Shown here: in pieces, positions 1 to 64,000 of the stretch
Layout of the letters: each line of letters opens with the position of its first letter
Numbering within the stretch: the stretch's first letter is position 1
Origin: Epilithonimonas arachidiradicis
GTDB lineage: Bacteria; Bacteroidota; Bacteroidia; Flavobacteriales; Weeksellaceae
Direction: 5' to 3'
NCBI RefSeq assembly: GCF_003610695.1
Contig: NZ_RAQH01000001.1
Span: 744,001-808,000, forward strand
Length of the DNA stretch: 64,000 bases
Notes under the pieces: model-generated
Told to the model about the DNA's origin: nothing
Databases searched by the model: none
The model's input: the letters and a program-made list of their open reading frames with translations, nothing else
Made by a program: the position numbers and the translations under genes

Positions 1-26
1 GGTAACTTTACGGAAAATTAAAGTTA

Positions 27-458
27 ATGCAGAACAAATTGGTTATTGATATTCACAGTTTTTCTTATAAAAAGAAAGGAATTCCCAAAGATGATTCCGG
101 AAACGGCGGTGGTTTCGTTTTCGATTGCAGAGGAATCCTGAATCCCGGAAGAATTGAGGAATACAAATCACAGACAGGGAATGATATTGGTGTGCAGGAA
201 TTTTTGGAAACAAAAACAGAAATGCCTCAGTTTTTAAAATCGGTTCAGAGTCTTATTTCCATCAGTATCAGAAACTATCTGGACAGAGGTTTTGAAAATC
301 TGCAAATCAATTTTGGCTGTACCGGCGGACAACACCGTTCGGTTTATTCTGCTATTAAAACGGCTGAATTCATCAGACAGAATTTCCCGGATGCGGAAGT
401 GAGAATCCATCACGATGAGCAATTGCACCTCAATCTGTCATCGATAAGTGATAATTAA
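27..458 (+). CDS. Stand-alone RapZ C-terminal domain protein
   Basis: This 143-residue protein corresponds to the C-terminal half of the RNase adapter RapZ and lacks the N-terminal P-loop kinase-like half. The family signature GCTGGQHRSV lies near residues 98-107, and the opening LVIDIHSFSYKKGIP-like strand plus the FVFDCRGILNPG segment also fit. In enterobacteria this domain binds glucosamine-6-phosphate and the small RNA GlmZ; whether that holds here is unknown. The next gene is a MurU-like nucleotidyltransferase, which suggests a link to amino-sugar or cell-wall recycling. The ATG at 27 is the first good start, since an in-frame stop lies at 3-5. The stop codon is embedded in an inverted-repeat arm, so the last residues are encoded by the repeat. 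The family call is confident; the role is inferred. Confidence 0.85.
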   Translation: MQNKLVIDIHSFSYKKKGIPKDDSGNGGGFVFDCRGILNPGRIEEYKSQTGNDIGVQEFLETKTEMPQFLKSVQSLISISIRNYLDRGFENLQINFGCTGGQHRSVYSAIKTAEFIRQNFPDAEVRIHHDEQLHLNLSSISDN

Positions 459-494
459 GATCTATCATCCATCATTTACCAAATTATCACTTAT
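444..494. repeat. A/T-rich inverted repeat filling the gap before the nucleotidyltransferase gene
   Basis: Arms ATAAGTGATAATT (444-456) and AATTATCACTTAT (482-494) are perfect 13-base inverted repeats around a 25-base loop. The left arm contains the first base of the upstream stop codon and the right arm ends 5 bases before the next ATG, so the element occupies almost the whole intergenic space. Related TTATCAnTTATAA-type sequence recurs at 12981-13090, 36333-36372 and 40713-40750. Confidence 0.7.
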
Positions 495-499
495 AAATT

Positions 500-1213
500 A
501 TGAAGGCATTACTATTTGCTGCGGGGATGGGAACCCGACTAAAACCTTTCACAGACAATCATCCGAAAGCTTTGGCGCAAGTCAATGGCGTTGCGCTTTT
601 GGAAAGAAATATAAAGTATCTCCAGAGTTATGGGATTAATGATTTTGTCATTAATATTCATCATTTTGGAGGACAGATTTTGGCATTTTTAGCTGAAAAT
701 GATAACTTCGGTGCTAATATCGAAATCTCCAACGAGTCCGAAGAGCTTCTGGAAACCGGCGGCGGTCTTTTATTTGCTAAAAGATTCTTGGAAAACGAGA
801 AGACATTTCTGATCATGAATGTCGATATCCTGACAGATCTTAATATCACCAATTTTATCAAAATCCACGCACTCAAAGGGGGGATGATTACCTTGGCGGT
901 TTCGGATAGAGACAGTTCCAGAAAACTGATGTTCAATGACAAAATGTATCTCAAAGGCTGGAAAAACCTGAAGGACAATAAAAAGAAAGTCGTTGGTGGG
1001 ATTTTTAAACTAAGAGAACTGGCGTTCAGTGGTGTCCATTGCGTCAACTCAGAGATATTTGACAAGATGACCAGAACGGGGAAATTCTCTATTATGGATG
1101 AGTATATGGACCTGATGCAAGAAGATATTATTATTGGCTATCAGCATACTTCTAACTTGATAGATGTGGGTAAACCCGAATCGATTGCTGAAGCAGAAAA
1201 ATTATTCAAATGA
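500..1213 (+). CDS. Sugar-1-phosphate nucleotidyltransferase, MurU/GlmU-N-like
   Basis: This 237-residue protein is a single-domain nucleotidyltransferase of the GT-A fold. The activated-nucleotide loop FAAGMGTRLKPFT sits at residues 7-19, followed by the HPKAL lysine motif. MNVDILTDL near residues 102-110 supplies the metal-binding aspartate. It lacks the left-handed beta-helix acyltransferase of GlmU, which fits MurU (N-acetylmuramate-1-phosphate uridylyltransferase) or mannose-1-phosphate guanylyltransferase relatives. MurU normally works with an AmgK sugar kinase; that gene could lie upstream of the window. The substrate cannot be settled from sequence. It overlaps the next gene by 4 bases (ATGA), indicating translational coupling. 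Confidence 0.85.
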   Translation: MKALLFAAGMGTRLKPFTDNHPKALAQVNGVALLERNIKYLQSYGINDFVINIHHFGGQILAFLAENDNFGANIEISNESEELLETGGGLLFAKRFLENEKTFLIMNVDILTDLNITNFIKIHALKGGMITLAVSDRDSSRKLMFNDKMYLKGWKNLKDNKKKVVGGIFKLRELAFSGVHCVNSEIFDKMTRTGKFSIMDEYMDLMQEDIIIGYQHTSNLIDVGKPESIAEAEKLFK

Positions 1214-1920
1214 CACAACAAGACGAAGAAAAAAGACTGCACGACAGTCTCAGACAAAAAACCTGGGACGAGACCATTACCAAGGACAGTTGGATGGTTT
1301 TCAGAATTATGTCAGAATTTGTAGATGGCTATGAGAAAATGGTTCGTATTGGGCCTTGCGTTTCCATATTCGGTTCTGCGCGGCTGAAAGAAGACAGCTA
1401 TTATTATAAAATGGCTTCAGAGATTGCGAAAAAAATTACGGAAATCGGATTTGGAGTAATCACGGGCGGCGGGCCGGGAATTATGGAAGCCGGAAACAGA
1501 GGCGCCAGCGGACACGGAAAATCAATCGGTTTGAATATCGAACTGCCTTTTGAGCAACACTTTAATCCATATGTTGACAAAGGTTATAATATCAATTTTG
1601 ATTATTTTTTCGTTAGAAAAGTAATGTTCGTAAAATATTCTCAAGGTTTTGTCGTAATGCCAGGAGGTTTCGGAACATTGGATGAATTATCGGAAGCCTT
1701 GACATTAATCCAAACCAATAAAATAGGGAAATTCCCAATTGTTTTAGTCGGAAGCGAGTTCTGGAGCGGCTTATTGGACTGGTTCAAAGGAACGTTACTG
1801 AAAGAGGGATTGATCGCAGAGCAGGATCTTTCGCTTTTCAGAGTGGTGGATACTGCGGAAGATGCAGTGGCACACATCAAGGCATTTTATGATAAATATT
1901 CGGTGAGTGTCAACTTTTAG
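1210..1920 (+). CDS. LOG-family (TIGR00730) nucleotide-binding protein
   Basis: This 236-residue Rossmann-fold protein belongs to the 'lysine decarboxylase-like' LOG family. Its members that have been tested are mostly cytokinin-riboside 5'-monophosphate phosphoribohydrolases or nucleotide hydrolases, not decarboxylases. The two hallmark motifs are present: GGGPGIMEAGNRGA at about residues 87-100 and PGGFGTLDE at about 151-159. An N-terminal helical extension of some 50 residues precedes the FGSAR strand. The start overlaps the stop of the nucleotidyltransferase by 4 bases, so the two are probably cotranslated. The family is clear; the physiological substrate in this organism is not. Confidence 0.88.
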   Translation: MTQQDEEKRLHDSLRQKTWDETITKDSWMVFRIMSEFVDGYEKMVRIGPCVSIFGSARLKEDSYYYKMASEIAKKITEIGFGVITGGGPGIMEAGNRGASGHGKSIGLNIELPFEQHFNPYVDKGYNINFDYFFVRKVMFVKYSQGFVVMPGGFGTLDELSEALTLIQTNKIGKFPIVLVGSEFWSGLLDWFKGTLLKEGLIAEQDLSLFRVVDTAEDAVAHIKAFYDKYSVSVNF

Positions 1921-1978
1921 CATCTGGCATATAATTTGACCAACATCTTTACTAAAGTTATTAAAATATTACAAAAAA

Positions 1979-2452
1979 ATGAAAAAATCATTATTCATAT
2001 TGTCTTTGGGGATTTTGCTTATCAGCTTTTTCAGCTTCAAAGATTTTGACTTCTTTTCATCTATGACCAAGGTGGATTATATTGATGGGAGCAAGACACT
2101 TAAATTCACGACTAAATTAAATACCAGTCATATTTCGCAAGCGGTGAAAATTGATCCCGCAACAGCAGGTTTCGAAGCGGAAGTAAAAAAATATGTGAAC
2201 AATAATGTGGACGTTGCCATAAATGGTGCTGCTAAAACGTTAACCTTTACAGGAAGCCAGGTGAATGGTGAATCTGTTTGGGTTTATTATGAAGTTGCGA
2301 ATGTCTCTGATATCGCCAGCTTAAAAATCAAAAACAGCATCCTGATTGGGCAGTTTCCAAAACAGGTGAATATAATGAACATCACCTACAAAGGAAATCT
2401 GAAAACAGTCAATTTCCAAAAGGGAAAGGAAACTGCGGAAGTTAGTTTCTAG
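1979..2452 (+). CDS. Small exported protein, DUF6702-like
   Basis: This 157-residue protein has an N-terminal hydrophobic segment (residues 4-22) that could be a signal peptide or membrane anchor. A beta-rich domain follows, with regularly spaced strands (VDYIDGSKTLKFTTKLNTSH, VDVAINGAAKTLTFTGS, VWVYYEVANV, VNIMNITYKG). The pattern resembles the DUF6702 family of Bacteroidota, although the usual FHPYY-type opening is replaced by FFSSMTKVDYI. The function of that family is unknown. It is a separate unit 58 bases after the LOG gene and ends in a strong bidirectional terminator. The assignment to DUF6702 is from memory of the pattern and is moderate. Confidence 0.7.
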   Translation: MKKSLFILSLGILLISFFSFKDFDFFSSMTKVDYIDGSKTLKFTTKLNTSHISQAVKIDPATAGFEAEVKKYVNNNVDVAINGAAKTLTFTGSQVNGESVWVYYEVANVSDIASLKIKNSILIGQFPKQVNIMNITYKGNLKTVNFQKGKETAEVSF

Positions 2453-2460
2453 ATAAAATC

Positions 2461-2488
2461 AAAGTCGGCAAAGCGCCGACTTTTTTAT
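2461..2488. terminator. Bidirectional intrinsic terminator
   Basis: The arms AAAGTCGGC (2461-2469) and GCCGACTTT (2475-2483) form a 9-bp stem with a 5-base loop. A T-run follows on the plus strand and A/T sequence on the other side. It serves the convergent genes ending at 2452 and 2490. Confidence 0.9.
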
Positions 2489-2489
2489 T

Positions 2490-3254
2490 TTATTCTGTTT
2501 CGATAACGATGAGCTGATCTTTATCTTTGAACTGATGTTCCTTATCCATCAGTTCTTTTAAACTAAAGTTAACTTCAATTGTATTGTTGTCCACTTTTTT
2601 GATCCAGTCGTGCTTACCTGTCACGGATTTAATTTTCTTGTCAAAAACCAATTTGTTTTTAAGGTCCATATCCATCATACTCAGGATGCCATCCAGGTCT
2701 TCCTTAGTGGTTTGTCCGTCGGTCTCGCCACCTTTCAGAAGTGCTTCCAGATCAGCTGGAGACATCTGTAGTTTTGACATATCTATTTTCAAAGCTTTGC
2801 CGTTCCAGTCATCAAATGCATTATTATTCATCACCGATGCTTCTTTGCCCATTACCGCACCAACGCCGGACAATTCTTCATTTGTCAAAGGATCGGATTT
2901 AACAGAAAAACCTTTGAATTTGTCCGCATCGAAATTTCCTTTGAAAAAGATTTTTTTCATCAGCTTGATCGAGTCCTGATTCGTTGGTGCTTTGCCTTCA
3001 GCTTTCTGAATATCGTATAGGTTTTGCCAGGTGCGCGGATACTTATCCATCTTCATAAAGTCAGCGTTTTGATTCAGGGAATCGGGCATAAAAGACTGCA
3101 TCATTTCCAAAGCTTGTGACATATCGATATCTGTCGCAAAACTCATTTTTTTGTCAGCGTAATAGTGATTGGTTGTAGATACAGAGCAGGATTGTAAAGA
3201 TAAAATACCAAAGACTACAATTATAATGTTCCGAAGATTGAGAAGTTTATTCAT
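2490..3254 (-). CDS. Unknown lipoprotein
   Basis: This 254-residue protein has a lipoprotein signal peptide: a hydrophobic stretch at residues 9-22 followed by the lipobox LQSCS, with Cys23 as the expected lipid-modified residue. The mature part is hydrophilic and rich in Met, Asp and Lys. It contains several short helical stretches (DMSQALEMMQSFMPD, DLDGILSMMDMDLKN) and a C-terminal strand-rich part (DNNTIEVNFSLKEL). I recognise no enzyme motif or named domain. It faces away from the cbb3 cluster terminus and sits alone between the shared terminator and the SafE-like gene, so context gives no functional hint. Confidence 0.75.
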   Translation of the reverse strand: MNKLLNLRNIIIVVFGILSLQSCSVSTTNHYYADKKMSFATDIDMSQALEMMQSFMPDSLNQNADFMKMDKYPRTWQNLYDIQKAEGKAPTNQDSIKLMKKIFFKGNFDADKFKGFSVKSDPLTNEELSGVGAVMGKEASVMNNNAFDDWNGKALKIDMSKLQMSPADLEALLKGGETDGQTTKEDLDGILSMMDMDLKNKLVFDKKIKSVTGKHDWIKKVDNNTIEVNFSLKELMDKEHQFKDKDQLIVIETE

Positions 3255-3323
3255 AGCGTTTAATTTAAAATCGATTTAGAATTAATGGCTTTAAAATTAA
3301 TGCAAATCCTGACTGAAACTTGG

Positions 3324-4061
3324 TTAATGGCAATTGGTATGATCCATATGGAAACCGTCTGTAGAATGCTGAACGTGCAAAGATTCTGACTTTGGAGAAA
3401 CATACGGAATTCCTAATTCTAATCCTCTAAGGATGAATAATCCACCTAAAAAAAACATCATCACAGGAATCACTCTCAATATTTTTACCCGGAACGTAGT
3501 TGTAATGAAGTTGCCAAGAAAAACAACAGCGAACATAAACGGGAAAGTTCCCAAACCGAATAACAGCATAAAAAGTGAACTTTGCCAGATTCCACCGGCG
3601 GCTAATGATGCCGTCAGAGCCATATAAACCATCCCACACGGTAAGAATCCGTTCAGGATTCCGGTTGCAAAACGGGATTTGTAATCTGGTCTCTGGAGTA
3701 TTTTTCCCAATTGCATCTTAACTTTCAATAAAGCTTTTGAGACAAATGGAATTTTGGTGGCAAAATCTTTTCCTCCGAAAGATGAGACGGCCATTATTAT
3801 CAAAAGAATTCCGACGGAAACCGTTAAGTATTTTTGAAAACCTGCCAGTTCAAAGCTCTGACCAATGATTCCTAAAACGGCTCCCAGAATAGAGTAGGTG
3901 AGGATTCTTCCTAATTGATAAGTGATATTTTGTAAATAGAAATTGGCTTTTTGATTTTTGGTAAGACCCATAGATAAAGCGATAGGACCGCACATCCCAA
4001 TACAGTGGAATCCTGATGCGAAACCCAGTCCAATCGCTGATATTATGAAGGTCATTTCCAT
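3324..4061 (-). CDS. SafE/UreH-like six-TM protein at the end of the cbb3 operon
   Basis: This 245-residue polytopic membrane protein belongs to the sulfite exporter TauE/SafE or UreH-domain family. It opens with the characteristic SGFHCIGMCGPIALSMG (residues 15-31); the Cys/His/Met pattern and the later NGFLPCGMVYMAL repeat are typical. Proteins of this type at the end of cco operons are thought to help metal supply for oxidase assembly, but this is context-based. The tail, residues 229-245, is rich in histidine and ends in Cys-His, a plausible metal-binding site. The start overlaps the end of fixH by 10 bases, so the genes form one operon. Confidence 0.85.
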   Translation of the reverse strand: MEMTFIISAIGLGFASGFHCIGMCGPIALSMGLTKNQKANFYLQNITYQLGRILTYSILGAVLGIIGQSFELAGFQKYLTVSVGILLIIMAVSSFGGKDFATKIPFVSKALLKVKMQLGKILQRPDYKSRFATGILNGFLPCGMVYMALTASLAAGGIWQSSLFMLLFGLGTFPFMFAVVFLGNFITTTFRVKILRVIPVMMFFLGGLFILRGLELGIPYVSPKSESLHVQHSTDGFHMDHTNCH

Positions 4062-4501
4062 AGAATGTCGTAATCTATCTGGTAGGGTTTTTTATTTTCT
4101 GCCCATCTCAATTTCAAGGTGTAAGAACCTGTAGAAATCACTTTTTTGGGAATAACGAACGTGTTGCTTTCCAATATAATTTCTTTTTTCACATCCAGAT
4201 TAGAATCTTCTGTACGGAACAATACGAAATTGACTTTTTTATCGTCCGGTTTTATCGCATCCGGAAAGGTGATCTGGATACCTTCAGCAGTTGCTCTGTA
4301 AACGGGTGTTTTCTCCAGCTTAGCAGCATTGTCCTTTGCATCAATAATTTTTTGATATTCCAGCTCTTCTTCGTAATAGTTGTTGGAGATCATATCTGCA
4401 TTTTGTTTTCCCATAGGAAAGATAAAAATCAGAAATAAGATGAACAGGATAAAACATCCCAATGCAATGGCTAAACCGTGTCCCCAATGTAATTTTTTCA
4501 T
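4052..4501 (-). CDS. fixH: FixH family protein, cbb3 oxidase maturation
   Basis: This 149-residue protein has a single N-terminal membrane helix (residues 9-30, WGHGLAIALGCFILFILFL) and a periplasmic beta-domain with the NNYYEEELEYQK motif expected of FixH/CcoH-like proteins. FixH-type proteins associate with the P-type ATPase CcoI and assist assembly of cbb3 cytochrome oxidase. It lies 15 bases downstream of ccoG and overlaps the SafE-like gene. The combination of length, topology and locus makes the assignment strong even though the periplasmic part is divergent. Confidence 0.88.
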   Translation of the reverse strand: MKKLHWGHGLAIALGCFILFILFLIFIFPMGKQNADMISNNYYEEELEYQKIIDAKDNAAKLEKTPVYRATAEGIQITFPDAIKPDDKKVNFVLFRTEDSNLDVKKEIILESNTFVIPKKVISTGSYTLKLRWAENKKPYQIDYDILWK

Positions 4502-4516
4502 TTTTCTGATCTCTGT

Positions 4517-5968
4517 TTAAAATTGAAATTTGAAAGGGCCTTCAAAATAAGTATTGTAAGAATCCAGCAATTCTCCGTTCATATCATAAACGCCAAGCGT
4601 TAGGTTCTGTTTGGATAATTTGATTTGGCTTTCCGGGAAACTTACGTTGATTGTTCCTTTTATCATTGCATCTCTTTTCAAAACAATTTTGTTTGATGCG
4701 CTAGATGATATTTCTCCGTTAGCTGGCTCAATAATTTTGATGATAACGGTTTTCGTTTCATTGGACTTGTTGAGGAAGGTATAATTATAAGTATTAGTGA
4801 TTTTTCCGTCTCTGACAAAGAATGTTGATCCAGGAGGTTTCAGGAATTTTGCTTCCATTTCGCCTCTATTGTAAAGTAGTAATCCAAGAAATCCTACCAG
4901 CAAAGCTAATATCACCGAATAGATCTTCATCTTGCCAGAGAATTTGAACTGCTGTTGTTCTTCGATTTCTTTTTCGGAAGCATAACGAATTAGCCCGGTT
5001 GGAAGTCCAACTTTGATCATGACTTCATCACAAGCATCGATACAAGCAGTACAGTTCACACATTCCATCTGCAGACCATCTCTGATGTCGATCCCGGTAG
5101 GACAAACTACAACACATTGTTTACAGTCGATACAATCGCCTTTACTCTGTGCCCGTCTGTCTTCTCCTTTTTTCCATTTGGAACGGTTTTCGCCTCTTTT
5201 ATAATCGTAAAAAACGTTAATGGTTTCTTTGTCAATCAAAACACCCTGCAACCTTCCGTATGGACAAACCATTGTACAAACCTGTTCTCTGAACCAAGCA
5301 AATACAAAATAAAATGCTGCCGTGAACATAATCATTACCAGAAAGTTGGTCGGTTTTGCAAAAGGACCTTCCTGCATTATTCTGAAAACTTCCTCATAAC
5401 CGACAATATACATAAACATAATGTGAGTAATGATTAACGAAATCAAAATGAATATAGACCACTTCAAGGATCTTTTCCATATTTTTTCAGAATCCCAAGG
5501 CTGATTATCTAGTCTGATCTGCTTGTTTCTGTCTCCCTCTATAGCATATTCGATCTTACGGAATATCATTTCTAAAAAGATGGTTTGCGGACAAATCCAT
5601 CCACAAAAAATCCTTCCGAAGGCTACTGTAAAAAGAATAATGAATATCAGTGAAGCGATAGCACCTAATGCTAGTATAAAAAAATCCTGAGGATAAAAAG
5701 GCTGACCGAAAATGAAAAACTGTCGGTCTATGATGTTGAACATCAACAGCGGATTCCCATTAAATTTGAGGAACGGCAAAGTAAAATAGATGATTAATAA
5801 GAAAATGCTTACGAGGACTCGGTAATTGGTATATTTTCCCTTCGGTTTTCTTGGATAGACCCATCTTCTTTTTCCGGTATTATCCATTGTACCAACAGAG
5901 TCTCTGAATGTTTCAGCTTCTACTACCCAGCTTTCGGCTTCGTTGTATTTTTTTTCTGTAGTACTCAT
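4517..5968 (-). CDS. ccoG: CcoG, cytochrome c oxidase accessory protein (FixG type)
   Basis: This is a polyferredoxin-type membrane protein of about 483 residues. It has several membrane helices, the motif CGWICPQT, a CTMVCPYGR motif, and two 4Fe-4S cluster-binding blocks (CIDCKQCVVVCP and CVNCTACIDACD). An Ig-like periplasmic C-terminal domain begins with the LKPPGSTFFVRDG strand. CcoG acts in cbb3 oxidase biogenesis, where it has been shown to reduce Cu(II). I prefer the ATG at 5968 (MSTTEKKYN) to the upstream in-frame ATG at 6028, because the added residues would lie inside the hairpin region between ccoP and ccoG and look non-coding. It follows ccoP by 110 bases. Confidence 0.93.
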   Translation of the reverse strand: MSTTEKKYNEAESWVVEAETFRDSVGTMDNTGKRRWVYPRKPKGKYTNYRVLVSIFLLIIYFTLPFLKFNGNPLLMFNIIDRQFFIFGQPFYPQDFFILALGAIASLIFIILFTVAFGRIFCGWICPQTIFLEMIFRKIEYAIEGDRNKQIRLDNQPWDSEKIWKRSLKWSIFILISLIITHIMFMYIVGYEEVFRIMQEGPFAKPTNFLVMIMFTAAFYFVFAWFREQVCTMVCPYGRLQGVLIDKETINVFYDYKRGENRSKWKKGEDRRAQSKGDCIDCKQCVVVCPTGIDIRDGLQMECVNCTACIDACDEVMIKVGLPTGLIRYASEKEIEEQQQFKFSGKMKIYSVILALLVGFLGLLLYNRGEMEAKFLKPPGSTFFVRDGKITNTYNYTFLNKSNETKTVIIKIIEPANGEISSSASNKIVLKRDAMIKGTINVSFPESQIKLSKQNLTLGVYDMNGELLDSYNTYFEGPFKFQF

Positions 5969-5980
5969 ATCATTTAGATA

Positions 5981-6071
5981 AAAAAAGAGATTGCCCGAAA
6001 AAGGAATTAATGGTAATTCTTTTTTCAAATATCATTCCGAACAGAACGATATTTTTCTGACAATCTCTTTT
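5981..6071 (-). terminator. Branched hairpin between ccoP and ccoG, attenuator or terminator candidate
   Basis: Outer arms at 5983-5993 and 6061-6071 (AAAAGAGATTG and CAATCTCTTTT) are an 11-base inverted repeat. Inside lies a second stem, 6027-6037 with 6044-6054 (AAATATCATTC and GAACGATATTT, one G-U pair), and a third, weaker one at about 6001-6026 with AATTA arms around ATGG. In the minus-strand transcript the outer right arm is followed by a U-run. This gives either a compound intrinsic terminator or a three-way-junction RNA that tunes ccoG-fixH-safE expression relative to the oxidase subunits. Confidence 0.65.
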
Positions 6072-6078
6072 GTATGTA

Positions 6079-6963
6079 TTAATTAGATTTTTCCCAATGA
6101 GCTTCTGTTCCCTGAGGAGCAGCGCCACCTTGTGCAGGCGTGATAGGCGCCTGTTCCTGGTTGATGTGATAGACGTAAGCCGCAACTTTTTCTATATCAT
6201 TTCCGGTAAGAATACCATTCTTACCCCAAGCTTGCATAGTAGGATTGTTCTTACTACCATTTTCAACCATATAGAAAACGTTTTTGAACAAAGTCTTTTC
6301 CGGCTGGTTGATCCAGAAACCATCTGTAAGGTTTGGTCCGATACCGCCTTTACCTCCCTCACCGTGACAAGTCACACAGTTGGTTTGGAAGATAACTTTT
6401 CCTTCTTCTACATTATCTTCAGAGAATTTTGCTGTTTCAATAGTAGCCTGAGGAACAGTTTTCATATAATCCTCTACAGCAGCAATTTGCTCTTTATATT
6501 CCTGATCGTACTCTTTGTAAGGGTGTGCAAAGTCTGTTAAGAAATATGATGACACATATAAAATACAGTATGCAACGCCAAAATAGAATAGACCTAACCA
6601 CCATTTTGGAAGCTGATTGTCAAGCTCCATAATTCCGTCAAAACCGTGGTCGATAAGGATATCTTTTTCTTCTTTTTCAGACTGGCTTTTGAATGCACCG
6701 TTCCAAAGATATTGGAAATAAGGTACGTTTTTTTCCTTTAGATAAGCAGCTTTTTCAGCATCAGTTAGTTTCTTGAATTTTTCATTCTCAATCAAATCGC
6801 CAATGGCTGTTTGAATGAATACAACAATGATACTGATCAGAGCTGTTCCCAAGAAGTATCTTGATGTCAGGAAGTCTGATGTTTGCGAGAACATATAAAA
6901 GACTACTAATAATAATCCTAAAACGATTAAAATATTAATATAAACAGGTGTTCTTCTTTTCAT
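6079..6963 (-). CDS. ccoP: CcoP-like cbb3 oxidase subunit with one heme c site
   Basis: This 294-residue membrane-anchored cytochrome c subunit has two membrane segments: residues about 8-26, and about 120-140 around LGLFYFGVAYCILYV, with the DNQLPKWWLGLFY motif typical of the CcoP N-terminal domain. A single cytochrome c domain carries CVTCH at about residues 196-200 and the axial Met in the NNPTMQAWG region. CcoP of proteobacteria has two heme c sites; only one is visible here, which matches the shorter form seen in Bacteroidota. The C-terminus ends in a low-complexity Ala/Pro/Gly tail. It is followed by the branched hairpin. Confidence 0.92.
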   Translation of the reverse strand: MKRRTPVYINILIVLGLLLVVFYMFSQTSDFLTSRYFLGTALISIIVVFIQTAIGDLIENEKFKKLTDAEKAAYLKEKNVPYFQYLWNGAFKSQSEKEEKDILIDHGFDGIMELDNQLPKWWLGLFYFGVAYCILYVSSYFLTDFAHPYKEYDQEYKEQIAAVEDYMKTVPQATIETAKFSEDNVEEGKVIFQTNCVTCHGEGGKGGIGPNLTDGFWINQPEKTLFKNVFYMVENGSKNNPTMQAWGKNGILTGNDIEKVAAYVYHINQEQAPITPAQGGAAPQGTEAHWEKSN

Positions 6964-6981
6964 GATTAATTTCTTTATAAA

Positions 6982-7176
6982 TTACAAAGTTTGATTCTCG
7001 TCATCGTCTTTTTCCAAAGGTGCGTTCTCTTCTTCCTTGTAATATTTTTTCGGTCTGTTGATTACGATGTAAACCACAACCAAAAAGAACAAGATGAAGA
7101 TGATCATTGCCAAAGTTTGGAAGAACCCTGCGTTTTCTACACTAGAGACGATGTCTTTGAAACTTTGCGGAATCAT
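6982..7176 (-). CDS. CcoQ-like small subunit of cbb3 oxidase
   Basis: This 64-residue protein has one membrane helix (residues about 22-41, LAMIIFILFFLVVVYIVINR) preceded by a short amphipathic stretch and followed by a charged cytoplasmic tail (PKKYYKEEENAPLEKDDDENQ). Its size, topology and position between ccoNO and ccoP match CcoQ (FixQ), which stabilises the cbb3 complex. CcoQ sequences are poorly conserved, so the call leans on position. Gaps are 11 bases to ccoNO and 18 to ccoP, consistent with one transcript. Confidence 0.82.
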   Translation of the reverse strand: MIPQSFKDIVSSVENAGFFQTLAMIIFILFFLVVVYIVINRPKKYYKEEENAPLEKDDDENQTL

Positions 7177-7187
7177 TTTATTTAATT

Positions 7188-9473
7188 TTAATTACTAGCA
7201 GTTTTTACTTCTGTCGTTTTGATGTCAGTTCCCAATCTTTGCAGATAAGAAATCAAGGCTACAATTTCTCTTTTCTCAAGCGGTACAAATTGCTCGCCAG
7301 CTTTTGTTTTATTCGCTTTTGATTCGTCAAATGATTTTTTAACATCATTAGCTTCAGCAAAAACGTTCTTCACAATACCATTAGCCTGATTGTTCATCCA
7401 AGAATCCAAGGTATCGATTTGAGCTTTTGTATAAGGAACGTCAAAAGAATTCTTCATCAATTCCAATTTAGCTTTGGTATTGCTTCTGTCTAGGGTATTT
7501 TCGATTAACCAAGGATATCTAGGCATAATAGAACCTGCGGATGTTGATCTTGGGTTATACATATGCTTGAAGTGCCAAGAATCTGGTCTTGCACCACCTT
7601 CTCTATGCAAATCCGGACCAGTTCTTTTAGATCCCCACAGGAATGGTCTGTCATAGATGAACTCTCCAGCTTTGGAATATTGCCCGTTCTTACCGTTAAA
7701 TCTTACAACCTCATCACGGAACGGACGAATCATCTGAGAGTGACAGGCATTACAACCTTCTCTGATATAGATGTCTCTACCTTCTAATTCTAGCGGGGAA
7801 TAAGGTTTAACTGCAGAAATTGTAGGAACATTGTCTTTTACAAATATCGTAGGAAGTATTTCTAACGCCCCGCCAATTGCTAATACGATAAAAGATAATA
7901 TTGATAAATAAAGCGGTGTTCTTTCTAACCAAAGGTGGAACGTTTCGCCTTCTTTTCTTCCTTTTTTTACATTGGCCAAAGCTGGTGCTTCTGCAGGAAC
8001 TTCTTTTTGGAAAGAACCTTTTCTTGCTGTAGCAACCAAATTAACCACCATTAATATGGCTCCGGAGAAGTATAAGAACCCTCCAACAAATCTCATTTTG
8101 AAATATGGGAGAATTGCAGTTACAGTATCCAACCAGTTTTTATAAACCAAAGTCCCGTCCGGATTGAATTGTTTCCACATCAAACCTTGAGTAAATCCGG
8201 AGATATATAATGGTACAGCGTAGAAAATAATCCCGAAAGTTCCTAACCAAAAATGCCAGTTAGCTAATTTTACAGACCACAGCTTGGTTCTCCACAAGAT
8301 CGGAACTAAGTAATAAATGACACCAAATGCCATAAAACCGTTCCATCCCAATGCACCTAAGTGTACGTGACCAATCACCCAGTCGGTAAAGTGACCAACT
8401 TTGTTTACAGTTTTAGTTGCCAAAAGCGGACCTTCGAAAGTTGCCATACCATAACACGTTACAGCGACTACGAAAAATTTAAGAACCGGATTTTCTCTTA
8501 CTTTATCCCAAGCTCCTCTTAGTGTAAGAAGCCCGTTCAGCATTCCTCCCCAAGATGGTGCAATCAACATAATAGAGAAGCCTGTTCCTACTGCCTGTGC
8601 CCAAGCTGGTAATGCGGTATATTGCAAGTGGTGCGGACCTGCCCAGATATAAACAAAGATTAATGACCAGAAGTGGATGATTGATAATTTGTATGAGAAA
8701 ACTGGTCTGTCAGCAGCTTTTGGTACGAAGTAGTACATCATCCCAAGAACCGGAGTTGTTAAGAAGAATGCAACTGCATTGTGACCATACCACCATTGTA
8801 CCAATGCATCCTTAACCCCAGCGTATGCTGAATATGATTTCCAGGTTGTGAATGATAATGGAACTTCTAAGTTATTGAAGATATGTAGCATTGCAACTGC
8901 AACCCAAGTTCCGATATAGAACCAGATTGCTACATACAAATGTCTTACTCTTCTTATCGCTACTGTCGCAAACATATTAAGACCAAAAAGGACCCAAACT
9001 ACAGTGATCAAAATATCGATCGGCCACTCGTGTTCTGCGTATTCTTTTGAGGTATTAAGCCCCATAAAGAAAGTGATAATCGTGCTTACAAGTACTAATT
9101 GCCATCCCCAAAAATGAATCCAAGACAACGTGTCGCTCCACATTCTTGTTTTCAATAATCTTTGGATTGAGTAGTAAAAGCCTGAGAAAAAGCTGTTTCC
9201 GACAAATGCGAAAATCACCATACTCGTGTGCATCATTCTTATACGACCAAATCCAAATGCCCCCTGAGAATTGATCAAACCTTGCATTCCTTCGCTTCTA
9301 AGCGTTCTGATGGTCGGGTCGTCTGTTCCCAAGAAAAATTCGGGTAATTCAGGATAAAATAGTAACAACGCAGCCGTAAGTCCCAATAAAAAACCTACTA
9401 AACCGAAAACGACTGTCGCAATAAGAAAGGCGCGAACAATCCCGTTGTCATAACTAAATTTTTGTGTTTCCAT
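7188..9473 (-). CDS. ccoNO: Fused CcoN-CcoO catalytic and cytochrome c subunit of cbb3 oxidase
   Basis: This is a protein of about 761 residues. The first ~475 residues are the heme-copper oxidase subunit I (CcoN): twelve or so helices with conserved His motifs such as WYGHNAVAFFL, GPHHLQYTALP and IGHVHLGALGWNG. After a linker with one membrane helix, the CcoO part carries the heme c site EGCNACHSQ near residue 572 and the MPRYPW ligand loop. Separate CcoN and CcoO proteins are usual in proteobacteria; the fusion is a Bacteroidota trait. It is the terminal oxidase for low-oxygen respiration. The ATG at 9473 (METQKFSYDN) is preferred to an upstream TTG that would abut the ccoS stop. Confidence 0.95.
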   Translation of the reverse strand: METQKFSYDNGIVRAFLIATVVFGLVGFLLGLTAALLLFYPELPEFFLGTDDPTIRTLRSEGMQGLINSQGAFGFGRIRMMHTSMVIFAFVGNSFFSGFYYSIQRLLKTRMWSDTLSWIHFWGWQLVLVSTIITFFMGLNTSKEYAEHEWPIDILITVVWVLFGLNMFATVAIRRVRHLYVAIWFYIGTWVAVAMLHIFNNLEVPLSFTTWKSYSAYAGVKDALVQWWYGHNAVAFFLTTPVLGMMYYFVPKAADRPVFSYKLSIIHFWSLIFVYIWAGPHHLQYTALPAWAQAVGTGFSIMLIAPSWGGMLNGLLTLRGAWDKVRENPVLKFFVVAVTCYGMATFEGPLLATKTVNKVGHFTDWVIGHVHLGALGWNGFMAFGVIYYLVPILWRTKLWSVKLANWHFWLGTFGIIFYAVPLYISGFTQGLMWKQFNPDGTLVYKNWLDTVTAILPYFKMRFVGGFLYFSGAILMVVNLVATARKGSFQKEVPAEAPALANVKKGRKEGETFHLWLERTPLYLSILSFIVLAIGGALEILPTIFVKDNVPTISAVKPYSPLELEGRDIYIREGCNACHSQMIRPFRDEVVRFNGKNGQYSKAGEFIYDRPFLWGSKRTGPDLHREGGARPDSWHFKHMYNPRSTSAGSIMPRYPWLIENTLDRSNTKAKLELMKNSFDVPYTKAQIDTLDSWMNNQANGIVKNVFAEANDVKKSFDESKANKTKAGEQFVPLEKREIVALISYLQRLGTDIKTTEVKTASN

Positions 9474-9488
9474 ATCTACAAATAGCAA

Positions 9489-9680
9489 TTATTCTTTTTC
9501 GTTTTTTTCAGGAGTATCATTTTTCTCCTCTTTTGTCTTCACCTCGTCTTCAAATAAAATTCTGACTGCAGGTGATTCATCGTCCTCGAACTGCCCTTTT
9601 TTTGCGCCGATTATAAAGATAATCAGGAATATAACAGCTAAAGAAACGCTGCAGATAATCATTAAGTAGAGAATCTCCAT
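9489..9680 (-). CDS. ccoS: CcoS, cbb3 oxidase assembly protein
   Basis: This 63-residue protein has one membrane helix (residues about 5-26, YLMIICSVSLAVIFLIIFIIGA) followed by the family motif KKGQFEDDESPAVRILFED. CcoS is needed for insertion of heme and copper cofactors into CcoN. It is the first gene of the ccoS-ccoNO-ccoQ-ccoP-ccoG-fixH-safE transcription unit, starting 15 bases before ccoNO. A long intergenic region with promoter-like boxes and a palindrome lies upstream. Confidence 0.92.
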   Translation of the reverse strand: MEILYLMIICSVSLAVIFLIIFIIGAKKGQFEDDESPAVRILFEDEVKTKEEKNDTPEKNEKE

Positions 9681-9689
9681 ATCTGCTCA

Positions 9690-9745
9690 CAAATTTAAGG
9701 CAAAAACAGTCGTCAAATTTAGTGAAAATTACTGACTTTGGTCAG
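9690..9745 (-). promoter_or_regulatory. Candidate promoter and operator of the cco operon
   Basis: On the minus strand, TAAATTTG -7-type boxes occur at 9690-9697 and 9714-9721; the first has TTTG 16 bases upstream. At 9732-9745 lies the perfect palindrome CTGAC-TTTG-GTCAG. The same TGAC-N4-GTCA core occurs at 12250-12261 upstream of the Crp/Fnr-type gene, so it is a candidate site for that regulator. The promoter boxes match the Bacteroidota consensus; the operator role is inferred. Confidence 0.5.
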
Positions 9746-9792
9746 AATGGACAAAATATGGATAATTTATAATCGCTCTAAATAAGGCGGTT

Positions 9793-12171
9793 CTAAATGC
9801 TTATCTTAAAATATTTTGAACTTCTGATCCAAGTAGAAAGTGTTGTGAATGTTACAACCGTCACAGAGCTCAGAGGCATAAAAATAGCTGCGAAAAGTGG
9901 ATGCATATGGCCCGAAACAGCAAACCCAACTCCGACAACATTATAACACAAACTGATTATGAATGTGAATTTTACAATTTTGATAGCGTCTTTTGATAGC
10001 TTCAGGAATTTATCCAATTCCGGGATTTTTTCACCGTTCATAATCACGTCGGATGATGGTGTGAAAGAGTTGCTGTCGTCTGCAATGGCGATTCCGACAT
10101 TGCTCTGTTTCAGAGCGCCCGCATCGTTCAGTCCGTCGCCCAGCATGGCTACTTTTTCTCCTTTATCCTGTAATGATTTGATGAAGTCCAGTTTGTTTTC
10201 AGGATTTTGATTGAATTTCATTTCGGAAATTGTCGGAATCAGTTTTTCCAGGATAGGTTTCTCGGAAGAGTTGTCGCCGCTCAGAATATTGATTCGATAA
10301 TTTTTTAAATTTTGGAAAAGTTGAGCCAGATGATTTCGGTATTCATTTTTGAAGATAAATTTCCCGATGAATTCTCCATTTTTGCTAATGTAAACTGCAG
10401 TTTCCATATTCTGAGATTCTTGCCCTGTGAAACTCGCAGAACCAATCTTATAAGTGCTTCCTCTTACTTTTCCTTGATAACCTTTTCCTGAAATCTCCTC
10501 AAAATCTTCAATTTCAAAATAATCGTCATTTACTTCAATGAAATCATAAAGCGATTTTGAAAGCGGATGATTGGAGTTTTTAAGCAAAGACTTAATATTT
10601 TTCAAATCAAATTCCTCGATTTCTGTTCCAACAAAATTGATATTTGTTTTTTTATTTTCAGTAATGGTTCCTGTTTTATCAAAAACTAGTGTGTCAACTT
10701 TTGCCAGTCTCTCAATGGTTAAAGTATCTTTCACATAGAATTTATTTCGACCCAAAATTCTCATAATGTGACCAAAAGTAAACGGTGCGGACAGAGCTAA
10801 AGCGCAAGGACAGGCAACAATCAGAATCGCAGAAACCACTTGGAACATTTTTTCAAAATCAATAGTTGACCAATAGATTCCGGCAACTAAAGTGATTCCT
10901 AAAATGATGAATGTGAAATATTTACTAATCGTATTGGTCATTGTATCAAGACCGGTTTCAAACTTTTTGAAAGCTTCTTTATTCCAAAGCTGAGTAAGGT
11001 AACTTTGGTCAACACTTTTAATGACTTCCAATTCTAAAACCGAACCTGATTGTTTTCCTCCGGCAAAAATTTTGTCACCGGGTTTTTTAGAAATGTGTGC
11101 AGATTCTCCAGTAATAAAACTGTTGTCAATGTTTCCTTCGCCTTTAATCAAAATCGAATCTACTGGAATGATTTCCTGATTTCTAACCATAATTCTATCA
11201 CCAACTGCCAAATCGGACAACAAAATGTTTTCCTGTTTTCCATCAAAATCAACTTTTGTTACGGCAATTGGATAGAAAGATTTGTAATCTCGGTCGTAGG
11301 ATAATGAGTTGTAGGTTCTTTTCTGAAACGTTTTCCCCAACAACATAAAAAACAGTAATCCGCAAAGTGTATCGAAATAACCTGGACCATAATCGGTTAC
11401 AGCTTCGTAAATACTTCTGCCATAAAGAACGAAGATTCCCAAAACAATCGGAACATCGATGTTGATGATTTTGTTTTTCAAACCGTACCAGGCTGATTTA
11501 TAATAATCTGAAGCAGAATAAAATACAACCGCCGTTGCCAGCAAGAATAAAATAATTCTGAATAAATGTTTGAATGAATGAAACCAAACATCATCTCCCG
11601 AAACATATTCGGGGAAACTGAAAAACATCCCGTTTCCGAAAGCAAAACCAGCCACAGCCAATTTGATTAATAAACTTTTGTCGAGTTTATCCTGTTTTTT
11701 CTCAGCAGTTTCCAGATTGATAACCGGTTTGTAACCAAGATTCGTCAGGAATTTTGCAACTTCACTCAGTTTTATTTCATCTTCTTTGAAAGAAATTTGA
11801 ACCGTCTTTCTTGTGAAATTAACCTGAGAATATTTGATTTTGTTATTAATCGTATGAAGGCTCTCCAATAACCAAATGCAAGAAGAGCAATGGATTACAG
11901 GGATCTTGAAAGTCACAAGCGTCGTTCCGCCTTCGGAAAAATCAACAACTTTTGTGAAAACTTCAGGCGTGTCCAGATAATCAAACTGAGCATTGTTCTC
12001 ATTACTTGGCCGGATTCCGGAATTTTTATTGATATTATAAAAGTTCTCTAGATTGTGAACGTTCAGGATTTCGTAAACCGATTGACAGCCGTTGCAGCAA
12101 AAGATTTTATCGTCGAAAAGGATTTGTTCTTTATCGATTTTCTGACCGCAGTGAAAGCATTGTTCTGCCAT
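9793..12171 (-). CDS. ccoI: CcoI, copper-translocating P1B-type ATPase
   Basis: This 792-residue protein delivers copper for cbb3 oxidase assembly. It begins with a cysteine-rich metal-binding segment (CFHCGQ at residues 5-10 and CCNGC at 25-29), then a ferredoxin-like HMA domain with CSSC at 95-98. Eight membrane helices include the CPC ion-path motif (ACPCALALSAP, about residue 452). The phosphorylation motif DKTGT lies near 495 and the hinge GDGLNDAGAL near 677. All catalytic motifs are intact. The N-terminal Cys-rich domain is typical of FixI/CcoI rather than general CopA pumps. It is separated from ccoS by 112 bases and transcribed away from the Crp/Fnr-type gene; a TAATTTTG box lies at 12198-12205 on its strand. 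Confidence 0.95.
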   Translation of the reverse strand: MAEQCFHCGQKIDKEQILFDDKIFCCNGCQSVYEILNVHNLENFYNINKNSGIRPSNENNAQFDYLDTPEVFTKVVDFSEGGTTLVTFKIPVIHCSSCIWLLESLHTINNKIKYSQVNFTRKTVQISFKEDEIKLSEVAKFLTNLGYKPVINLETAEKKQDKLDKSLLIKLAVAGFAFGNGMFFSFPEYVSGDDVWFHSFKHLFRIILFLLATAVVFYSASDYYKSAWYGLKNKIINIDVPIVLGIFVLYGRSIYEAVTDYGPGYFDTLCGLLFFMLLGKTFQKRTYNSLSYDRDYKSFYPIAVTKVDFDGKQENILLSDLAVGDRIMVRNQEIIPVDSILIKGEGNIDNSFITGESAHISKKPGDKIFAGGKQSGSVLELEVIKSVDQSYLTQLWNKEAFKKFETGLDTMTNTISKYFTFIILGITLVAGIYWSTIDFEKMFQVVSAILIVACPCALALSAPFTFGHIMRILGRNKFYVKDTLTIERLAKVDTLVFDKTGTITENKKTNINFVGTEIEEFDLKNIKSLLKNSNHPLSKSLYDFIEVNDDYFEIEDFEEISGKGYQGKVRGSTYKIGSASFTGQESQNMETAVYISKNGEFIGKFIFKNEYRNHLAQLFQNLKNYRINILSGDNSSEKPILEKLIPTISEMKFNQNPENKLDFIKSLQDKGEKVAMLGDGLNDAGALKQSNVGIAIADDSNSFTPSSDVIMNGEKIPELDKFLKLSKDAIKIVKFTFIISLCYNVVGVGFAVSGHMHPLFAAIFMPLSSVTVVTFTTLSTWIRSSKYFKISI

Positions 12172-12216
12172 TAAAAAATACTCAGATATTTGGATTGCAA
12201 AATTACGTCAAAAATC

Positions 12217-12248
12217 TTGGTATGTAGCGTTAAAAAGTCTTATTTTTG
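12217..12248 (+). promoter_or_regulatory. Promoter of the Crp/Fnr-type regulator gene
   Basis: TTGG at 12217-12220, a 20-base spacer and TATTTTTG at 12241-12248 match the Bacteroidota -33/-7 consensus. The predicted transcription start falls at about 12251, inside or beside the palindrome at 12250-12261 and about 16 bases before the ATG. Confidence 0.65.
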
Positions 12249-12249
12249 C

Positions 12250-12261
12250 TGACAAATGTCA
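12250..12261. promoter_or_regulatory. TGAC-N4-GTCA palindrome, candidate Crp/Fnr-type operator
   Basis: TGACAAATGTCA is palindromic in its outer four bases on each side. It overlaps the predicted start of transcription of the regulator gene, a position suited to autorepression, and lies about 60 bases upstream of the predicted start of ccoI. The same core is found upstream of ccoS at 9733-9744. Recognition by the neighbouring regulator is inferred. Confidence 0.45.
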
Positions 12262-12266
12262 TAGGT

Positions 12267-12980
12267 ATGTCTCTTGAACAACAATTGGTTATAGAAGAAA
12301 ACTTCTCAAAAGCATTTAACAAAGAATCTTTGCGCGAAAGTCTTACTCCGGAAGATTTTGAAGTTTACAGCAATGCGCTCAAAGTTCTGGAATTTTCTAA
12401 AGGTGATGTCGTTTTCGAAGACGGCGAGTCGCCAAAAGGTGTTTATTTTATCGAAAAAGGAACGGCAAAATTGTCAAAATCAGGTGTTTATGGTAAAGAC
12501 CAGATTCTGCGATTCTGTAAAGAAAACGATTTGATAGGCTACCGTTCTTTGCTTTGTGGTGAGAATTTCCAGGCCAAAGCGGAAGCAATGACGCCAATGA
12601 AGGTTCAGTTTTTACCGTCTGATATTTTCCTGAAATTATTAGAGGTTGACCCAAAACTATCTTACGCAATGCTTCAAAAAATTGCTTATGAATTGGGCGA
12701 ATCTGCTAACACAGTCACTTTCTTGGCGCAAAAAACAGTGAGAGAAAGATTGGCGGAAATTTTAATTTTGTTAGAACAAAAGCTGGGAACTGACCCGGAA
12801 GGTTTCATCAAAATCTCTTTAACCAGAGAAGAAATTGCCAACCTGATTGGAACTGCGACCGAAAGTGCCATCCGATTGATTTCCGAATTCAAACAAGATG
12901 ATTTGATTGTGGTTGAAGGAAGAAACATCAAAATCCTAAACAGAGAAAAATTAATCAAGCTTGGTCACGTTGTTGTATAA
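12267..12980 (+). CDS. Crp/Fnr family transcriptional regulator
   Basis: This is a protein of about 237 residues with an N-terminal cyclic-nucleotide-binding-type beta-barrel (FSKGDVVFEDGESPKGVYFIEKGTAKL), a long dimerisation helix and a C-terminal winged helix (LTREEIANLIGTATESAIRLISEFKQ). It lacks the N-terminal cysteine cluster of classical FNR, so oxygen sensing through an Fe-S cluster is not evident. It also lacks an obvious RxS cAMP-binding motif. Location beside the cbb3 genes suggests control of microaerobic respiration. The ATG at 12267 (MSLEQQLV) is chosen over an upstream TTG because the promoter and palindrome occupy the extension. Confidence 0.9.
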   Translation: MSLEQQLVIEENFSKAFNKESLRESLTPEDFEVYSNALKVLEFSKGDVVFEDGESPKGVYFIEKGTAKLSKSGVYGKDQILRFCKENDLIGYRSLLCGENFQAKAEAMTPMKVQFLPSDIFLKLLEVDPKLSYAMLQKIAYELGESANTVTFLAQKTVRERLAEILILLEQKLGTDPEGFIKISLTREEIANLIGTATESAIRLISEFKQDDLIVVEGRNIKILNREKLIKLGHVVV

Positions 12981-13090
12981 ATGATAATTGATTATCAATT
13001 CGTCGTTTTCAATAAACCGATCACTTCTATCATATCAATCATTATTAATGACTATCACTTATCATTAATAATTTATCACTTATAATTCCT
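12981..13090. repeat. A/T-rich intergenic element before panB
   Basis: The gap begins with a perfect inverted repeat TGATAAT-TG-ATTATCA starting next to the upstream stop codon. It ends with ATTTATCACTTATAATT just before the panB ATG, with a similar CTATCACTTATCATTAA block before that. This resembles the elements at 444-494, 36333-36372 and 40713-40750. I see no gene and no clear TAnnTTTG promoter here. Confidence 0.55.
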
Positions 13091-13906
13091 ATGTCTGTAC
13101 ATTCTGAAATTAAAAAAATCACGACTGAAACCTTACGAAAAATGAAATTCGATAAGGAAAAGATTACAATGCTGACGGCTTACGATTTTACAACAGCGAA
13201 AATGGTGGACGCAGGCGGTGTGGATTCTATACTAATTGGAGATTCTGCGGCGAATGTAATGGCTGGTCACGAGACGACTTTGCCAATTACGCTTGACCAA
13301 ATGATTTATCATACACAATGTGTCGTTCGCGGTGTTGAAAGGGCTTTGGTTGTAGCAGATTTACCGTTTGGAACTTATCAAAGTAATCCTGAGAAAGCTT
13401 TAGAATCGGCTGTGAGAATGATGAAAGAAGGTGGTGCTCACGCTGTGAAAATCGAAGGTGGAAAAGAGATTGAAGATTCCATCAGAAAAATAGTGAATGC
13501 AGGAATTCCTGTTTGCGGACATCTTGGATTGACACCTCAGAGCATCTACCAATTTGGAACTTATAAAGTAAGAGCCAAAGAAGATGCGGAAGCGGAGAAA
13601 CTGATTTCTGACTGCAAATTGTTGGAAGAATTAGGATGTTTTGCGGTTGTTTTGGAAAAAATTCCGGCAGCGCTTGCTAAAAAAGCTTCGGAAAGTATTT
13701 CTATTCCTACAATTGGAATTGGAGCCGGACCGGATTGTGACGGACAGGTTTTGGTTTATCACGATATGGTTGGGATGAATCAAGGTTTTTCTCCGAAATT
13801 CTTGAGAAGATATCTTGACCTTTATTCAGAAATTACAGGTGCAGTTTCTCAGTATGTGAAAGATGTGAAAAGTGCTGATTTCCCAAATGATAAGGAGAGT
13901 TATTAA
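13091..13906 (+). CDS. panB: PanB, 3-methyl-2-oxobutanoate hydroxymethyltransferase
   Basis: This 271-residue protein transfers a hydroxymethyl group from 5,10-methylenetetrahydrofolate to alpha-ketoisovalerate, the first step of pantothenate synthesis, in the cytoplasm. Family motifs are present: MLTAYDFTTAKMVDAGG with the metal-binding GDSAANVMAGH that follows, ADLPFGTYQ, KIEGG and HLGLTPQS. The C-terminal block IGIGAGPDCDGQVLVYHDM is also seen. Length is typical. panC and panD are not in the window. It is flanked by an A/T-rich element upstream and a long inverted repeat downstream that may serve as its terminator. Confidence 0.96.
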   Translation: MSVHSEIKKITTETLRKMKFDKEKITMLTAYDFTTAKMVDAGGVDSILIGDSAANVMAGHETTLPITLDQMIYHTQCVVRGVERALVVADLPFGTYQSNPEKALESAVRMMKEGGAHAVKIEGGKEIEDSIRKIVNAGIPVCGHLGLTPQSIYQFGTYKVRAKEDAEAEKLISDCKLLEELGCFAVVLEKIPAALAKKASESISIPTIGIGAGPDCDGQVLVYHDMVGMNQGFSPKFLRRYLDLYSEITGAVSQYVKDVKSADFPNDKESY

Positions 13907-13919
13907 AACTTTAAGAATA

Positions 13920-13974
13920 AACCACAAAAGTCACAAAAGATTTACTTAGTATTTCTTTTGTGACTTTTGTGGTT
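13920..13974. repeat. Perfect 21-bp inverted repeat, ACCACAAAAGTCACAAAAG family, copy 1
   Basis: Left arm 13920-13940 and right arm 13954-13974 are perfectly complementary over 21 bases with a 13-base loop; the core is ACCACAAAAGTCACAAAAG. A second copy with the same arms lies at 24571-24674. It sits just after panB, so it may also end transcription, but identical arms at another locus mark it as a dispersed repeat. Confidence 0.85.
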
Positions 13975-13987
13975 AAAATAATAAAGA

Positions 13988-14827
13988 ATGATTTCTAAAA
14001 TTTTTATAATTCTATTTTCTGCCCTATTTCTATTTTCCTGCACTTCGCAGAAAATGAAGTATGGAACTAAGACTGAATTTCACGACAAAGCCGATTCGTT
14101 ACAATCATTAGCCAGAATCAAATACATCAAGAGTTTGGATTATTCCGACTTTAAAGCTGGAAAATTTGATAATGGAAAAGTGGCTGTGAATTATCGTTTT
14201 CTAAAACCAAAGAAAGTTGAACAAAATAAGAAATATCCATTGGTTTTGGTATTTCACGGTTCTGGTGCAATTGGTACAAATAATACTTCTCAAATGGGCG
14301 TTTTGTCCAAAATGTGGCTTCTTCCCGAAAATAGAAAACAATATCCGGTGTATGTTTTAGCACCACAATTCCCAATTCGTTCCTCCAATTATCATCTCGA
14401 TGAAAGCAGAAATGTCAAAGTTTCTGAGTCTAATGAGCATTTGGATTTAGTATTGAAGTCCATTGATTCTTTAGTTATTAATGAAAATATTGACCGCGAC
14501 AGAATCTACGTCATGGGATTTTCTATGGGAGGCGCAACGACTTCTAATGCGATTTCCAAAAGACCGGATTTGTTTGCAGCTGCAATTAATGTTTCTGGAA
14601 TTTCTCAGTTTGATAAAATGGACGAACTTACGAAAATGCCAATTTGGATTGTTCACGGAAGTCTCGATACCGATAATTTTCCTCAAAGCAATTTTAAGTT
14701 TTTTGATGAAATGAAGTCTAAGGGCCAAGTTTTTCTTTGGGAATATAAAAACAAATACCACAACAATATCCTTTCTGCAGAACTCATGGACGAAATCCCG
14801 AAATGGCTTCTGCAACAGCATCAATAA
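13988..14827 (+). CDS. Alpha/beta-hydrolase lipoprotein, esterase or depolymerase-like
   Basis: This 279-residue protein has a lipoprotein signal (hydrophobic residues 5-17, lipobox LFSCT, Cys18). The domain that follows resembles phospholipase/carboxylesterase and feruloyl-esterase-type hydrolases. Visible elements are the oxyanion-loop strand LVLVFHGSGA, the nucleophile elbow GFSMGGA (Ser179), an acid-loop candidate HGSLDTDN, and the C-terminal His in KYHNNIL. Together these make a credible Ser-Asp-His triad. It is likely exposed at the cell envelope. The substrate is unknown. It stands as a single gene. Confidence 0.82.
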   Translation: MISKIFIILFSALFLFSCTSQKMKYGTKTEFHDKADSLQSLARIKYIKSLDYSDFKAGKFDNGKVAVNYRFLKPKKVEQNKKYPLVLVFHGSGAIGTNNTSQMGVLSKMWLLPENRKQYPVYVLAPQFPIRSSNYHLDESRNVKVSESNEHLDLVLKSIDSLVINENIDRDRIYVMGFSMGGATTSNAISKRPDLFAAAINVSGISQFDKMDELTKMPIWIVHGSLDTDNFPQSNFKFFDEMKSKGQVFLWEYKNKYHNNILSAELMDEIPKWLLQQHQ

Positions 14828-14904
14828 AAAAGTATCAGATAAAAAACAAGTTGTTATTGCTGGAATTATAAAAAATAATATTTTTACAGCAATTAAACAC
14901 AACA

Positions 14905-15834
14905 ATGATGAAAATAACAAATTTCTTTTATTTACTATTAATTGTATGTCTGTTAGGATGTTCAAGAGAAGAACATACAGATGAAGAGGGAAGCAGTTGC
15001 GGAAAAGTGAGCAATGTTTCTTTTAGCGCTAGTAGCTCTACTATAACAATCAATTACTCTTCCGGAAACGGTACCAATTCTTATAAAATAGAGTATGGAC
15101 TTACAGGTTTTTCACAAGGCTCGGGAACTTCTTTCACAACTTCAAATACTTATGCAGAGATAGGTGATCTGGCTTCATCCACTACTTATGATTTTTATAT
15201 CACAGGAATTTGTAGCAGTACAGAAAGCAGTGCGCCATATAAACTCTCTAGTGTTACAACTAAACCAAGCCAGTGTAAAGGAAATACGTCTGTACAGTTT
15301 TATCAATACAATCTTAATGAGCTTATTTTGCAATTTTCATATTCTTCGGGAAGTGTTTATCAATATGAAGTGGAATATGGACCGGCAGGGTTTCAATTAG
15401 GTACAGGAATAAGGCAAAAAACAGAGGGCTGGAATACTTCTATTTCAATAAAGAACCTTCCAAATGAAACAGCTTACGATTTTTATGTCAGAACGTTTTG
15501 TTCAGACGGCGATCCTAATCAGTTCAAAAAATTCACTTATACAATAGGAACTTCTTGCCCCAAGCCATTTAATCTGAATAGCTATGTTATATCAGGAAGT
15601 TGTAATGTTGAGTTAGGTGCAACAAGAGGCTTTACCTGGGATTCTTATGGAAGTCCGCAGAGTTATACAATCTCTCTGATCCAGGATGTAAACAGTGCTC
15701 CAACCGCTCAAACTTTTACAACCTCTAACAAATCTATTGCAATAAGCAATATGTATTGTAATTGGAAGGGTTTTTATGTGAAATCTAACTGCGGAGATAA
15801 AAGTAGTGAATGGGCTGGACCATTTATTTTTTAA
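14905..15834 (+). CDS. Lipoprotein with fibronectin type III-like repeats
   Basis: This 309-residue protein starts with a lipoprotein signal (lipobox LLGCS, Cys near residue 19). It contains two to three fibronectin type III-like repeats, recognisable by the recurring TxYDFYI/V...C pattern (TTYDFYITGICSS and TAYDFYVRTFCSD) and the YKIEYGLTGF / YEVEYGPAGF strands. Paired cysteines in each repeat suggest disulfides outside the cytoplasm. No catalytic domain is visible, so binding or adhesion is possible but unproven. ATG codons at 14905 and 14908 are both possible starts. Confidence 0.8.
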   Translation: MMKITNFFYLLLIVCLLGCSREEHTDEEGSSCGKVSNVSFSASSSTITINYSSGNGTNSYKIEYGLTGFSQGSGTSFTTSNTYAEIGDLASSTTYDFYITGICSSTESSAPYKLSSVTTKPSQCKGNTSVQFYQYNLNELILQFSYSSGSVYQYEVEYGPAGFQLGTGIRQKTEGWNTSISIKNLPNETAYDFYVRTFCSDGDPNQFKKFTYTIGTSCPKPFNLNSYVISGSCNVELGATRGFTWDSYGSPQSYTISLIQDVNSAPTAQTFTTSNKSIAISNMYCNWKGFYVKSNCGDKSSEWAGPFIF

Positions 15835-15848
15835 TATAATTATAACTA

Positions 15849-16529
15849 ATGGAATCTTCTCAAATCGTTTACGAAGACAATCATATGATGATCATCAACA
15901 AAAAAGCCGGACAACTCGTCCAGGGTGATAAAACCGGTGATTTGTCTTTGCTGGAACTGATTAAAGATTTCATCAAAAAAAGAGATGAAAAACCGGGTAA
16001 TGTTTTCCTTGGTTTGGTTCATAGGATTGACAGGCCAACTTCCGGATTGGTGATTTATGCAAAAACTTCCAAAGCGCTTTCACGATTGACTCAGATGGTA
16101 AAGAATCGTGAAGTTAAAAAAACATATTGGGCAGTCGTTGGAAAAGAAATGATTCCGAAATCTCAAAGATTGGTTCATTACCTCAAAAAGAATGAGAAAA
16201 ATAATAAGGCGATTGTCTATCCCAAAGCAACGGAAGGTGCAAAAGAATCGATATTGACTTATAATGTAATCAAGACTTTGGACAATTATCTTTTGCTGGA
16301 AGTTGATTTGGAAACAGGAAGGCATCATCAGATCAGAGCTCAACTGTCGAAAATCGGAGTTCCAATCAAAGGTGATTTGAAATACGGTGCGCCACGTTCC
16401 AATTCTGATGGTGGAATTTCACTTCATGCCAGAAAGCTTGAATTCATTCATCCAGTAACAAAAGAGAATATACAAATCATCGCGCCAGTTCCGCAGAATG
16501 ATGCCGTCTGGAAAGCTTGTGAAGAATAA
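15849..16529 (+). CDS. RluA-family RNA pseudouridine synthase
   Basis: This 226-residue protein isomerises uridine to pseudouridine in rRNA or tRNA. The catalytic motif LVHRIDRPTSGLV carries the nucleophile Asp61, and the later GRHHQIRAQL motif and HARKLEFIHP are characteristic of the RluA branch. No S4 domain is present, so it is the compact single-domain form. The target uridine cannot be read from sequence. It begins 14 bases after the preceding gene but is probably functionally unrelated to it. A bidirectional terminator follows. Confidence 0.93.
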   Translation: MESSQIVYEDNHMMIINKKAGQLVQGDKTGDLSLLELIKDFIKKRDEKPGNVFLGLVHRIDRPTSGLVIYAKTSKALSRLTQMVKNREVKKTYWAVVGKEMIPKSQRLVHYLKKNEKNNKAIVYPKATEGAKESILTYNVIKTLDNYLLLEVDLETGRHHQIRAQLSKIGVPIKGDLKYGAPRSNSDGGISLHARKLEFIHPVTKENIQIIAPVPQNDAVWKACEE

Positions 16530-16537
16530 ATTAATAG

Positions 16538-16566
16538 AAAATCCGAAAGAGTCTCTTTCGGATTTT
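16538..16566. terminator. Bidirectional intrinsic terminator
   Basis: Arms AAAATCCGAAAGA (16538-16550) and TCTTTCGGATTTT (16554-16566) form a 13-bp stem with a 3-base loop. It sits between the convergent RluA and TonB-receptor genes and carries A/T flanks suitable for both strands. Confidence 0.92.
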
Positions 16567-16568
16567 GT

Positions 16569-18716
16569 TTATAAAGTGGTAGAAGTTTCTTCTTTCTTCT
16601 CTTGATTTAACATATTCGGCGCTTCTTTCGCCAACTTATTTTTTGTCGGGATTTTATAATTGAAAGAAAGTCCAAAGCTTCTCGTGTCGTTTTTGTTTCT
16701 GATGTAAACGTTCGGAAGTGCGTTCGTTGTTCTCAGATTCGTTTCGTTGGTATTGAAAACGTCATTAGCAAACAATGTTAGCGTCATTCTGTCTTTATTG
16801 AATTTTCTCGACAGTGATAGATTCAATGTATTATAGAATGATTTGTTTGGATAGAAAAAGAACTCATTTCCTTTTGTTAGGTAAGTGTAATTCGCATTGA
16901 ACTTTACTTTATAAGGCAAAATAAATTGTCCTGATATATTATAAGTCCAATAACCTTTTGGATTAATGATTTGATCTATTTGTTGTAATTGATATGAACC
17001 ATAGAGGAAGATGAAACTCACTTGGTCAGGATTCATATCCATTTTCATAATGTCTTTAAACGGTGTATTGAAAACTGCTAAAGGAATGGGAAATCCGATA
17101 TTGAAATTATGTGTTTTCAGGCGGTCAAGGTTGTCGCTTGTTTGTGAAATAGCATCGCCTTCTCTTTTTACAATTTGTACAACCTGATTCTTTGTATTGG
17201 TAAAATTATATCCGATGAAAGCATAATTCAAAGCGCTTAACTTAATCTCGAAATTATCGAAAATAGTTGGCTGAAGATTTGGGTTTCCAGAAAAATTGAT
17301 GTTTTCACTTTCGTATCGCGTATTATTTGGATTTAGGTTAGCAACATTAGGTAACGTTATTTTCTTATTGTAATTAACATTAAAGAAAGCAATTTTTGGA
17401 ATAATGTTGTATTGAATACTCGCATTAGGAAACACTTTGAATTTTTCAAATGATCTTAATTTATCATAAGTTTGGGTTTCAAAGTCTAAGCTTGTTCCAT
17501 TGATATTATAATATTCTCCACGAAGTCCTAAAACAAAATCCATTTTTCCTTTGGTAGCACTCGCTTCTGAATAAAAAGCAGTCGTCTTGCTTTTATAATC
17601 CAAATTTTCTATTCCAAAAAGATCTGCAGAAAATTCTAATTGATCATAATAAGCACCTAAACTTAATTTTCCTTCATCTAAAACCTTGATTGGCTGAGCG
17701 TAATCCACTCGGAAATTGTAAGCATCTTGACTTGAACCGTTTATCAAATAATTCTCTTGAAATGCGGGAATAGGCGAGAAGTCCATTTTTGTTTGACCAA
17801 AATCATTGCTGAAATTGGTGTATGAGCCTTTGAACTCCAATTTTTTATTCTTATCATCAAATTTTTTCTGATACGTTGCCGTTACCTCATTTCGCGTATT
17901 GCTTTGGTCAATGATGTCCTTACCAGTAGACTCAATTCCTTTTATCAGTTCAAATCTATCTACATAACGATCCGAAGAACCCAGCGAAAGATTGTAATTC
18001 AAAAGCAACCGGTCTTTTCCGATGTCAAATGTGAAGGCGCTTCGCAAATATTGATTTCTGTTGACGTTATCATTGTAAAGTCGAGAGATTTCGTCAATTG
18101 TGGATTTGGTTTCACTTTCGTTATAATTTTGTCCGACATTGAGCTGCCAGCCAAACCACTTGTTTTTGGAATTAAGCGTTAAACTATTATTGAATTTGCT
18201 TCTATAATGGTCATAATTGCTGAAACGATAACCGCCGGCATAAGTTGCAGACAAATAAGATTTAGCATTTTTGCTCGTGATGATATTGATGATTGCGCCA
18301 CCAGAAGTTGCAGGAAATTCCGCTCCTGGTTGGGTAATGATTTCAATTTTTTCGATGCTGTTTGCAGGAAGTCCTTCTAGATAAGCGGTTAGTTGTGTAC
18401 TGTAGATATTTAAAGGTCTTCCGTCCATATAAACATCCAGTGCTTTCCCTTGGTAAATCATCCCTGCCATTTCGGAAACCACCAACCCAGGGATTTTTTG
18501 CAATCCTTCTAATGTGTTACCGGAGTTAAGGTGTGGTTGCTCAGAGAAATCATAAATGGTTCTGTCTGCTTTTTGTTCAACTGCTTTTTTAGTTTTGGTA
18601 ATGGTGACCGCTTCTATTTCTTTTTCTTTGTCCGTTTCTTTTTTTTGTGTTTCCTGTGCGAAGTAGATTTGACTTAGAAATAATACAGAAATTGGAAGGA
18701 TTGATTTTAATTTCAT
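16569..18716 (-). CDS. TonB-dependent receptor, OMP_b-brl type, first of three
   Basis: This 715-residue outer-membrane protein has a signal peptide (residues 1-20), no carboxypeptidase-regulatory-like domain, a plug domain (EIITQPGAEFPATSGGAIINI) and a large beta-barrel ending in FGLSFNYKIPT plus a short extra tail. No SusD partner lies nearby, so it is not a SusC-type glycan receptor. The ligand is unknown. It is in the same orientation as two further receptors, 48 bases downstream of the next one, but is more divergent from them than they are from each other. Confidence 0.88.
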   Translation of the reverse strand: MKLKSILPISVLFLSQIYFAQETQKKETDKEKEIEAVTITKTKKAVEQKADRTIYDFSEQPHLNSGNTLEGLQKIPGLVVSEMAGMIYQGKALDVYMDGRPLNIYSTQLTAYLEGLPANSIEKIEIITQPGAEFPATSGGAIINIITSKNAKSYLSATYAGGYRFSNYDHYRSKFNNSLTLNSKNKWFGWQLNVGQNYNESETKSTIDEISRLYNDNVNRNQYLRSAFTFDIGKDRLLLNYNLSLGSSDRYVDRFELIKGIESTGKDIIDQSNTRNEVTATYQKKFDDKNKKLEFKGSYTNFSNDFGQTKMDFSPIPAFQENYLINGSSQDAYNFRVDYAQPIKVLDEGKLSLGAYYDQLEFSADLFGIENLDYKSKTTAFYSEASATKGKMDFVLGLRGEYYNINGTSLDFETQTYDKLRSFEKFKVFPNASIQYNIIPKIAFFNVNYNKKITLPNVANLNPNNTRYESENINFSGNPNLQPTIFDNFEIKLSALNYAFIGYNFTNTKNQVVQIVKREGDAISQTSDNLDRLKTHNFNIGFPIPLAVFNTPFKDIMKMDMNPDQVSFIFLYGSYQLQQIDQIINPKGYWTYNISGQFILPYKVKFNANYTYLTKGNEFFFYPNKSFYNTLNLSLSRKFNKDRMTLTLFANDVFNTNETNLRTTNALPNVYIRNKNDTRSFGLSFNYKIPTKNKLAKEAPNMLNQEKKEETSTTL

Positions 18717-18764
18717 AGGTTAGTTTATGTAGAATTAGACGTCTTATTTTGGATTTTGTTACAA

Positions 18765-20888
18765 TTAACGCGCTCTATTTTTCTCGTCAAAATCTACGTT
18801 TCGGTTGTTGGCTTTCACTTTTTGATTTCCAAAATTATAAGTCACACTAAAAGTCAATCTTCTAGCATCCCAGTAATTATTAAAGGACTGAACATTATCT
18901 TCAAAATAAACACTGCCCCGGAATCCTGAAGTTTTAAAGATGTCGTTGACAGAAATATTCATCTGGAGTGCTTTTTCCATTAGACTGAATTTCATTCCGG
19001 CATTGACACTCGAGTTTCCTCTGGTCGTCATATTTCTACTTCTGGATGGTAAAGAGTGCCAGTAATTAACAAAAAGAAAAAAAGTTTTAGCCTTGTTCAG
19101 CTGGAAAGTATTGTTGGCAGAATAGTAAAATGACTGTCCGTTTTTTGCCAGTGCCTCATATTTGGTAATCTGGGTATTACTGTAGCTTAATGAAGTGGAT
19201 AAATTGGTTTCCCAAATCTTGAAAAACGTATCGGTATAATTAAGATTAAGGCCATAAGTATCCTCATTATAATAATTATAAAAAGTACTTTCTATATCAA
19301 TGCCGTTGATGAAGGTAATCTGGCCAAAGTTATCTAGACTTCTTTCGTAATACAAACTCGCATTGAATTTACTTTTGAAAATGTAATTAAATTCAAAATT
19401 ATGATTGAAAGAAGGCTGCACACTAGGATTTCCTGCAAAATAACGATTGGGATTGGAGTACCAGCGGAACGGATTCAGAGCACGGAAATAGGGTCTGTTG
19501 ATTCTTCTGGAATAATTGATAATGAATTGATTATTATCATTGGCTTTGTAAGAAATGTAGGCGGTTGGAAATAGTTTTCCATAATTATTCTCTGAACTCA
19601 CTTGGGTGGAAGGAGAGAATCCTTTTGTTTCTGCATATTCATAACGCAACCCGAATTTTGCCGACCATTTCTCTCCAAAGTCTTTACTTGCACTGATGTA
19701 AGCCGCATAATTTTTCTCATCATAATTGAAAAGATTGCTCCTTTGCGGGTCGATAATGTAATCGTTATTGATCAAATTAAAGTAACCGATGTCAGAATTA
19801 TTAGAAAACTGACTGTATTTCAAACCCGTTTCCAATTGTATGTTTTTGAAATTAAGCGTCAAATCGCCCTGTCCGGAATAGATCTCATAATCTACAGAAG
19901 ATAGATTTCTTACAATTTGGTCAGATTGATCAGACAAATCGGTGGTCACAAAATTGACATTGGTTTCCGGAAGATTGCCATAATAATTCGCTCCGAAGCT
20001 TAATTTATGTTCGCCTAACTTTTGGTCATAATAAAGATTCAGCATTTGAGAAGTTGAGGTGGAGCGGTGTTTGGAATTTGTATCTGTATTAAATGTATTG
20101 ACATCGTTCGTGAAATAACGGGAAACAGAATTGATGTCCATATTAGAATGACCTTTGGCCAAATCATAGATTAATCCAACATTGGCTTTTTCACTCAAAG
20201 AATAATCCAAACTTACATTCATTCCCAATCCATCATTCATATCTCGTCTGTCATCTCTGCTGATGCTGGAATTTTCACCAATGATTTTGTAATTTTCAAC
20301 AGACCTTTTCTCACTATCATAACCTCGGAGTTTGATAGAAGATTTTAGTTTTTCGTTTTGATAATTGAGACCAAGCGCGCCGCCAAAACCTCCATAAGTG
20401 GATTGCTGGTAATAGGTATTGGTGTAACCGCTCCAGCCAAGATTCTGATTTTTTTTCAGAATGATATTGATGATTCCACTGTTTCCTTGGGCTTCATATT
20501 TTGCAGGTGGCGTTGTGATGACTTCTATTTTTGAAATGTTTTCCGAACGCAGATTTTTCAGATAGTTCATCAGTTCAGCACCGGAAAGATTCAACATTCG
20601 GTCATTCACCATAACGGAAACACCACTTTTTCCGGCAATCGCAAGCAAGCCTTGTTCTTCATCCACTTTCAGCAAAGGTGTGTTGGCAAGAACTTCTGTT
20701 CCAGAACTTCCTTCCGAAACCATCGAATTCTGAACATTATAAACCAAACGGTCCACTTTTCTTTCGATGATTTTTTTCTTTCCATCCACCGTTACGGTTT
20801 CTATGTTTTGAATTTTTACAGTATCCTGTGTTTGGGCAAAAGATAATGTACTAAATAGTGCTGAGGCAAAAAGTATGGATTTCTTCAT
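18765..20888 (-). CDS. TonB-dependent receptor, OMP_b-brl type, second of three
   Basis: This 707-residue outer-membrane receptor has a signal peptide (residues 1-18, ending SFAQT). The plug segment is ENISKIEVITTPPAKYEAQGNSG, given here as two adjoining pieces, ENISKIEVITTPP and AKYEAQGNSG. The beta-barrel ends in LTFSVTYNFGNQ followed by a basic and acidic tail that finishes FDEKNRAR. It is clearly paralogous to the third receptor: both share ISKIEVITTPP, SGIINIILKKN-like strands, FSLMEKxLQ and the terminal FDEKxRA. A gene duplication is likely. No TonB box is obvious. The ligand is unknown. Confidence 0.88.
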   Translation of the reverse strand: MKKSILFASALFSTLSFAQTQDTVKIQNIETVTVDGKKKIIERKVDRLVYNVQNSMVSEGSSGTEVLANTPLLKVDEEQGLLAIAGKSGVSVMVNDRMLNLSGAELMNYLKNLRSENISKIEVITTPPAKYEAQGNSGIINIILKKNQNLGWSGYTNTYYQQSTYGGFGGALGLNYQNEKLKSSIKLRGYDSEKRSVENYKIIGENSSISRDDRRDMNDGLGMNVSLDYSLSEKANVGLIYDLAKGHSNMDINSVSRYFTNDVNTFNTDTNSKHRSTSTSQMLNLYYDQKLGEHKLSFGANYYGNLPETNVNFVTTDLSDQSDQIVRNLSSVDYEIYSGQGDLTLNFKNIQLETGLKYSQFSNNSDIGYFNLINNDYIIDPQRSNLFNYDEKNYAAYISASKDFGEKWSAKFGLRYEYAETKGFSPSTQVSSENNYGKLFPTAYISYKANDNNQFIINYSRRINRPYFRALNPFRWYSNPNRYFAGNPSVQPSFNHNFEFNYIFKSKFNASLYYERSLDNFGQITFINGIDIESTFYNYYNEDTYGLNLNYTDTFFKIWETNLSTSLSYSNTQITKYEALAKNGQSFYYSANNTFQLNKAKTFFLFVNYWHSLPSRSRNMTTRGNSSVNAGMKFSLMEKALQMNISVNDIFKTSGFRGSVYFEDNVQSFNNYWDARRLTFSVTYNFGNQKVKANNRNVDFDEKNRAR

Positions 20889-20952
20889 ATCATTAATGAC
20901 AACTGATTTGCAGGATTTATTACATTATGTTAATTAGATTTATCAAATGAAG

Positions 20953-23055
20953 TTAGTTCGCTCTGTCTTTTTCTTCGAAATTAATCTGCTTTTTGTTGAT
21001 TTGTTTTTTCTTATTTCCGAAAGTATAATTCACGCTCAAACGAAAACTTCTGCCATCCCAGTAATTATTAAAATGCTGACTATTATCTCTGAAATACATA
21101 TCTCCACGGAATCGCTGAGCAAAAATATTCGTCACTGTTGCATTGATTTGAAGTTGCTTTTCCATTAGAGAAAACTTGATTCCGGAATTCAGATTGGAGA
21201 AATTATGGAAATAAGAATTCACATTTTTGTAAGGTAAACTTTGATCGTAGTTTAGGAATAGAGAAACCGTTTTTGATTTATTTAAAATGAATGTATTGTT
21301 GATAGAATAACTTACAGAAGTTCCTTTGGATGTTTCCGCACTGATATTGAAAACTTCTGAGTTTTGATAAGATGCGTTTGCAGAAATAGTGGCTTCCCAG
21401 AATTTGAAGAAAGTATCTGTGTAAGAAACATTAGCTCCATAAAAATTATTGTTATAGTAATTCTGATAATCTCCATTTTGAGAAATACCATCCAAGTAAC
21501 CGATTTGTCCAAAAGCATTAGTCAATCTAAGATAATAAACGCTTGTCGAAAACTTGTTATTATACGTATAACCTAATTCATAATTGTTGATGTAAGAAGG
21601 CGTCAATAAAGGGTTCCCTGATGAATAAGAATATGGATTTTCGTACCAGCGGAACGGATTCAAGTTGCTCATACTTGGTCGGTTAATTCTTCTTGAATAC
21701 GAAAGACTGAACACATTTTTATCCTCTTTGTAAGAGACAAAAGCCGAAGGAAACCATTGTCCGTAATCGAATTGATTCGCGGTGCTTTTTACAAACGTAT
21801 GTTCATATCGGATTCCCGCTTTGGTTTCCCAATGTTCCCCAAAATTCTTAGCAAAACTTGCGTAAACAGCGTAATTTTCTTCTTGATATCTAAAGGTGCT
21901 GCTTTTTTTGTCGTCGATGATATATTGACTGTCTTTTAAATCAAGGTATTTCAAGTCTGCAGAATTTCTGAATTGATTGAATTTAACACCTGTTTCAATC
22001 GTTCCAAATTTAAATGGCAATTCTAAGTCGCCTTGAACAGAGAAAATCTGAGGTGTGATTTTTGACAACGTTTTCACATCCTGAATCGTATTTTCTGGCA
22101 GTGTCAAAGTCGAGAAATTAACTTCGGTGTCGTTATTATTTTTATAAAAATTAGTAGCGAAACTCAGCTTTTTTCCAAACGAATCCAACTTCAAATCATA
22201 ATAAGCACTCAAAGTATGGGTCGGAGATTTTTCTCTATGAAATGTATTGGTCAAAAGATTAGTTTCTGTCAAATCAGAACTGATGTTTCTCGTTGTGTTA
22301 AAGATATCCATTCCTGATTTTTCGTGTCCAAAAATATACTCCATTCCAACTTCGGAGTTTTTATTGATTTTATAAGACGCGTTAAGACTTGGTGTCAAAT
22401 CCTGCCACATATCTTTTCTTGTAGACTCACTGTAATTTTGAGATTCTCCAAGTATAGTATATCTTTCATTAGAGCGTTTTGCCCCATCAATGTAGCTTGT
22501 TTTTAAACTTAAACTAAGCTTTTCGGTTTGGTAATTCAGTGTTCCGTTGGTGGTTCCGTTAAAATAAGTTCTTTGTGTGAAACCTGTGCTGATATTTCCG
22601 CTAAAACCTAGATTCGGATTTTTCTTTAGAATGATATTAATAAGTCCACTATTTCCCTGTGCTTCATATTTGGAAGGCGGCGTTGTAATCACTTCAATTT
22701 TCGAAATATTTTCAGAACGAATCGATTTCAGATAATTCAAAAGAGCAGTTCCGGAAAGATTCAGCATTTTTCCGTTTATCATCACATTTACATTACTTTT
22801 TCCTGTGATAGAAATGGTTCCGAGATTCTCATCCACTTTCAACATTGGAACATTGGCAAGCGTTTCGCCGGCATCCATTCCTTGTGAAGCGATTGATGCA
22901 TCCACATTGAAGATTAATCGGTCGGCTTTTCTTTCCAATAATTTTTTCTTTACGAGAATGTTGACCTGTTCGATTTCTTTAAGACTGTCTTTTTGTGTCT
23001 GCGCAAAAGTTGCAGTTGAAAGTAGAGTTGTGATGAATAAGTATTTCAGTTTCAT
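20953..23055 (-). CDS. TonB-dependent receptor, OMP_b-brl type, third of three
   Basis: This is a protein of about 700 residues with a signal peptide (MKLKYLFITTLLSTATFAQT), plug domain and beta-barrel, paralogous to the neighbour at 18765-20888. I choose the ATG at 23055 over the one at 23112: the signal peptide starts there, and a TACCTTTG promoter box on the same strand (23076-23083) lies between the two. It is the promoter-proximal member of the three-gene run (gap to the next is 64 bases). It diverges from a small lipoprotein gene followed by a LytS/LytTR pair, which may respond to the same signal. Confidence 0.88.
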   Translation of the reverse strand: MKLKYLFITTLLSTATFAQTQKDSLKEIEQVNILVKKKLLERKADRLIFNVDASIASQGMDAGETLANVPMLKVDENLGTISITGKSNVNVMINGKMLNLSGTALLNYLKSIRSENISKIEVITTPPSKYEAQGNSGLINIILKKNPNLGFSGNISTGFTQRTYFNGTTNGTLNYQTEKLSLSLKTSYIDGAKRSNERYTILGESQNYSESTRKDMWQDLTPSLNASYKINKNSEVGMEYIFGHEKSGMDIFNTTRNISSDLTETNLLTNTFHREKSPTHTLSAYYDLKLDSFGKKLSFATNFYKNNNDTEVNFSTLTLPENTIQDVKTLSKITPQIFSVQGDLELPFKFGTIETGVKFNQFRNSADLKYLDLKDSQYIIDDKKSSTFRYQEENYAVYASFAKNFGEHWETKAGIRYEHTFVKSTANQFDYGQWFPSAFVSYKEDKNVFSLSYSRRINRPSMSNLNPFRWYENPYSYSSGNPLLTPSYINNYELGYTYNNKFSTSVYYLRLTNAFGQIGYLDGISQNGDYQNYYNNNFYGANVSYTDTFFKFWEATISANASYQNSEVFNISAETSKGTSVSYSINNTFILNKSKTVSLFLNYDQSLPYKNVNSYFHNFSNLNSGIKFSLMEKQLQINATVTNIFAQRFRGDMYFRDNSQHFNNYWDGRSFRLSVNYTFGNKKKQINKKQINFEEKDRAN

Positions 23056-23075
23056 AATTTTTGATTTTGTTGAGA

Positions 23076-23083
23076 CAAAGGTA
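23076..23083 (-). promoter_or_regulatory. -7 box of the TonB-receptor run
   Basis: The minus strand reads TACCTTTG, matching TAnnTTTG, about 20 bases before the preferred ATG at 23055. No good TTG element is seen at the usual distance, so the promoter may need an activator. Confidence 0.45.
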
Positions 23084-23207
23084 TTTTCCAAGTTTTTTTT
23101 ATGAAATAGCATTTAGATTTGACCCGGCTTTAATCCGACCAAAATATTTTCATCGATAAAAAATCGGGGTTCATAGAAATTGCCCGTCGAAATCTTTTTG
23201 TTGTTAT

Positions 23208-23215
23208 TACTTTTG
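23208..23215 (+). promoter_or_regulatory. -7 box directly before the small lipoprotein gene
   Basis: TACTTTTG matches TAnnTTTG and ends 4 bases before the ATG at 23220. If used, the transcript would be nearly leaderless. A TTG lies at 23180-23182, a little farther than usual (25 bases). Confidence 0.4.
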
Positions 23216-23219
23216 AGCT

Positions 23220-23567
23220 ATGAAAAAATTAATACTCATTCTAATTTTAATATCTACGGTTTCCTGTATTGGTAACCATAGAGTAGATGTCTGGAAAACG
23301 CTGACGATAGCTTCCGGTGATAGCATCATTATTAATAAAGTAAAATCACCTGCAACTTTATCCATTAAAAATCTATCAGATAAAGAAGTAGAAATGGTTT
23401 CTGAACTGAAAATGCAGAAAAGTATATCGGCTAATTCTGAGTTTACTTACAGATTGCCTAAAAAAAGTAACTTGATTTTAAAAAATAAAAATGCGGAAAT
23501 GGTTTCTATACATTTGCATTATTCATCTAATAAACCGATTCTAATTAATCACAAAGAACTACGATGA
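23220..23567 (+). CDS. Small lipoprotein upstream of LytS-type kinase
   Basis: This 115-residue protein has a lipoprotein signal (MKKLILILILISTVSCIG, Cys16). The short mature beta-rich domain (DSIIINKVKSPATLSIKNLSD, with a later LPKKSNLILKNKNAEMVSIHLHY) has no recognised family. The stop overlaps the start of the histidine kinase gene by 4 bases (ATGA), so the two are translationally coupled. The lipoprotein could be a periplasmic input or accessory to the kinase. This is inferred from coupling only. Confidence 0.75.
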   Translation: MKKLILILILISTVSCIGNHRVDVWKTLTIASGDSIIINKVKSPATLSIKNLSDKEVEMVSELKMQKSISANSEFTYRLPKKSNLILKNKNAEMVSIHLHYSSNKPILINHKELR

Positions 23568-24571
23568 AAAAACAACAGCTCTTATTTCTCCATATATTTT
23601 ATTGGTGTATTTACATTCTCGGAACTTTTATATTTCCTTATTTAGTATTCGAAACAGAAGCCGATTATTTTAAAATAACCTTTGCTATTACAAGCTTTAT
23701 ATGTTTTTACGTCAACTATTTTTTTGTAATTCCGAAGTTCTTCAATATTCAAAATCTCTCCAAAACACTGCTTGCTTTTCTTTTAAGTGTTTTTTGTTTT
23801 GTATTGATTCGCTATTGTGTGGAAGAGATTTTCTCGCCTTATTTTTTTGGGATCAGGAATTACAATGAGAAAACATCTTTGAGTTTTTATTTTTATGATA
23901 ATATCTATTACAGCAGTACAACGATTTTTATAAGCACGGTTTTTTGTTTGTTCAAGTTGATGTCCGATGCCGAAATTGAGAAAAGACAATTAATAGAAGA
24001 AAAAAAGAACTCCGAGCTTCAGGCTTTGAAGACGCAAATCAATCCTCATTTTATCTTCAATACTTTGAATAATATTTATTCTTTGGTTTATCAGCAATCA
24101 GAAAAAGCACTACCAGCTATTGAAGAATTGAGTCAGTTGTTAAGATACAGCACAAAAGATTTGGAAAAAGATTTTATTTCTTTGGAAAAAGAAATTGGCT
24201 ATCTTGAAAGTCTGATTGAGCTTGAAAAATTAAGAATCAAAAATCCGGAATTATTAATCATTGAGAAGAGAATCAATTTTCCGAATCTTAATATTTCACC
24301 GATGCTTCTCGTTCCTTTTGTAGAGAATGCCTTCAAACACGGTGATTTTTCAGGAAAAGGATTTACTTTGAAAATTTCTGATGAGAATCAAAAACTTCAT
24401 TTTCATCTTCATAATTTTAAAAAACAACGTTCCAAAGATTCACTTTCGGGAATTGGGATTGGCAATGTGAAAAAACGACTGGAAATCCTTTATCCAAAAA
24501 AACACGAACTCAATATTATCGAAACCGAAATAGAATATTCTGTAGATTTGAAAATCGATTTGAATATATAA
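23564..24571 (+). CDS. LytS/YehU-type sensor histidine kinase
   Basis: This 335-residue kinase has about four N-terminal membrane helices (to residue ~130), a short coiled segment, then the His_kinase domain with QINPHFIFNTLN (phospho-acceptor His162) and an HATPase_c-like domain (VPFVENAFKHG, GIGIGNVKKRL). It lacks a separate sensor domain, so signal input probably comes through the membrane helices or the coupled lipoprotein. The cognate regulator is the LytTR gene at 24711, separated by an inverted-repeat element. Kinases of this class are frequent beside TonB receptors in flavobacteria. Confidence 0.92.
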   Translation: MKKQQLLFLHIFYWCIYILGTFIFPYLVFETEADYFKITFAITSFICFYVNYFFVIPKFFNIQNLSKTLLAFLLSVFCFVLIRYCVEEIFSPYFFGIRNYNEKTSLSFYFYDNIYYSSTTIFISTVFCLFKLMSDAEIEKRQLIEEKKNSELQALKTQINPHFIFNTLNNIYSLVYQQSEKALPAIEELSQLLRYSTKDLEKDFISLEKEIGYLESLIELEKLRIKNPELLIIEKRINFPNLNISPMLLVPFVENAFKHGDFSGKGFTLKISDENQKLHFHLHNFKKQRSKDSLSGIGIGNVKKRLEILYPKKHELNIIETEIEYSVDLKIDLNI

Positions 24572-24674
24572 ACCACAAAAGTCACAAAAGAGTTGAAATT
24601 GAAAGAAACAATGGCTATTTTGTTCTTTTATATTGCTTTATTTTTCAATCATTTCTTTTGTGACTTTCGTGGTT
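24571..24674. repeat. Inverted repeat, ACCACAAAAGTCACAAAAG family, copy 2
   Basis: Left arm 24571-24591 is identical to that of copy 1 at 13920-13940; right arm 24654-24674 differs from perfect complementarity at one base (TTTCGT for TTTTGT). The loop is 62 bases, against 13 in copy 1, and unrelated in sequence. The element begins on the last base of the kinase stop codon and splits the kinase from its response regulator. Confidence 0.85.
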
Positions 24675-24710
24675 GAAAAAATTAAAAAGGAGTAAATATA
24701 ATATTAGTTA

Positions 24711-25397
24711 ATGAAAAGAATTAAATGTATCGTTGTGGATGACGAGCCTCTCGCAGTTTCTTTGCTAGGAAGTTACGTTGAAAAAATTCCGTTTTTTGAA
24801 TTGGTTTTTTCAACAGAAAACCCAATTGAAGCAATGGAATTTATCCAAAATAATGAAGCCGATTTGATTTTTTTGGATATTCAAATGCCAGAACTGACAG
24901 GGATTAATTTTATGAAAATCGTCGGCAATAAGCTGAAATATATTCTTACAACAGCTTACGCAGAATATGCTATGGAAGGCTACGAACATAATGTTGTCGA
25001 TTATCTTCTGAAACCAATTTCGTTTGCTCGTTTTGAAAAAAGTGCATTAAAAGCGCAAGAACGTTTTGCTGTCAGTCAAGATTCGCTGGGTTCTTATTTC
25101 TTTGTGAAATCTTCGGGACAACAGCATAAAGTCAATTTCAATGAGATTCTTTTTATAGAAAGCATCAAAGATTATGTCAATATCAAAACTGAAAATCAGG
25201 AATACATCGTTCTTGAGACTTTGAAATCTCTGGAAAATCAACTGCCTGAGAATTTCGCAAGAGTTCATAAATCTTTTATCATCAACATTGATAAAATCGA
25301 GAAAATGGATGTAAAAAATGTCTCTATAAATTCCGAAATCGAAATCCCAATCGGAGAAACTTACAAATCCGAATTCTTTTTGAAAATTAAAAAATAA
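24711..25397 (+). CDS. LytTR-type response regulator
   Basis: This 228-residue regulator has an N-terminal receiver domain (acidic pair DDE at 10-12, phospho-acceptor Asp56 in FLDIQMPEL, Lys in LLKPISFARF) and a C-terminal LytTR DNA-binding domain (FIESIKDYVNIKT, FARVHKSFIINIDKIEKM). It is the partner of the LytS-type kinase upstream. Likely targets include the adjacent TonB-receptor promoter, but no LytTR direct repeats were identified with confidence. It has no TAnnTTTG box right before it, so it may be transcribed from the kinase promoter through the repeat. Confidence 0.93.
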   Translation: MKRIKCIVVDDEPLAVSLLGSYVEKIPFFELVFSTENPIEAMEFIQNNEADLIFLDIQMPELTGINFMKIVGNKLKYILTTAYAEYAMEGYEHNVVDYLLKPISFARFEKSALKAQERFAVSQDSLGSYFFVKSSGQQHKVNFNEILFIESIKDYVNIKTENQEYIVLETLKSLENQLPENFARVHKSFIINIDKIEKMDVKNVSINSEIEIPIGETYKSEFFLKIKK

Positions 25398-25437
25398 TAG
25401 TTTATATCCATAATATTCTAAATTTCTTCTCTTCTAA

Positions 25438-25469
25438 TTGTAAACAAAACAGAAATATTGTTAATTTTG
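25438..25469 (+). promoter_or_regulatory. Promoter of the acyl-carrier-protein operon
   Basis: TTG at 25438-25440, a 21-base spacer and TAATTTTG at 25462-25469 match the Bacteroidota consensus. The predicted start of transcription is about 14 bases before the ATG of the ACP gene, so the operon begins there. Confidence 0.6.
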
Positions 25470-25485
25470 CAAGAAACACATAACG

Positions 25486-25716
25486 ATGCAAGAAAAATTA
25501 TTGACAATTATCAACTCCATCAAAAAGAATAAATTCGAAGAACCCGTTCTGGAAATTACTCCGGAACAGACCCTTAGAGAAAATCTTAATTTCGATTCTT
25601 TTGATCTTGCTGAACTTACTGTAAAAATTGAAGAAGAATTCGGGGTTGACATCTTTGAAGATGGTTTGGTCAATACAATCAACGAAATCTATACAAAACT
25701 TCAATGTTTTTCTTAA
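25486..25716 (+). CDS. Dedicated acyl carrier protein
   Basis: This 76-residue acidic protein has the phosphopantetheine attachment motif FDSFDLAEL, with Ser38 as the expected prosthetic-group site, and the typical four-helix ACP length. It is not the fatty-acid-synthesis AcpP, because it lies in an operon with a ligase, a reductase and an acyltransferase and far from fab genes. It presumably carries an acyl intermediate loaded by the next enzyme. Its end overlaps the ligase gene by 13 bases. Confidence 0.9.
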   Translation: MQEKLLTIINSIKKNKFEEPVLEITPEQTLRENLNFDSFDLAELTVKIEEEFGVDIFEDGLVNTINEIYTKLQCFS

Positions 25717-26918
25717 TAGATCAGAATTTTTCTTTGTCTTACGAGGAAATTCTGACAGAAGTCAACACTTCTGATTCATACACAGATTGCTACATTTACC
25801 CGGATTTGAAGTCTTTTTTTCTCAATTGGATTTTTGCATTGGTCAATGAGAAAAATATTGCGTTGATGGATTCTGATATTTCTGAAAAAGAGATCCAGTC
25901 AAACGATTTAAAGATTAATCAATTAATCAAAATCGAGAACCCAAAAAAGTTTTCTTCAGTAGAAGAATTGATTAATTCGATTAGATATTCTCAGTCAGAG
26001 ATCACATTGTTTACTTCGGGAACGACTGGTTTTACTAGAAAATTTACGCATCCTTTGAAAAATCTGATTAGGAAAATTAATGTTTCTGATGAGAGAAAAA
26101 ATGATGTTTGGGGCTTTGCTTTCAATCCCACTCACGTTGCTGGTGTACAAGTTTTTTTTCAGGCCATATTGAATCAGAATCTTTTGGTTAATGTTTTTCT
26201 TGCACCAAAAGATTTTATAATTGATTCGATCAAAAAATACAGCATCACGAATCTTTCATCCACACCAACTTTTTATCGCTTGCTTTTGCCGTTGAAAGAG
26301 TCTTTTGATTCAGTTAAAAAAATTACTGTTGGTGGCGAAAAATCTGATGCTTATTTGATTTCTGAAATAGAAAAAGCTTTTCCTAACGCAAGAATCAACA
26401 ATGTTTATGGTTCCACAGAAACAGGGCCATTATTTTCTTCTCAGAATGATGAGTTTTTTGTTCAGGAAAAACACATTGGATTGATAAAAGTAGTTGATGA
26501 CGAATTATATATCCATAAAGATTTATTCGGCAAAACAGCGCAATTGAATTTGATTGATGATTTTTATGCCACTGGCGATTTGATCGAGTGGATTGATGAT
26601 GAACAAAGAAGATTCCGATTCACATCCAGGAAAAATGAATTAATCAATGTCGGAGGTTACAAAGTGAATCCTTACGAAGTTGAAGACGAATTAACCCAAC
26701 ATTCCAATATCCGAAATGTAAGAGTTTATGGAAAGGCCAATGCTGTTTTAGGAAATATCATTTGTTGCGAAATCGAACTGCACCCAAATACCGAATTGAA
26801 GGAAGAAGAAGTTAGATTTTTCTTAAATGGGAAAATTCAGAATTTCAAAATCCCTAGAAAAATAACCTTTGTTGACAAGATAGAATTGACCAGAACCGGA
26901 AAAAAGAAAATAGTATGA
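25704..26918 (+). CDS. AMP-forming acyl ligase (ANL superfamily), ACP-loading candidate
   Basis: This 404-residue adenylate-forming enzyme is shorter than typical acyl-CoA synthetases (about 500) but keeps the core motifs. These are the P-loop LFTSGTTGFTRKF (A3), NVYGSTETGPLF (A5), YATGDLIEW (A7), RKNELINVGGYKVNPYEVED (A8) and the C-terminal catalytic-lysine region TRTGKKKIV (A10). The N-terminal subdomain is reduced. The 13-base overlap with the ACP gene suggests that it activates a carboxylic acid and loads it onto that ACP. The acid is not predictable from sequence. It overlaps the reductase gene by 4 bases. Confidence 0.88.
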   Translation: MFFLIDQNFSLSYEEILTEVNTSDSYTDCYIYPDLKSFFLNWIFALVNEKNIALMDSDISEKEIQSNDLKINQLIKIENPKKFSSVEELINSIRYSQSEITLFTSGTTGFTRKFTHPLKNLIRKINVSDERKNDVWGFAFNPTHVAGVQVFFQAILNQNLLVNVFLAPKDFIIDSIKKYSITNLSSTPTFYRLLLPLKESFDSVKKITVGGEKSDAYLISEIEKAFPNARINNVYGSTETGPLFSSQNDEFFVQEKHIGLIKVVDDELYIHKDLFGKTAQLNLIDDFYATGDLIEWIDDEQRRFRFTSRKNELINVGGYKVNPYEVEDELTQHSNIRNVRVYGKANAVLGNIICCEIELHPNTELKEEEVRFFLNGKIQNFKIPRKITFVDKIELTRTGKKKIV

Positions 26919-27637
26919 ACGTATTAATAACAGGAGTTTCCAGAGGTGTTGGTTTAGAAATCAGTAAGTTGTTTCTGGAAAATGGACACACGGTTTATGG
27001 ACTCAGCAGAACCGAATCGGAGGAATTAAAAGACCTTGAAAAACAGTATCCGGAAAATTTTTTCTTCAAAACATTCGATTTGTCTAATCCGGAAAATATC
27101 CAACAAGAAGTTTTCAAAGATTTTGTCAAAAATCAAATTCCAATTCACGTATTAATTAACAATGCAGCGATGGCTTATGATGATATTGTTACGAATCTTA
27201 ATTACGAAGATCTGAAAACAATGTTCGATGTCAACTTGTATTCGCCAATGTTTTTGACAAAATATGCCATCAGAAATATGATTTATAACCGGGTTTCCGG
27301 AAGCATCATTCATATTTCTTCGATCAGCGCACACACAGGTTACAAAGGTTTGTCGATGTATGCGGCTTCTAAGGGTGCTTTGCAATCTTTTTCCAAAAAT
27401 ATTTCCAGAGAATGGGGCGAACGAGGGATCCGTTCCAATATCGTTGTTCCTGGTTATATGGAAACCGCAATGAATGCAAAACTGACTCAGGATCACAAAA
27501 ACAGAATCTTCAAAAGAACCGCATTGAAAAAAGAAACCGATATGCAGTCTGTGGCAGAAACCGTTTTGTTTCTAGCAAGTGAAAAAGCAAAATCGATTAC
27601 TGGACAAGAAATTTTTGTAGATTCCGGAACATTATAA
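26915..27637 (+). CDS. Short-chain dehydrogenase/reductase, FabG-like
   Basis: This 240-residue SDR has the nucleotide-binding motif TGVSRGVG (residues 6-13), NNAA, and the catalytic Ser-Tyr-Lys set (SSISAHTGYKGLSMYAASKG; Tyr in YAASK). It resembles 3-oxoacyl-ACP reductase. Within this operon it most plausibly reduces a 3-oxoacyl group on the dedicated ACP to a 3-hydroxyacyl group, but a sugar or other ketone substrate cannot be excluded. It is coupled to the ligase by ATGA and sits 13 bases before the acyltransferase. Confidence 0.9.
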   Translation: MNVLITGVSRGVGLEISKLFLENGHTVYGLSRTESEELKDLEKQYPENFFFKTFDLSNPENIQQEVFKDFVKNQIPIHVLINNAAMAYDDIVTNLNYEDLKTMFDVNLYSPMFLTKYAIRNMIYNRVSGSIIHISSISAHTGYKGLSMYAASKGALQSFSKNISREWGERGIRSNIVVPGYMETAMNAKLTQDHKNRIFKRTALKKETDMQSVAETVLFLASEKAKSITGQEIFVDSGTL

Positions 27638-27650
27638 AAAACACAAAACC

Positions 27651-28226
27651 ATGATCAATTTAATATATAAAGCATTGAATATCATTCCGAAAACGATTGC
27701 GAAAATCGAGAAGCTATATTCCTATAGTATTCTCAATTCGCATTCCGGAGTCACACTTCATTCTGATCTTAAAATAGGAAAGGCGACTACTTTTGAGTTG
27801 GATGACAATGCCAAATTCGAGATCGGCAAAAATGTGATTTGGAGAGATCATAATGCCATTAGGATAAGAAACGGAGGAACATTGATTTTCGGAAATAATG
27901 TAGATCTCAGTCATTATATTTCCATCAATTGTCTAGATAAAATAGAATTGGGCGATGATACCTGCATTGCTGAAGGCTGCAAATTCTATGATCACGACCA
28001 CGCTTTCGATACAAAACCAGAATACATTTGGCACAAAAACAAATTCAATACTGCACCAATCATCATCGGTAAAAATGTGAAAATCTACAGTAATGTTACT
28101 GTTCTCAAAGGCGTAACAATTGGCGATAACTGTATCATTGGTGCGAATTGCGTTATTTCCAGAAACGTTCCAGCTAATTCCATCATCTTCGGGAAGCACG
28201 AATTGATGAGGTTGCCTTTGATGTAA
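27651..28226 (+). CDS. Hexapeptide-repeat (LbH) acyltransferase
   Basis: This 191-residue protein is of the left-handed beta-helix family (WbbJ/CatB/Maa type). Imperfect hexapeptide repeats run from about residue 45 (FEIGKNVIWRDHNAIRIRNG) to the end. The catalytic-type loop CKFYDHDHAFD includes the conserved His, and the terminal coil IGKNVKIYSNVTVLKGV, IGDNCIIGANCVI is typical. It would transfer the acyl group from ACP or CoA to a sugar or other hydroxyl or amine. It is the last gene of the four-gene cassette. Confidence 0.9.
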   Translation: MINLIYKALNIIPKTIAKIEKLYSYSILNSHSGVTLHSDLKIGKATTFELDDNAKFEIGKNVIWRDHNAIRIRNGGTLIFGNNVDLSHYISINCLDKIELGDDTCIAEGCKFYDHDHAFDTKPEYIWHKNKFNTAPIIIGKNVKIYSNVTVLKGVTIGDNCIIGANCVISRNVPANSIIFGKHELMRLPLM

Positions 28227-28235
28227 TTTTATTTG

Positions 28236-28320
28236 GGCAGCTTAATCCGCCTTCCGTTCCCGCTTTTTTCTTTTTTCGCAAAAAAAGAAAAAGAGCTCCA
28301 CTCAAGTCGGGCTGCGAGAG
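28236..28320. repeat. GCTTAATCC...CGGG intergenic repeat, copy 1
   Basis: The block begins GGGCAGCTTAATCCGCCTTC and ends near AAGTCGGGCTGCG. Its middle is a pyrimidine/purine hairpin (T-rich arm, CGC loop, A-rich arm). The start and end match the block at 57701-57790 (GGAGCTTAATCCCGCTTTCC ... CAATCGGGGCTATGG), marking both as copies of a Chryseobacterium-type dispersed element. The rest of the gap to 28397 is A-rich with no gene. Confidence 0.6.
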
Positions 28321-28397
28321 ATTCAACATTTTAAAAAATACTTTAGAAAAAAATAAAAATTTTTAAGGTAAAAAAAAATCAGCGTCGTCATATTCAT

Positions 28398-28973
28398 ATG
28401 GAGTCGCTATCTTTACAGCAAATGGCCGAAAAAAAATCTGCATCGATTACGGAAGTCGTAAAAAATTACGGTTCCCAGCTCTTGCGCTTTATCAACTCTA
28501 AAGTGGCAAAGACAGAAGATGCGGAAGATATTCTGCAGGAAGTTTGGTTTCAGACCAGCCGATTGACTAACTTGAACGAGTTAGAAAATGTTGGTGCTTG
28601 GTTGTATTCGGTTACCAGAAACAAAATCATCGATAGTTACAGAAAAAAGAAAAGCGAATCTCTGGAAGATTTTGTCTATCAGGATGAAGACGGCGAACTG
28701 AATGTGAAAGATATTCTTTTAGCAGATGATAGTAATAATCCGGAACTCGGTGTTTTCAAAGAGATGTTCTGGAATGAGTTGATGAAAGCTTTGGACGAAC
28801 TACCGGAAAAACAAAAACGGGTTTATATCCAAAATGAGCTGGAAGATAAAACGCTACAGGAGATTGCTGACGAAGAAGGCGAAAACATAAAAACAATCAT
28901 TAGTAGAAAATCATATGCAGTAAAACATCTGCGCAAAAGACTGCAAAGTCTTTATGATGATTTGAACGATTAA
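28398..28973 (+). CDS. ECF-type RNA polymerase sigma factor
   Basis: This 191-residue sigma-70 family protein has region 2 at residues about 22-90 (DAEDILQEVWFQT, NVGAWLYSVTRNKIIDSYRKKK) and region 4 near the C-terminus (LPEKQKRVYIQNELEDKTLQEIADEEG, SRKSYAVKHLRKRLQ). Between them is an acidic linker (VYQDEDGELNVKDILL). No classical anti-sigma factor follows; the next gene encodes a small membrane protein with charged repeats that may play that part. An AACGC-ACTA-GCGTT mini-hairpin lies in the gap after it (28991-29004). Confidence 0.9.
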   Translation: MESLSLQQMAEKKSASITEVVKNYGSQLLRFINSKVAKTEDAEDILQEVWFQTSRLTNLNELENVGAWLYSVTRNKIIDSYRKKKSESLEDFVYQDEDGELNVKDILLADDSNNPELGVFKEMFWNELMKALDELPEKQKRVYIQNELEDKTLQEIADEEGENIKTIISRKSYAVKHLRKRLQSLYDDLND

Positions 28974-29037
28974 TATTTAGAATAAAATGAAACGCACTAG
29001 CGTTCCATCTGACAATTAAAATAATATGTAGGTACAG

Positions 29038-29421
29038 ATGAAAAGAAATAAAAAGAAATTTTGGTTAGCTATTCCTTGCATTATTGCAGCGATAGGTTTA
29101 TTTGTTTGGTTTTTCCAATGGCTTTGGAATATCCTTTTGCCTGACATTTTAGGTGTGAAAGCAATTAATTATTGGCAATCTCTGGGGATTTTGGTGTTAT
29201 CAAAGATTTTATTCGGAGGATTTAATGGAAAGAAAAAATTTGGGAGACGACATCGTTTTGACGGACAAGATGCTATGAAAGAAAGCTGGAAGCAGAAATT
29301 CGAAACCCAATTCTGTGGCAGCGAAGAAGAACGTGAAAAGTTCAAAGAGATGTGGAAACAACGATTCGAATCCAAATTCTGCAGACCAGAACAACCTCGA
29401 ACAGAAGAAAATAAAGCGTAA
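29038..29421 (+). CDS. Small membrane protein with duplicated Phe-Cys motif, partner of sigma factor
   Basis: This 127-residue protein has two membrane segments (residues about 8-30, and 40-58 around ILVLSKILFGGF) followed by a charged cytoplasmic or periplasmic tail. The tail holds a duplication: SWKQKFETQFC and MWKQRFESKFC, 22 residues apart, both ending in Phe-Cys. Proteins with this arrangement recur after ECF sigma genes in Bacteroidota. A role in sensing or restraining the sigma factor is inferred from adjacency. It ends in a clear terminator. Confidence 0.78.
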   Translation: MKRNKKKFWLAIPCIIAAIGLFVWFFQWLWNILLPDILGVKAINYWQSLGILVLSKILFGGFNGKKKFGRRHRFDGQDAMKESWKQKFETQFCGSEEEREKFKEMWKQRFESKFCRPEQPRTEENKA

Positions 29422-29424
29422 AAT

Positions 29425-29453
29425 AAAAGTCTCACAATTTGTGAGACTTTTTA
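29425..29453. terminator. Bidirectional intrinsic terminator
   Basis: Arms AAAAGTCTCACA (29425-29436) and TGTGAGACTTTT (29440-29451) enclose a 3-base loop with T-rich and A-rich flanks. It separates the small membrane protein from the convergent aconitase gene. Confidence 0.92.
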
Positions 29454-29471
29454 TATCTGTAAAGTAAAGTT

Positions 29472-31742
29472 TTAACTTTCTTTTTCCATTGCTTTGATAA
29501 GGTTAAGAGCAGAACCAGCTTTGAACCAGGCAATTTGTCCAGCATTATAAGTATGGTTCGTTTTCACAATATCCTTAGTTCCATCAGCGTGAACAAATTC
29601 CAAAGTCAGTTGTTTACCTGGCGCAAATTGATCTAAATCTAAGAAATTAATTGTATCATCTTCTTGGATTTTATCATAATCTTCTTTGTCTGCAAAGGTT
29701 AATCCAAGCATTCCTTGTTTTTTAAGATTGGTTTCGTGGATTCTGGCAAAAGATTTAACCAAAACCGCTCTTACACCAAGATGTCTTGGTTCCATTGCAG
29801 CGTGTTCTCTGGAAGAACCTTCACCATAATTCTCGTCACCGACAACAATCGTTGGGATTTCTGCCGCTTTATATTGTCTTGCAGAGTCAGGAACTGGTTT
29901 GTACTTGCCATCTAATTCGTTCTTAACATTGTTGGTTTCCATATTGAAGGCGTTCACGGCTCCAATTAACATATTATTGGAAATGTTGTCAAGATGTCCT
30001 CTGTATTTCAACCAAGGTCCAGCCATAGAGATGTGGTCGGTAGTACACTTTCCATAAGCTTTGATTAATAATCTTGCACCAGTAATATTCAATCCGTCCC
30101 AAGCTGGGAAAGCCTCCAGAATTTGCAATCTGTCAGATGTCGGCGATACAATTACCTCTACATTAGAGCCATCTTCTGCAGGAGCAATGTAACCAGGATC
30201 TTCTACATCAAATCCTAATCTTGGAAGGTCGTCTCCGCTTGGCTGATCTAGCATCACTTCGACACCGTCTTTATTTTTTAATTTATCTGTCAGAGGATTG
30301 AATCTCAAATCCCCCGCAATCGCCATTGCTGTCACTAATTCCGGAGAACCTACGAAAGCGTAAGTATTAGGATTGCCGTCCGCTCTTTTAGAGAAGTTTC
30401 GGTTGAAGGAATGAACAATCGTGTTTTTTTCTTGTTTCTCAGCACCTTCACGTGCCCATTGTCCGATACAAGGTCCACAAGCATTAGCGAAAACTTTACC
30501 ACCAATCTCATCAAAAGTTTTCAGGAAACCGTCTCTTTCTACCGTAAATCTAACTTGTTCTGAACCTGGCGTGATGGTGTATTCAGCTTTAACTTCAAGA
30601 TTTTTTTCTTTAGCTTGTTTCGCCACAGAAGCTGCTCTTGCGATATCTTCATAGGATGAGTTAGTACAAGAACCAATCAATCCGACTTCGATTTTAGTTG
30701 GCCAGCCGTTTTTCTCAGCAATTTCTTTCATTTGCGAGATTGGTGTTGCCAAATCCGGAGTGAAAGGTCCGTTGAGATAAGGCTCTAAAGTGTCAAGATT
30801 GATCTCAATCACTTCATCATAATATTTTTCCGGATTGGCGTGAACTTCTGGGTCTGCTTTCAGCACATGAGCAATTGAATCAGCCGCATCAGCCAAATCT
30901 TCTCTGTCAGTTGAACGGAGATATTTGCTCATATTTTGGTCATACTCGAAAATAGAAGTTGTTGCTCCGATTTCCGCACCCATATTACAAATCGTACCTT
31001 TCCCTGTACAAGAAAGCGAATTTGCACCTTCTCCAAAATACTCTACAATAGCACCAGTTCCACCTTTTACGGTAAGAATTCCTGCCACTTTTAAAATAAT
31101 ATCTTTTGGAGCAGTCCAACCATTTAATTTTCCCGTTAATTTTACACCAATCATTTTAGGGAATTTAAGTTCCCAAGCCATTCCAGCCATTACGTCCACG
31201 GCATCAGCGCCACCAACGCCGATAGCCACCATTCCAAGCCCACCAGCGTTTACTGTGTGAGAATCGGTTCCAATCATCATTCCGCCAGGAAAAGCATAAT
31301 TTTCTAAAACAACTTGATGGATAATACCAGCTCCAGCTTTCCAGAAACCAATTCCGTATTTATTAGAAACCGACTGTAGGAATTGATAAACCTCGTTATT
31401 TTTATTTTCAGCTTCGATTAAATCTTTGGCTGCACCCACTCTTGCCTGAATCAAATGATCAGCGTGAACTGTTGACGGAACCGCAACTTTTTTCTTTCCA
31501 GCCTGCATAAATTGTAAAAGAGCCATTTGGGCTGTTGCATCCTGCATTGCCACTCTATCCGGAGCGAAATCTACATAGGATTCTCCTCTTTTAAATGCTT
31601 CTTTTGCCTGAGATGGAAAAAGGTGAGCGCAAAGAATTTTTTCTGAATAAGTAAGAGGTCTTCCCATAAAAGCTCTTGCTTCGTTTACTCTGCTTTCGAA
31701 ATCAGAATAAACTTTTTTGATCATATCCAAGTCAAAAGTCAT
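29472..31742 (-). CDS. Aconitate hydratase, mitochondrial/AcnA-like type
   Basis: This is an aconitase of about 756 residues. It interconverts citrate and isocitrate using a 4Fe-4S cluster; cluster cysteines are visible in [10 protein letters not shown] and [11 protein letters not shown]. Other family blocks are [26 protein letters not shown] and the C-terminal swivel motif [15 protein letters not shown]. Its length and sequence resemble the mitochondrial type rather than cytosolic IRP1-like AcnA. I place the start at the ATG at 31742 ([10 protein letters not shown]); the ORF extends 23 codons upstream without homology-like sequence. Together with AcnB it gives this strain two aconitases in tandem. 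Confidence 0.95.
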
Positions 31743-31968
31743 ATTTCGATATTTTTTATTCTTTATTAATTCTACTTCTGATATTGAAGCAGAAAATTTA
31801 AACCAATACAATTCATCAAATTCTATTCCTATACTTGTAGATAAAGGATAAATATGACGAATCGTAATAATATTTTTGAACTATGAAGTTAAGGAAAAAA
31901 TAAAATAGTTGATCTTGACCTAAGTTAAAATAATATTAAAGCCATTAAAATAGAAGAATTCTAAACAA

Positions 31969-32002
31969 AAAATGGAAGACTTCTCGCAAAATCTTCCATT
32001 TT
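31969..32002 (-). terminator. Terminator downstream of acnB
   Basis: Arms AAAATGGAAGA (31969-31979) and TCTTCCATTTT (31992-32002) form an 11-bp stem with a 12-base loop. On the minus strand a T-run follows, so the acnB transcript likely ends here. The remaining gap to 31742 holds no gene; it has an imperfect TTGAC-CTAA-GTTAA palindrome near 31916. Confidence 0.85.
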
Positions 32003-32024
32003 ATATTTAAATTTTAGTCAAAAA

Positions 32025-34802
32025 TTAATGACCAACAGTTACCAATTCTTTAATCGATGGAACGAAAGTCGTTAAATCAATTCCTTCCACAGCTTCTTTG
32101 TATTCTTCGATACTTGGGATTCTTCCTTTGATCGCTGATAAAACAACGACCGGAGTCGAAGCCAGTAGAGATTCTCCTTTTTTACGTTCAGAATCTTCAA
32201 CAACTCTTCCCTGGAAAAGACGTGTAGAAGTTGCCAAAACAGTATCTCCTTTTTCAGCTTTTTCCTGATTTCCCATACAAAGGTTACAACCAGGACGCTC
32301 AAGGTACATCATATTTTCATACTGTGTACGGGCTTCGCCTTTCGGAGCAGCATCGTTGAATTCAAAACCTGAATATTTCTCTAATAATTCCCAGTCGCCT
32401 TCAGCCTTTAATTCATCAATGATATTATAAGTTGGAGCCGCAACTACTAATGGAGCCTGGAATTCTACTTTACCATTTTGTTTTTCAAGATTTCTCAACA
32501 TCTGAGAAACAATCTTCAAGTCACCCTTGTGAACCATACAAGAACCTACGAAACCAAGGTCAACTTTTTTCTCACCTCCATAGAAAGTAAGGTCTCTGAT
32601 GGTATCGTGCGTATATCTTTTAGAAACATCTTCGTTGTTTACATCTGGATCGGCGATCATCGGTTCAACGATTACGTCAAGATCTACAACTACTTCAGCA
32701 TAATATTTTGCATTAGCATCCGGAGTCAAGGCAGGTTTATCACCAGTCCTGATTTCCTCGATTCTCTTGTTTGCTTTGTTAATTAGACCTTGAAGAACGT
32801 GGTTTTTGTTATCCATTCCTTTGTCAATCATAATCTGGATTCTGCTTTTCGCAATTTCCAATGATTGGATCAAAGTATCATCTTCAGATATACAGATAGA
32901 AGCTTTAGCTTTCATCTCTGCAGTCCAGTCTGTGAATGTAAATGCCTGGTCAGCCGGAAGAGTTCCGATGTGAACCTCGATAATTCTTCCCTGGAAAACG
33001 TTTTCTCCGTCGAATTGCTTCAACATCTGAGCCTGAGTTGCGTGAACCACATCACGGAAATCCATATGCTCCTTCATTTCGCCTTTGAAAGTCACTTTTA
33101 CCGATTCAGGAATCGGCATTGATGCTTCACCTGTTGCCAAAGCTAAAGCTACTGTTCCTGAATCAGCTCCGAAAGCAACCCCTTTAGACATTCTTGTGTG
33201 AGAGTCACCTCCGATGATGATGGCCCATTCGTCAACCGTAATATCGTTAAGAACTTTGTGAATAACGTCTGTCATTGCGTGGTATTCACCTTTCGGGTCA
33301 CGAGCTGTGATTACCCCGAAATCGTTCATAAATTTCATTAATTTAGGAATATTAGCCTGCGCTTTTTTATCCCAAACCGAAGCCGTATGACATCCTGACT
33401 GATAAGCTCCGTCTACGATGGGAGAAATTACCGTTGCAGCCATCGATTCCAATTCCTGAGCAGTCATTAAACCAGTCGTGTCCTGAGATCCAACGATATT
33501 AACTTCAACTCTAACATCAGAACCTGCGTGTAACAATTTACCTTCAGTAACACCCACTGCATTTCTGTTGAAGATTTTTTCAACGGCAGTCAGGCCTTGC
33601 CCTTCGATAGAAATTTCTTTTGAAGGTGCGAAAACTGTCGGAGCTGTAATTCCTAAAGTTTTAGCAGCAAACGTCTGGATTTTCTTACCAAAAACGATAG
33701 CATAAGAACCACCAGCTCTGATAAATTCTAATTTTTGTGGAGTAAATGATTTTGAAATGTCTTTCAATTCAGTTTCTCCGTTATATAATTTTTTCTCTTT
33801 CGTATTGATGGTAAGAACAGTTCCTGTAGCAACAGAATATTTTTCTTCCAAAACAATATCTCCATTTTCATTACGAACAGGATGTCCGTTCTCGTCGGTT
33901 TTTTTCACCCAGTTTTGAAGATCGATTCCGATACCTCCGGTTACGTCAACTGTTGTTAAGAAAATCGGAGAAATGCCGTTTGTTCCGGCAACAATCGGAG
34001 CGATGTTTACGAAAGGTACGTAAGGACTTGCTTGTTTTCCTGTCCAAAGCGCCACGTTATTTACACCAGACATACGAGATGAGCCAACTCCCATTGTTCC
34101 TTTTTCAGCGATCAACATTACGCTTGCATCAGGATGTTGAGCCTGAAGCATTCTGATTTCGTCCTGCGCTTCCGGCGTAATCATACATTTTCCGTGCAAT
34201 TCACGGTCTGAACGCGAATGCGCCTGATTTCCCGGAGACAATAAATCGGTAGAAATATCACCTTCACCAGCGATGTAAGTCACAACCTTGATTTCTTCCG
34301 GTACTTCCGGAAGTTTTGTGAAAAACTCTGCTTTTGCATAGCTTTCCAAAATATCTTTAGCGATTTTGCTGCCCAATTCGTATGCTTCTTTCAAACGAGC
34401 TGTGTCGGCATCATATAAGAAGACCTGAGTTTTTAAAACTTCAGCTGCTTGTCTTGCAATGTTTTCGTTATTACCTAATGCCAAATCAAGCAAAACTTCA
34501 ATAGAAGGACCGCCTTTCATATGAGACAATAACTCGAATGCGTAAGATGGCGTGATTTCTTCAACGGCAGATTCGCCTAAGATAATTTCTTTTAAAAACT
34601 TAGCTTTTACACCAGCAGCACTTGTGGTACCAGGTAAGGTGTTATAAATAAAAAACTTAAGAGAGTCTGCTCTGTATTCGTTATTTGTGTCTTTGATTTG
34701 TGAAATGATCTCGCTTAATAAATCAGCGCTATCAATTGGCTTTGGATGAAGCCCTTGGCTTTTTCTTTCTTCAATCTCTTGGATGTAATCCTGATAATTC
34801 AT
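32025..34802 (-). CDS. acnB: AcnB, bifunctional aconitate hydratase / 2-methylisocitrate dehydratase
   Basis: This 925-residue protein has the AcnB domain order: an N-terminal HEAT-like helical domain (residues 1-~160), the swivel domain with MIAEKGTMGVGSSRMSG, and the catalytic domains with GGDSHTRMSKGVAFGADSG. Cluster cysteines lie in GFVGSCMVHKG and GCNLCMGNQ. It functions in the TCA cycle and, in some bacteria, the methylcitrate cycle. Its own leader carries a hairpin and a possible distal promoter, and a terminator separates it from acnA, so the two aconitase genes are probably expressed independently. Confidence 0.96.
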   Translation of the reverse strand: MNYQDYIQEIEERKSQGLHPKPIDSADLLSEIISQIKDTNNEYRADSLKFFIYNTLPGTTSAAGVKAKFLKEIILGESAVEEITPSYAFELLSHMKGGPSIEVLLDLALGNNENIARQAAEVLKTQVFLYDADTARLKEAYELGSKIAKDILESYAKAEFFTKLPEVPEEIKVVTYIAGEGDISTDLLSPGNQAHSRSDRELHGKCMITPEAQDEIRMLQAQHPDASVMLIAEKGTMGVGSSRMSGVNNVALWTGKQASPYVPFVNIAPIVAGTNGISPIFLTTVDVTGGIGIDLQNWVKKTDENGHPVRNENGDIVLEEKYSVATGTVLTINTKEKKLYNGETELKDISKSFTPQKLEFIRAGGSYAIVFGKKIQTFAAKTLGITAPTVFAPSKEISIEGQGLTAVEKIFNRNAVGVTEGKLLHAGSDVRVEVNIVGSQDTTGLMTAQELESMAATVISPIVDGAYQSGCHTASVWDKKAQANIPKLMKFMNDFGVITARDPKGEYHAMTDVIHKVLNDITVDEWAIIIGGDSHTRMSKGVAFGADSGTVALALATGEASMPIPESVKVTFKGEMKEHMDFRDVVHATQAQMLKQFDGENVFQGRIIEVHIGTLPADQAFTFTDWTAEMKAKASICISEDDTLIQSLEIAKSRIQIMIDKGMDNKNHVLQGLINKANKRIEEIRTGDKPALTPDANAKYYAEVVVDLDVIVEPMIADPDVNNEDVSKRYTHDTIRDLTFYGGEKKVDLGFVGSCMVHKGDLKIVSQMLRNLEKQNGKVEFQAPLVVAAPTYNIIDELKAEGDWELLEKYSGFEFNDAAPKGEARTQYENMMYLERPGCNLCMGNQEKAEKGDTVLATSTRLFQGRVVEDSERKKGESLLASTPVVVLSAIKGRIPSIEEYKEAVEGIDLTTFVPSIKELVTVGH

Positions 34803-34838
34803 AATAATAGAAGTCTTTTCATTCTTTAATTTAGAAGA

Positions 34839-34873
34839 TTTGTTACTATGTGAAAGATTCGGATAGTAACAAA
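34839..34873 (-). promoter_or_regulatory. Hairpin in the acnB leader
   Basis: TTTGTTACTAT (34839-34849) and ATAGTAACAAA (34863-34873) are perfect 11-base inverted repeats with a 13-base spacer, 37-71 bases upstream of the acnB ATG. Flanking GAT/ATC bases extend the pairing after one mismatch. It is either an operator or an mRNA hairpin in the leader. Confidence 0.6.
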
Positions 34874-34961
34874 ATCTATGTGTAGTGAGATAGTTTTCAG
34901 ATTTTTATTTCAAATAATTACTGATTCTATCTATGAAATTTAATTTCTTATTAAATTCGCC

Positions 34962-34969
34962 CAAATTTA
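34962..34969 (-). promoter_or_regulatory. Possible distal -7 box of acnB
   Basis: TAAATTTG on the minus strand fits TAnnTTTG but lacks a clear TTG at the usual spacing. It would give a leader of about 155 bases that contains the hairpin at 34839-34873. The rest of the 300-base gap 34803-35102 is A/T-rich with no gene visible. Confidence 0.3.
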
Positions 34970-35102
34970 CGAAATTCTGAGCTTTTTTAAGAATAGAATA
35001 ATTTAGATTAAAAATAAATTAGATGTATTTTGTCTATTATTTTATATTTTTATCATAATAATTTTTATTTTGAGAATCAGAAATAGATGAAATTATATTG
35101 TT

Positions 35103-35513
35103 TTGAAAATCAATGGCTTAATTAAAAATAAAAAAAAGGAGATAGTCATTTTTGTCTTTTTCCTGATTTTGATTTCCATTTATTTTTTCTTTGATCCGTC
35201 AAAAAATTCATATTTCCTAAAGTGTCCATTAAAAGAAATGACGGGTTATGAGTGTGCAGGTTGTGGTGTTCAAAGAGCTTTTCACGAATTGCTTCATTTC
35301 AGATTTTCAAGAGCCTTCCAATACAATCCGTTATTTGTAATAGCAATTCCTTTCGTACTGTTATTCTTTGTGTTAAAGGTTTTTAAATTTTCTGCTAAAA
35401 CCAGTTGGTTCTACCGTTTATCGAAAAGTAAATTGTTTTTTTTAATTGTATTAATAATAGTTTTATTATTTTCGCTGTTCAGAAATACAGATTATTACAA
35501 AAGTCTGTTCTGA
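35103..35513 (+). CDS. DUF2752 family membrane protein
   Basis: This 136-residue protein has the DUF2752 signature: after a first membrane helix comes CPLKEMTGYECAGCGVQRAFHELLHF, here in two parts (CPLKEMTGYECAG and CGVQRAFHELLHF), with spaced cysteines and an Arg-Ala-x-His motif. Two further membrane helices follow. Function is unknown; the Cys motif could bind metal. The only start giving the first helix is the TTG at 35103, since no ATG precedes the signature in frame. It lies 22 bases before the WG-repeat gene. Confidence 0.82.
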   Translation: MKINGLIKNKKKEIVIFVFFLILISIYFFFDPSKNSYFLKCPLKEMTGYECAGCGVQRAFHELLHFRFSRAFQYNPLFVIAIPFVLLFFVLKVFKFSAKTSWFYRLSKSKLFFLIVLIIVLLFSLFRNTDYYKSLF

Positions 35514-35535
35514 ATTTCTAACACACAAACCGACG

Positions 35536-36204
35536 ATGAAAAAATTACTAAGCTTATGTCTCACAGGCTTCTTTCTTGCGACATATTCTCAAATGAAGGA
35601 TACGGCTATTCCTGCGCTTATTCCTCAGACCATCAATCAGAAAACAGGTTACGTTAACCAATCTGGTAAAGTAGTAATACCAGCCGAATATCATATCGCT
35701 ATGTTCTTTTCCGAAGACTGCAACTTGCTGAATTCTCCCAACAAAAAAGTCAGGATGTATGGCTCTGATGATTATGCGACAGTTGAGAAAAATCAAATCA
35801 CCTACAGGATAGATAGAAAAGGAACGCGGGTTTACCAGTATAAAAATGAAGATTTGGGAAAATGTACTTTGCCGTATGAGTCTCCAAAATATAAAGCTTT
35901 TGTAATGAATGGTTTTTACGGTTTGGTAAGCAAAGAAGATGTGGATTATAAAAACTACAAAGATTTCGAAATCTATCCTCAGTATCAGATGTTGTATGTT
36001 CTGGATAGTGATAAAGAAAACCCAATGATCATAGCTGTTTTGGATAACAAATTTGGTATAATTAATAAAAATAATCAGGTTGTTATTCCGTTTATCTATG
36101 ACGATATCAAAACAAATCTCAGCTGGAAAATGGCTAATCTCTTTGAGGTTTCCCGAGATGGAAAGGAATATTTTTACATCAATAAAAATAATCACGCATA
36201 TTAA
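35536..36204 (+). CDS. Exported WG-repeat protein
   Basis: This 222-residue protein has a signal peptide (residues 1-18, ending ATYSQ) and at least two WG-type beta repeats recognisable as GYVNQSGKVVIPAEY and FGIINKNNQVVIPFIYDDI. These repeats are common in secreted Bacteroidota proteins and probably mediate binding. The middle part is more diverged (YGLVSKEDVDYKNYKDFEIYPQYQ). No enzymatic motif is seen. It precedes the TPP riboswitch, which belongs to the next gene. Confidence 0.82.
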   Translation: MKKLLSLCLTGFFLATYSQMKDTAIPALIPQTINQKTGYVNQSGKVVIPAEYHIAMFFSEDCNLLNSPNKKVRMYGSDDYATVEKNQITYRIDRKGTRVYQYKNEDLGKCTLPYESPKYKAFVMNGFYGLVSKEDVDYKNYKDFEIYPQYQMLYVLDSDKENPMIIAVLDNKFGIINKNNQVVIPFIYDDIKTNLSWKMANLFEVSRDGKEYFYINKNNHAY

Positions 36205-36237
36205 CTAAAATTTTTCTAATTTCGCAGTCAGAAATTG

Positions 36238-36304
36238 AAGGGGTGCTGTAACAAGCTGAGATTATACCCAATGAACCTAGAACAGATAATGCTGTTTAGG
36301 GAAA
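36238..36304 (+). promoter_or_regulatory. TPP riboswitch (THI element)
   Basis: The conserved core is complete: GGGGTGC (36240-36246), GCTGAGA (36255-36261), TACCC (36265-36269), GAACCT (36273-36278), GATAATGC (36285-36292) and TAGGGA (36297-36302). This is the thiamine-pyrophosphate aptamer. It precedes the TonB-dependent receptor at 36447 by about 140 bases. A TAATTTCG box (36218-36225) is a possible -7 element. No obvious U-tract terminator follows; the expression platform contains an A/T-rich inverted repeat instead. Confidence 0.95.
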
Positions 36305-36332
36305 CATTCATTATAAACGATGAATGATAAAA

Positions 36333-36372
36333 GATAAGTGATTAATAATAACGTTATAAAAAATCATTTATC
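36333..36372. repeat. A/T-rich inverted repeat in the riboswitch expression platform
   Basis: GATAAGTGATT (36333-36343) and AATCATTTATC (36362-36372) pair over 11 bases with one G-T mismatch. Further ATCATTTATAA-like sequence follows to about 36395. It resembles the repeat at 444-494 and lies between the TPP aptamer and the receptor ORF. Confidence 0.55.
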
Positions 36373-36446
36373 AATCATCACAAATCATTTATAACCATAA
36401 TCGCCCCTTTTATTCCAATAAATTTTAACAACAAAAATTTAAGAGA

Positions 36447-38582
36447 ATGAAAGGATTTATTTTTTTAGGGGTATTCATTGCTCCATTCTATCTTTCACAA
36501 ACAACGGATTCTGTAAAAGTTACAAGTATCCAAGCGGTCGAATTCACAAAGAGAACTCCGGTTGCCAAAGCGATCATTAATGTCGAAAAAGATTTGGCGG
36601 ATAAGAACCTTGGTCAGGATTTACCGATCCTTTTGAAAAACCAGATGTCTGTGATTTCCACTTCTGATGCTGGAAATGGTGTTGGTTACACAGGATTCAG
36701 GATTAGAGGAACAGCGGGAACCAGCGTTAATGTGATGCTAAATGGCGTCCCCTACAATGATTCCGAATCCCAAGGTACTTTTTTTGTCAATGTTCCGGAT
36801 TTGACAAGTTCGGCGTCACAGATTGTTATCCAAAGAGGTGTGGGGACTTCTTCTAATGGTGTTTCTGCTTTTGGAGCTAGTGTTAATGTCATTTCCAAAG
36901 ATCCTGCAGAAGAGTTTTCTGTAAAGTCAGATGATTCTTATGGATCCTTTAATACTTACAAATATTCGGCGGAGATCAATTCCGGGAAATTCTGGAAAAA
37001 CCGCCTGTCTGTGATGGGACGATATACGCACATCCATTCCGATGGTTACATCGACAGGGCTTTTTCTAATCTTCATTCCTATAATTTTTCTGCTTTGTTC
37101 CAGGAGAAGAATACAGAGTTGAGGTTTTTGGCTTTTGGAGGAAAAGAGAAAACGTATCAGGCCTGGAATGGCGTTGATAAAGCAACTTGGGAGACGGATC
37201 CCAAATTCAATTATTCCGGAGCAATTTATGATGCGAGTTGGGAGAATATTGTGGGGTTTTATGATAACGAAACCGATAATTACAGGCAAAATCATTATCA
37301 ATTATTATGGAATCAAAGATTTTCTGACAAATGGAAATTAGAAACCACAGCACATTATACCAAAGGAAAAGGCTGGTATGAGAATTATAAGCAGGATGCC
37401 AAATTTTCTAAATATAATTTGCCTAACATCATCGACAATGGAACCGAAATCAAAACTTCGGATTTCATCAGAAAAAAATGGCTGGACAATGATTTCTATG
37501 GTGTGATTTCTACGTTGTATGGAAACCTGGGAGATTTGAGTATTAATGTCGGAGCAGTTGCTAATCAGTATTACGGAAAACATTTTGGAAATGTAACAGG
37601 TGTTTTTATTCCTCAAATTGATGAGTTTGAATATTACAGAAACCGTTCTGTTAAGAACGAAGTTTCAGGATTTGCAAAGGCTATTTATAAACTGAATCGA
37701 TTCGAGTTCTTTGGAGATCTGCAGTTAAGGAATATCGATTATAATACTAAGATCATTACACAAGGCGATGGTGAAGGTGCTGATCTGGACAAAAAATGGA
37801 CTTTTTTCAATCCAAAAGCTGGAGTTATTTTCAATATAGAAAATGGAAAGATTTTCGTTTCGTATGCTAATGCACACCGCGAGCCAAATAGAGACGATCT
37901 TTTTGCCAATCCGGATGTGAAACCGGAAACGCTTCACGATTTTGAAGCGGGTTGGGAACAACAATTTGGTAAAGTGGCTTTGACGGCCAATGCCTATTAT
38001 ATGTATTACATTGATCAGTTGGCGCTGAATGGGCAATTGACCAACGTTGGAGAATTTATCAAAGAGAATATCGGCAAGAGTTACCGACTGGGAATTGAAT
38101 TGGGAGCATTGGCAAGATTGTCAGAACAATTGCAGTTGTCCGCAAATCTTACGCTAAGCAATAATAAAATCATGAAATATACGGTGGATGTGCAGGAGCC
38201 TGATCCGGCTAATCCATCTAACGAAATCACGGTCAAGAAAACGCTAGGAGGAGAGGATATTTCGTTTTCTCCCAATATTATTGCTAATGGTAATATCGTT
38301 TATTCACCTTTTAAAAACTTCAACCTTGGTGTTACAGCGCAATACGTTGGAAAGCAATATTTGGATAATTCGGGAGATAAAGTCAATCAGTTGGACTCTT
38401 ATTTCGTTCCTGATTTTAATATGTCATATAAATTACCTTTTCAAAGACAAGATGTAGTACTTCGGTTCTTGTTAAATAATTTCACTAATACGAAGTATGT
38501 TAACAACGGTTTTAGTGGACCGTATTACTTCGCACAAGCCGGAATTAACTTCCTTTTTGGGCTTTCTTTGAAGTTTAAATAA
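36447..38582 (+). CDS. TonB-dependent receptor under TPP riboswitch, likely thiamine uptake
   Basis: This 711-residue outer-membrane receptor has a signal peptide (residues 1-17), a plug domain with typical blocks (GVGYTGFRIRGTAGTSVNVMLNG, here GFRIRGTAGTSVNVMLNG, and VIQRGVGTSSNGVSAFGASV), and a barrel ending FAQAGINFLFGLSLKFK with the terminal aromatic pattern of outer-membrane proteins. A TPP riboswitch in its leader means it is repressed when thiamine pyrophosphate is plentiful, so it likely imports thiamine or a precursor. No inner-membrane transporter or thi gene is next to it. The ligand is inferred from regulation. Confidence 0.92.
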   Translation: MKGFIFLGVFIAPFYLSQTTDSVKVTSIQAVEFTKRTPVAKAIINVEKDLADKNLGQDLPILLKNQMSVISTSDAGNGVGYTGFRIRGTAGTSVNVMLNGVPYNDSESQGTFFVNVPDLTSSASQIVIQRGVGTSSNGVSAFGASVNVISKDPAEEFSVKSDDSYGSFNTYKYSAEINSGKFWKNRLSVMGRYTHIHSDGYIDRAFSNLHSYNFSALFQEKNTELRFLAFGGKEKTYQAWNGVDKATWETDPKFNYSGAIYDASWENIVGFYDNETDNYRQNHYQLLWNQRFSDKWKLETTAHYTKGKGWYENYKQDAKFSKYNLPNIIDNGTEIKTSDFIRKKWLDNDFYGVISTLYGNLGDLSINVGAVANQYYGKHFGNVTGVFIPQIDEFEYYRNRSVKNEVSGFAKAIYKLNRFEFFGDLQLRNIDYNTKIITQGDGEGADLDKKWTFFNPKAGVIFNIENGKIFVSYANAHREPNRDDLFANPDVKPETLHDFEAGWEQQFGKVALTANAYYMYYIDQLALNGQLTNVGEFIKENIGKSYRLGIELGALARLSEQLQLSANLTLSNNKIMKYTVDVQEPDPANPSNEITVKKTLGGEDISFSPNIIANGNIVYSPFKNFNLGVTAQYVGKQYLDNSGDKVNQLDSYFVPDFNMSYKLPFQRQDVVLRFLLNNFTNTKYVNNGFSGPYYFAQAGINFLFGLSLKFK

Positions 38583-38616
38583 AATTTTTATAATTGATTA
38601 TTAATTAGTTATGTTT

Positions 38617-38730
38617 TTTTTAAGGTCTGATTGTAGATTTTTTACTGTTAACTTAAAATTAATATTAGATTTACAAGGATTTTAATTGTTTGATAAAAAA
38701 TTCATTAAAATTAAATATAGACCTTAAAAA
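38617..38730. repeat. Long-range inverted repeat before a T9SS protein gene
   Basis: TTTTTAAGGTCT (38617-38628) and AGACCTTAAAAA (38719-38730) are perfect 12-base inverted repeats 90 bases apart. A nested TTTTTTA/TAAAAAA pair lies within. The right arm ends 9 bases before the ATG at 38740. It may be a leader structure or the remnant of a small mobile element. Confidence 0.5.
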
Positions 38731-38739
38731 TTTACATCT

Positions 38740-39408
38740 ATGAAAAAAATCTATTCATTAGTGCTTGCGGCATTTGCAGGCGCTGCACTTTCTGCACAAT
38801 TAACTTATACCGTATCAAACGGTGTTTACAAATTAACTTACGGGAAATCAGGAGACTGGAGTTTCTATGATCCACAGAGTAATCCGACAATCTATGTTCA
38901 TGTCTGGTCTGCTCAATCTGACGGAGATAATAACCAGGGAAACTTTGATGATGCCTGGAGTAATTCCAATACAACAATGACTTGGAATGATACAGAAGGA
39001 GCTTACTTAGGAACAATTGATTTGAACACAAAGTTGTTTACCAATTCTAATAATACAATGTCTCAGGGAACAATAGTTCAAAGAATTGGAATTGTTTTCA
39101 AAAATCAACAAAATGGTGCAACTGTTCAATCTGCAGATAGAGATCTTGAAGGACCAACAACTTTGACAACATTAGCTGTTTCAGAAGTTGGATCAAAAAC
39201 TAAATCTCAGGTTGCTGCGGGGAAATTATTCACTTCAGCAAAAGGAAATCTGGATGTTACAGTTTATGATTTCGGAGGAAGGGTTATCAAAACTTTAAAA
39301 GTGAACGCCAATGGAAACCCAGTTGACCTTAATCTTTCTCAAAAAGGGATGTATCTGATGACGATTTCCGGTAACAATATTTCAGAATCTGTGAAATTTG
39401 CATACTAA
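38740..39408 (+). CDS. Secreted protein with T9SS type A-like sorting domain
   Basis: This 222-residue protein has a signal peptide (MKKIYSLVLAAFAGAALSAQ) and a compact N-terminal beta domain rich in Trp, Asp and Asn (WSFYDPQSNPTIYVHVWSAQ). The C-terminal sorting domain of the type IX secretion system is recognisable from NLDVTVYDFGGRVIKTLKV and GMYLMTISGNNISESVKF. The usual YPNP opening of that domain is missing or diverged. The N-terminal part has the look of a carbohydrate-binding or starch-binding module, but I cannot name it. It ends in a clear terminator. Confidence 0.82.
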   Translation: MKKIYSLVLAAFAGAALSAQLTYTVSNGVYKLTYGKSGDWSFYDPQSNPTIYVHVWSAQSDGDNNQGNFDDAWSNSNTTMTWNDTEGAYLGTIDLNTKLFTNSNNTMSQGTIVQRIGIVFKNQQNGATVQSADRDLEGPTTLTTLAVSEVGSKTKSQVAAGKLFTSAKGNLDVTVYDFGGRVIKTLKVNANGNPVDLNLSQKGMYLMTISGNNISESVKFAY

Positions 39409-39432
39409 GTTTAATTAATTCATATCAAATCA

Positions 39433-39463
39433 AAAAGGTTGCTAATAAAAGCAACCTTTTATA
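39433..39463 (+). terminator. Intrinsic terminator
   Basis: AAAAGGTTGC (39433-39442) and GCAACCTTTT (39451-39460) form a 10-bp stem with an 8-base loop and T-rich downstream sequence, ending the T9SS protein gene. Confidence 0.9.
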
Positions 39464-39487
39464 TTTTCTTTAACATCAAAAATTATG

Positions 39488-39495
39488 TAGTTTTG
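39488..39495 (+). promoter_or_regulatory. -7 box directly before the HU-like membrane protein gene
   Basis: TAGTTTTG matches TAnnTTTG and ends 5 bases before the preferred ATG at 39501, predicting a nearly leaderless transcript. No good TTG is present at the usual distance upstream. Confidence 0.4.
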
Positions 39496-39500
39496 TGGCG

Positions 39501-40178
39501 ATGAATTTTGAATATCTTTTATATCAATATCTTCTGAAGCATAATAGGGCAGAAGTTCCTGAGTTTGGCATATTCCAGCTTACCAGGGAATCTGCTAAAA
39601 TTGATGCGGAAAATTCTATGATTATTCCTCCGAAAGAGACTGTTGCTTTCGAATATAATCCGTCTGGTTACGACAATCAGTTAGCGAAATATATTGCTGA
39701 TGAAACCAACTCCAATCTTTTCATTGTTCAGATGAACCTTAAAAATGAAGTAGCAAAGTGGTTTCAGAAATTACAGACAGAAAATGTTCTGAATCTTGAA
39801 AATCTTGGACAATATCAATTAAACGAAGATAACAAGGTTGTTAAAGTAACGGATAATGATGAGGATGTTTTTGGTTTTGAAAAAGTGGATTTACAGCATC
39901 TTAAAACTTTAAAATCAAAAAATAATTTTACAGAAGATTACAGTTTCAATAAGGGTGTCATCTGGACTTTTCTAAGTGTCATTGTTGTTGGAGCAACAGC
40001 ATTATTTCTTTTTGGAGACCAAGAACTGATATTCGGAAAATCATCAAATATCCCGGCAAAACAAATTGTCAAAACAGTTGAGAAACCAAAAGTTTTGGTG
40101 GCTCCCAAACAAGATTCTATAAAAACAGATAGTATAAAACCTACAACTAATGCAAAAATCCAAAAAACCAATAGATAG
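39501..40178 (+). CDS. HU-CCDC81-like membrane protein lacking SPOR domain
   Basis: This is a protein of about 225 residues. The first ~130 residues resemble the paired HU-like (CCDC81-type) domains that open SPOR-domain proteins of Bacteroidota (NFEYLLYQYLLKHNRAEVPEFGIFQL and the LENLGQYQLNEDNKV strand). A single membrane helix follows (GVIWTFLSVIVVGATALFLF, about residues 150-170), then a short Lys/Pro-rich tail. The SPOR peptidoglycan-binding domain expected at the C-terminus is absent; the gene ends 29 bases inside the thioesterase gene. ATG 39501 is preferred to the GTG at 39495, which overlaps the promoter box. Confidence 0.75.
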   Translation: MNFEYLLYQYLLKHNRAEVPEFGIFQLTRESAKIDAENSMIIPPKETVAFEYNPSGYDNQLAKYIADETNSNLFIVQMNLKNEVAKWFQKLQTENVLNLENLGQYQLNEDNKVVKVTDNDEDVFGFEKVDLQHLKTLKSKNNFTEDYSFNKGVIWTFLSVIVVGATALFLFGDQELIFGKSSNIPAKQIVKTVEKPKVLVAPKQDSIKTDSIKPTTNAKIQKTNR

Positions 40179-40677
40179 CCTTACGGTAATGACGAATATT
40201 GTCTTACCCAACGAAACCAATTCATTAAGAAATCTTTTCGGAGGCGAATTATTGTCAAGAATGGACAGAGCGGCTTCTATATCAGCGACAAGACATTGTG
40301 AAAGAAGAGTTGTAACAGCGTCTGTGAATCACGTATCGTTCAATCATCCGATTCCAGAAGGTGGAATTGTAGTTTTGGAATCTAAAGTTTCCAGGGCATT
40401 TTCGACATCAATGGAGGTTTATGTTGATGTTTGGTTAGATGACCCGATTAATCAAACAAAAATCCATACCAATGAAGGGATTTATACTTTTGTTGCGGTA
40501 GACGAATTCAATCGCCCGATTCCGATTCCTACTATAGAGCCGGAAACAGAAGACGAGGTGAAACGTTTTGATGCAGCACTTAGAAGAAAAGAATTGTCCC
40601 TGATTCTTTCCGGAAGAATGAAACCAACAGATTCTGTAGAATTGAAAAAATTGTTTGCAGGAGAAATTGAAATATAA
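40150..40677 (+). CDS. Acyl-CoA thioesterase, hotdog fold
   Basis: This 175-residue protein is of the YciA/BACH-type hotdog thioesterase family, which hydrolyses acyl-CoA to free acid and CoA in the cytoplasm. The family pattern is visible: VLPNETNSLRNLFGGELLSRMD, here NETNSLRNLFGGELLSRMD, with the catalytic Asn/Asp region, then VVTASVNHVSFNHPIPEG and the TFVAVDEFNRPIPIP strand. The start overlaps the upstream gene by 29 bases; a later ATG at residue 14 (MTNIVLPN) is possible. A terminator follows the stop. Confidence 0.92.
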   Translation: MQKSKKPIDSLTVMTNIVLPNETNSLRNLFGGELLSRMDRAASISATRHCERRVVTASVNHVSFNHPIPEGGIVVLESKVSRAFSTSMEVYVDVWLDDPINQTKIHTNEGIYTFVAVDEFNRPIPIPTIEPETEDEVKRFDAALRRKELSLILSGRMKPTDSVELKKLFAGEIEI

Positions 40678-40683
40678 TTAATG

Positions 40684-40712
40684 ACGGAAGATTTTTTCTT
40701 CCGTTTCTTTTT
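40684..40712 (+). terminator. Intrinsic terminator
   Basis: ACGGAAGA (40684-40691) and TCTTCCGT (40697-40704) form an 8-bp stem with a 5-base T loop followed by a T-rich tract. It ends the thioesterase transcript. Confidence 0.88.
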
Positions 40713-40750
40713 TATCGTTTATCAACTATAAATTATCATTTATAATTATT
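40713..40750. repeat. A/T-rich TTATCATTTATAA element before the dehydrogenase gene
   Basis: The stretch TTTATCAACTATAAATTATC followed by ATTTATAATT repeats the motif seen at 482-499 and 13065-13087 and ends next to the ATG at 40752. It shows no strong hairpin by itself. Confidence 0.45.
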
Positions 40751-40751
40751 T

Positions 40752-41684
40752 ATGAGAATCTTATTATTAGATACCAATCATCCATTGATAGAACAACAAC
40801 TTTCTGAAAAAGGCTTTGTTTTCGATGCAGATTATACTTCCAGTTATGATGAGGTTTTGGAAAAAATCCAGAATTATGAAGGAATTATCATCCGAAGCCG
40901 AATTCCATTGGACAAGAACTTTTTGACCAAAGCTTCTCATCTTAAGTTCATTGCCAGAGTGGGAGCTGGAATGGAAAATATCGATATTGAAACGGCCGAA
41001 AGTTTAGGAATTAAATTGATTAATTCGCCGGAGGGAAACCGCGATTCCGTTGCTGAACACGTTGTTGGAATGTTGTTAATTCTAATGAACCGATTATTCA
41101 TTGCATCGAACGAAGTGAAAAACGGAATCTGGAAACGCGAAGAAAATCGTGGTGATGAATTATTAGGAAAAACTTTCGGAATCATTGGTTACGGAAATAT
41201 GGGAAAAGCCACAGCGAAAAGGCTTTCAGGTTTTGGTGTTGAGGTGATTTTTCACGATATTTTGCCTAATCTTTCCGATGAATTTGCAACACAAGTTTCT
41301 TTGGAAACACTTCAAAAAAGAGCTGATATTTTAAGTCTTCACATCCCTTTGACGGGCGAAACCAATTATTTGATTGATGAAGAATTCATTTCTAAAATGG
41401 AAAAGAATTTCTATTTTGTGAACACCGCTCGTGGAAAAAATTTGAAAACTAAAGCCTTAGTACAAGCTATTGAAGCGGGTAAAGTTTTAGGTGCTTGTCT
41501 GGATGTTCTGGAATATGAAAAGCCTTCTTTTGAAAACCTGGAAACAGAAAATCAGGATTTGAAATATTTATTAGATTCTGAAAAAGTGATTGTTACACCG
41601 CATATTGGAGGTTGGACACATCAAAGCAAAGAGAAATTGGCACAAGTTATTGTAGATAAAATTCTTGCAGATTTTAAAAATTAA
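40752..41684 (+). CDS. D-2-hydroxyacid dehydrogenase, SerA-like
   Basis: This 310-residue NAD-dependent dehydrogenase has the nucleotide motif GIIGYGNMGKATAKRLSGFG, a catalytic Arg in FVNTARGKN, Glu in the LDVLEYEKPSF region and His in VTPHIGGWTHQSK. The substrate-side motif ARVGAGMENID matches phosphoglycerate dehydrogenase. It lacks the C-terminal ACT domain of large SerA. It may be the phosphoglycerate dehydrogenase of serine synthesis or a related 2-hydroxyacid enzyme; no serC or serB gene is adjacent to decide. It stands as a single gene after a terminator and an A/T-rich element. Confidence 0.88.
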   Translation: MRILLLDTNHPLIEQQLSEKGFVFDADYTSSYDEVLEKIQNYEGIIIRSRIPLDKNFLTKASHLKFIARVGAGMENIDIETAESLGIKLINSPEGNRDSVAEHVVGMLLILMNRLFIASNEVKNGIWKREENRGDELLGKTFGIIGYGNMGKATAKRLSGFGVEVIFHDILPNLSDEFATQVSLETLQKRADILSLHIPLTGETNYLIDEEFISKMEKNFYFVNTARGKNLKTKALVQAIEAGKVLGACLDVLEYEKPSFENLETENQDLKYLLDSEKVIVTPHIGGWTHQSKEKLAQVIVDKILADFKN

Positions 41685-41787
41685 GTCTCGAAAAATTTCT
41701 CCACATTTAACAATTCTTAAGAAAATTGGTATCTTCTAAAGACTCATTTTATGTTAACTTGCGAGCCTTAACGAAGTTTGGAGAACA

Positions 41788-43047
41788 ATGAATTTTAGAA
41801 AATTAATTACAGTCGGTTTAGCAGTTGCCACCATCATTTCCTGCAAAAAACAAAAAGAAGAAACAGCAGAAATCTACCAATCCAAACTTCCCAATTACAG
41901 CAACGTCGATTTATCAAAAGTATTTACACCAGCAGAATCTACTTTAGAAAACGAGTCCACGATTCTCCCTCTCATTAATAATTATTATCAGAAAATCTGG
42001 GAACAAGGCGACCTAAGTGGAGGAATTCTTGTTGCAAAAGGGGATAAAATCATCTTCGAAAAATATAGAGGTTTTGGCAGAGAAAATAAGCAAATGCCAA
42101 TTGATGAAAACACACCACTTCACGTAGCTTCTGTTAGCAAAACTATGACGGCAATGGCTGTTTTGAAATTGGTTGAAGGTGGAAAACTGAAATTGGAAGA
42201 TGATTTGACTAAGTTTTTTCCAAAGTTTCCTTATAAGGATATTACTGTTTTCAGTTTGTTGTCCCAGAGAAGCGGACTTCCAAAATATGAGCATTTTGAC
42301 CAAGGCATCAAACCTGCTCCGGAAGAACTCAAAAAAGACTTCATTACAAATCAGGATGTTTTGGAGGTGTTGATTAAATACAAACCAGAATTGGCGCGAC
42401 TTTCCAACACAGGATTTATGTATTGCAATACCAACTTTGCTTTGTTGGCGCTGATTGTAGAAAAAGTGACTGCAACACCTTTTCCTGAAGCGATGCAGGA
42501 GATTGTTTTCAAACCATTGAAAATGAATCATACTTTTATATTCCAGAAAAAAGATATTCCCACAGCTTCACAATCTTTCTACAGCGGTTTCAGATTGTAT
42601 CCATTGGCAAATTTGGACTTGATTTATGGAGATAAAAACGTTTACACAACACCAAAAGATTTATTGAATTTTTCAGTGGCGCTATTTTCAAAAGATTTCT
42701 TGAAACCGGAATTAGCCAACAAAATCTTCGAACCTTACAGCAACGAGAAAAAAGGAATCAACAATTATGGTTTAGGTTTCCGGATGAAGGAGTTTGATAA
42801 CGGAGAAAAACTGACCTATCACAATGGCTGGTGGCACGGCACCAATTCGGTTTTTGCGCACCTTCTGAAATCGAAAGTGACGATTATTGCTATTGGAAAC
42901 AAGTACTCACAAAGAGTTTATTCCGCATTGTCGTTATCAGGATTGTTTGAAAATTTCCCTTTCGAAATGGAAAAATTTAACAAAACAATGAATCCTAAAG
43001 GAGCTTCGGCAGAAAATGATTCTGCTAGTGTGAATGCCGGAGAATAA
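41788..43047 (+). CDS. Serine hydrolase lipoprotein, beta-lactamase/PBP-like (class C fold)
   Basis: This 419-residue lipoprotein (lipobox IISCK, Cys19) has a beta-lactamase-related serine hydrolase domain. The SxxK motif is SVSK (Ser115, Lys118) in HVASVSKTMTAM, the Tyr-x-Asn motif is YCNTN, and the third box is GWWHGTNS. These are the elements of DD-peptidase/esterase-like enzymes of the S12 group. The substrate could be a peptide, ester or cell-wall fragment. The C-terminus is Ser/Ala-rich. A palindromic terminator follows. Confidence 0.88.
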   Translation: MNFRKLITVGLAVATIISCKKQKEETAEIYQSKLPNYSNVDLSKVFTPAESTLENESTILPLINNYYQKIWEQGDLSGGILVAKGDKIIFEKYRGFGRENKQMPIDENTPLHVASVSKTMTAMAVLKLVEGGKLKLEDDLTKFFPKFPYKDITVFSLLSQRSGLPKYEHFDQGIKPAPEELKKDFITNQDVLEVLIKYKPELARLSNTGFMYCNTNFALLALIVEKVTATPFPEAMQEIVFKPLKMNHTFIFQKKDIPTASQSFYSGFRLYPLANLDLIYGDKNVYTTPKDLLNFSVALFSKDFLKPELANKIFEPYSNEKKGINNYGLGFRMKEFDNGEKLTYHNGWWHGTNSVFAHLLKSKVTIIAIGNKYSQRVYSALSLSGLFENFPFEMEKFNKTMNPKGASAENDSASVNAGE

Positions 43048-43109
43048 ATAACCACACAATATAACGGCAGAAATATAAAAATATTATAAAAAATAATAAA
43101 TTGATTATC

Positions 43110-43147
43110 AGAACTTTAATAATTATTAAAGTTCTTTTTTTATTTTT
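43110..43147 (+). terminator. Palindromic intrinsic terminator
   Basis: A perfect palindrome with arms AGAACTTTAATAA (43110-43122) and TTATTAAAGTTCT (43123-43135) is followed by a T-run. It probably ends the serine hydrolase transcript. A TATTTTTG box at 43141-43148 may start the sigma-factor transcript. Confidence 0.8.
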
Positions 43148-43250
43148 GATGTAATAAATTCTGATTGACAAATGTCTTACTTTTAAACAACCAAGAATTG
43201 ATAAGGTTTCAAGAATAAAAACTTTTAACCTCAAACATTAAACTGAATCT

Positions 43251-43769
43251 ATGACTCAAGACCACTTTAAACAAACGGTATATATTCTCAAAGATGAGAT
43301 GTATCGTTTTGCGAAAAAGTTTTTGATGAGCGCAGATGAAGCCGAAGATGTTGTAATGGATCTGATGATGAAATTCTGGCAAAAGAAAGATGAATTGATG
43401 GTTGTGGAAAATCTGAAAAGTTTTGCTCTGCGAAGTGTAAAAAACGAATGTCTGAACCGCCTGAAACATCACGAAGTGAAACTCGGGTTTGCAAGCCAGA
43501 CGAGACATCAGTCAGAACTTTATCAGATAGAAACCAATAATATGAGAGAGCAGATTTTGGGATTTATTAACCAACTGCCAGAGAAACAAAAAATGGTCAT
43601 TCACTTAAAAGATGTCGAGGAATATGAGATTTCGGAGATTTCGGAAATTATGGAGATGGAGGAAAACGCAGTCCGCGTGAACCTGATGCGAGCCAGACAA
43701 AAAGTGAAAGAATCAATTAACAAACTTTATGCATATGAAAACAGACAGATACAAGGATTGGGAATCTAG
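43251..43769 (+). CDS. ECF RNA polymerase sigma factor
   Basis: This 172-residue protein has sigma region 2 (KFLMSADEAEDVVMDLMMKFWQ, shown here as ADEAEDVVMDLMMKFWQ, then FALRSVKNECLNRLK) and region 4 (LPEKQKMVIHLKDVEEYEISE, EMEENAVRVNLMRARQKVKE). It heads a four-gene unit with a probable anti-sigma protein and two DUF4252 proteins. Upstream, a TGACAAATGTC sequence at 43166-43176 matches the palindrome before the Crp/Fnr-type gene over 11 bases. The overlap with the next gene is 35 bases. Confidence 0.92.
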   Translation: MTQDHFKQTVYILKDEMYRFAKKFLMSADEAEDVVMDLMMKFWQKKDELMVVENLKSFALRSVKNECLNRLKHHEVKLGFASQTRHQSELYQIETNNMREQILGFINQLPEKQKMVIHLKDVEEYEISEISEIMEMEENAVRVNLMRARQKVKESINKLYAYENRQIQGLGI

Positions 43770-44457
43770 ATTCTTCGAAGGCGAAGAGTTGACGCCGGAA
43801 GAACATCTGTTTCTCAAAAACGAAAGTGATAACCCCTATTTTTCTTTTCTGAATGAAGAGAAACAGGATAAATTAGATATAAGCTTCGACGATTTCTTAA
43901 AGAAAACCGAAGAACCAAAAATAGTTGCGCTTCCGATTGTAAAAAGGAAATCTTACACACAATATTGGATGGCTGCGAGTTTGGTAATGTTAATGGGAAT
44001 CACAGGACTTTGGATGTTCAACAATCCTGAGAACATAGCACCTCAAATTGCTAATCATAATGTAGCGCCTAAGAAAGTTGAAGCGCGAAAAGCTGCTCCG
44101 GTAGAAGAAACTCAGACTCAACAGCCGGTTTTAGCTCAACAAGATATGCATCCAGTAAAGCAAACGATTGAGAAGAAAAATTCAGCGGAAAATCAACAAC
44201 CAAAAGCGCAATTCGCTTCTCAGCAGCCGAAACCAATTAAAACTGATAATCAAGCCCAAAATCAAGTAAACTCAGATTCGGAGTATAATCCAAATTATGT
44301 TATCATCAATGGAAAACCAATCTACAGCGAACAGGAAGCCATCGCTATAACAGAGGATACTTTTAATTATTTTGCAAGTAACGTTACCCAAACCATAAAT
44401 CAGGCAGAATCTGCCCAAAATCAATCATTGGATTTTTACAGGATTCTTAATTTTTAA
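43735..44457 (+). CDS. Probable anti-sigma membrane protein
   Basis: This is a protein of about 240 residues with a cytoplasmic N-terminal part (EEHLFLKNESDNPYFSFLNEE, shown to 20 as EEHLFLKNESDNPYFSFLNE). One membrane helix follows (YWMAASLVMLMGITGLWMF, about residues 84-102), then a Gln/Pro/Ala-rich periplasmic tail. The gene order directly after an ECF sigma factor, the 35-base overlap and the topology suggest an anti-sigma factor. No zinc-binding anti-sigma motif is present, so this is inferred from context. I prefer the ATG at 43735 (MKTDRY) to the one at 43729. Confidence 0.72.
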   Translation: MKTDRYKDWESRFFEGEELTPEEHLFLKNESDNPYFSFLNEEKQDKLDISFDDFLKKTEEPKIVALPIVKRKSYTQYWMAASLVMLMGITGLWMFNNPENIAPQIANHNVAPKKVEARKAAPVEETQTQQPVLAQQDMHPVKQTIEKKNSAENQQPKAQFASQQPKPIKTDNQAQNQVNSDSEYNPNYVIINGKPIYSEQEAIAITEDTFNYFASNVTQTINQAESAQNQSLDFYRILNF

Positions 44458-44560
44458 AATATTAATTAATCAAAAATGAAGTCGCTATCTACGAATCTTC
44501 TGAAATAGTACTAACGAAATGGCGATTGCATAAGACCTTAGACAACAACCAAAAATTATT

Positions 44561-45808
44561 ATGAAAAAAATATCAATATTCATCGTATTATTTCTTCTGT
44601 CCACTAATATTTTCGGACAAACAGAAGAACTTAATAAGCTCTTTGATAAATATCAGGACACAGAAGGTGTGACCTCTATCAAGATTGCAAAACCTATGTT
44701 CAAGTTATTGAATAATCTTAAAATTGATGACGAAGAATTAGGTAAAATTCAACCGCTTTTAGGAAAAGTTAATGGACTTAAAATGCTGGTTCTGGAAAAA
44801 TCTGCAAAATCAGATAATCCTCTTGTAGACGAAAAGAAAATCGAAAAGGAAATTGCAAATTCTCTCAAAAATATGAAATATGAGGAATTGGTCACTGTGA
44901 ACAATCGTGATGCTAAAATCAAATTTATGGCTCAGGATATCACATCCAATGTGATGGACAATCTGATTCTTAACATTATGTCAGAAGACAGTTCTGTACT
45001 GATGATGTTGGACGGAAAAATCTCTATGGAGGATGTAAACAATCTGATGCAGGAAACTAAAAATGTATCTTCTCTAAATCCGGTTTCTACAATCAAATCT
45101 GATAAAACTAATGTTGGCAGTGTAAGAGATGTTCCTGCTTTCAATGGGATAGAAACTTCTTCGGGAGTTGATGTAGAATTCAGTCAAAGTCCAAAGCAAA
45201 GTGTGGTTGTGAAAGTAGAACCTGAAAAGCAACAATATGTTATCACTGAAGTTGAAAATGGTGTATTGAAAATCTTTGTGAGAAACAAAGGTGTTAAGAA
45301 TCTGAATTTCAATAGTCTTAAAGTGATTGTTTCCGGACCAAAATTATCCAGATTGGTTACTAAATCCGGTTCCAGTTTCAAAGCAGTAACACCAGTTAAT
45401 GAAACCAATTTTGCTGCAAGCTGTACATCTGGGTCACAGGTTTCGGGAGACTTTAAAATCTCTACAAACACGGCCTTGGAAGTATCTTCCGGTGTTAATG
45501 TCAAAATGAACCTTGAAACCAAATCCCTGGCTTTGGAAGCAAGTAGCGGAAGTTCTATCAAATTAGCGGGCAAAGCAGATTCCGGCGTTTACAGCGCAAG
45601 CAGCGGAAGTTCTATATCGGCTAATGATTTTGTTACCAAATCAGCAGTTGTAGATGCCTCTTCCGGAGCCAATGTGAAAATCAATACAACAGAAAGTCTG
45701 ACAGCAAGCGCAAGTTCGGCATCATCCATCCAGTACAGAGGAAATCCTTCTAAGGTAAGCAAATCTGCCCAGGAAGTTACAGGCGCAAGCATTACTTCAA
45801 TCAACTAA
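44561..45808 (+). CDS. DUF4252 plus head-GIN (DUF2807) fusion protein, exported
   Basis: This 415-residue protein has a signal peptide (residues 1-19, ending NIFGQ). Its N-terminal ~170 residues resemble DUF4252 (LFDKYQDTEGVTSIKIAKPMF and KMLVLEKSAK-type strands). The C-terminal half is a repetitive beta-helix of the head-GIN/DUF2807 kind, rich in SSG turns (EVSSGVNVKM, EASSGSSIKL, DASSGANVKI). The two domains usually occur in separate proteins. Function of either is unknown. It is the third gene of the sigma-factor unit. Confidence 0.8.
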   Translation: MKKISIFIVLFLLSTNIFGQTEELNKLFDKYQDTEGVTSIKIAKPMFKLLNNLKIDDEELGKIQPLLGKVNGLKMLVLEKSAKSDNPLVDEKKIEKEIANSLKNMKYEELVTVNNRDAKIKFMAQDITSNVMDNLILNIMSEDSSVLMMLDGKISMEDVNNLMQETKNVSSLNPVSTIKSDKTNVGSVRDVPAFNGIETSSGVDVEFSQSPKQSVVVKVEPEKQQYVITEVENGVLKIFVRNKGVKNLNFNSLKVIVSGPKLSRLVTKSGSSFKAVTPVNETNFAASCTSGSQVSGDFKISTNTALEVSSGVNVKMNLETKSLALEASSGSSIKLAGKADSGVYSASSGSSISANDFVTKSAVVDASSGANVKINTTESLTASASSASSIQYRGNPSKVSKSAQEVTGASITSIN

Positions 45809-45819
45809 AAACTAAAATT

Positions 45820-46344
45820 ATGCTACGATTCTTATACATTATTATTTTGACGATTGTCGGTTTTTTTCTTCAGTCGTGTATGGTTTCTCAAAATAAAGTT
45901 CACACCGATTTTTTTGATAATCCGGGATTCAAAGAAAATTCGACTTTTGTGAGTATCAATGTTCCGACTTTCTTAGCGAAATCCTACGTGAAGCAGGCTT
46001 TAAGAGAAGACGGCGAAAGCCAGGAAGTGATTGATCTGGTCAAGAGGATCAGCGACGTAAAAGTGCTGATTGTCGAAAGTTCCAAAACGCCGGTTAAAGC
46101 AGAATTCCAAAAATATCTTTCCAAAAATAACTACGAAGAATGGATGTCTGTAAAACAACAGGGCCAGCTTATCAGCATCAATGCACAACAGTCAAAAGAC
46201 TTAATCAAGCGAATGATAATCACCGTTAATGATGATAATGACGAAAGTATTTTTGTAGATGTGAAAGGGAAATTCACGCCGGATGATATCTCAAAAATCA
46301 TCAATGCGACAGAAAAAAATCAAATCAAAATTCATAGAAACTAA
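45820..46344 (+). CDS. DUF4252 lipoprotein
   Basis: This 174-residue lipoprotein (lipobox LQSCM, Cys19) is of the DUF4252 family, similar in layout to the N-terminal domain of the preceding protein: SINVPTFLAKSYVKQALRED, VKVLIVESSKTPVKAEFQKY, YEEWMSVKQQGQLISINAQ. It lies 11 bases after that gene, so they are in one operon with the ECF sigma factor. The proteins may be targets or periplasmic partners of the sigma pathway; the molecular function is unknown. A terminator follows. Confidence 0.82.
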   Translation: MLRFLYIIILTIVGFFLQSCMVSQNKVHTDFFDNPGFKENSTFVSINVPTFLAKSYVKQALREDGESQEVIDLVKRISDVKVLIVESSKTPVKAEFQKYLSKNNYEEWMSVKQQGQLISINAQQSKDLIKRMIITVNDDNDESIFVDVKGKFTPDDISKIINATEKNQIKIHRN

Positions 46345-46355
46345 ATTTTTCAATT

Positions 46356-46380
46356 AACCACTATTTTGTAGTGGTTTTTG
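46356..46380 (+). terminator. Intrinsic terminator
   Basis: AACCACTA (46356-46363) and TAGTGGTT (46369-46376) form an 8-bp stem with a TTTTG loop and a T-run, between the convergent DUF4252 and iron-permease-like genes. Confidence 0.85.
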
Positions 46381-46384
46381 TGCT

Positions 46385-46840
46385 TTAGAAATCTTCTGAA
46401 TTTCTATTGGAGTATTTAATTTTATGCTTTTTAACTGCTACATCAATAGAGTAGCACTTATGAATATCTTCATCTTTCTTGGATAATTCGGCAATTTTTA
46501 CAAAATAATTATGGAGATGATCCAGCTCTTTTTCTGTAAGATCTTCTACATCTACCAATCTGTTGCTCGCTTGTTTGCTGGCCGCAATCAACTCGTTCAG
46601 TTTTAACTGGATCGCTTTACTGTCTTTATTTTGTGCTTTCTGAATAAGGAAAACCATCAGAAAAGTGATAATAGTAGTTCCCGTGTTTATGACTAGCTGC
46701 CACGTTTCCGAATAGTCGAAAACTGGTCCACAAACTGCCCAAATTATTACAATTGATGTCGCGCTTATGAATGCGTATGAACTACCGGTGAAATTTGTGG
46801 CCCAATTCGCAAATTTTTCGAAAAGATTTTTATTCTGCAT
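46385..46840 (-). CDS. Low-affinity iron permease family protein
   Basis: This 151-residue protein has two membrane helices (about residues 20-38 and 50-67) and a C-terminal cytoplasmic helical part. It shows the family blocks FANWATNFTGSSYAFISA, VCGPVFDYSETWQLVINTGT, TIITFLMVFLIQKAQNKDSKA (here to 20: TIITFLMVFLIQKAQNKDSK) and IQLKLNELI. The family is named after a yeast iron transporter, yet the bacterial versions are small and their transport activity is unproven. It stands alone. Confidence 0.88.
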   Translation of the reverse strand: MQNKNLFEKFANWATNFTGSSYAFISATSIVIIWAVCGPVFDYSETWQLVINTGTTIITFLMVFLIQKAQNKDSKAIQLKLNELIAASKQASNRLVDVEDLTEKELDHLHNYFVKIAELSKKDEDIHKCYSIDVAVKKHKIKYSNRNSEDF

Positions 46841-46888
46841 TTTATTTTAAATTTTAATTAAATATATCAATTTAATAGAAAAGAAAAG

Positions 46889-46905
46889 ACCTCCAAAATT
46901 GGAGG
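46889..46905 (-). terminator. Terminator downstream of the reprolysin gene
   Basis: CCTCCAA (about 46890-46896) and TTGGAGG (46899-46905) form a stem; on the minus strand a TCTTTTCTTTTC tract follows. It ends the metalloprotease transcript. Confidence 0.78.
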
Positions 46906-46930
46906 CCTAATATGAAATAATTTTAGATGA

Positions 46931-49147
46931 TTATTCTTTTACAAATTTAGTTTTAACTACTGTACCTTTATCATCAATACTGATGAAATAAACACCTTTG
47001 GCTAATTTGTTAACAGCAATTTTTCCAGAACCCAGATTACCTTTAGATACAATCTGTCCTGCAGCATTGAAAATCTCGTAAGAAGAATTCACCGTGACGT
47101 TTGTAACATTAAGAACATCTTTTACCGGATTAGGATACACTTGAAGTGATTTCGAACTCACATCAGACACAGCTAATGTTGCGCTTACTGTTGCCGGTTT
47201 TACGGCATAAAAAACATTTCCTATAGCAGAAACTCTTACATGTCCAGATTTACCGATTAAACTGGCAGGTATATTAACGCTTGCTGTACCAGAATTAGGT
47301 ACTGATTCTGCTAAGGTCGTCCAAGTTGCACCACTATCTGACGTGAAATCAATTTTAACATTAGCAACATTATATGGATTTGCTGTAGTTCCTGAAACCA
47401 CCCAAGTTATAGTCGAGTTCCCTCCTGCAGATAATGTAGAAGGTGTGTTGACAGTAAATGCACTTGCAGATCCAACCACAATTGTTTGTGTTGCAAAAGC
47501 GGTCTGTGCTTGCCCTCCTGGTTTATTATCTCTCACAGTTACTCTGAAATTAGTTGTTCTGGCAACTGTAGATGCAGCTTCAAAGTCTGCTGTATTTTTC
47601 ACTGTGCCTCCCAGAACTGTAGAGAGTTTTGGAAAATATCTTGTTGGATTTGCGGTTGGAGGATATGATCTGAAGCTAGCCCCAGATGTTGTATTGCCAA
47701 TATTACTTTTAGTGACTCCATTGGCTAATGTGCTATTATTCATCTGCTCCCAGCAATAAGTAAGAGCGTCTCCATCTGGATCTGTAGCATTAGCTGTTAA
47801 TACAAATGCTGTCCCTTTTGGAATAGTGTAAGAAGTCGTCATAGCAGTAACAACCGGAGGGTTATTGGCAATATCCGTTTCAACATCTACCGTTTTTGAA
47901 GCAAGATTGGCTTGAACCTGGTCTATACTTGCACTATGGAAATAAGGATCAGAATGGGCCTGAACATCAGTTGTTGAGCCAGTGATTCCTGCATATCCCA
48001 TAATTGTTGATCCAGAACCAGGTTCCATTTCTTTGTTCAGATATTGCTCATAAAAGCTATAGGTATGAGAATCTCCTAATTGATGTCCCAGCTCATGCGC
48101 CACATAATCGATATCGAAGCTATCACCTTTTGGAACATCATCACCAGGGGATGTAATACCACTGCCTTTATAATTATCTGGAGCGATATATGCGTATCCA
48201 CAACCTCCGTTAGCTGCTGAGTAAGATGTTGTCGTAATATCATTGCTTCCAATACATCCAATACATCCAGCATTTCCTCCTCCGCCAGTTGCACCAAATA
48301 AGTGTCCTATATCATAATCTGCATCTGTTATACCATAGTTTCCTCCATGAAGAACATTCATTAGCTCATAGTTCCATTTGCACATTTGACTTGCATTGCT
48401 GTAGGGATCAGAAGATGCTGTTGTGAAAATGAGATTCGGAGCATTGACCATATTAAGATGTAAATTAAATTCTTGTTCAAAAACGCCATTTACTCTTGTG
48501 AGCGTTGCATTGATTTGAGCCAGTGCACCTGCTGTTCCGCCAAAATACGTTGTATATTCTCCAGTAACAGACATGGCTAATCTAAGTGTATGGAATTTTT
48601 TGTTCCCTGATTTTTCTGCAGCTCCATTCTTTGCTAATTGATTTAATCTCTCAATAGACTCCGTACTTTCTTTTGTACCGCAAACAAAAGCACCATTTTT
48701 ACTGGTCTTTCCATGAACTGAATAAAAAGCCTTGTTATCTGTTGCCGGCTCAATAAACTCATATTTACCATTATCAATAATCATGGATTGGAAATCATTA
48801 GGAGCAACACTGAATCTAATATACTTTGTAGGATTATCAATTCCTACTCCAACATAAGATCCCAATTGATACTGATTAGCCAAAGTTTCATCCATTACCG
48901 GGAAGCTATTCACAGCAAATCTTTCTATTCCATCTGCTGTTGGAATACTGACAGTAACAGTTCCAACATTCTTATCAACTTTATCAGCTGCCAGCAATTG
49001 ACCTCTAATAGCATCGATGTCTAATTTGTAATAAACTGAGTTATCACTTTTTTTTGTGAGTGCTACATTAGGTGTTGCTTTACTCCATTGCGCATTAATC
49101 AATGGTAAGCTACCTAAAAATAGCAAAGTAGTTAATGTTTTCTTCAT
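46931..49147 (-). CDS. Secreted reprolysin-type zinc metalloprotease with T9SS sorting domain
   Basis: This 738-residue exported protease has a signal peptide (MKKTLTTLLFLGSLPLINAQ) and an N-terminal pro-region. The catalytic domain of the M12B-like clan carries the extended zinc motif HELGHQLGDSH (about residues 349-359) and the Met-turn TIMGYAG. A cadherin or PKD-like segment (TANATDPDGDALTYCWEQMN) and one more Ig-like repeat follow. The C-terminal type IX sorting domain starts LQVYPNPVKDVLNV. All catalytic residues are present. It is expected to be exported to the cell surface or medium and to degrade protein. Confidence 0.93.
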   Translation of the reverse strand: MKKTLTTLLFLGSLPLINAQWSKATPNVALTKKSDNSVYYKLDIDAIRGQLLAADKVDKNVGTVTVSIPTADGIERFAVNSFPVMDETLANQYQLGSYVGVGIDNPTKYIRFSVAPNDFQSMIIDNGKYEFIEPATDNKAFYSVHGKTSKNGAFVCGTKESTESIERLNQLAKNGAAEKSGNKKFHTLRLAMSVTGEYTTYFGGTAGALAQINATLTRVNGVFEQEFNLHLNMVNAPNLIFTTASSDPYSNASQMCKWNYELMNVLHGGNYGITDADYDIGHLFGATGGGGNAGCIGCIGSNDITTTSYSAANGGCGYAYIAPDNYKGSGITSPGDDVPKGDSFDIDYVAHELGHQLGDSHTYSFYEQYLNKEMEPGSGSTIMGYAGITGSTTDVQAHSDPYFHSASIDQVQANLASKTVDVETDIANNPPVVTAMTTSYTIPKGTAFVLTANATDPDGDALTYCWEQMNNSTLANGVTKSNIGNTTSGASFRSYPPTANPTRYFPKLSTVLGGTVKNTADFEAASTVARTTNFRVTVRDNKPGGQAQTAFATQTIVVGSASAFTVNTPSTLSAGGNSTITWVVSGTTANPYNVANVKIDFTSDSGATWTTLAESVPNSGTASVNIPASLIGKSGHVRVSAIGNVFYAVKPATVSATLAVSDVSSKSLQVYPNPVKDVLNVTNVTVNSSYEIFNAAGQIVSKGNLGSGKIAVNKLAKGVYFISIDDKGTVVKTKFVKE

Positions 49148-49166
49148 ATTCTTAAATTAAGGGTGA

Positions 49167-49174
49167 CAAATGTA
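49167..49174 (-). promoter_or_regulatory. -7 box of the metalloprotease gene
   Basis: TACATTTG on the minus strand matches TAnnTTTG, about 20 bases before the ATG. No clear TTG element at the proper distance. The rest of the gap 49148-49320 is very A/T-rich, without a gene. Confidence 0.45.
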
Positions 49175-49320
49175 ATATTTTATTATAAATATTGTATTGA
49201 TTTTTAAAAAATATTTTAATTTTAACAAAGTAATTTAATTTATCTATAAATAATCCTGTTTTAATAAAAATTCTAAATATTATTTTAAGCTTATTTTAAG
49301 ATGTCATAATTTATTACAAC

Positions 49321-49352
49321 AAAAAAATCCCTCTTCTTTCGAAAAGGGATTT
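49321..49352 (-). terminator. Terminator after rpsJ
   Basis: AAATCCC (49325-49331) and GGGATTT (49346-49352) form the base of a hairpin with A/T pairs inside; on the minus strand a T-run follows. It indicates that the str operon ends after rpsJ. Confidence 0.82.
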
Positions 49353-49384
49353 ATATCAATATGATAAGCCAAAAGGCTCAATTA

Positions 49385-49690
49385 TCACACTTTAATTTCT
49401 ACGTCTACTCCTGAAGGAAGTTCTAATTTCATTAGAGCATCAACAGTTTTGGAAGAAGAAGAGTAGATATCCATCAATCTTTTGTGAGCAGAAAGTTGGA
49501 ACTGTTCTCTTGCCTTCTTGTTGACGTGCGGAGATCTCAACACCGTGAAGATTCTCTTGTTCGTTGGCAATGGGATAGGACCGTTTACAACAGCACCAGT
49601 CGCCTTTACCGTTTTTACGATTTTCTCTGCAGATTTATCTACCAAGTTGTAATCGTAAGATTTAAGTTTTATTCTGATTCTTTGTGACAT
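49385..49690 (-). CDS. rpsJ: 30S ribosomal protein S10
   Basis: This 101-residue protein matches S10: [40 protein letters not shown] and the C-terminal [11 protein letters not shown]. It belongs to the head of the 30S subunit and also acts in antitermination with NusB. It is the last gene of the rpsL-rpsG-fusA-rpsJ run, 17 bases after fusA. Elsewhere rpsJ commonly leads on to rplC; here a terminator and a protease gene follow, so the S10 operon is split at this point. Confidence 0.98.
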
Positions 49691-49707
49691 TTTAATCTAA
49701 TTTAATA

Positions 49708-51825
49708 TTAACCTTTAGCCTTAGCGATTACTTCTTCAGCAACGTTGTTCGGAGCAGCTTCATATTTTTCGAATTCCATAGAAGATGTTGCTCTACCTGA
49801 AGATAAAGTTCTAAGAGAAGTTACATAACCAAACATTTCAGATAGTGGTACGAAAGCCTTGATAACTTTAGCGTTGTTTCTATCGTCCATACCGTTTACT
49901 GTACCTCTTCTTCTGTTAAGGTCACCTACGATATCACCCATATATTCTTCCGGAGTTACAACTTCCAGTTTCATAATTGGTTCCATGATCACCGCTTTAG
50001 CAGCTCTACCAGATTCTTTGAAACCAAGCTTAGCAGCTAATTCGAAAGATAATTGGTCAGAGTCAACTGCGTGGAAAGATCCGTCCTTAAGAACGATTTT
50101 CATCGCTTCTACTTCGAATCCAGCTAAAGGACCGTTCTTCATAGCTTCTCTGAATCCTTTTTCAACTGAAGGGATAAATTCTTTAGGAATGTTACCACCT
50201 TTAATTTCGTTGATGAATTCAAGACCTGTTTTACCTTCGTCAGCAGGACCGATTTCGAATACGATATCCGCGAACTTACCTCTACCTCCAGATTGCTTTT
50301 TGTAAACCTCTCTGTGGTTAGCTTTTTGTGTAAGAGCTTCTTTGTACTCTACTTGCGGCTGACCTTGGTTAACTTCTACTTTGAACTCTCTTCTCATACG
50401 GTCTACGATGATATCCAAGTGAAGCTCACCCATACCAGAGATAATAGTTTGTCCTGAAGCCTCGTCAGTCTTAACCTGGAACGTTGGATCTTCTTCAGCT
50501 AATTTAGCCAAAGCGTTACCCATTTTATCCTGGTCAGCTTTAGTTTTAGGCTCAACAGCGATACCGATTACCGGATCCGGGAAGATCATAGATTCAAGAA
50601 CGATTGGGTTCTTTTCATCAGATAACGTATCTCCTGTTTTGATATCTTTAAATCCTACAGCTGCACCGATATCTCCAGCTTCGATATACTCAACCGGATT
50701 TTGCTTATTAGCGTGCATCTGATAGATTCTTGAGATTCTTTCTTTGTTACCAGATCTTGTGTTCAACACATAAGAACCAGCATCCAATCTTCCTGAATAA
50801 GCTCTGAAGAATGCTAATCTACCTACGAACGGGTCAGTAGCAATTTTGAAAGCTAATGCAGCGAAAGGCTCTTCAACAGATGGTTTTCTTTCGATATCAG
50901 CATCAGTTCTTGGGTCTGTTCCTTTGATATTATCCTTATCTAGTGGAGAAGGAAGATATTTACAAACAGCATCCAACATAAACTGTACTCCTTTGTTCTT
51001 GAAAGAAGAACCACAAGTCATAGGAATGATAGAAAGATCGATAGTAGCTTTTCTAAGTGCTTCGTTGATTTCTTCTTCAGAAATTGAATCCGGATCTTCG
51101 AAGAATTTCTCCATCAAAGTCTCATCATAATCAGCTACAGCTTCTACTAATTTCTCTCTGTATTCAAGAACTTCATCCTTCATATCTTCCGGAATTGGAA
51201 CTACTTCATAAGTAGCACCTTGTCCAGCTTCATCCCAGATGATCGCTCTGTTTTTGATTAAGTCTACAACCCCTTTGAAATCTTCTTCAGCACCGATTGG
51301 TAAAACGATTGGAACTGCATTAGATCCTAACATTTCTTTTACTTGTTTTACAACGTTCAAGAAGTCAGCACCTTGTCTGTCCATTTTGTTTACGAATCCC
51401 ATTCTAGCAACTTTGTAGTTGTCAGCAAGTCTCCAGTTTGTTTCAGACTGAGGCTCTACTCCGTCTACTGCAGAGAAAAGGAATACCAATCCATCTAATA
51501 CTCTCAAAGATCTGTTTACTTCTACAGTGAAGTCAACGTGTCCCGGTGTATCGATGATGTTGAAGTGGTAAGGTTTTGTTTCAGGTAATTTCTTACCTTG
51601 ATCTGTTGGGAAATTCCAGTTACAAGTAGTTGCAGCAGAAGTAATTGTAATACCTCTTTCTGCTTCCTGTTCCATCCAGTCCATTGTAGAAGCACCATCG
51701 TGAACCTCTCCAATTTTGTGGTTTACACCTGTATAGAATAAAATCCTTTCTGTAGTGGTAGTCTTACCTGCATCAATGTGAGCAGCAATACCAATATTTC
51801 TTGTAAATTTAAGATCTCTTCCCAT
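49708..51825 (-). CDS. fusA: Elongation factor G
   Basis: This 705-residue translational GTPase has the P-loop [19 protein letters not shown], the switch-II motif [17 protein letters not shown], and the complete EF-G domain set ending in domain V ([16 protein letters not shown]-type block, seen as [20 protein letters not shown]). It catalyses ribosome translocation. It is in the standard str-operon position, 6 bases after rpsG. Length is typical for bacterial EF-G. Only this one EF-G is in the window. Confidence 0.98.
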
Positions 51826-51831
51826 TTCAGA

Positions 51832-52308
51832 TTAGAATTTGAAGTGCGAGAAAGCCTTGTTAGCTTCCGCCATTTTGTGAGTATCAGTTTTCTTTTTGAA
51901 AGCTGCACCTTCTTCTCTTGAAGCAGCTACAACTTCGTTAGCTAATTTCAAAGCCATAGACTTATCATTTCTAGCTTTAGAATATTTGATTAACCATTTC
52001 ATTGCCATAGAAATTTTTCTATCAGCTCTGATTGGCATAGGAATTTGGAAGTTAGCTCCACCTACTCTTCTAGAACGTACTTCTACGTGAGGCATTACAT
52101 TAGTCAATGCATCTTTCCAGATTTCAAGTGCAGTTTTTTCGTTATCTCCTTTTTTAGTTTCTACGATATCCAATGCATCATAGAAAATTTTGAATGCGAT
52201 TGACTTCTTACCGTCAAGCATTAGGTTATTTACGAATCTAGTTACCAATTGATCATTAAATTTCGGATCTGGTAACAACGGTCTTTTTTTCGCTTTCGTC
52301 TTTCTCAT
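51832..52308 (-). CDS. rpsG: 30S ribosomal protein S7
   Basis: This 158-residue primary 16S-rRNA-binding protein has the S7 pattern [37 protein letters not shown] and the [16 protein letters not shown] block. It nucleates assembly of the 30S head. It lies between rpsL and fusA in the str operon with a 22-base gap to rpsL. Nothing is unusual in length or sequence. Confidence 0.98.
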
Positions 52309-52330
52309 TGTCTTATTCCTTATTTAATGA

Positions 52331-52744
52331 TTATTTTTTCTTTCCTTTTGCTGGTGCAGCTGCAGCCTGACCTGGTTTAGGTCTCTTAGCTCCATACTTA
52401 GATCTTCTCTGTGTTCTTCCATTTACACCTGCAGTGTCTAATGCACCTCTTACGATGTGGTAACGTACTCCCGGTAGGTCTTTCACCCTTCCGCCTCTTA
52501 CCAATACTATCGAGTGCTCTTGAAGATTATGTCCTTCGCCCGGGATGTAGGCGTTAACTTCTTTACCGTTAGAAAGTCTTACCCTTGCAACTTTTCTAAG
52601 TGCAGAGTTAGGTTTCTTCGGTGTAGTAGTATATACTCTCGTACATACACCACGTCTTTGTGGACAAGAATCAAGGGCAGCCGATTTGCTCTTCTTGGCA
52701 AGCGTGGCTCTTCCTTTTCTTACTAATTGTTGAATAGTAGGCAT
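52331..52744 (-). CDS. rpsL: 30S ribosomal protein S12
   Basis: This 137-residue decoding-centre protein has the invariant blocks [18 protein letters not shown] and [20 protein letters not shown]. The lysines where streptomycin-resistance changes usually arise are the ordinary residues. It carries a longer Lys/Ala-rich C-terminal tail than Escherichia coli S12. It is the first gene of the str operon and is preceded by a strong consensus promoter. Confidence 0.98.
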
Positions 52745-52768
52745 TTAATTGCTTTTTATTTTAGGGTG

Positions 52769-52798
52769 CAAAAATATAAATAATTTTTTAATCTACAA
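52769..52798 (-). promoter_or_regulatory. Promoter of the str operon
   Basis: The minus strand reads TTG (52796-52798), a 19-base A/T-rich spacer and TATTTTTG (52769-52776), the best full match to the Bacteroidota consensus next to a highly expressed operon in this window. The leader would be about 20 bases. Confidence 0.75.
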
Positions 52799-52855
52799 GC
52801 AGTTATGGGAAATTAAATTTAATTTCTATAATCTTAATTTTTTACGGGCATTTTG

Positions 52856-52863
52856 TATGTTTG
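52856..52863 (+). promoter_or_regulatory. -7 box of the unknown exported protein gene
   Basis: TATGTTTG matches TAnnTTTG, 26 bases before the ATG at 52890. It shows that the ORF extension back to 52749 is unlikely to be translated. Confidence 0.5.
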
Positions 52864-52889
52864 CAAAAAACTTAAATAATTTATTAATC

Positions 52890-53759
52890 ATGAAAAGAGC
52901 ATTAGCATTAGTCGCTTTACTACTATTTACCAGTATCTTTTCTCAAGAAAAGAAAAACTACAAAGAAGGAATTCTTACAACTTTAACTAACGAGACCATT
53001 GCATTCAAAGACTTGACTTGGGATAAGAACGGAAAAGCTCATTACCTCAATGCAACCAATAAGCAAATGGAAGAGCTGTATGACAATTCAATTAAAAATA
53101 TTGAAGAAGTAGCAGCATCGGATCCAAAATTCACATTGATAACAGGAGAAAGTACTTCACTTACTAATTCTACTTTGATTAAAGAGAATACGACTAAAAG
53201 TGATTATCCGGAAGGGATCTATGCTACAAAGGAAGATTTTATAAAGAAAACACCTTCCGGCAATGAAGAACTTTCAAAAAAAGGACTGATTGGTTTCACA
53301 AAAGAGTTAGTAGATGATAGCGTTACTGAATGTTTTTTCTATGATACAAAATCTGATAAAAAACTTAAAGATGTTTTTGCAGTTGTTTATCACGGTAGCC
53401 TGTATTTTAATGTGGCCGCAATATTGACCCACAGAAACAAGACAGACAGAGCGCAAACAGCGGACTTTCCCAATAGTTTTGTAAAAGCTTTATTTGGTGG
53501 TGACAATTATATCTATACAGAAGTTCCTTTAGCCAATGTGTGGGCAAAGGGTTGGGCTTATAACGTTGGAGCACCTGGAATAGTCAATTCCGGAAAAGGA
53601 ATCGTTTGGGATTATAAGAATCAGGAGTTTAATATTTTCAAAAACTGTGAGGATTATAATGACTTCATAAAAGACAAATATGCTGCGGGCGTGCAAAAAT
53701 GTCCTAAACAGCAGCCGGATAATAATGAAGTAAGAAAAGCCATAGATATTATAAAATAA
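52890..53759 (+). CDS. Unknown exported protein
   Basis: This is a protein of about 289 residues with a clear signal peptide (MKRALALVALLLFTSIFSQ) beginning at the ATG at 52890. An upstream in-frame start at 52749 would place 47 residues before the signal peptide and across the promoter box, so I reject it. The mature region is hydrophilic with a short C-terminal Cys pair (FKNCEDYNDF and AAGVQKCPKQ). Recognisable strands include LKDVFAVVYHGSLYFNVAAI and NVWAKGWAYNVGAPGIVNSG. I know no family for it. It is divergent from rpsL and stands alone. Confidence 0.75.
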   Translation: MKRALALVALLLFTSIFSQEKKNYKEGILTTLTNETIAFKDLTWDKNGKAHYLNATNKQMEELYDNSIKNIEEVAASDPKFTLITGESTSLTNSTLIKENTTKSDYPEGIYATKEDFIKKTPSGNEELSKKGLIGFTKELVDDSVTECFFYDTKSDKKLKDVFAVVYHGSLYFNVAAILTHRNKTDRAQTADFPNSFVKALFGGDNYIYTEVPLANVWAKGWAYNVGAPGIVNSGKGIVWDYKNQEFNIFKNCEDYNDFIKDKYAAGVQKCPKQQPDNNEVRKAIDIIK

Positions 53760-53845
53760 TACAATGAAAAAAATCATTTTCTTGTTCTAAAATTCAAAGG
53801 ATTTTGGCATAGTTATTAATAGTAGTTCAGCATAATTTATTTATT

Positions 53846-54322
53846 ATGAAAAATGCAGCATTAATCGGGCTGAATGAAGCCGATTGTAAAAAAATCGCAG
53901 ACAAACTCAACGTATTATTAGCCAATTATTCAGTGTTCTACCAAAACACAAGAGGTTCGCACTGGAACATCAAAGGCGAACAGTTCTTCACCTTGCATCC
54001 GAAATTTGAGGAGCTTTATAATAGTTTGGTTTTAAAAATTGATGAAATTGCGGAAAGGATTCTAACACTAGGCGCAACACCAGCTCACAATTATTCCGAA
54101 TATCTTACGGTTTCTACAATCAAAGAAAGCAAAGAAGTAAGTGATGGTAACAAAAGTGTGGAAATTATCCTTAATTCTTTCAAAGTTGTTATCGATCTTC
54201 AGAGAGAGCTTCTGGATATCACTGAGGAAGCCGGCGACGAAGGAACCAATTCTCAAATGAGCGACTATATCACAGAACAGGAAAAAGAAGTCTGGATGTA
54301 TAATTCTTATCTTGGGAAGTAA
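53846..54322 (+). CDS. dps: Dps, ferritin-like DNA-protecting protein
   Basis: This 158-residue protein has the Dps signature SHWNIKGEQFFTLHPKFEELY and the following DEIAERILTLG helix, which together hold the ferroxidase-site His, Asp and Glu residues. Dps dodecamers store iron and protect DNA under starvation or peroxide stress. The length is typical. It stands alone, with a strong terminator at its end shared with the convergent glycosyltransferase gene. Confidence 0.95.
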   Translation: MKNAALIGLNEADCKKIADKLNVLLANYSVFYQNTRGSHWNIKGEQFFTLHPKFEELYNSLVLKIDEIAERILTLGATPAHNYSEYLTVSTIKESKEVSDGNKSVEIILNSFKVVIDLQRELLDITEEAGDEGTNSQMSDYITEQEKEVWMYNSYLGK

Positions 54323-54339
54323 AATTTAAACTTAACATA

Positions 54340-54367
54340 AAATCCAGCTTTCATAAGCTGGATTTTT
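54340..54367. terminator. Bidirectional intrinsic terminator
   Basis: AAATCCAGCTT (54340-54350) and AAGCTGGATTT (54355-54365) form an 11-bp stem with a TCAT loop and a T-run. It ends dps and, on the other strand, the glycosyltransferase-like gene. Confidence 0.92.
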
Positions 54368-55960
54368 TTATTTGTAATATTGTTTCTCAACATTCTTATT
54401 AAGATCAAATTTTTTAAGGTTTTGCAAAAGAATACCCGCTTCTTTTTCATTAACAGCATACCAAACAACTGTCTGATTGGCAACGCCCGTTTTTTTCTTG
54501 ATTGTCCATGACACAATCGGAATCCAATCCGCCGGAACACCATCAGGAAACCACTTTGGATAGATAACTGCTACCCGAAATTTATCTTTATGAATTATTT
54601 CCGACATATAATCGTGGTATTTTTTATCAAAAAGCTTGGTCCCCAAATGCTTATTCTCAAGATAAAAACCGGCAACATTGGTAGAAGCCAATCCTGCAAT
54701 ATCAAATATCTCAACATCGGAAAAATAAGAAATAGCACCAATATCATTGGCTACAATTTTTTGATTTGGATAGAAAATGTGTAAAAATCTAGCCATTTCG
54801 ATCTGTTGTTCTTCTATATTTTTTGAAGCATATTTAACAACCTTATAATTAAACACACTTATATATATGCTATAAACCACCACTAATGAAAACGAGCCCA
54901 AAACAAGTTTCCTGTATAAAGAAAATTTACCATCCGCTTGTTTTTGTGTGAAAAAAGCAACAACAACTGGAACAAGAATTAAAACCAAAGCAGCCGTGAG
55001 ATAGCTTTCATACCTGTAACGTATCACGGCAAAAAGACTATGCAATACAATGGTTCCAAAAACAGTGATTGTAACAACTTCATTAACCACTATTTTTCTC
55101 CAATCAAAAGTTTTATACTTTGACAAAAAGTAGAAGAATAGTATAAGAAATGGCGCTAAAAACAATTTATAAAAAGAAATATTAAGTACAATCCCATTTT
55201 TGAAGATATTCCAAACGCTAACAAAAAAATTAGACTCAGGGTAATTTCCTTTCATCAGAAGCGAGTTGGGAAAAAAATAACCGCCACTTTTAACTGAAAA
55301 AATTCCGAAAATAACTATTGGTAAAAATCCGGCAAAAAAGACCATTAAACTTACTTTCCAATTTTTGCTTAACAATAGTAAAAATGCCAGAATTGAAATA
55401 AAAAACATGCTCTCAAATCTTACTGCTCCAAATAACATGGAAACAAAAAATAATTTAAGACAATCATAGCTAGCAAAATCAGATTTCAGATTCTTTACAA
55501 GATAGTAAAGCATCATTACAGTCAGAAGAATATGCAAGGTCTGCTCCATCCCGATAAGCATCATATAGCAAAGCTGGCAATAAGGAATAAGTAAAATCAA
55601 TCCCCATAGAACCTCTTTCTTTCCATAAAAATCACTGAAATATCTGTAAGCATAATAAACCGTTCCGTAACCAGCAAACACGTTGACGATTAAAGGATAA
55701 TAAACATTATCTCCAAATAATTTTATCAATCCGCTAAGTATAAGTGTATACAAAATAGAAGAAGAGGCACTATCGAAGCTACCTGGATTGACTCCCCATA
55801 CTCCATTTTCAGCAAAGTTTCTTGCAAGAGCAAGATGAATATAAGCATCATCTAACGGATATATAAATACATTCCCAGAGAGATTGCTATATGCCAGATA
55901 AAAATAGAATCCTAATATAAAAGTAAAAAATAGAATCAAAAAATAGAGGTATCTGCGCAT
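54368..55960 (-). CDS. Polytopic membrane protein, GT-C glycosyltransferase-like
   Basis: This is a protein of about 530 residues with some eleven membrane helices and a short C-terminal periplasmic domain. The first periplasmic loop has the acidic pair in YPLDDAYIHLALARNFAENG, as in ArnT/PMT-like lipid-linked sugar transferases (GT-C fold), and the C-terminal part contains ANDIGAISYFSD and IDIAGLAS-like strands (EIFDIAGLAS). The sugar donor would be a polyprenyl-phosphate sugar. The acceptor is unknown. I choose the ATG at 55960 (MRRYLYF); an upstream ATG at 55990 adds only ten residues. Confidence 0.75.
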   Translation of the reverse strand: MRRYLYFLILFFTFILGFYFYLAYSNLSGNVFIYPLDDAYIHLALARNFAENGVWGVNPGSFDSASSSILYTLILSGLIKLFGDNVYYPLIVNVFAGYGTVYYAYRYFSDFYGKKEVLWGLILLIPYCQLCYMMLIGMEQTLHILLTVMMLYYLVKNLKSDFASYDCLKLFFVSMLFGAVRFESMFFISILAFLLLLSKNWKVSLMVFFAGFLPIVIFGIFSVKSGGYFFPNSLLMKGNYPESNFFVSVWNIFKNGIVLNISFYKLFLAPFLILFFYFLSKYKTFDWRKIVVNEVVTITVFGTIVLHSLFAVIRYRYESYLTAALVLILVPVVVAFFTQKQADGKFSLYRKLVLGSFSLVVVYSIYISVFNYKVVKYASKNIEEQQIEMARFLHIFYPNQKIVANDIGAISYFSDVEIFDIAGLASTNVAGFYLENKHLGTKLFDKKYHDYMSEIIHKDKFRVAVIYPKWFPDGVPADWIPIVSWTIKKKTGVANQTVVWYAVNEKEAGILLQNLKKFDLNKNVEKQYYK

Positions 55961-56058
55961 AGTTTTTATTTTGATTGCGAAAATAATCATTAATTTTTTA
56001 AAAATCAGATTAACTAATTCTATTATCTCTTATATTTGCTCATTAATCTTATACACAA

Positions 56059-57693
56059 TTGAAAAAAATTCTATTCTTTTTACTGATTTCCAATTCCCTG
56101 TTCTCGCAATGGAGTATTTCCAATGCAGAACGCAGTGCATTGGTCAGTATATACAACGCTACAGATGGTGAAAACTGGAACAGAACCTGGGATACGGAAA
56201 AAGATCCTCGGACGTGGTTTGGTGTTTCTGTAAGGAATGGCGCTGTTGTAGAGCTCAACCTTTCTGGTAACGCGCTTAAGGGAACTTTTCCATCTTATGT
56301 CTCTTCATTACCCCGATTAACAAAACTGGATCTTAGCAATAATCAGCTTTCGGGAGAGGTTCCAATGGGAGTTTCTTCTCTAAGCTTGTTAACCAGATTA
56401 GACATCAGCAACAATAGATTAACGGCTGATCCTACCAATTCTCTGACAGGACTTTTCAATCTGGAAGATTTGGCTTTGGGCGGCAACGCGTTTACAATTT
56501 CTGATGTTAATGCGATGCTTCAGAATTTTAATAATATCAGGATTCTTAATATTGCTGACCTTGGGTTACAAAATATTCCTGCCAAAATCACGGCTTTCCC
56601 AAATTTAGAAAACCTGATTCTTGACAACAACCCAATCCCGGCTAATGCTTTTGCTAATATTGCCAATCATCCAAAATTGACAAGCCTTTCATTATCCGGA
56701 TTACAATTAACCCAGATCCCGAATCAGGTCTCACAATTGACACAGCTGACAAGCCTTAACCTTAGCAATAACAATATTACAGAACAAAATATTTCCGGGT
56801 TATCAACCTTAGCCAATCTGGCTTGGCTGTCTTTGGAAAATAATCAATTAAGTCAGATCCCTTCTCAGATTTCGCAGCTGAAAAAACTTCAGACACTTAA
56901 TCTGGGAAGAAACAAAATCTCCGGTGGTATTTCTTTGTTGACGGGATTAACCAATCTTCAGCAATTGTTTCTGAACAATAATGCACTCTCGGGTAATTTT
57001 CCATCAGAATTTCTTGGGATGCCAAAATTATTGATGCTAAATCTTAACAGCAATCAGCTTTCGGGTGATCTCGATGACAGACTGCCGCCCATTACGTATC
57101 TCAGCAACAATAGATTCAACAAATCACAACTATCCAATTACATTGTTGACAATAATGTACAAACCGATTTAGATTATTCACCCCAACGCTATGACGGAGA
57201 AAAGGAAATCTTGGGTATTCTCGGTCAGCCGGCGAAGTTGGATCAGTCATTATCCGGCAGCGACTATACATTCACCTGGTTCAAAAATCTGGATCAGAAA
57301 ACCAATACAACAACCGCTGATTTCAGCTTCAATAGCGTGCAGGAATCAGATTATGCCACATATACCGTCGAGGCTTATACCTATTCCGTTTTAGATAATA
57401 ATGTTGTGTTTGATTTATCGCTTTTCAGAGAGCCTATTTCTTTGGTTAAAGTTCTTGGAACTGCAGAAAACGCAAAGTATTTCAACATTTACCCGAATCC
57501 AACATCCGATTACCTTAATATTGTAAGTACCAAATATGATATTCAGAAAGTTCATATTTATGACCTGAGTGGTAAACAAATGCTGTCAGAATCCAAATCA
57601 AAAATTGATGTTTCCAAACTTCCAAGCGGCGTTTATATGCTGATCATCAAAACACAGGAAGGCAACAAAAACTTCAAGTTCATCAAACAATAA
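56059..57693 (+). CDS. Secreted leucine-rich-repeat protein with T9SS sorting domain
   Basis: This 544-residue exported protein has a signal peptide (residues 1-16, ending SLFSQ) and an LRR-capping start (ALVSIYNATDGENWNRTWD). About ten leucine-rich repeats of the bacterial/plant type follow (KLDLSNNQLSGEVP, RLDISNNRLT, SLNLSNNNIT), then an Ig-like segment. The type A sorting domain starts FNIYPNPTSDYLNIV. It is expected at the cell surface in binding or adhesion. The start is a TTG at 56059, since no suitable ATG precedes the signal peptide. Confidence 0.88.
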   Translation: MKKILFFLLISNSLFSQWSISNAERSALVSIYNATDGENWNRTWDTEKDPRTWFGVSVRNGAVVELNLSGNALKGTFPSYVSSLPRLTKLDLSNNQLSGEVPMGVSSLSLLTRLDISNNRLTADPTNSLTGLFNLEDLALGGNAFTISDVNAMLQNFNNIRILNIADLGLQNIPAKITAFPNLENLILDNNPIPANAFANIANHPKLTSLSLSGLQLTQIPNQVSQLTQLTSLNLSNNNITEQNISGLSTLANLAWLSLENNQLSQIPSQISQLKKLQTLNLGRNKISGGISLLTGLTNLQQLFLNNNALSGNFPSEFLGMPKLLMLNLNSNQLSGDLDDRLPPITYLSNNRFNKSQLSNYIVDNNVQTDLDYSPQRYDGEKEILGILGQPAKLDQSLSGSDYTFTWFKNLDQKTNTTTADFSFNSVQESDYATYTVEAYTYSVLDNNVVFDLSLFREPISLVKVLGTAENAKYFNIYPNPTSDYLNIVSTKYDIQKVHIYDLSGKQMLSESKSKIDVSKLPSGVYMLIIKTQEGNKNFKFIKQ

Positions 57694-57700
57694 TTTTTTA

Positions 57701-57790
57701 GGAGCTTAATCCCGCTTTCCGCTCATACTCCTCGCGCAGCCGCACCTTCCAAGGCTTGCTGTGGGGTAACCGCTGCAATCGGGGCTATGG
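57701..57790. repeat. GCTTAATCC...CGGG intergenic repeat, copy 2
   Basis: The block starts GGAGCTTAATCCCGCTTTCC and ends near CAATCGGGGCTATGG, matching copy 1 at 28236-28320 at both ends; the middle is GC-rich and differs. It begins just after the LRR gene stop. The rest of the gap to 57929 contains the IcmF promoter and otherwise pyrimidine-rich sequence with no gene. Confidence 0.65.
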
Positions 57791-57880
57791 TTTTCGTTTT
57801 CAATCACCACACAAAACTTTCAAACCTCCCATTCTCAACTCTCAAACTCTCATATTCCAAACATCCATCTTCCCTCCTCA

Positions 57881-57909
57881 TTGCCATTTCCCAAAAAATA
57901 TTATCTTTG
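57881..57909 (+). promoter_or_regulatory. Promoter of icmF
   Basis: TTG (57881-57883), an 18-base spacer and TATCTTTG (57902-57909) match the Bacteroidota consensus; the leader would be about 18 bases. No B12 riboswitch is visible upstream. Confidence 0.6.
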
Positions 57910-57929
57910 GGCACTATCGATTTTAAGAA

Positions 57930-60900
57930 ATGGAAACCCAAAAATATACTCCAAAAAATAAAGTAAGAATCGTGACAGCTGCATCGTTATTCGATGGTCA
58001 TGATGCTGCGATCAATATCATGCGTCGTGTGATTCAGGGAACAGGATGTGAAGTCATTCACCTTGGACACGACAAATCTGCAGAGGAAGTTGTTAACACA
58101 GCGATCCAGGAAGATGCCAATGCGATTGCCTTAACTTCTTACCAAGGCGGTCACAACGAATATTTTAAATATATCTACGACCTTTTAAGAGAGAAAAACT
58201 CACCACAAATCAAAATCTTTGGTGGCGGTGGCGGTGTAATTCTGCCTGAAGAAATCGAAGATATTATGTCTTACGGAATCGACAGAATTTATTCTCCAGA
58301 TGACGGCCGTGAGCTTGGTCTACAGGGAATGATCGATGATTTGGTGAAAAGATCAGATTTCGCAACAGGTAAAGAAGTTACCGCAAATGATTTAGAATCA
58401 ATTAGTTTTGAAAATTCTACAAGCATTGCTAAAATCATTTCTGCGGTTGAAAACTTCTCAGAAGAAAAACCGGAATTGGTTGCTGCTATAGACGAAAAAT
58501 CAAAAGATTTAAATATTCCCATCATCGGGATCACAGGTACTGGTGGAGCAGGAAAATCTTCATTAACAGACGAATTGGTAAGACGTTTCATTCGTTCAAA
58601 TCCAGATAAAAAAATTGCAATCATCTCTATCGACCCTTCTAAAAAGAAAACGGGAGGTGCGCTTTTGGGTGACAGAATCCGTATGAACGCGATCAATGAT
58701 CCAAGAGTTTATATGCGTTCGATGGCGACAAGAGAAAACAACGTTTCGGTCTCTCCGTTCATTCATTCCGCTTTGAATGTTTTAAAATTGGCTCATCCAG
58801 ATGTAATTATTTTGGAAACTTCAGGTATTGGACAATCAGGTTCGGAAGTTTCGGATTTTGCTGATGTTTCAATGTATGTGATGACTCCTGAATATGGAGC
58901 TTCTACACAGTTGGAGAAAATCGATATGCTGGATTATGCGGATTTGGTTGCTTTAAATAAATCTGATAAAAGAGGAGCTCTTGATGCACTTCAAGCGGTT
59001 AGAAAACAATTCCAGAGAAACCACTTATTGTGGGAACAGCCATTGGATGAAATGCCGGTTTACGCAACAAAGGCATCTCAGTTCAACGACCACGGAACGA
59101 CAGAATTATACAACAGGTTGGTTTCTAAAGTCAACGATAAATTTACTGGTTTAAATCTACAAGGTTTTGTTGAACAGGAAATTACAGACGAAGTAACGAT
59201 CATTCCTCCAAAAAGAGTTCGTTACCTTTCTGAAATCGTTGAAAACAACAAACAATATGATGCCAACATTGAAAAGCAAGCTGAATTAGCCAGAACAATG
59301 TATCATATTGATGGTGTTAAAAAAATTATCTCCAATGAAACTTTGGACGCTGAATATCAAAAAGCTGAAAAAGAACTTCAACAGGAAAACATCGACTTCC
59401 TAAAAACCTGGGATGATACGAAAAAAGCTTTCCACGAAGAGTTTTATTCATACTTTGTAAGAGGAAAAGAAATTAAAGTTGAAACCTCAACAGAATCTTT
59501 GTCTCATTTAAGAATTCCAAAAATCGCATTACCAAAATATAATGATTGGGGCGATTTGATTAAATGGAAAGGTCAGGAAAATCTTCCAGGAGGATTTCCT
59601 TTTACAGCGGGAATTTATCCATTCAAAAGAACCGGAGAAGATCCAACGAGAATGTTCGCTGGAGAAGGAGGTCCAGAAAGAACGAACAGAAGATTCCACT
59701 ACGTTTCTGCGGAAATGCCTGCAAAACGTTTATCTACAGCATTCGACTCGGTAACATTATACGGTCAGGATCCAGCTTTACCACCGGATATTTATGGAAA
59801 AATCGGAAATGCGGGAGTTTCTATCGCGACTTTAGATGATGCGAAAAAACTGTATTCAGGTTTTGATTTGGTGAATGCAATGACTTCGGTTTCAATGACC
59901 ATCAACGGACCAGCGCCGATGTTGCTGGCTTTCTTTATGAATGCAGCCATTGATCAGAATGTTGAAAAATATATTGCTGAGCATAAGCTTGAGGCTAAGG
60001 TTGAGGAAGTTTTAAAAGCAAAATTCGACGACAAAGGTTTAGCAAGACCAAAATATAACGGAGAATTACCCCCTTCCAATAATGGTTTAGGTTTAAAATT
60101 ATTAGGAATCACGGGAGATGAAATAATTCCTGCGGATGTTTATGCTGAAATTAAAGCTAAAACTATCGCAACTGTTCGTGGAACTGTTCAGGCAGATATT
60201 TTAAAAGAAGACCAGGCTCAAAACACGTGTATTTTCTCTACGGAATTTGCCTTGAGATTGATGGGTGACGTTCAGGAATATTTCATCAAAGAAAAAGTAA
60301 GAAACTTCTACTCTGTTTCCATTTCAGGATATCACATTGCAGAAGCGGGTGCAAATCCGGTTTCGCAGTTGGCATTTACTTTGGCAAATGGTTTCACGTA
60401 TGTTGAATATTACTTGTCAAGAGGAATGGACATCAATGATTTTGCACCGAATTTATCTTTCTTCTTCTCCAACGGTATCGATCCTGAATATTCAGTAATC
60501 GGGCGTGTGGCGAGAAGAATCTGGGCAAAAGCTATGAAGTTGAAATACGGCGCTGATGAAAGAAGCCAGATGTTGAAATATCACATTCAAACTTCAGGAC
60601 GTTCACTTCACGCTCAGGAGATTGATTTTAATGACATTAGAACAACTCTTCAAGCGCTTTACGCAATTTATGATAACTGTAATTCATTGCACACGAATGC
60701 TTATGACGAAGCGATTACAACTCCGACTGAGCAATCTGTAAGAAGAGCAATGGCGATTCAGTTGATTATTAACAAAGAATTAGGTTTAGCGAAAAATGAA
60801 AATCCGCTGCAAGGTTCATTTATTATTGAAGAATTGACGGATTTGGTGGAAGAAGCTGTTTATGCAGAATTCGACAGAATTACAGAAAGAGGCGGCGTTC

Positions 60901-61277
60901 TTGGAGCGATGGAAACAATGTATCAACGTTCAAAAATCCAGGAAGAATCGATGCATTACGAATGGTTGAAGCACACTGGAGAATATCCAATCATCGGAGT
61001 AAATACTTTCTTAGGGAAAGACGGTTCGCCAACCGTTCGTCCGGGAGAAGTGATCCGTTCGACTGAGGAAGAAAAGCAATTCCAGATTGAAATGCTTCAT
61101 AATTTCCAAAATTCTAATCAAGATAAATCTGCAGAAGCTTTGAAAACTTTACAACACGCAGCAATCAACCAACAAAACTTATTTGAAGTGATGATGGATG
61201 CCGTAAAATATTGTTCGCTTGGACAGATTACCAATGCTTTGTTTGAAGTGGGTGGTAAATACAGAAGAAATATGTAG
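57930..61277 (+). CDS. icmF: IcmF, fused B12-dependent acyl-CoA mutase with MeaB-type GTPase
   Basis: This 1115-residue protein has the IcmF domain order. The N-terminal cobalamin-binding domain contains [14 protein letters not shown] (the His ligand) and TSYQGGH. A MeaB-like G-protein domain has the P-loop [17 protein letters not shown] from about residue 201 and NKSDKRG near 343, and a linker follows. The C-terminal mutase domain shows [17 protein letters not shown] and [20 protein letters not shown]. IcmF isomerises isobutyryl-CoA and n-butyryl-CoA, and some also other branched acyl-CoAs, with the GTPase repairing the cofactor. The exact substrate is not settled from sequence. Confidence 0.95.
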
Positions 61278-61308
61278 GGCGAAGGTCGCCATCCAATTAT
61301 TTAAAATT

Positions 61309-61337
61309 AAAACCTCAAGGAAATTCTTTGAGGTTTT
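61309..61337 (+). terminator. Intrinsic terminator
   Basis: AAAACCTCAA (61309-61318) and TTGAGGTTTT (61328-61337) form a 10-bp stem followed by a T-run, ending icmF. Confidence 0.9.
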
Positions 61338-61370
61338 TTTATTATTTTCGCAATCGAAAAAATTATCACC

Positions 61371-62039
61371 ATGAAAAAATTAATCTTATTTTTCTCTTTT
61401 TTATTATTAATAACAAGTTGTATCCCAAAAGTAGCGTTGTCCGCTGACTATTGGCAAAAACCAACTAAAGTCGGTATTCTAATAAATTCCAACCCTCCTA
61501 CCAAATTCAAAGAAGGATCGCAAGGCCTTTTAGATATGGCGGTGACATCTGGTGACAAATACAAAGAAGCGCTAGATCTGATAGGTCAAAACATTCATCC
61601 CAAAGATGAACTGACAATCATTTACTCAGACATTTTTAAGTCTAAAGGCAAAGAAGTAATCATTATTGACGAAAAATTTGACTCTAAAACCGCAAAGAAA
61701 TTTTCTGGAACAAAAGCTGAAGGTAAAAAATATTCGAGCTACGATTTCAGCGATCTGAAAACAAAGTATGGTGTTGATGAACTTCTCTTTGTAAATGTAA
61801 ATTATGGTTTTATGATTTCATACTATGGAATGATTGAAACTGGAAAGATGGCTCACGCCGCACTTGACACAAAAATCATTGATTTGAATGATCAACATTT
61901 TATTCTTGCTAATTATAATTTCAAAAATGAACTTTTGAAAAAATGGAAGGACAATAATTATGAAAATTCAATCAAAGGTGTTAGAACAGCTCTAGATAAA
62001 GTTGAATTAGAAGAAAAGGCTATCTTCAATCCTAAATAA
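61371..62039 (+). CDS. Unknown lipoprotein
   Basis: This 222-residue protein has a lipoprotein signal (MKKLILFFSFLLLITSCIP, Cys17) and a soluble mixed alpha/beta domain. Strand-like segments are KVGILINSNPPT, DELTIIYSDIFKSKGKEVII and DELLFVNVNYGFMISYYG. The late AALDTKIIDLNDQHFILANY has a layout reminiscent of periplasmic lipoproteins that report on stress, but I cannot place it in a family. It lies between icmF and the FAD oxidoreductase, each with separate spacing, so it is probably monocistronic. Confidence 0.78.
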   Translation: MKKLILFFSFLLLITSCIPKVALSADYWQKPTKVGILINSNPPTKFKEGSQGLLDMAVTSGDKYKEALDLIGQNIHPKDELTIIYSDIFKSKGKEVIIIDEKFDSKTAKKFSGTKAEGKKYSSYDFSDLKTKYGVDELLFVNVNYGFMISYYGMIETGKMAHAALDTKIIDLNDQHFILANYNFKNELLKKWKDNNYENSIKGVRTALDKVELEEKAIFNPK

Positions 62040-62134
62040 GACTTTTAAAATCTCTCAAAGTTTGAGAAATTTTTTTCAAAAAATCCAACGGTTTACTTTT
62101 TGATTAGAACAAAATCAAATCAGAAATAAACTAT

Positions 62135-63343
62135 ATGAAACTAAAATCTCCCGAACCATTCTGGCTCGTCAAAGACGGACTCAAACATTCTTATCCTTCA
62201 CTCCGAGAAAATATTGAAACCGAAATCCTCATCATCGGAGGCGGGATCACAGGTTCTCTTCTTGCACATCAAATGATAAAAGATGGTTACAAAACAGTTT
62301 TGGTTGACCGCCGGGAAATCGGGAATGGAAGCACAAGCGCCACGACGTCTATGCTTCAATATGAGATTGATATTGCACTCTTCAAACTATCCGAGATGAT
62401 TGGGCAGGATGGAGCGGAAAAAGCCTATTGGGCCTGCTACAATTCCATTGATGATTTACAGAAAATTGCTAAGGAAGTTAAGTCGGATTGTGGTTTTGCA
62501 AAGAAAAAATCTCTTTATTTTGCGGCTTTGAAAAAAGATGTTCCACTTCTTAAAAAAGAATTCGAAGCAAGGAAAGCGGCTGGGTTTCCTGTGAAATGGC
62601 TTTCGGAAGAAGAGATTAAAAAGCAATTCAAAATCGAGAATACATTTGGCGGAATCCTTTCTGAACAAGGCGGAAGCATCGACGCATTTTGTCTGGCACA
62701 CGACATTTTGCATTATAATTATAAAAAGGGTTTAGAGATTTTCGACAAAACAGACATTGTCAAATTCGATTACAAGAAAAACGGCGTTACAGCAACAACC
62801 GATTACGGAAATACCATCAAAGCCAACAAAGTGATTTTCTGTAATGGTTTTGAAAGTACGGAAATCATCAAGGATAAATTTGTCAATCTGTTATCAACTT
62901 ATGCAATTGTTGGTGAACAATGTGATAAGGAGTACAACAAAGAGCTCAACGGATTGCTGGTTTGGAACACCGCAAATCCTTACATCTATATGCGGACAAC
63001 GGATGATAACCGGATCCTGATGGGCGGCGAAGATGAAGAATTTGTGAATGCAAAAAAACGCGATTCTTTATTGTTTGAGAAAGAGGAGAAACTCATTAAA
63101 AAAATTAATAAATATTTACCTGAAAATAACTTTAGAACCGACTTTGTCTGGGCCGGAACATTTGGTGAAACCAAAGATGGCTTGCCTTACATTGGGCAAC
63201 ACCCGAACTTTCCAAGCGCCTATTTTGTATTAGGTTTTGGTGGCAACGGCATTACTTTTTCGGTCATCGGGATGGCTATGGCTTCTGATTTTCTTAAAGG
63301 TAAAAAGCATGAGTTGACGAAATATTTCAGGTTCAGAAGATGA
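62135..63343 (+). CDS. FAD-dependent oxidoreductase, DAO/glycine-oxidase fold
   Basis: This 402-residue flavoprotein has an N-terminal dinucleotide-binding motif ILIIGGGITGSLLAHQM (from about residue 30) and the VDRREIGNGSTSATTSML loop. A substrate domain follows, and the C-terminal FAD contact is VLGFGGNGITFSVIGM. It belongs to the D-amino-acid-oxidase-like superfamily. Many relatives carry an extra Rieske 2Fe-2S domain at the C-terminus; this one ends before it. It probably oxidises an amine or amino acid, but the substrate is unknown. It stands alone. Confidence 0.88.
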   Translation: MKLKSPEPFWLVKDGLKHSYPSLRENIETEILIIGGGITGSLLAHQMIKDGYKTVLVDRREIGNGSTSATTSMLQYEIDIALFKLSEMIGQDGAEKAYWACYNSIDDLQKIAKEVKSDCGFAKKKSLYFAALKKDVPLLKKEFEARKAAGFPVKWLSEEEIKKQFKIENTFGGILSEQGGSIDAFCLAHDILHYNYKKGLEIFDKTDIVKFDYKKNGVTATTDYGNTIKANKVIFCNGFESTEIIKDKFVNLLSTYAIVGEQCDKEYNKELNGLLVWNTANPYIYMRTTDDNRILMGGEDEEFVNAKKRDSLLFEKEEKLIKKINKYLPENNFRTDFVWAGTFGETKDGLPYIGQHPNFPSAYFVLGFGGNGITFSVIGMAMASDFLKGKKHELTKYFRFRR

Positions 63344-63402
63344 TTATCTATGCCAGTTGGGAATTTCATTTTTTATTTTAAATTTGAATTAAACTTCAAC
63401 AG

Positions 63403-63858
63403 ATGAAATCATTATTCTCAATTCTTTCCTTAATCCTATTTTCGTCATTCATCATTGCTCAGAATAAAGATTTTGACCAAAAACTGGCAGATTCTCTTGG
63501 AGCCGACCAATACGGAATGAAATCGTATTATTTAGTTATTCTCAAAAAAGGAAAAGCCGAAATTACTGATAAAGCTAAGAAATCAGAATTGATGAAAGGT
63601 CATATGGACAATATCAACAAACTGGCAAAAGATGGAAAACTGATTGTCGCCGGACCAATGCTGGAGAAAAGTCCAAATGATTATAATGGGATTTTCATTC
63701 TCGATGCAAAAACAAAAGAAGAAGCGGAAAATTTGGTTTTAACAGATCCGTCTGTAAAGTCAGGAATCTTCGATATCGAAATCTACAAATGGTACGGTTC
63801 CGCTGCACTTCCTCTCTATTTGAAATATCACGATAAGATAACCAAAGTTCATTTTTAA
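63403..63858 (+). CDS. Exported YciI-like protein
   Basis: This 151-residue protein has a signal peptide (residues 1-18, ending FIIAQ) and a domain of the YCII-related type: KSYYLVILKKGKAEI, HMDNINKLAKDGKLIVAGPM and KTKEEAENLVLTDPSVKSGI. YciI proteins are small cytoplasmic dimeric alpha/beta-barrel proteins; secretion or periplasmic export is less usual. The catalytic His/Asp arrangement is not certain here. It lies 59 bases after the FAD oxidoreductase. Confidence 0.85.
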   Translation: MKSLFSILSLILFSSFIIAQNKDFDQKLADSLGADQYGMKSYYLVILKKGKAEITDKAKKSELMKGHMDNINKLAKDGKLIVAGPMLEKSPNDYNGIFILDAKTKEEAENLVLTDPSVKSGIFDIEIYKWYGSAALPLYLKYHDKITKVHF

Positions 63859-63963
63859 CATCTTCATCATTTTAGATTTAAGCCATTACGGAATAAGTTC
63901 TTGTGGCGGCTAAATGTTTTTTTATCTGTAAAAGATTAAAAATCAAATAATTTCTGAAAAATA

Positions 63964-63994
63964 TTTGTCAATGTGAAAAATATCCTTAAATTTG
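63964..63994 (+). promoter_or_regulatory. Consensus promoter for a gene beyond the window
   Basis: TTTG (63964-63967), a 19-base spacer and TAAATTTG (63987-63994) match the Bacteroidota consensus very well. The start of transcription would fall at the last bases of the window. The remaining 3'-terminal sequence 63859-63963 shows no gene. Confidence 0.6.
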
Positions 63995-64000
63995 CACACT

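Follow-up and report, generated by a model that had tools for sequence, protein, structure and literature searches.

A four-gene ACP–ligase–SDR–acyltransferase cassette of Epilithonimonas as a candidate glycan-acylation system

Four adjacent genes in the genome of Epilithonimonas arachidiradicis form what is, on balance, probably a glycan-acylation cassette, whose products would load an acid onto a dedicated acyl carrier protein (ACP), reduce it and move it to a surface sugar. Comparison of sequences suggests that the ACP, the AMP-forming ligase and the SDR encoded by the first three genes constitute one block, a core already present elsewhere in biology. Epilithonimonas stands apart in that this block is an orphan, away from any glycan cluster, and is paired with a WbbJ-type acyltransferase.

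The cassette and its conservation in the genus

The gene set, its order, its conservation, the catalytic residues and the genomic company of relatives can all be read directly from the DNA. All parts of the cassette lie on the forward strand of the window, by which we mean the whole analysed stretch of 64,000 nucleotides. The tight ACP–ligase–SDR–acyltransferase arrangement of the original prediction is exact in its coordinates (25486–28226), and Pfam backs all four genes. The ACP (25486–25716, 76 residues; PP-binding, 1.6e-07) carries its phosphopantetheine serine, Ser38, within FDSFDLAEL, and this residue is present in 79 of 79 aligned ACPs. Its gene overlaps by 13 bases that of the compact AMP-forming ligase (25704–26918, 404 residues; AMP-binding, 2.7e-17, and AMP-binding_C, 3.6e-12), the proposed ACP-loading enzyme, in which Glu239, Asp292 and Gly399 are invariant and Lys400 nearly so across 46 aligned sequences. 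The AlphaFold2 model of the ligase (pLDDT 88.5) has an ANL fold with a top Z of 30.8; because many kinds of ANL enzymes fall within a few Z units, the fold does not disclose the substrate. An ATGA overlap couples the ligase to a classical SDR (26915–27637, 240 residues; adh_short_C2, 2.1e-50), a candidate 3-oxoacyl-ACP reductase whose N107, S136, Y149 and K153 tetrad occurs in 81 of 81 sequences. Its score against TIGR01830 (FabG) is 182.8 bits, under the curated cut-off of 297.75, which makes it FabG-like but below equivalog level.

The last gene, separated from the SDR by 13 bases, encodes a hexapeptide acyltransferase proposed to act on a sugar (27651–28226, 191 residues; Hexapep, 1.8e-15). 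Its best NCBIfam match is WbbJ (82.7 bits, E 2.3e-23), short of the cut-off of 243 bits, and it thus appears related to WbbJ without being the equivalog; His115 and His117 are invariant in 17 aligned sequences. The structure model of this protein (mean pLDDT 76.8) was set aside as evidence. It matched the left-handed hexapeptide enzymes OatWY (Z 13.0) and AntD (Z 12.3) with an rmsd near 12 and right-handed helices with an rmsd of about 2.4–4; since the latter align far better, its handedness is probably mispredicted.

A consensus promoter had also been proposed for the operon. An E. coli-type element found no support, as a sigma-70 scan of 23000–30000 returned 26 sites against 25.7 expected, no surplus over shuffled sequence. 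A putative site matching the pattern TTG, 21 bases and TAATTTTG lies at 25438–25469, leaving 16 bases to the start codon of the ACP gene. The pattern TTG ... TAnnTTTG, which we take to be a Bacteroidota-type promoter motif, recurs at the equivalent place in 10 of the 13 cassette-bearing genus loci compared.

The ligase is found in 14 of the 23 Epilithonimonas genomes compared, and the other three genes, including the acyltransferase as the fourth member, accompany it in all 14, although in one genome the contig stops within the set. In each of the 13 genus genomes with enough sequence, the cassette has a LytTR regulator on one side and an ECF sigma factor on the other. In 20 of 24 gene comparisons dN/dS was 0.015–0.08, the remainder being saturated; these values point to strong purifying selection on the cassette. 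Some members of the genus lack the cassette, a single remnant of it being visible, and several losses are probable. The tree node uniting the genus ligase clade with its nearest neighbours has a support of 0.255, so that nesting of this clade within glycan-located relatives finds no firm backing. Searching the window's own genome for ligase duplicates gave weak matches, the best at 2.1e-4. Among plasmid records, 739 matched the ligase at 1e-5, all below 60% identity, with no close relative; the best 20 of them were at 24–30% identity.

The ACP–ligase–SDR module in other bacteria

Far beyond the genus, the first three genes keep the same succession. We defined the module from the 80 closest ligase loci of one scan, 69 of them outside Epilithonimonas. 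An ACP gene lies directly upstream of the ligase in 78 of the 80 (gaps of −62 to 12 bases), and in the other two the contig ends no more than 250 bases away. Downstream, an SDR of the same subfamily is present in all 80 loci, at no more than 190 bases in 79 and at 554 bases in one.

The genomic company of these modules is largely that of sugar biosynthesis. If a locus is counted as glycan-located when two or more classes of glycan genes (seed classes checked by Pfam) occur within about 10 kb of it, 52 of the 69 outside loci lie among glycan genes, including polysaccharide and nonulosonate clusters; 0 of 23 control stretches, drawn from this genus and the window only, did so. At five outside loci a PseH-type acyltransferase gene adjoins the module, and the three such genes tested (L100, L144 and L147) all pass the curated PseH cut-off; at L147, PseG, PseI and PseC pass theirs too. 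A ketosynthase III gene immediately precedes that of the ACP at 8 of the 69 outside loci, which fits the logic put forward for 3,5-dihydroxyhexanoyl in F. psychrophilum (PMC6519341) and likewise favors glycan acylation. Against a glycan reading stand the 17 of 69 outside loci with at most one class of glycan genes, among them several with long flanks (L126, L135, L139 and L145). The cassette itself also differs from the 52 loci: in the window and in the genus loci it does not lie among glycan genes, and its neighbours, regulators together with receptor-like and aconitase-like genes, likewise count against glycan acylation. The proposal of an undescribed pathway outside any polysaccharide set therefore holds for the orphan location in Epilithonimonas but not for the core, given its company elsewhere.

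Proposed reactions and competing explanations

In the mechanism we favor, the ligase would adenylate a small carboxylic acid and load it onto the dedicated ACP. The SDR would convert an ACP-bound 3-oxoacyl group into a 3-hydroxyacyl group, most likely acetoacetyl into 3-hydroxybutyryl, and the hexapeptide acyltransferase would transfer the acyl moiety to a surface-glycan sugar, at either a hydroxyl or an amino group. All of these reactions are inferred, and so are the identities of the acyl group and its acceptor and the direction in which the SDR works. The logic of activation, loading, reduction and transfer put forward in the original prediction is favored by the comparative evidence, with the first three genes in conserved order far outside the genus. 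The most plausible role of the ACP–ligase–SDR block is that of a portable source of acyl-ACP for different glycan acyltransferases, and the group supplied is probably a 3-hydroxyacyl such as 3-hydroxybutyryl. A broader version is more speculative, and we hold it only tentatively: an unnamed cartridge of Bacteroidota, Verrucomicrobiota, Calditrichota, Cloacimonadota and Firmicutes might, with no ketosynthase involved, turn the free acid straight into acetoacetyl-ACP, reduce this to 3-hydroxybutyryl-ACP and serve unrelated acyltransferase folds (PglD/NeuD hexapeptide, PseH-type GNAT, MBOAT and acyltransferase-3), and in Epilithonimonas it might have turned into a surface-switch locus that has its own promoter, has been lost repeatedly and works with a WbbJ-type transferase.

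The role of the fourth gene bears directly on this scheme. WbbJ-type enzymes usually use acetyl-CoA, so the acyltransferase may not draw its acyl group from the cassette ACP; it could be an ordinary O-acetyltransferase, with the acyl-ACP made by the ligase, ACP and SDR serving another enzyme. The acyltransferase family is indeed common, matching at 1e-25 or better in 132 of 246 genomes of the bacterial family, whereas the ligase matches in 22 of the 246 at 1e-20, and in only 16 of these does identity reach 45%. The hexapeptide genes that adjoin the module outside the genus resemble this acyltransferase only at 5e-09 or weaker, and the strongest match anywhere (1e-15) is 2.5 kb off. We nonetheless consider such a separation unlikely, as the gene is the fourth member wherever the genus has the module and its dN/dS is just as low as in its three partners. 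The surroundings of six acyltransferase relatives were judged by eye: five lie in glycan clusters, and in three of these, which belong to a single further genus of the family, a ketosynthase III is close by. The closest relative (50%, L187) sits on a 6.3-kb contig that shows no glycan genes, which counts against the glycan reading.

The lack of a ketosynthase, noted in the original prediction, is true of the cassette but not of the genome, as a glycan cluster about 290 kb away contains a ketosynthase III. The ligase might load a starter acid that a ketosynthase acting in trans (housekeeping FabH/FabF or the glycan-cluster ketosynthase III) extends before the SDR reduces it, yielding a longer mono- or di-hydroxyacyl group. 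That glycan-cluster ketosynthase III has no ACP or reductase of the matching kind beside it, one kind of ketosynthase III (58–66% to the query) occurs in 21 of 23 genus genomes, and the 8 outside loci with a ketosynthase III right before the ACP also speak for extension. However, 13 of 14 cassette-bearing genomes and 8 of 9 genomes lacking the cassette have this enzyme, and most module relatives have no ketosynthase nearby (FabH label in 11 of 69), which makes extension in trans somewhat unlikely. A full ketosynthase–ACP–reductase set was seen in 2 of the 21 genome regions examined (region G135 spanning only 3 kb), both in cassette-bearing genomes. The idea that a ketosynthase set substitutes for a missing cassette was rejected on these two regions and on the occurrence of ketosynthase III with and without the cassette.

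A compact ligase with a small carrier protein also recalls Dlt-like systems, in which an amino acid is placed on a carrier protein for use in modification on the export side; the fold matches of the ligase include DltA (Z 27.9), and MBOAT genes occur at 3 of 69 outside loci. Yet neither an MBOAT (DltB) nor DltD is in the cassette, Dlt chemistry leaves no role for the SDR, and the ligase core reads NPTHVAG, whereas amino-acid-activating domains carry an Asp-containing motif at this position, so we regard this assignment as very improbable. An even fainter prospect is a lipid or secondary-metabolite set, such as a sphingolipid-type ACP–ligase–reductase group or a flexirubin or aryl polyene fragment. 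Pairs of ACP and acyl-CoA synthetase are reported to accompany sphingolipid synthesis in Rhodobacteria (PMC9386255), but a Pfam scan of the nine proteins of 23220 to 29421 identified no serine palmitoyltransferase, ketosynthase or dehydratase, and the module relatives stand with sugar genes.

Known systems and significance

Sugar acylation from an ACP has been published for the viosamine island, F. psychrophilum wfp, V. cholerae rfbK/L and the Aeromonas flagellar islands, in the sections describing these genes (PMC3927599, PMC6519341, PMC3441752, PMC12208996, PMC7874193), and the cassette would therefore be a variant within a known type. The pathway is also less novel than predicted in that its first three gene classes are already annotated in Aeromonas. 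There, group II polar-flagellin glycosylation islands carry orf1–orf3 between pseudaminic acid genes, annotated as ACP, 3-oxoacyl-ACP reductase and AMP-dependent synthetase; the classes agree by annotation, but the order is given as ACP, reductase, synthetase, and the passage describing them names no WbbJ-type partner (PMC7874193). In V. cholerae O1, O-antigen perosamine is N-acylated with tetronate through rfbK/rfbL (wbeL), which by description resemble the cassette in pairing a carrier protein, RfbK, with a ligase activating a short hydroxy acid. They differ in that WbeL has 471 residues against 404, five tetronate genes (VC0248–VC0252) compare with four, the acid is dihydroxybutanoate and the genes lie inside the O-antigen region, as far as the descriptive passages go (PMC3441752, PMC12208996).

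The two remaining systems share with the cassette a dedicated ACP and a FabG-like reductase for 3-hydroxyacylation, whereas the cassette has no ketosynthase of its own. In the Pseudomonas syringae viosamine island (vioS–vioB–vioR–acp), an ACP, a 3-oxoacyl-ACP reductase and a sugar acyltransferase act toward a 3-hydroxybutyryl-type amide, and a vioR mutant lacks the modified viosamine; the ketosynthase III vioS stands where the cassette has its ligase, and sugar genes cluster alongside, according to the portion of the report on this island (PMC3927599). F. psychrophilum wfpC–wfpG likewise encodes an O-PS-specific ACP, a reductase and a PglD-like acyltransferase with predicted 3,5-dihydroxyhexanoyl attachment, but with two ketosynthases, no ligase and a place within the O-PS locus in the text on these genes (PMC6519341). 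Among the papers listed by literature searches limited to open-licence PMC articles, none described the cassette in Epilithonimonas.

Unusual N- and O-acyl groups on bacterial surface sugars affect serotype, phage reception and immune recognition, and the source of their acyl donors is often unknown. A conserved three-gene donor module, if the proposed reading is true, would allow acyl groups to be predicted from genome sequence in several phyla. As a test case, the stand-alone cassette of Epilithonimonas would have the merit of being small and removable.

The cassette and its promoter region

The four genes lie on the forward strand in the order ACP (25486-25716), AMP-forming ligase (25704-26918, overlapping the ACP gene by 13 bases), SDR reductase (26915-27637, joined to the ligase by an ATGA coupling) and hexapeptide acyltransferase (27651-28226, beginning 13 bases after the SDR). 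These coordinates, together with agreeing Pfam assignments for all four products, bear out the gene set, order and overlaps of the original prediction. The consensus promoter that it described, taken as the E. coli type, found no support. Pattern matching identified a Bacteroidota-type promoter-like site at 25438-25469 on the plus strand. Of the 13 cassette-bearing loci compared, 10 keep the site in place; it was not found there in the other three (L029, L033 and L036). A histidine kinase and a LytTR regulator are encoded upstream of the cassette and an ECF-type sigma factor downstream. Elsewhere in the window, three adjoining long genes on the minus strand (16569-23112) are outer-membrane-receptor-like by eye; their copy number varies between loci of the genus.

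An ACP-ligase-SDR core among glycan genes

A scan of named genomes with the ligase alignment yielded 96 relatives. The best 80 comprise 11 loci at 79% identity or more, assigned to the genus, and 69 at 54% or less, assigned outside it, the latter mostly in Bacteroidota and also in Verrucomicrobiota, Calditrichota, Cloacimonadota and Firmicutes. The loci were picked by ligase motifs, so the counts apply to relatives of the cassette ligase rather than to ligases in general. An ACP directly precedes the ligase in 78 of the best 80 loci, with gaps of -62 to 12 bases; in the two exceptions (L128 and L146) the ligase is less than 250 bases from a contig end. An SDR follows in all 80, no more than 190 bases on except in L128, where the gap is 554 bases, and the ligase-SDR overlap is exactly 4 bases in 52. 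Ser38 of the ACP is kept in 79/79, as are Asn-107, Ser-136, Tyr-149 and Lys-153 of the SDR in 81/81; an unusual HTGYKGL stretch precedes the SDR catalytic tyrosine. In an Algoriphagus MAG, the module is followed by a short protein (L142:3875-4243) that is holo-ACP synthase-like by eye and has no NCBIfam match at 1e-20.

Neighbouring genes were labelled by means of 16 small profiles, each built up from a seed found in the loci, and Pfam confirmed the class of all 16 seeds. Some profiles outgrew their seed family (PglD to 49 frames, GT2 and PSynt2 to 53 each), and these three labels should therefore be read as hexapeptide, glycosyltransferase and sugar-epimerase-like. At least two of 12 glycan classes occur within about 10 kb in 52 of the 69 outside loci. 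The same profiles found two classes in none of the 23 stretches used as controls (11 loci with the cassette and nine without it, all from the genus, and three window tiles); the one hit there was the fourth gene of the cassette, labelled PglD. Some of the other 17 outside loci are short contigs and some are glycan-related by eye (L120); L126, L135, L139 and L145 have long flanks free of glycan genes. L135, from Flavobacterium hydatis, carries a lone ACP-ligase-SDR set (9725-11918) whose flanks lack all 16 labelled classes. This second orphan copy stands apart from the Epilithonimonas clade in the ligase tree.

In the interval between 2.6 kb ahead of the ligase start and 3.2 kb beyond it, 27 of the 69 outside loci encode a PglD/hexapeptide protein (three of them with an acyltransferase-3 as well, the only loci with that label there), five a PseH-type GNAT and two an MBOAT, while 35 have none of these four labels in that range. 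The GNAT adjoining the module passes the curated PseH cut-off at L100, L144 and L147; PseG, PseI and PseC also exceed their cut-offs at L147, and PseG does at L100. A ketosynthase III directly precedes the ACP in eight of the 69. In two loci (L085:2756-9093 and L094:7975-12613) the module is accompanied by a ketosynthase III, a further SDR and an MBOAT gene. L085 also has reading frames that are DltD-like by eye, and the one scanned gave no Pfam match. The two sets possibly represent a Dlt-like O-acylation system using a polyketide-type acyl group.

Acyltransferase partner, and proposed acyl group and acceptor

The fourth gene product is a WbbJ-like hexapeptide protein by NCBIfam, and its family is common, with matches at 1e-25 or better in 132 of 246 family genomes. 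Five of six relatives examined (34-50% identity) sit in glycan clusters by eye; the closest (L187, 50%) is on a 6.3-kb contig with no recognisable glycan genes. Three of these five (L185, L186 and L188), which belong to a single other genus of the family, have a ketosynthase III nearby, followed in L185 and L188 by an ACP and a reductase. Hexapeptide genes adjoining the module outside Epilithonimonas match the fourth-gene protein at 5e-09 or weaker, and the full four-gene order, judged by sequence, is thus so far known only from this genus. Elsewhere, conservation of the order holds for the first three genes.

The module product would be made by the ligase, carried on the ACP, reduced by the SDR and used by sugar acyltransferases. 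A 3-hydroxyacyl group appears to fit best. Two reports describe a 3-hydroxybutyryl amide in Shigella boydii type 7, on the sugar made by the pathway that the module joins in PseH loci (PMC3628348), and on P. syringae viosamine, for which the reductase VioR is required (PMC3927599). With an added ketosynthase III, one extension would yield a group of the 3,5-dihydroxyhexanoyl kind, which occurs in F. psychrophilum (PMC6519341); on this reading the ligase would stand in for the first ketosynthase.

A candidate source of the acceptor is a glycan cluster about 290 kb from the cassette on the same contig. Its RmlA and RmlB score above their cut-offs. A DegT-type aminotransferase, a NeuD-like transferase and an exporter-like ATPase are also encoded there but fall short of the curated cut-offs, and the cluster contains genes that look by eye like glycosyltransferases together with a fourth-gene paralogue (39%). 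Its ketosynthase III (L199:16657-17673) has no ACP or reductase of that kind alongside. This enzyme is found in 21 of 23 genus genomes (58-66% to the query), with an ACP and reductase next to it in only two of the 21 regions. No link between cassette and cluster emerged: the ketosynthase occurs in 13 of 14 genomes with the cassette and in 8 of 9 without.

Sugar acylation by ACP-borne acyl groups is a known kind of system. Annotation places the same three gene classes in flagellar islands of Aeromonas (PMC7874193), and by description the nearest named ligase and carrier found are V. cholerae RfbK/RfbL (PMC3441752 and PMC12208996). Of the undescribed pathway proposed in the original prediction, what is new is the variant in which the cassette stands alone, with a promoter-like site of its own and a WbbJ-type partner.

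Probable gain and loss within Epilithonimonas

The ligase occurs in 14 of 23 genus genomes and the SDR in the same 14. Wherever the sequence suffices (13 genomes), the four genes follow one another in the same order, flanked by the regulator and the sigma factor; in the fourteenth (G153) the contig ends inside the fourth gene. At L029 an antisense frame had at first been mapped where the ACP belongs, and closer comparison recovered the ACP. At L036 (genome G119) the kinase and LytTR regulator appear broken, matching as short fragments only (8256-8870) beside an intact cassette; both may therefore be dispensable for it.

In four of the nine cassette-less genomes (L064-L067) the regulator and sigma factor remain and the interval between them has no cassette gene; in the other five the kinase and regulator are missing from the site as well. 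Before the sigma factor of L066, on the minus strand (7822-8013), a stretch resembling the promoter region and the first ACP codons runs into a stop, a sequence remnant that we read as a trace of cassette loss. A tree of 22 genomes built from ten markers, with many gaps, several nodes below 75% support and no outside root, requires at least six changes in cassette presence. Because all copies share a single site, one gain followed by repeated loss is the simplest reading. dN/dS for the four genes against six genus members is 0.015-0.08, with 4 of 24 comparisons saturated. From these values and the patchy presence in the genus, we infer that the cassette is functional yet dispensable, like many surface decorations.
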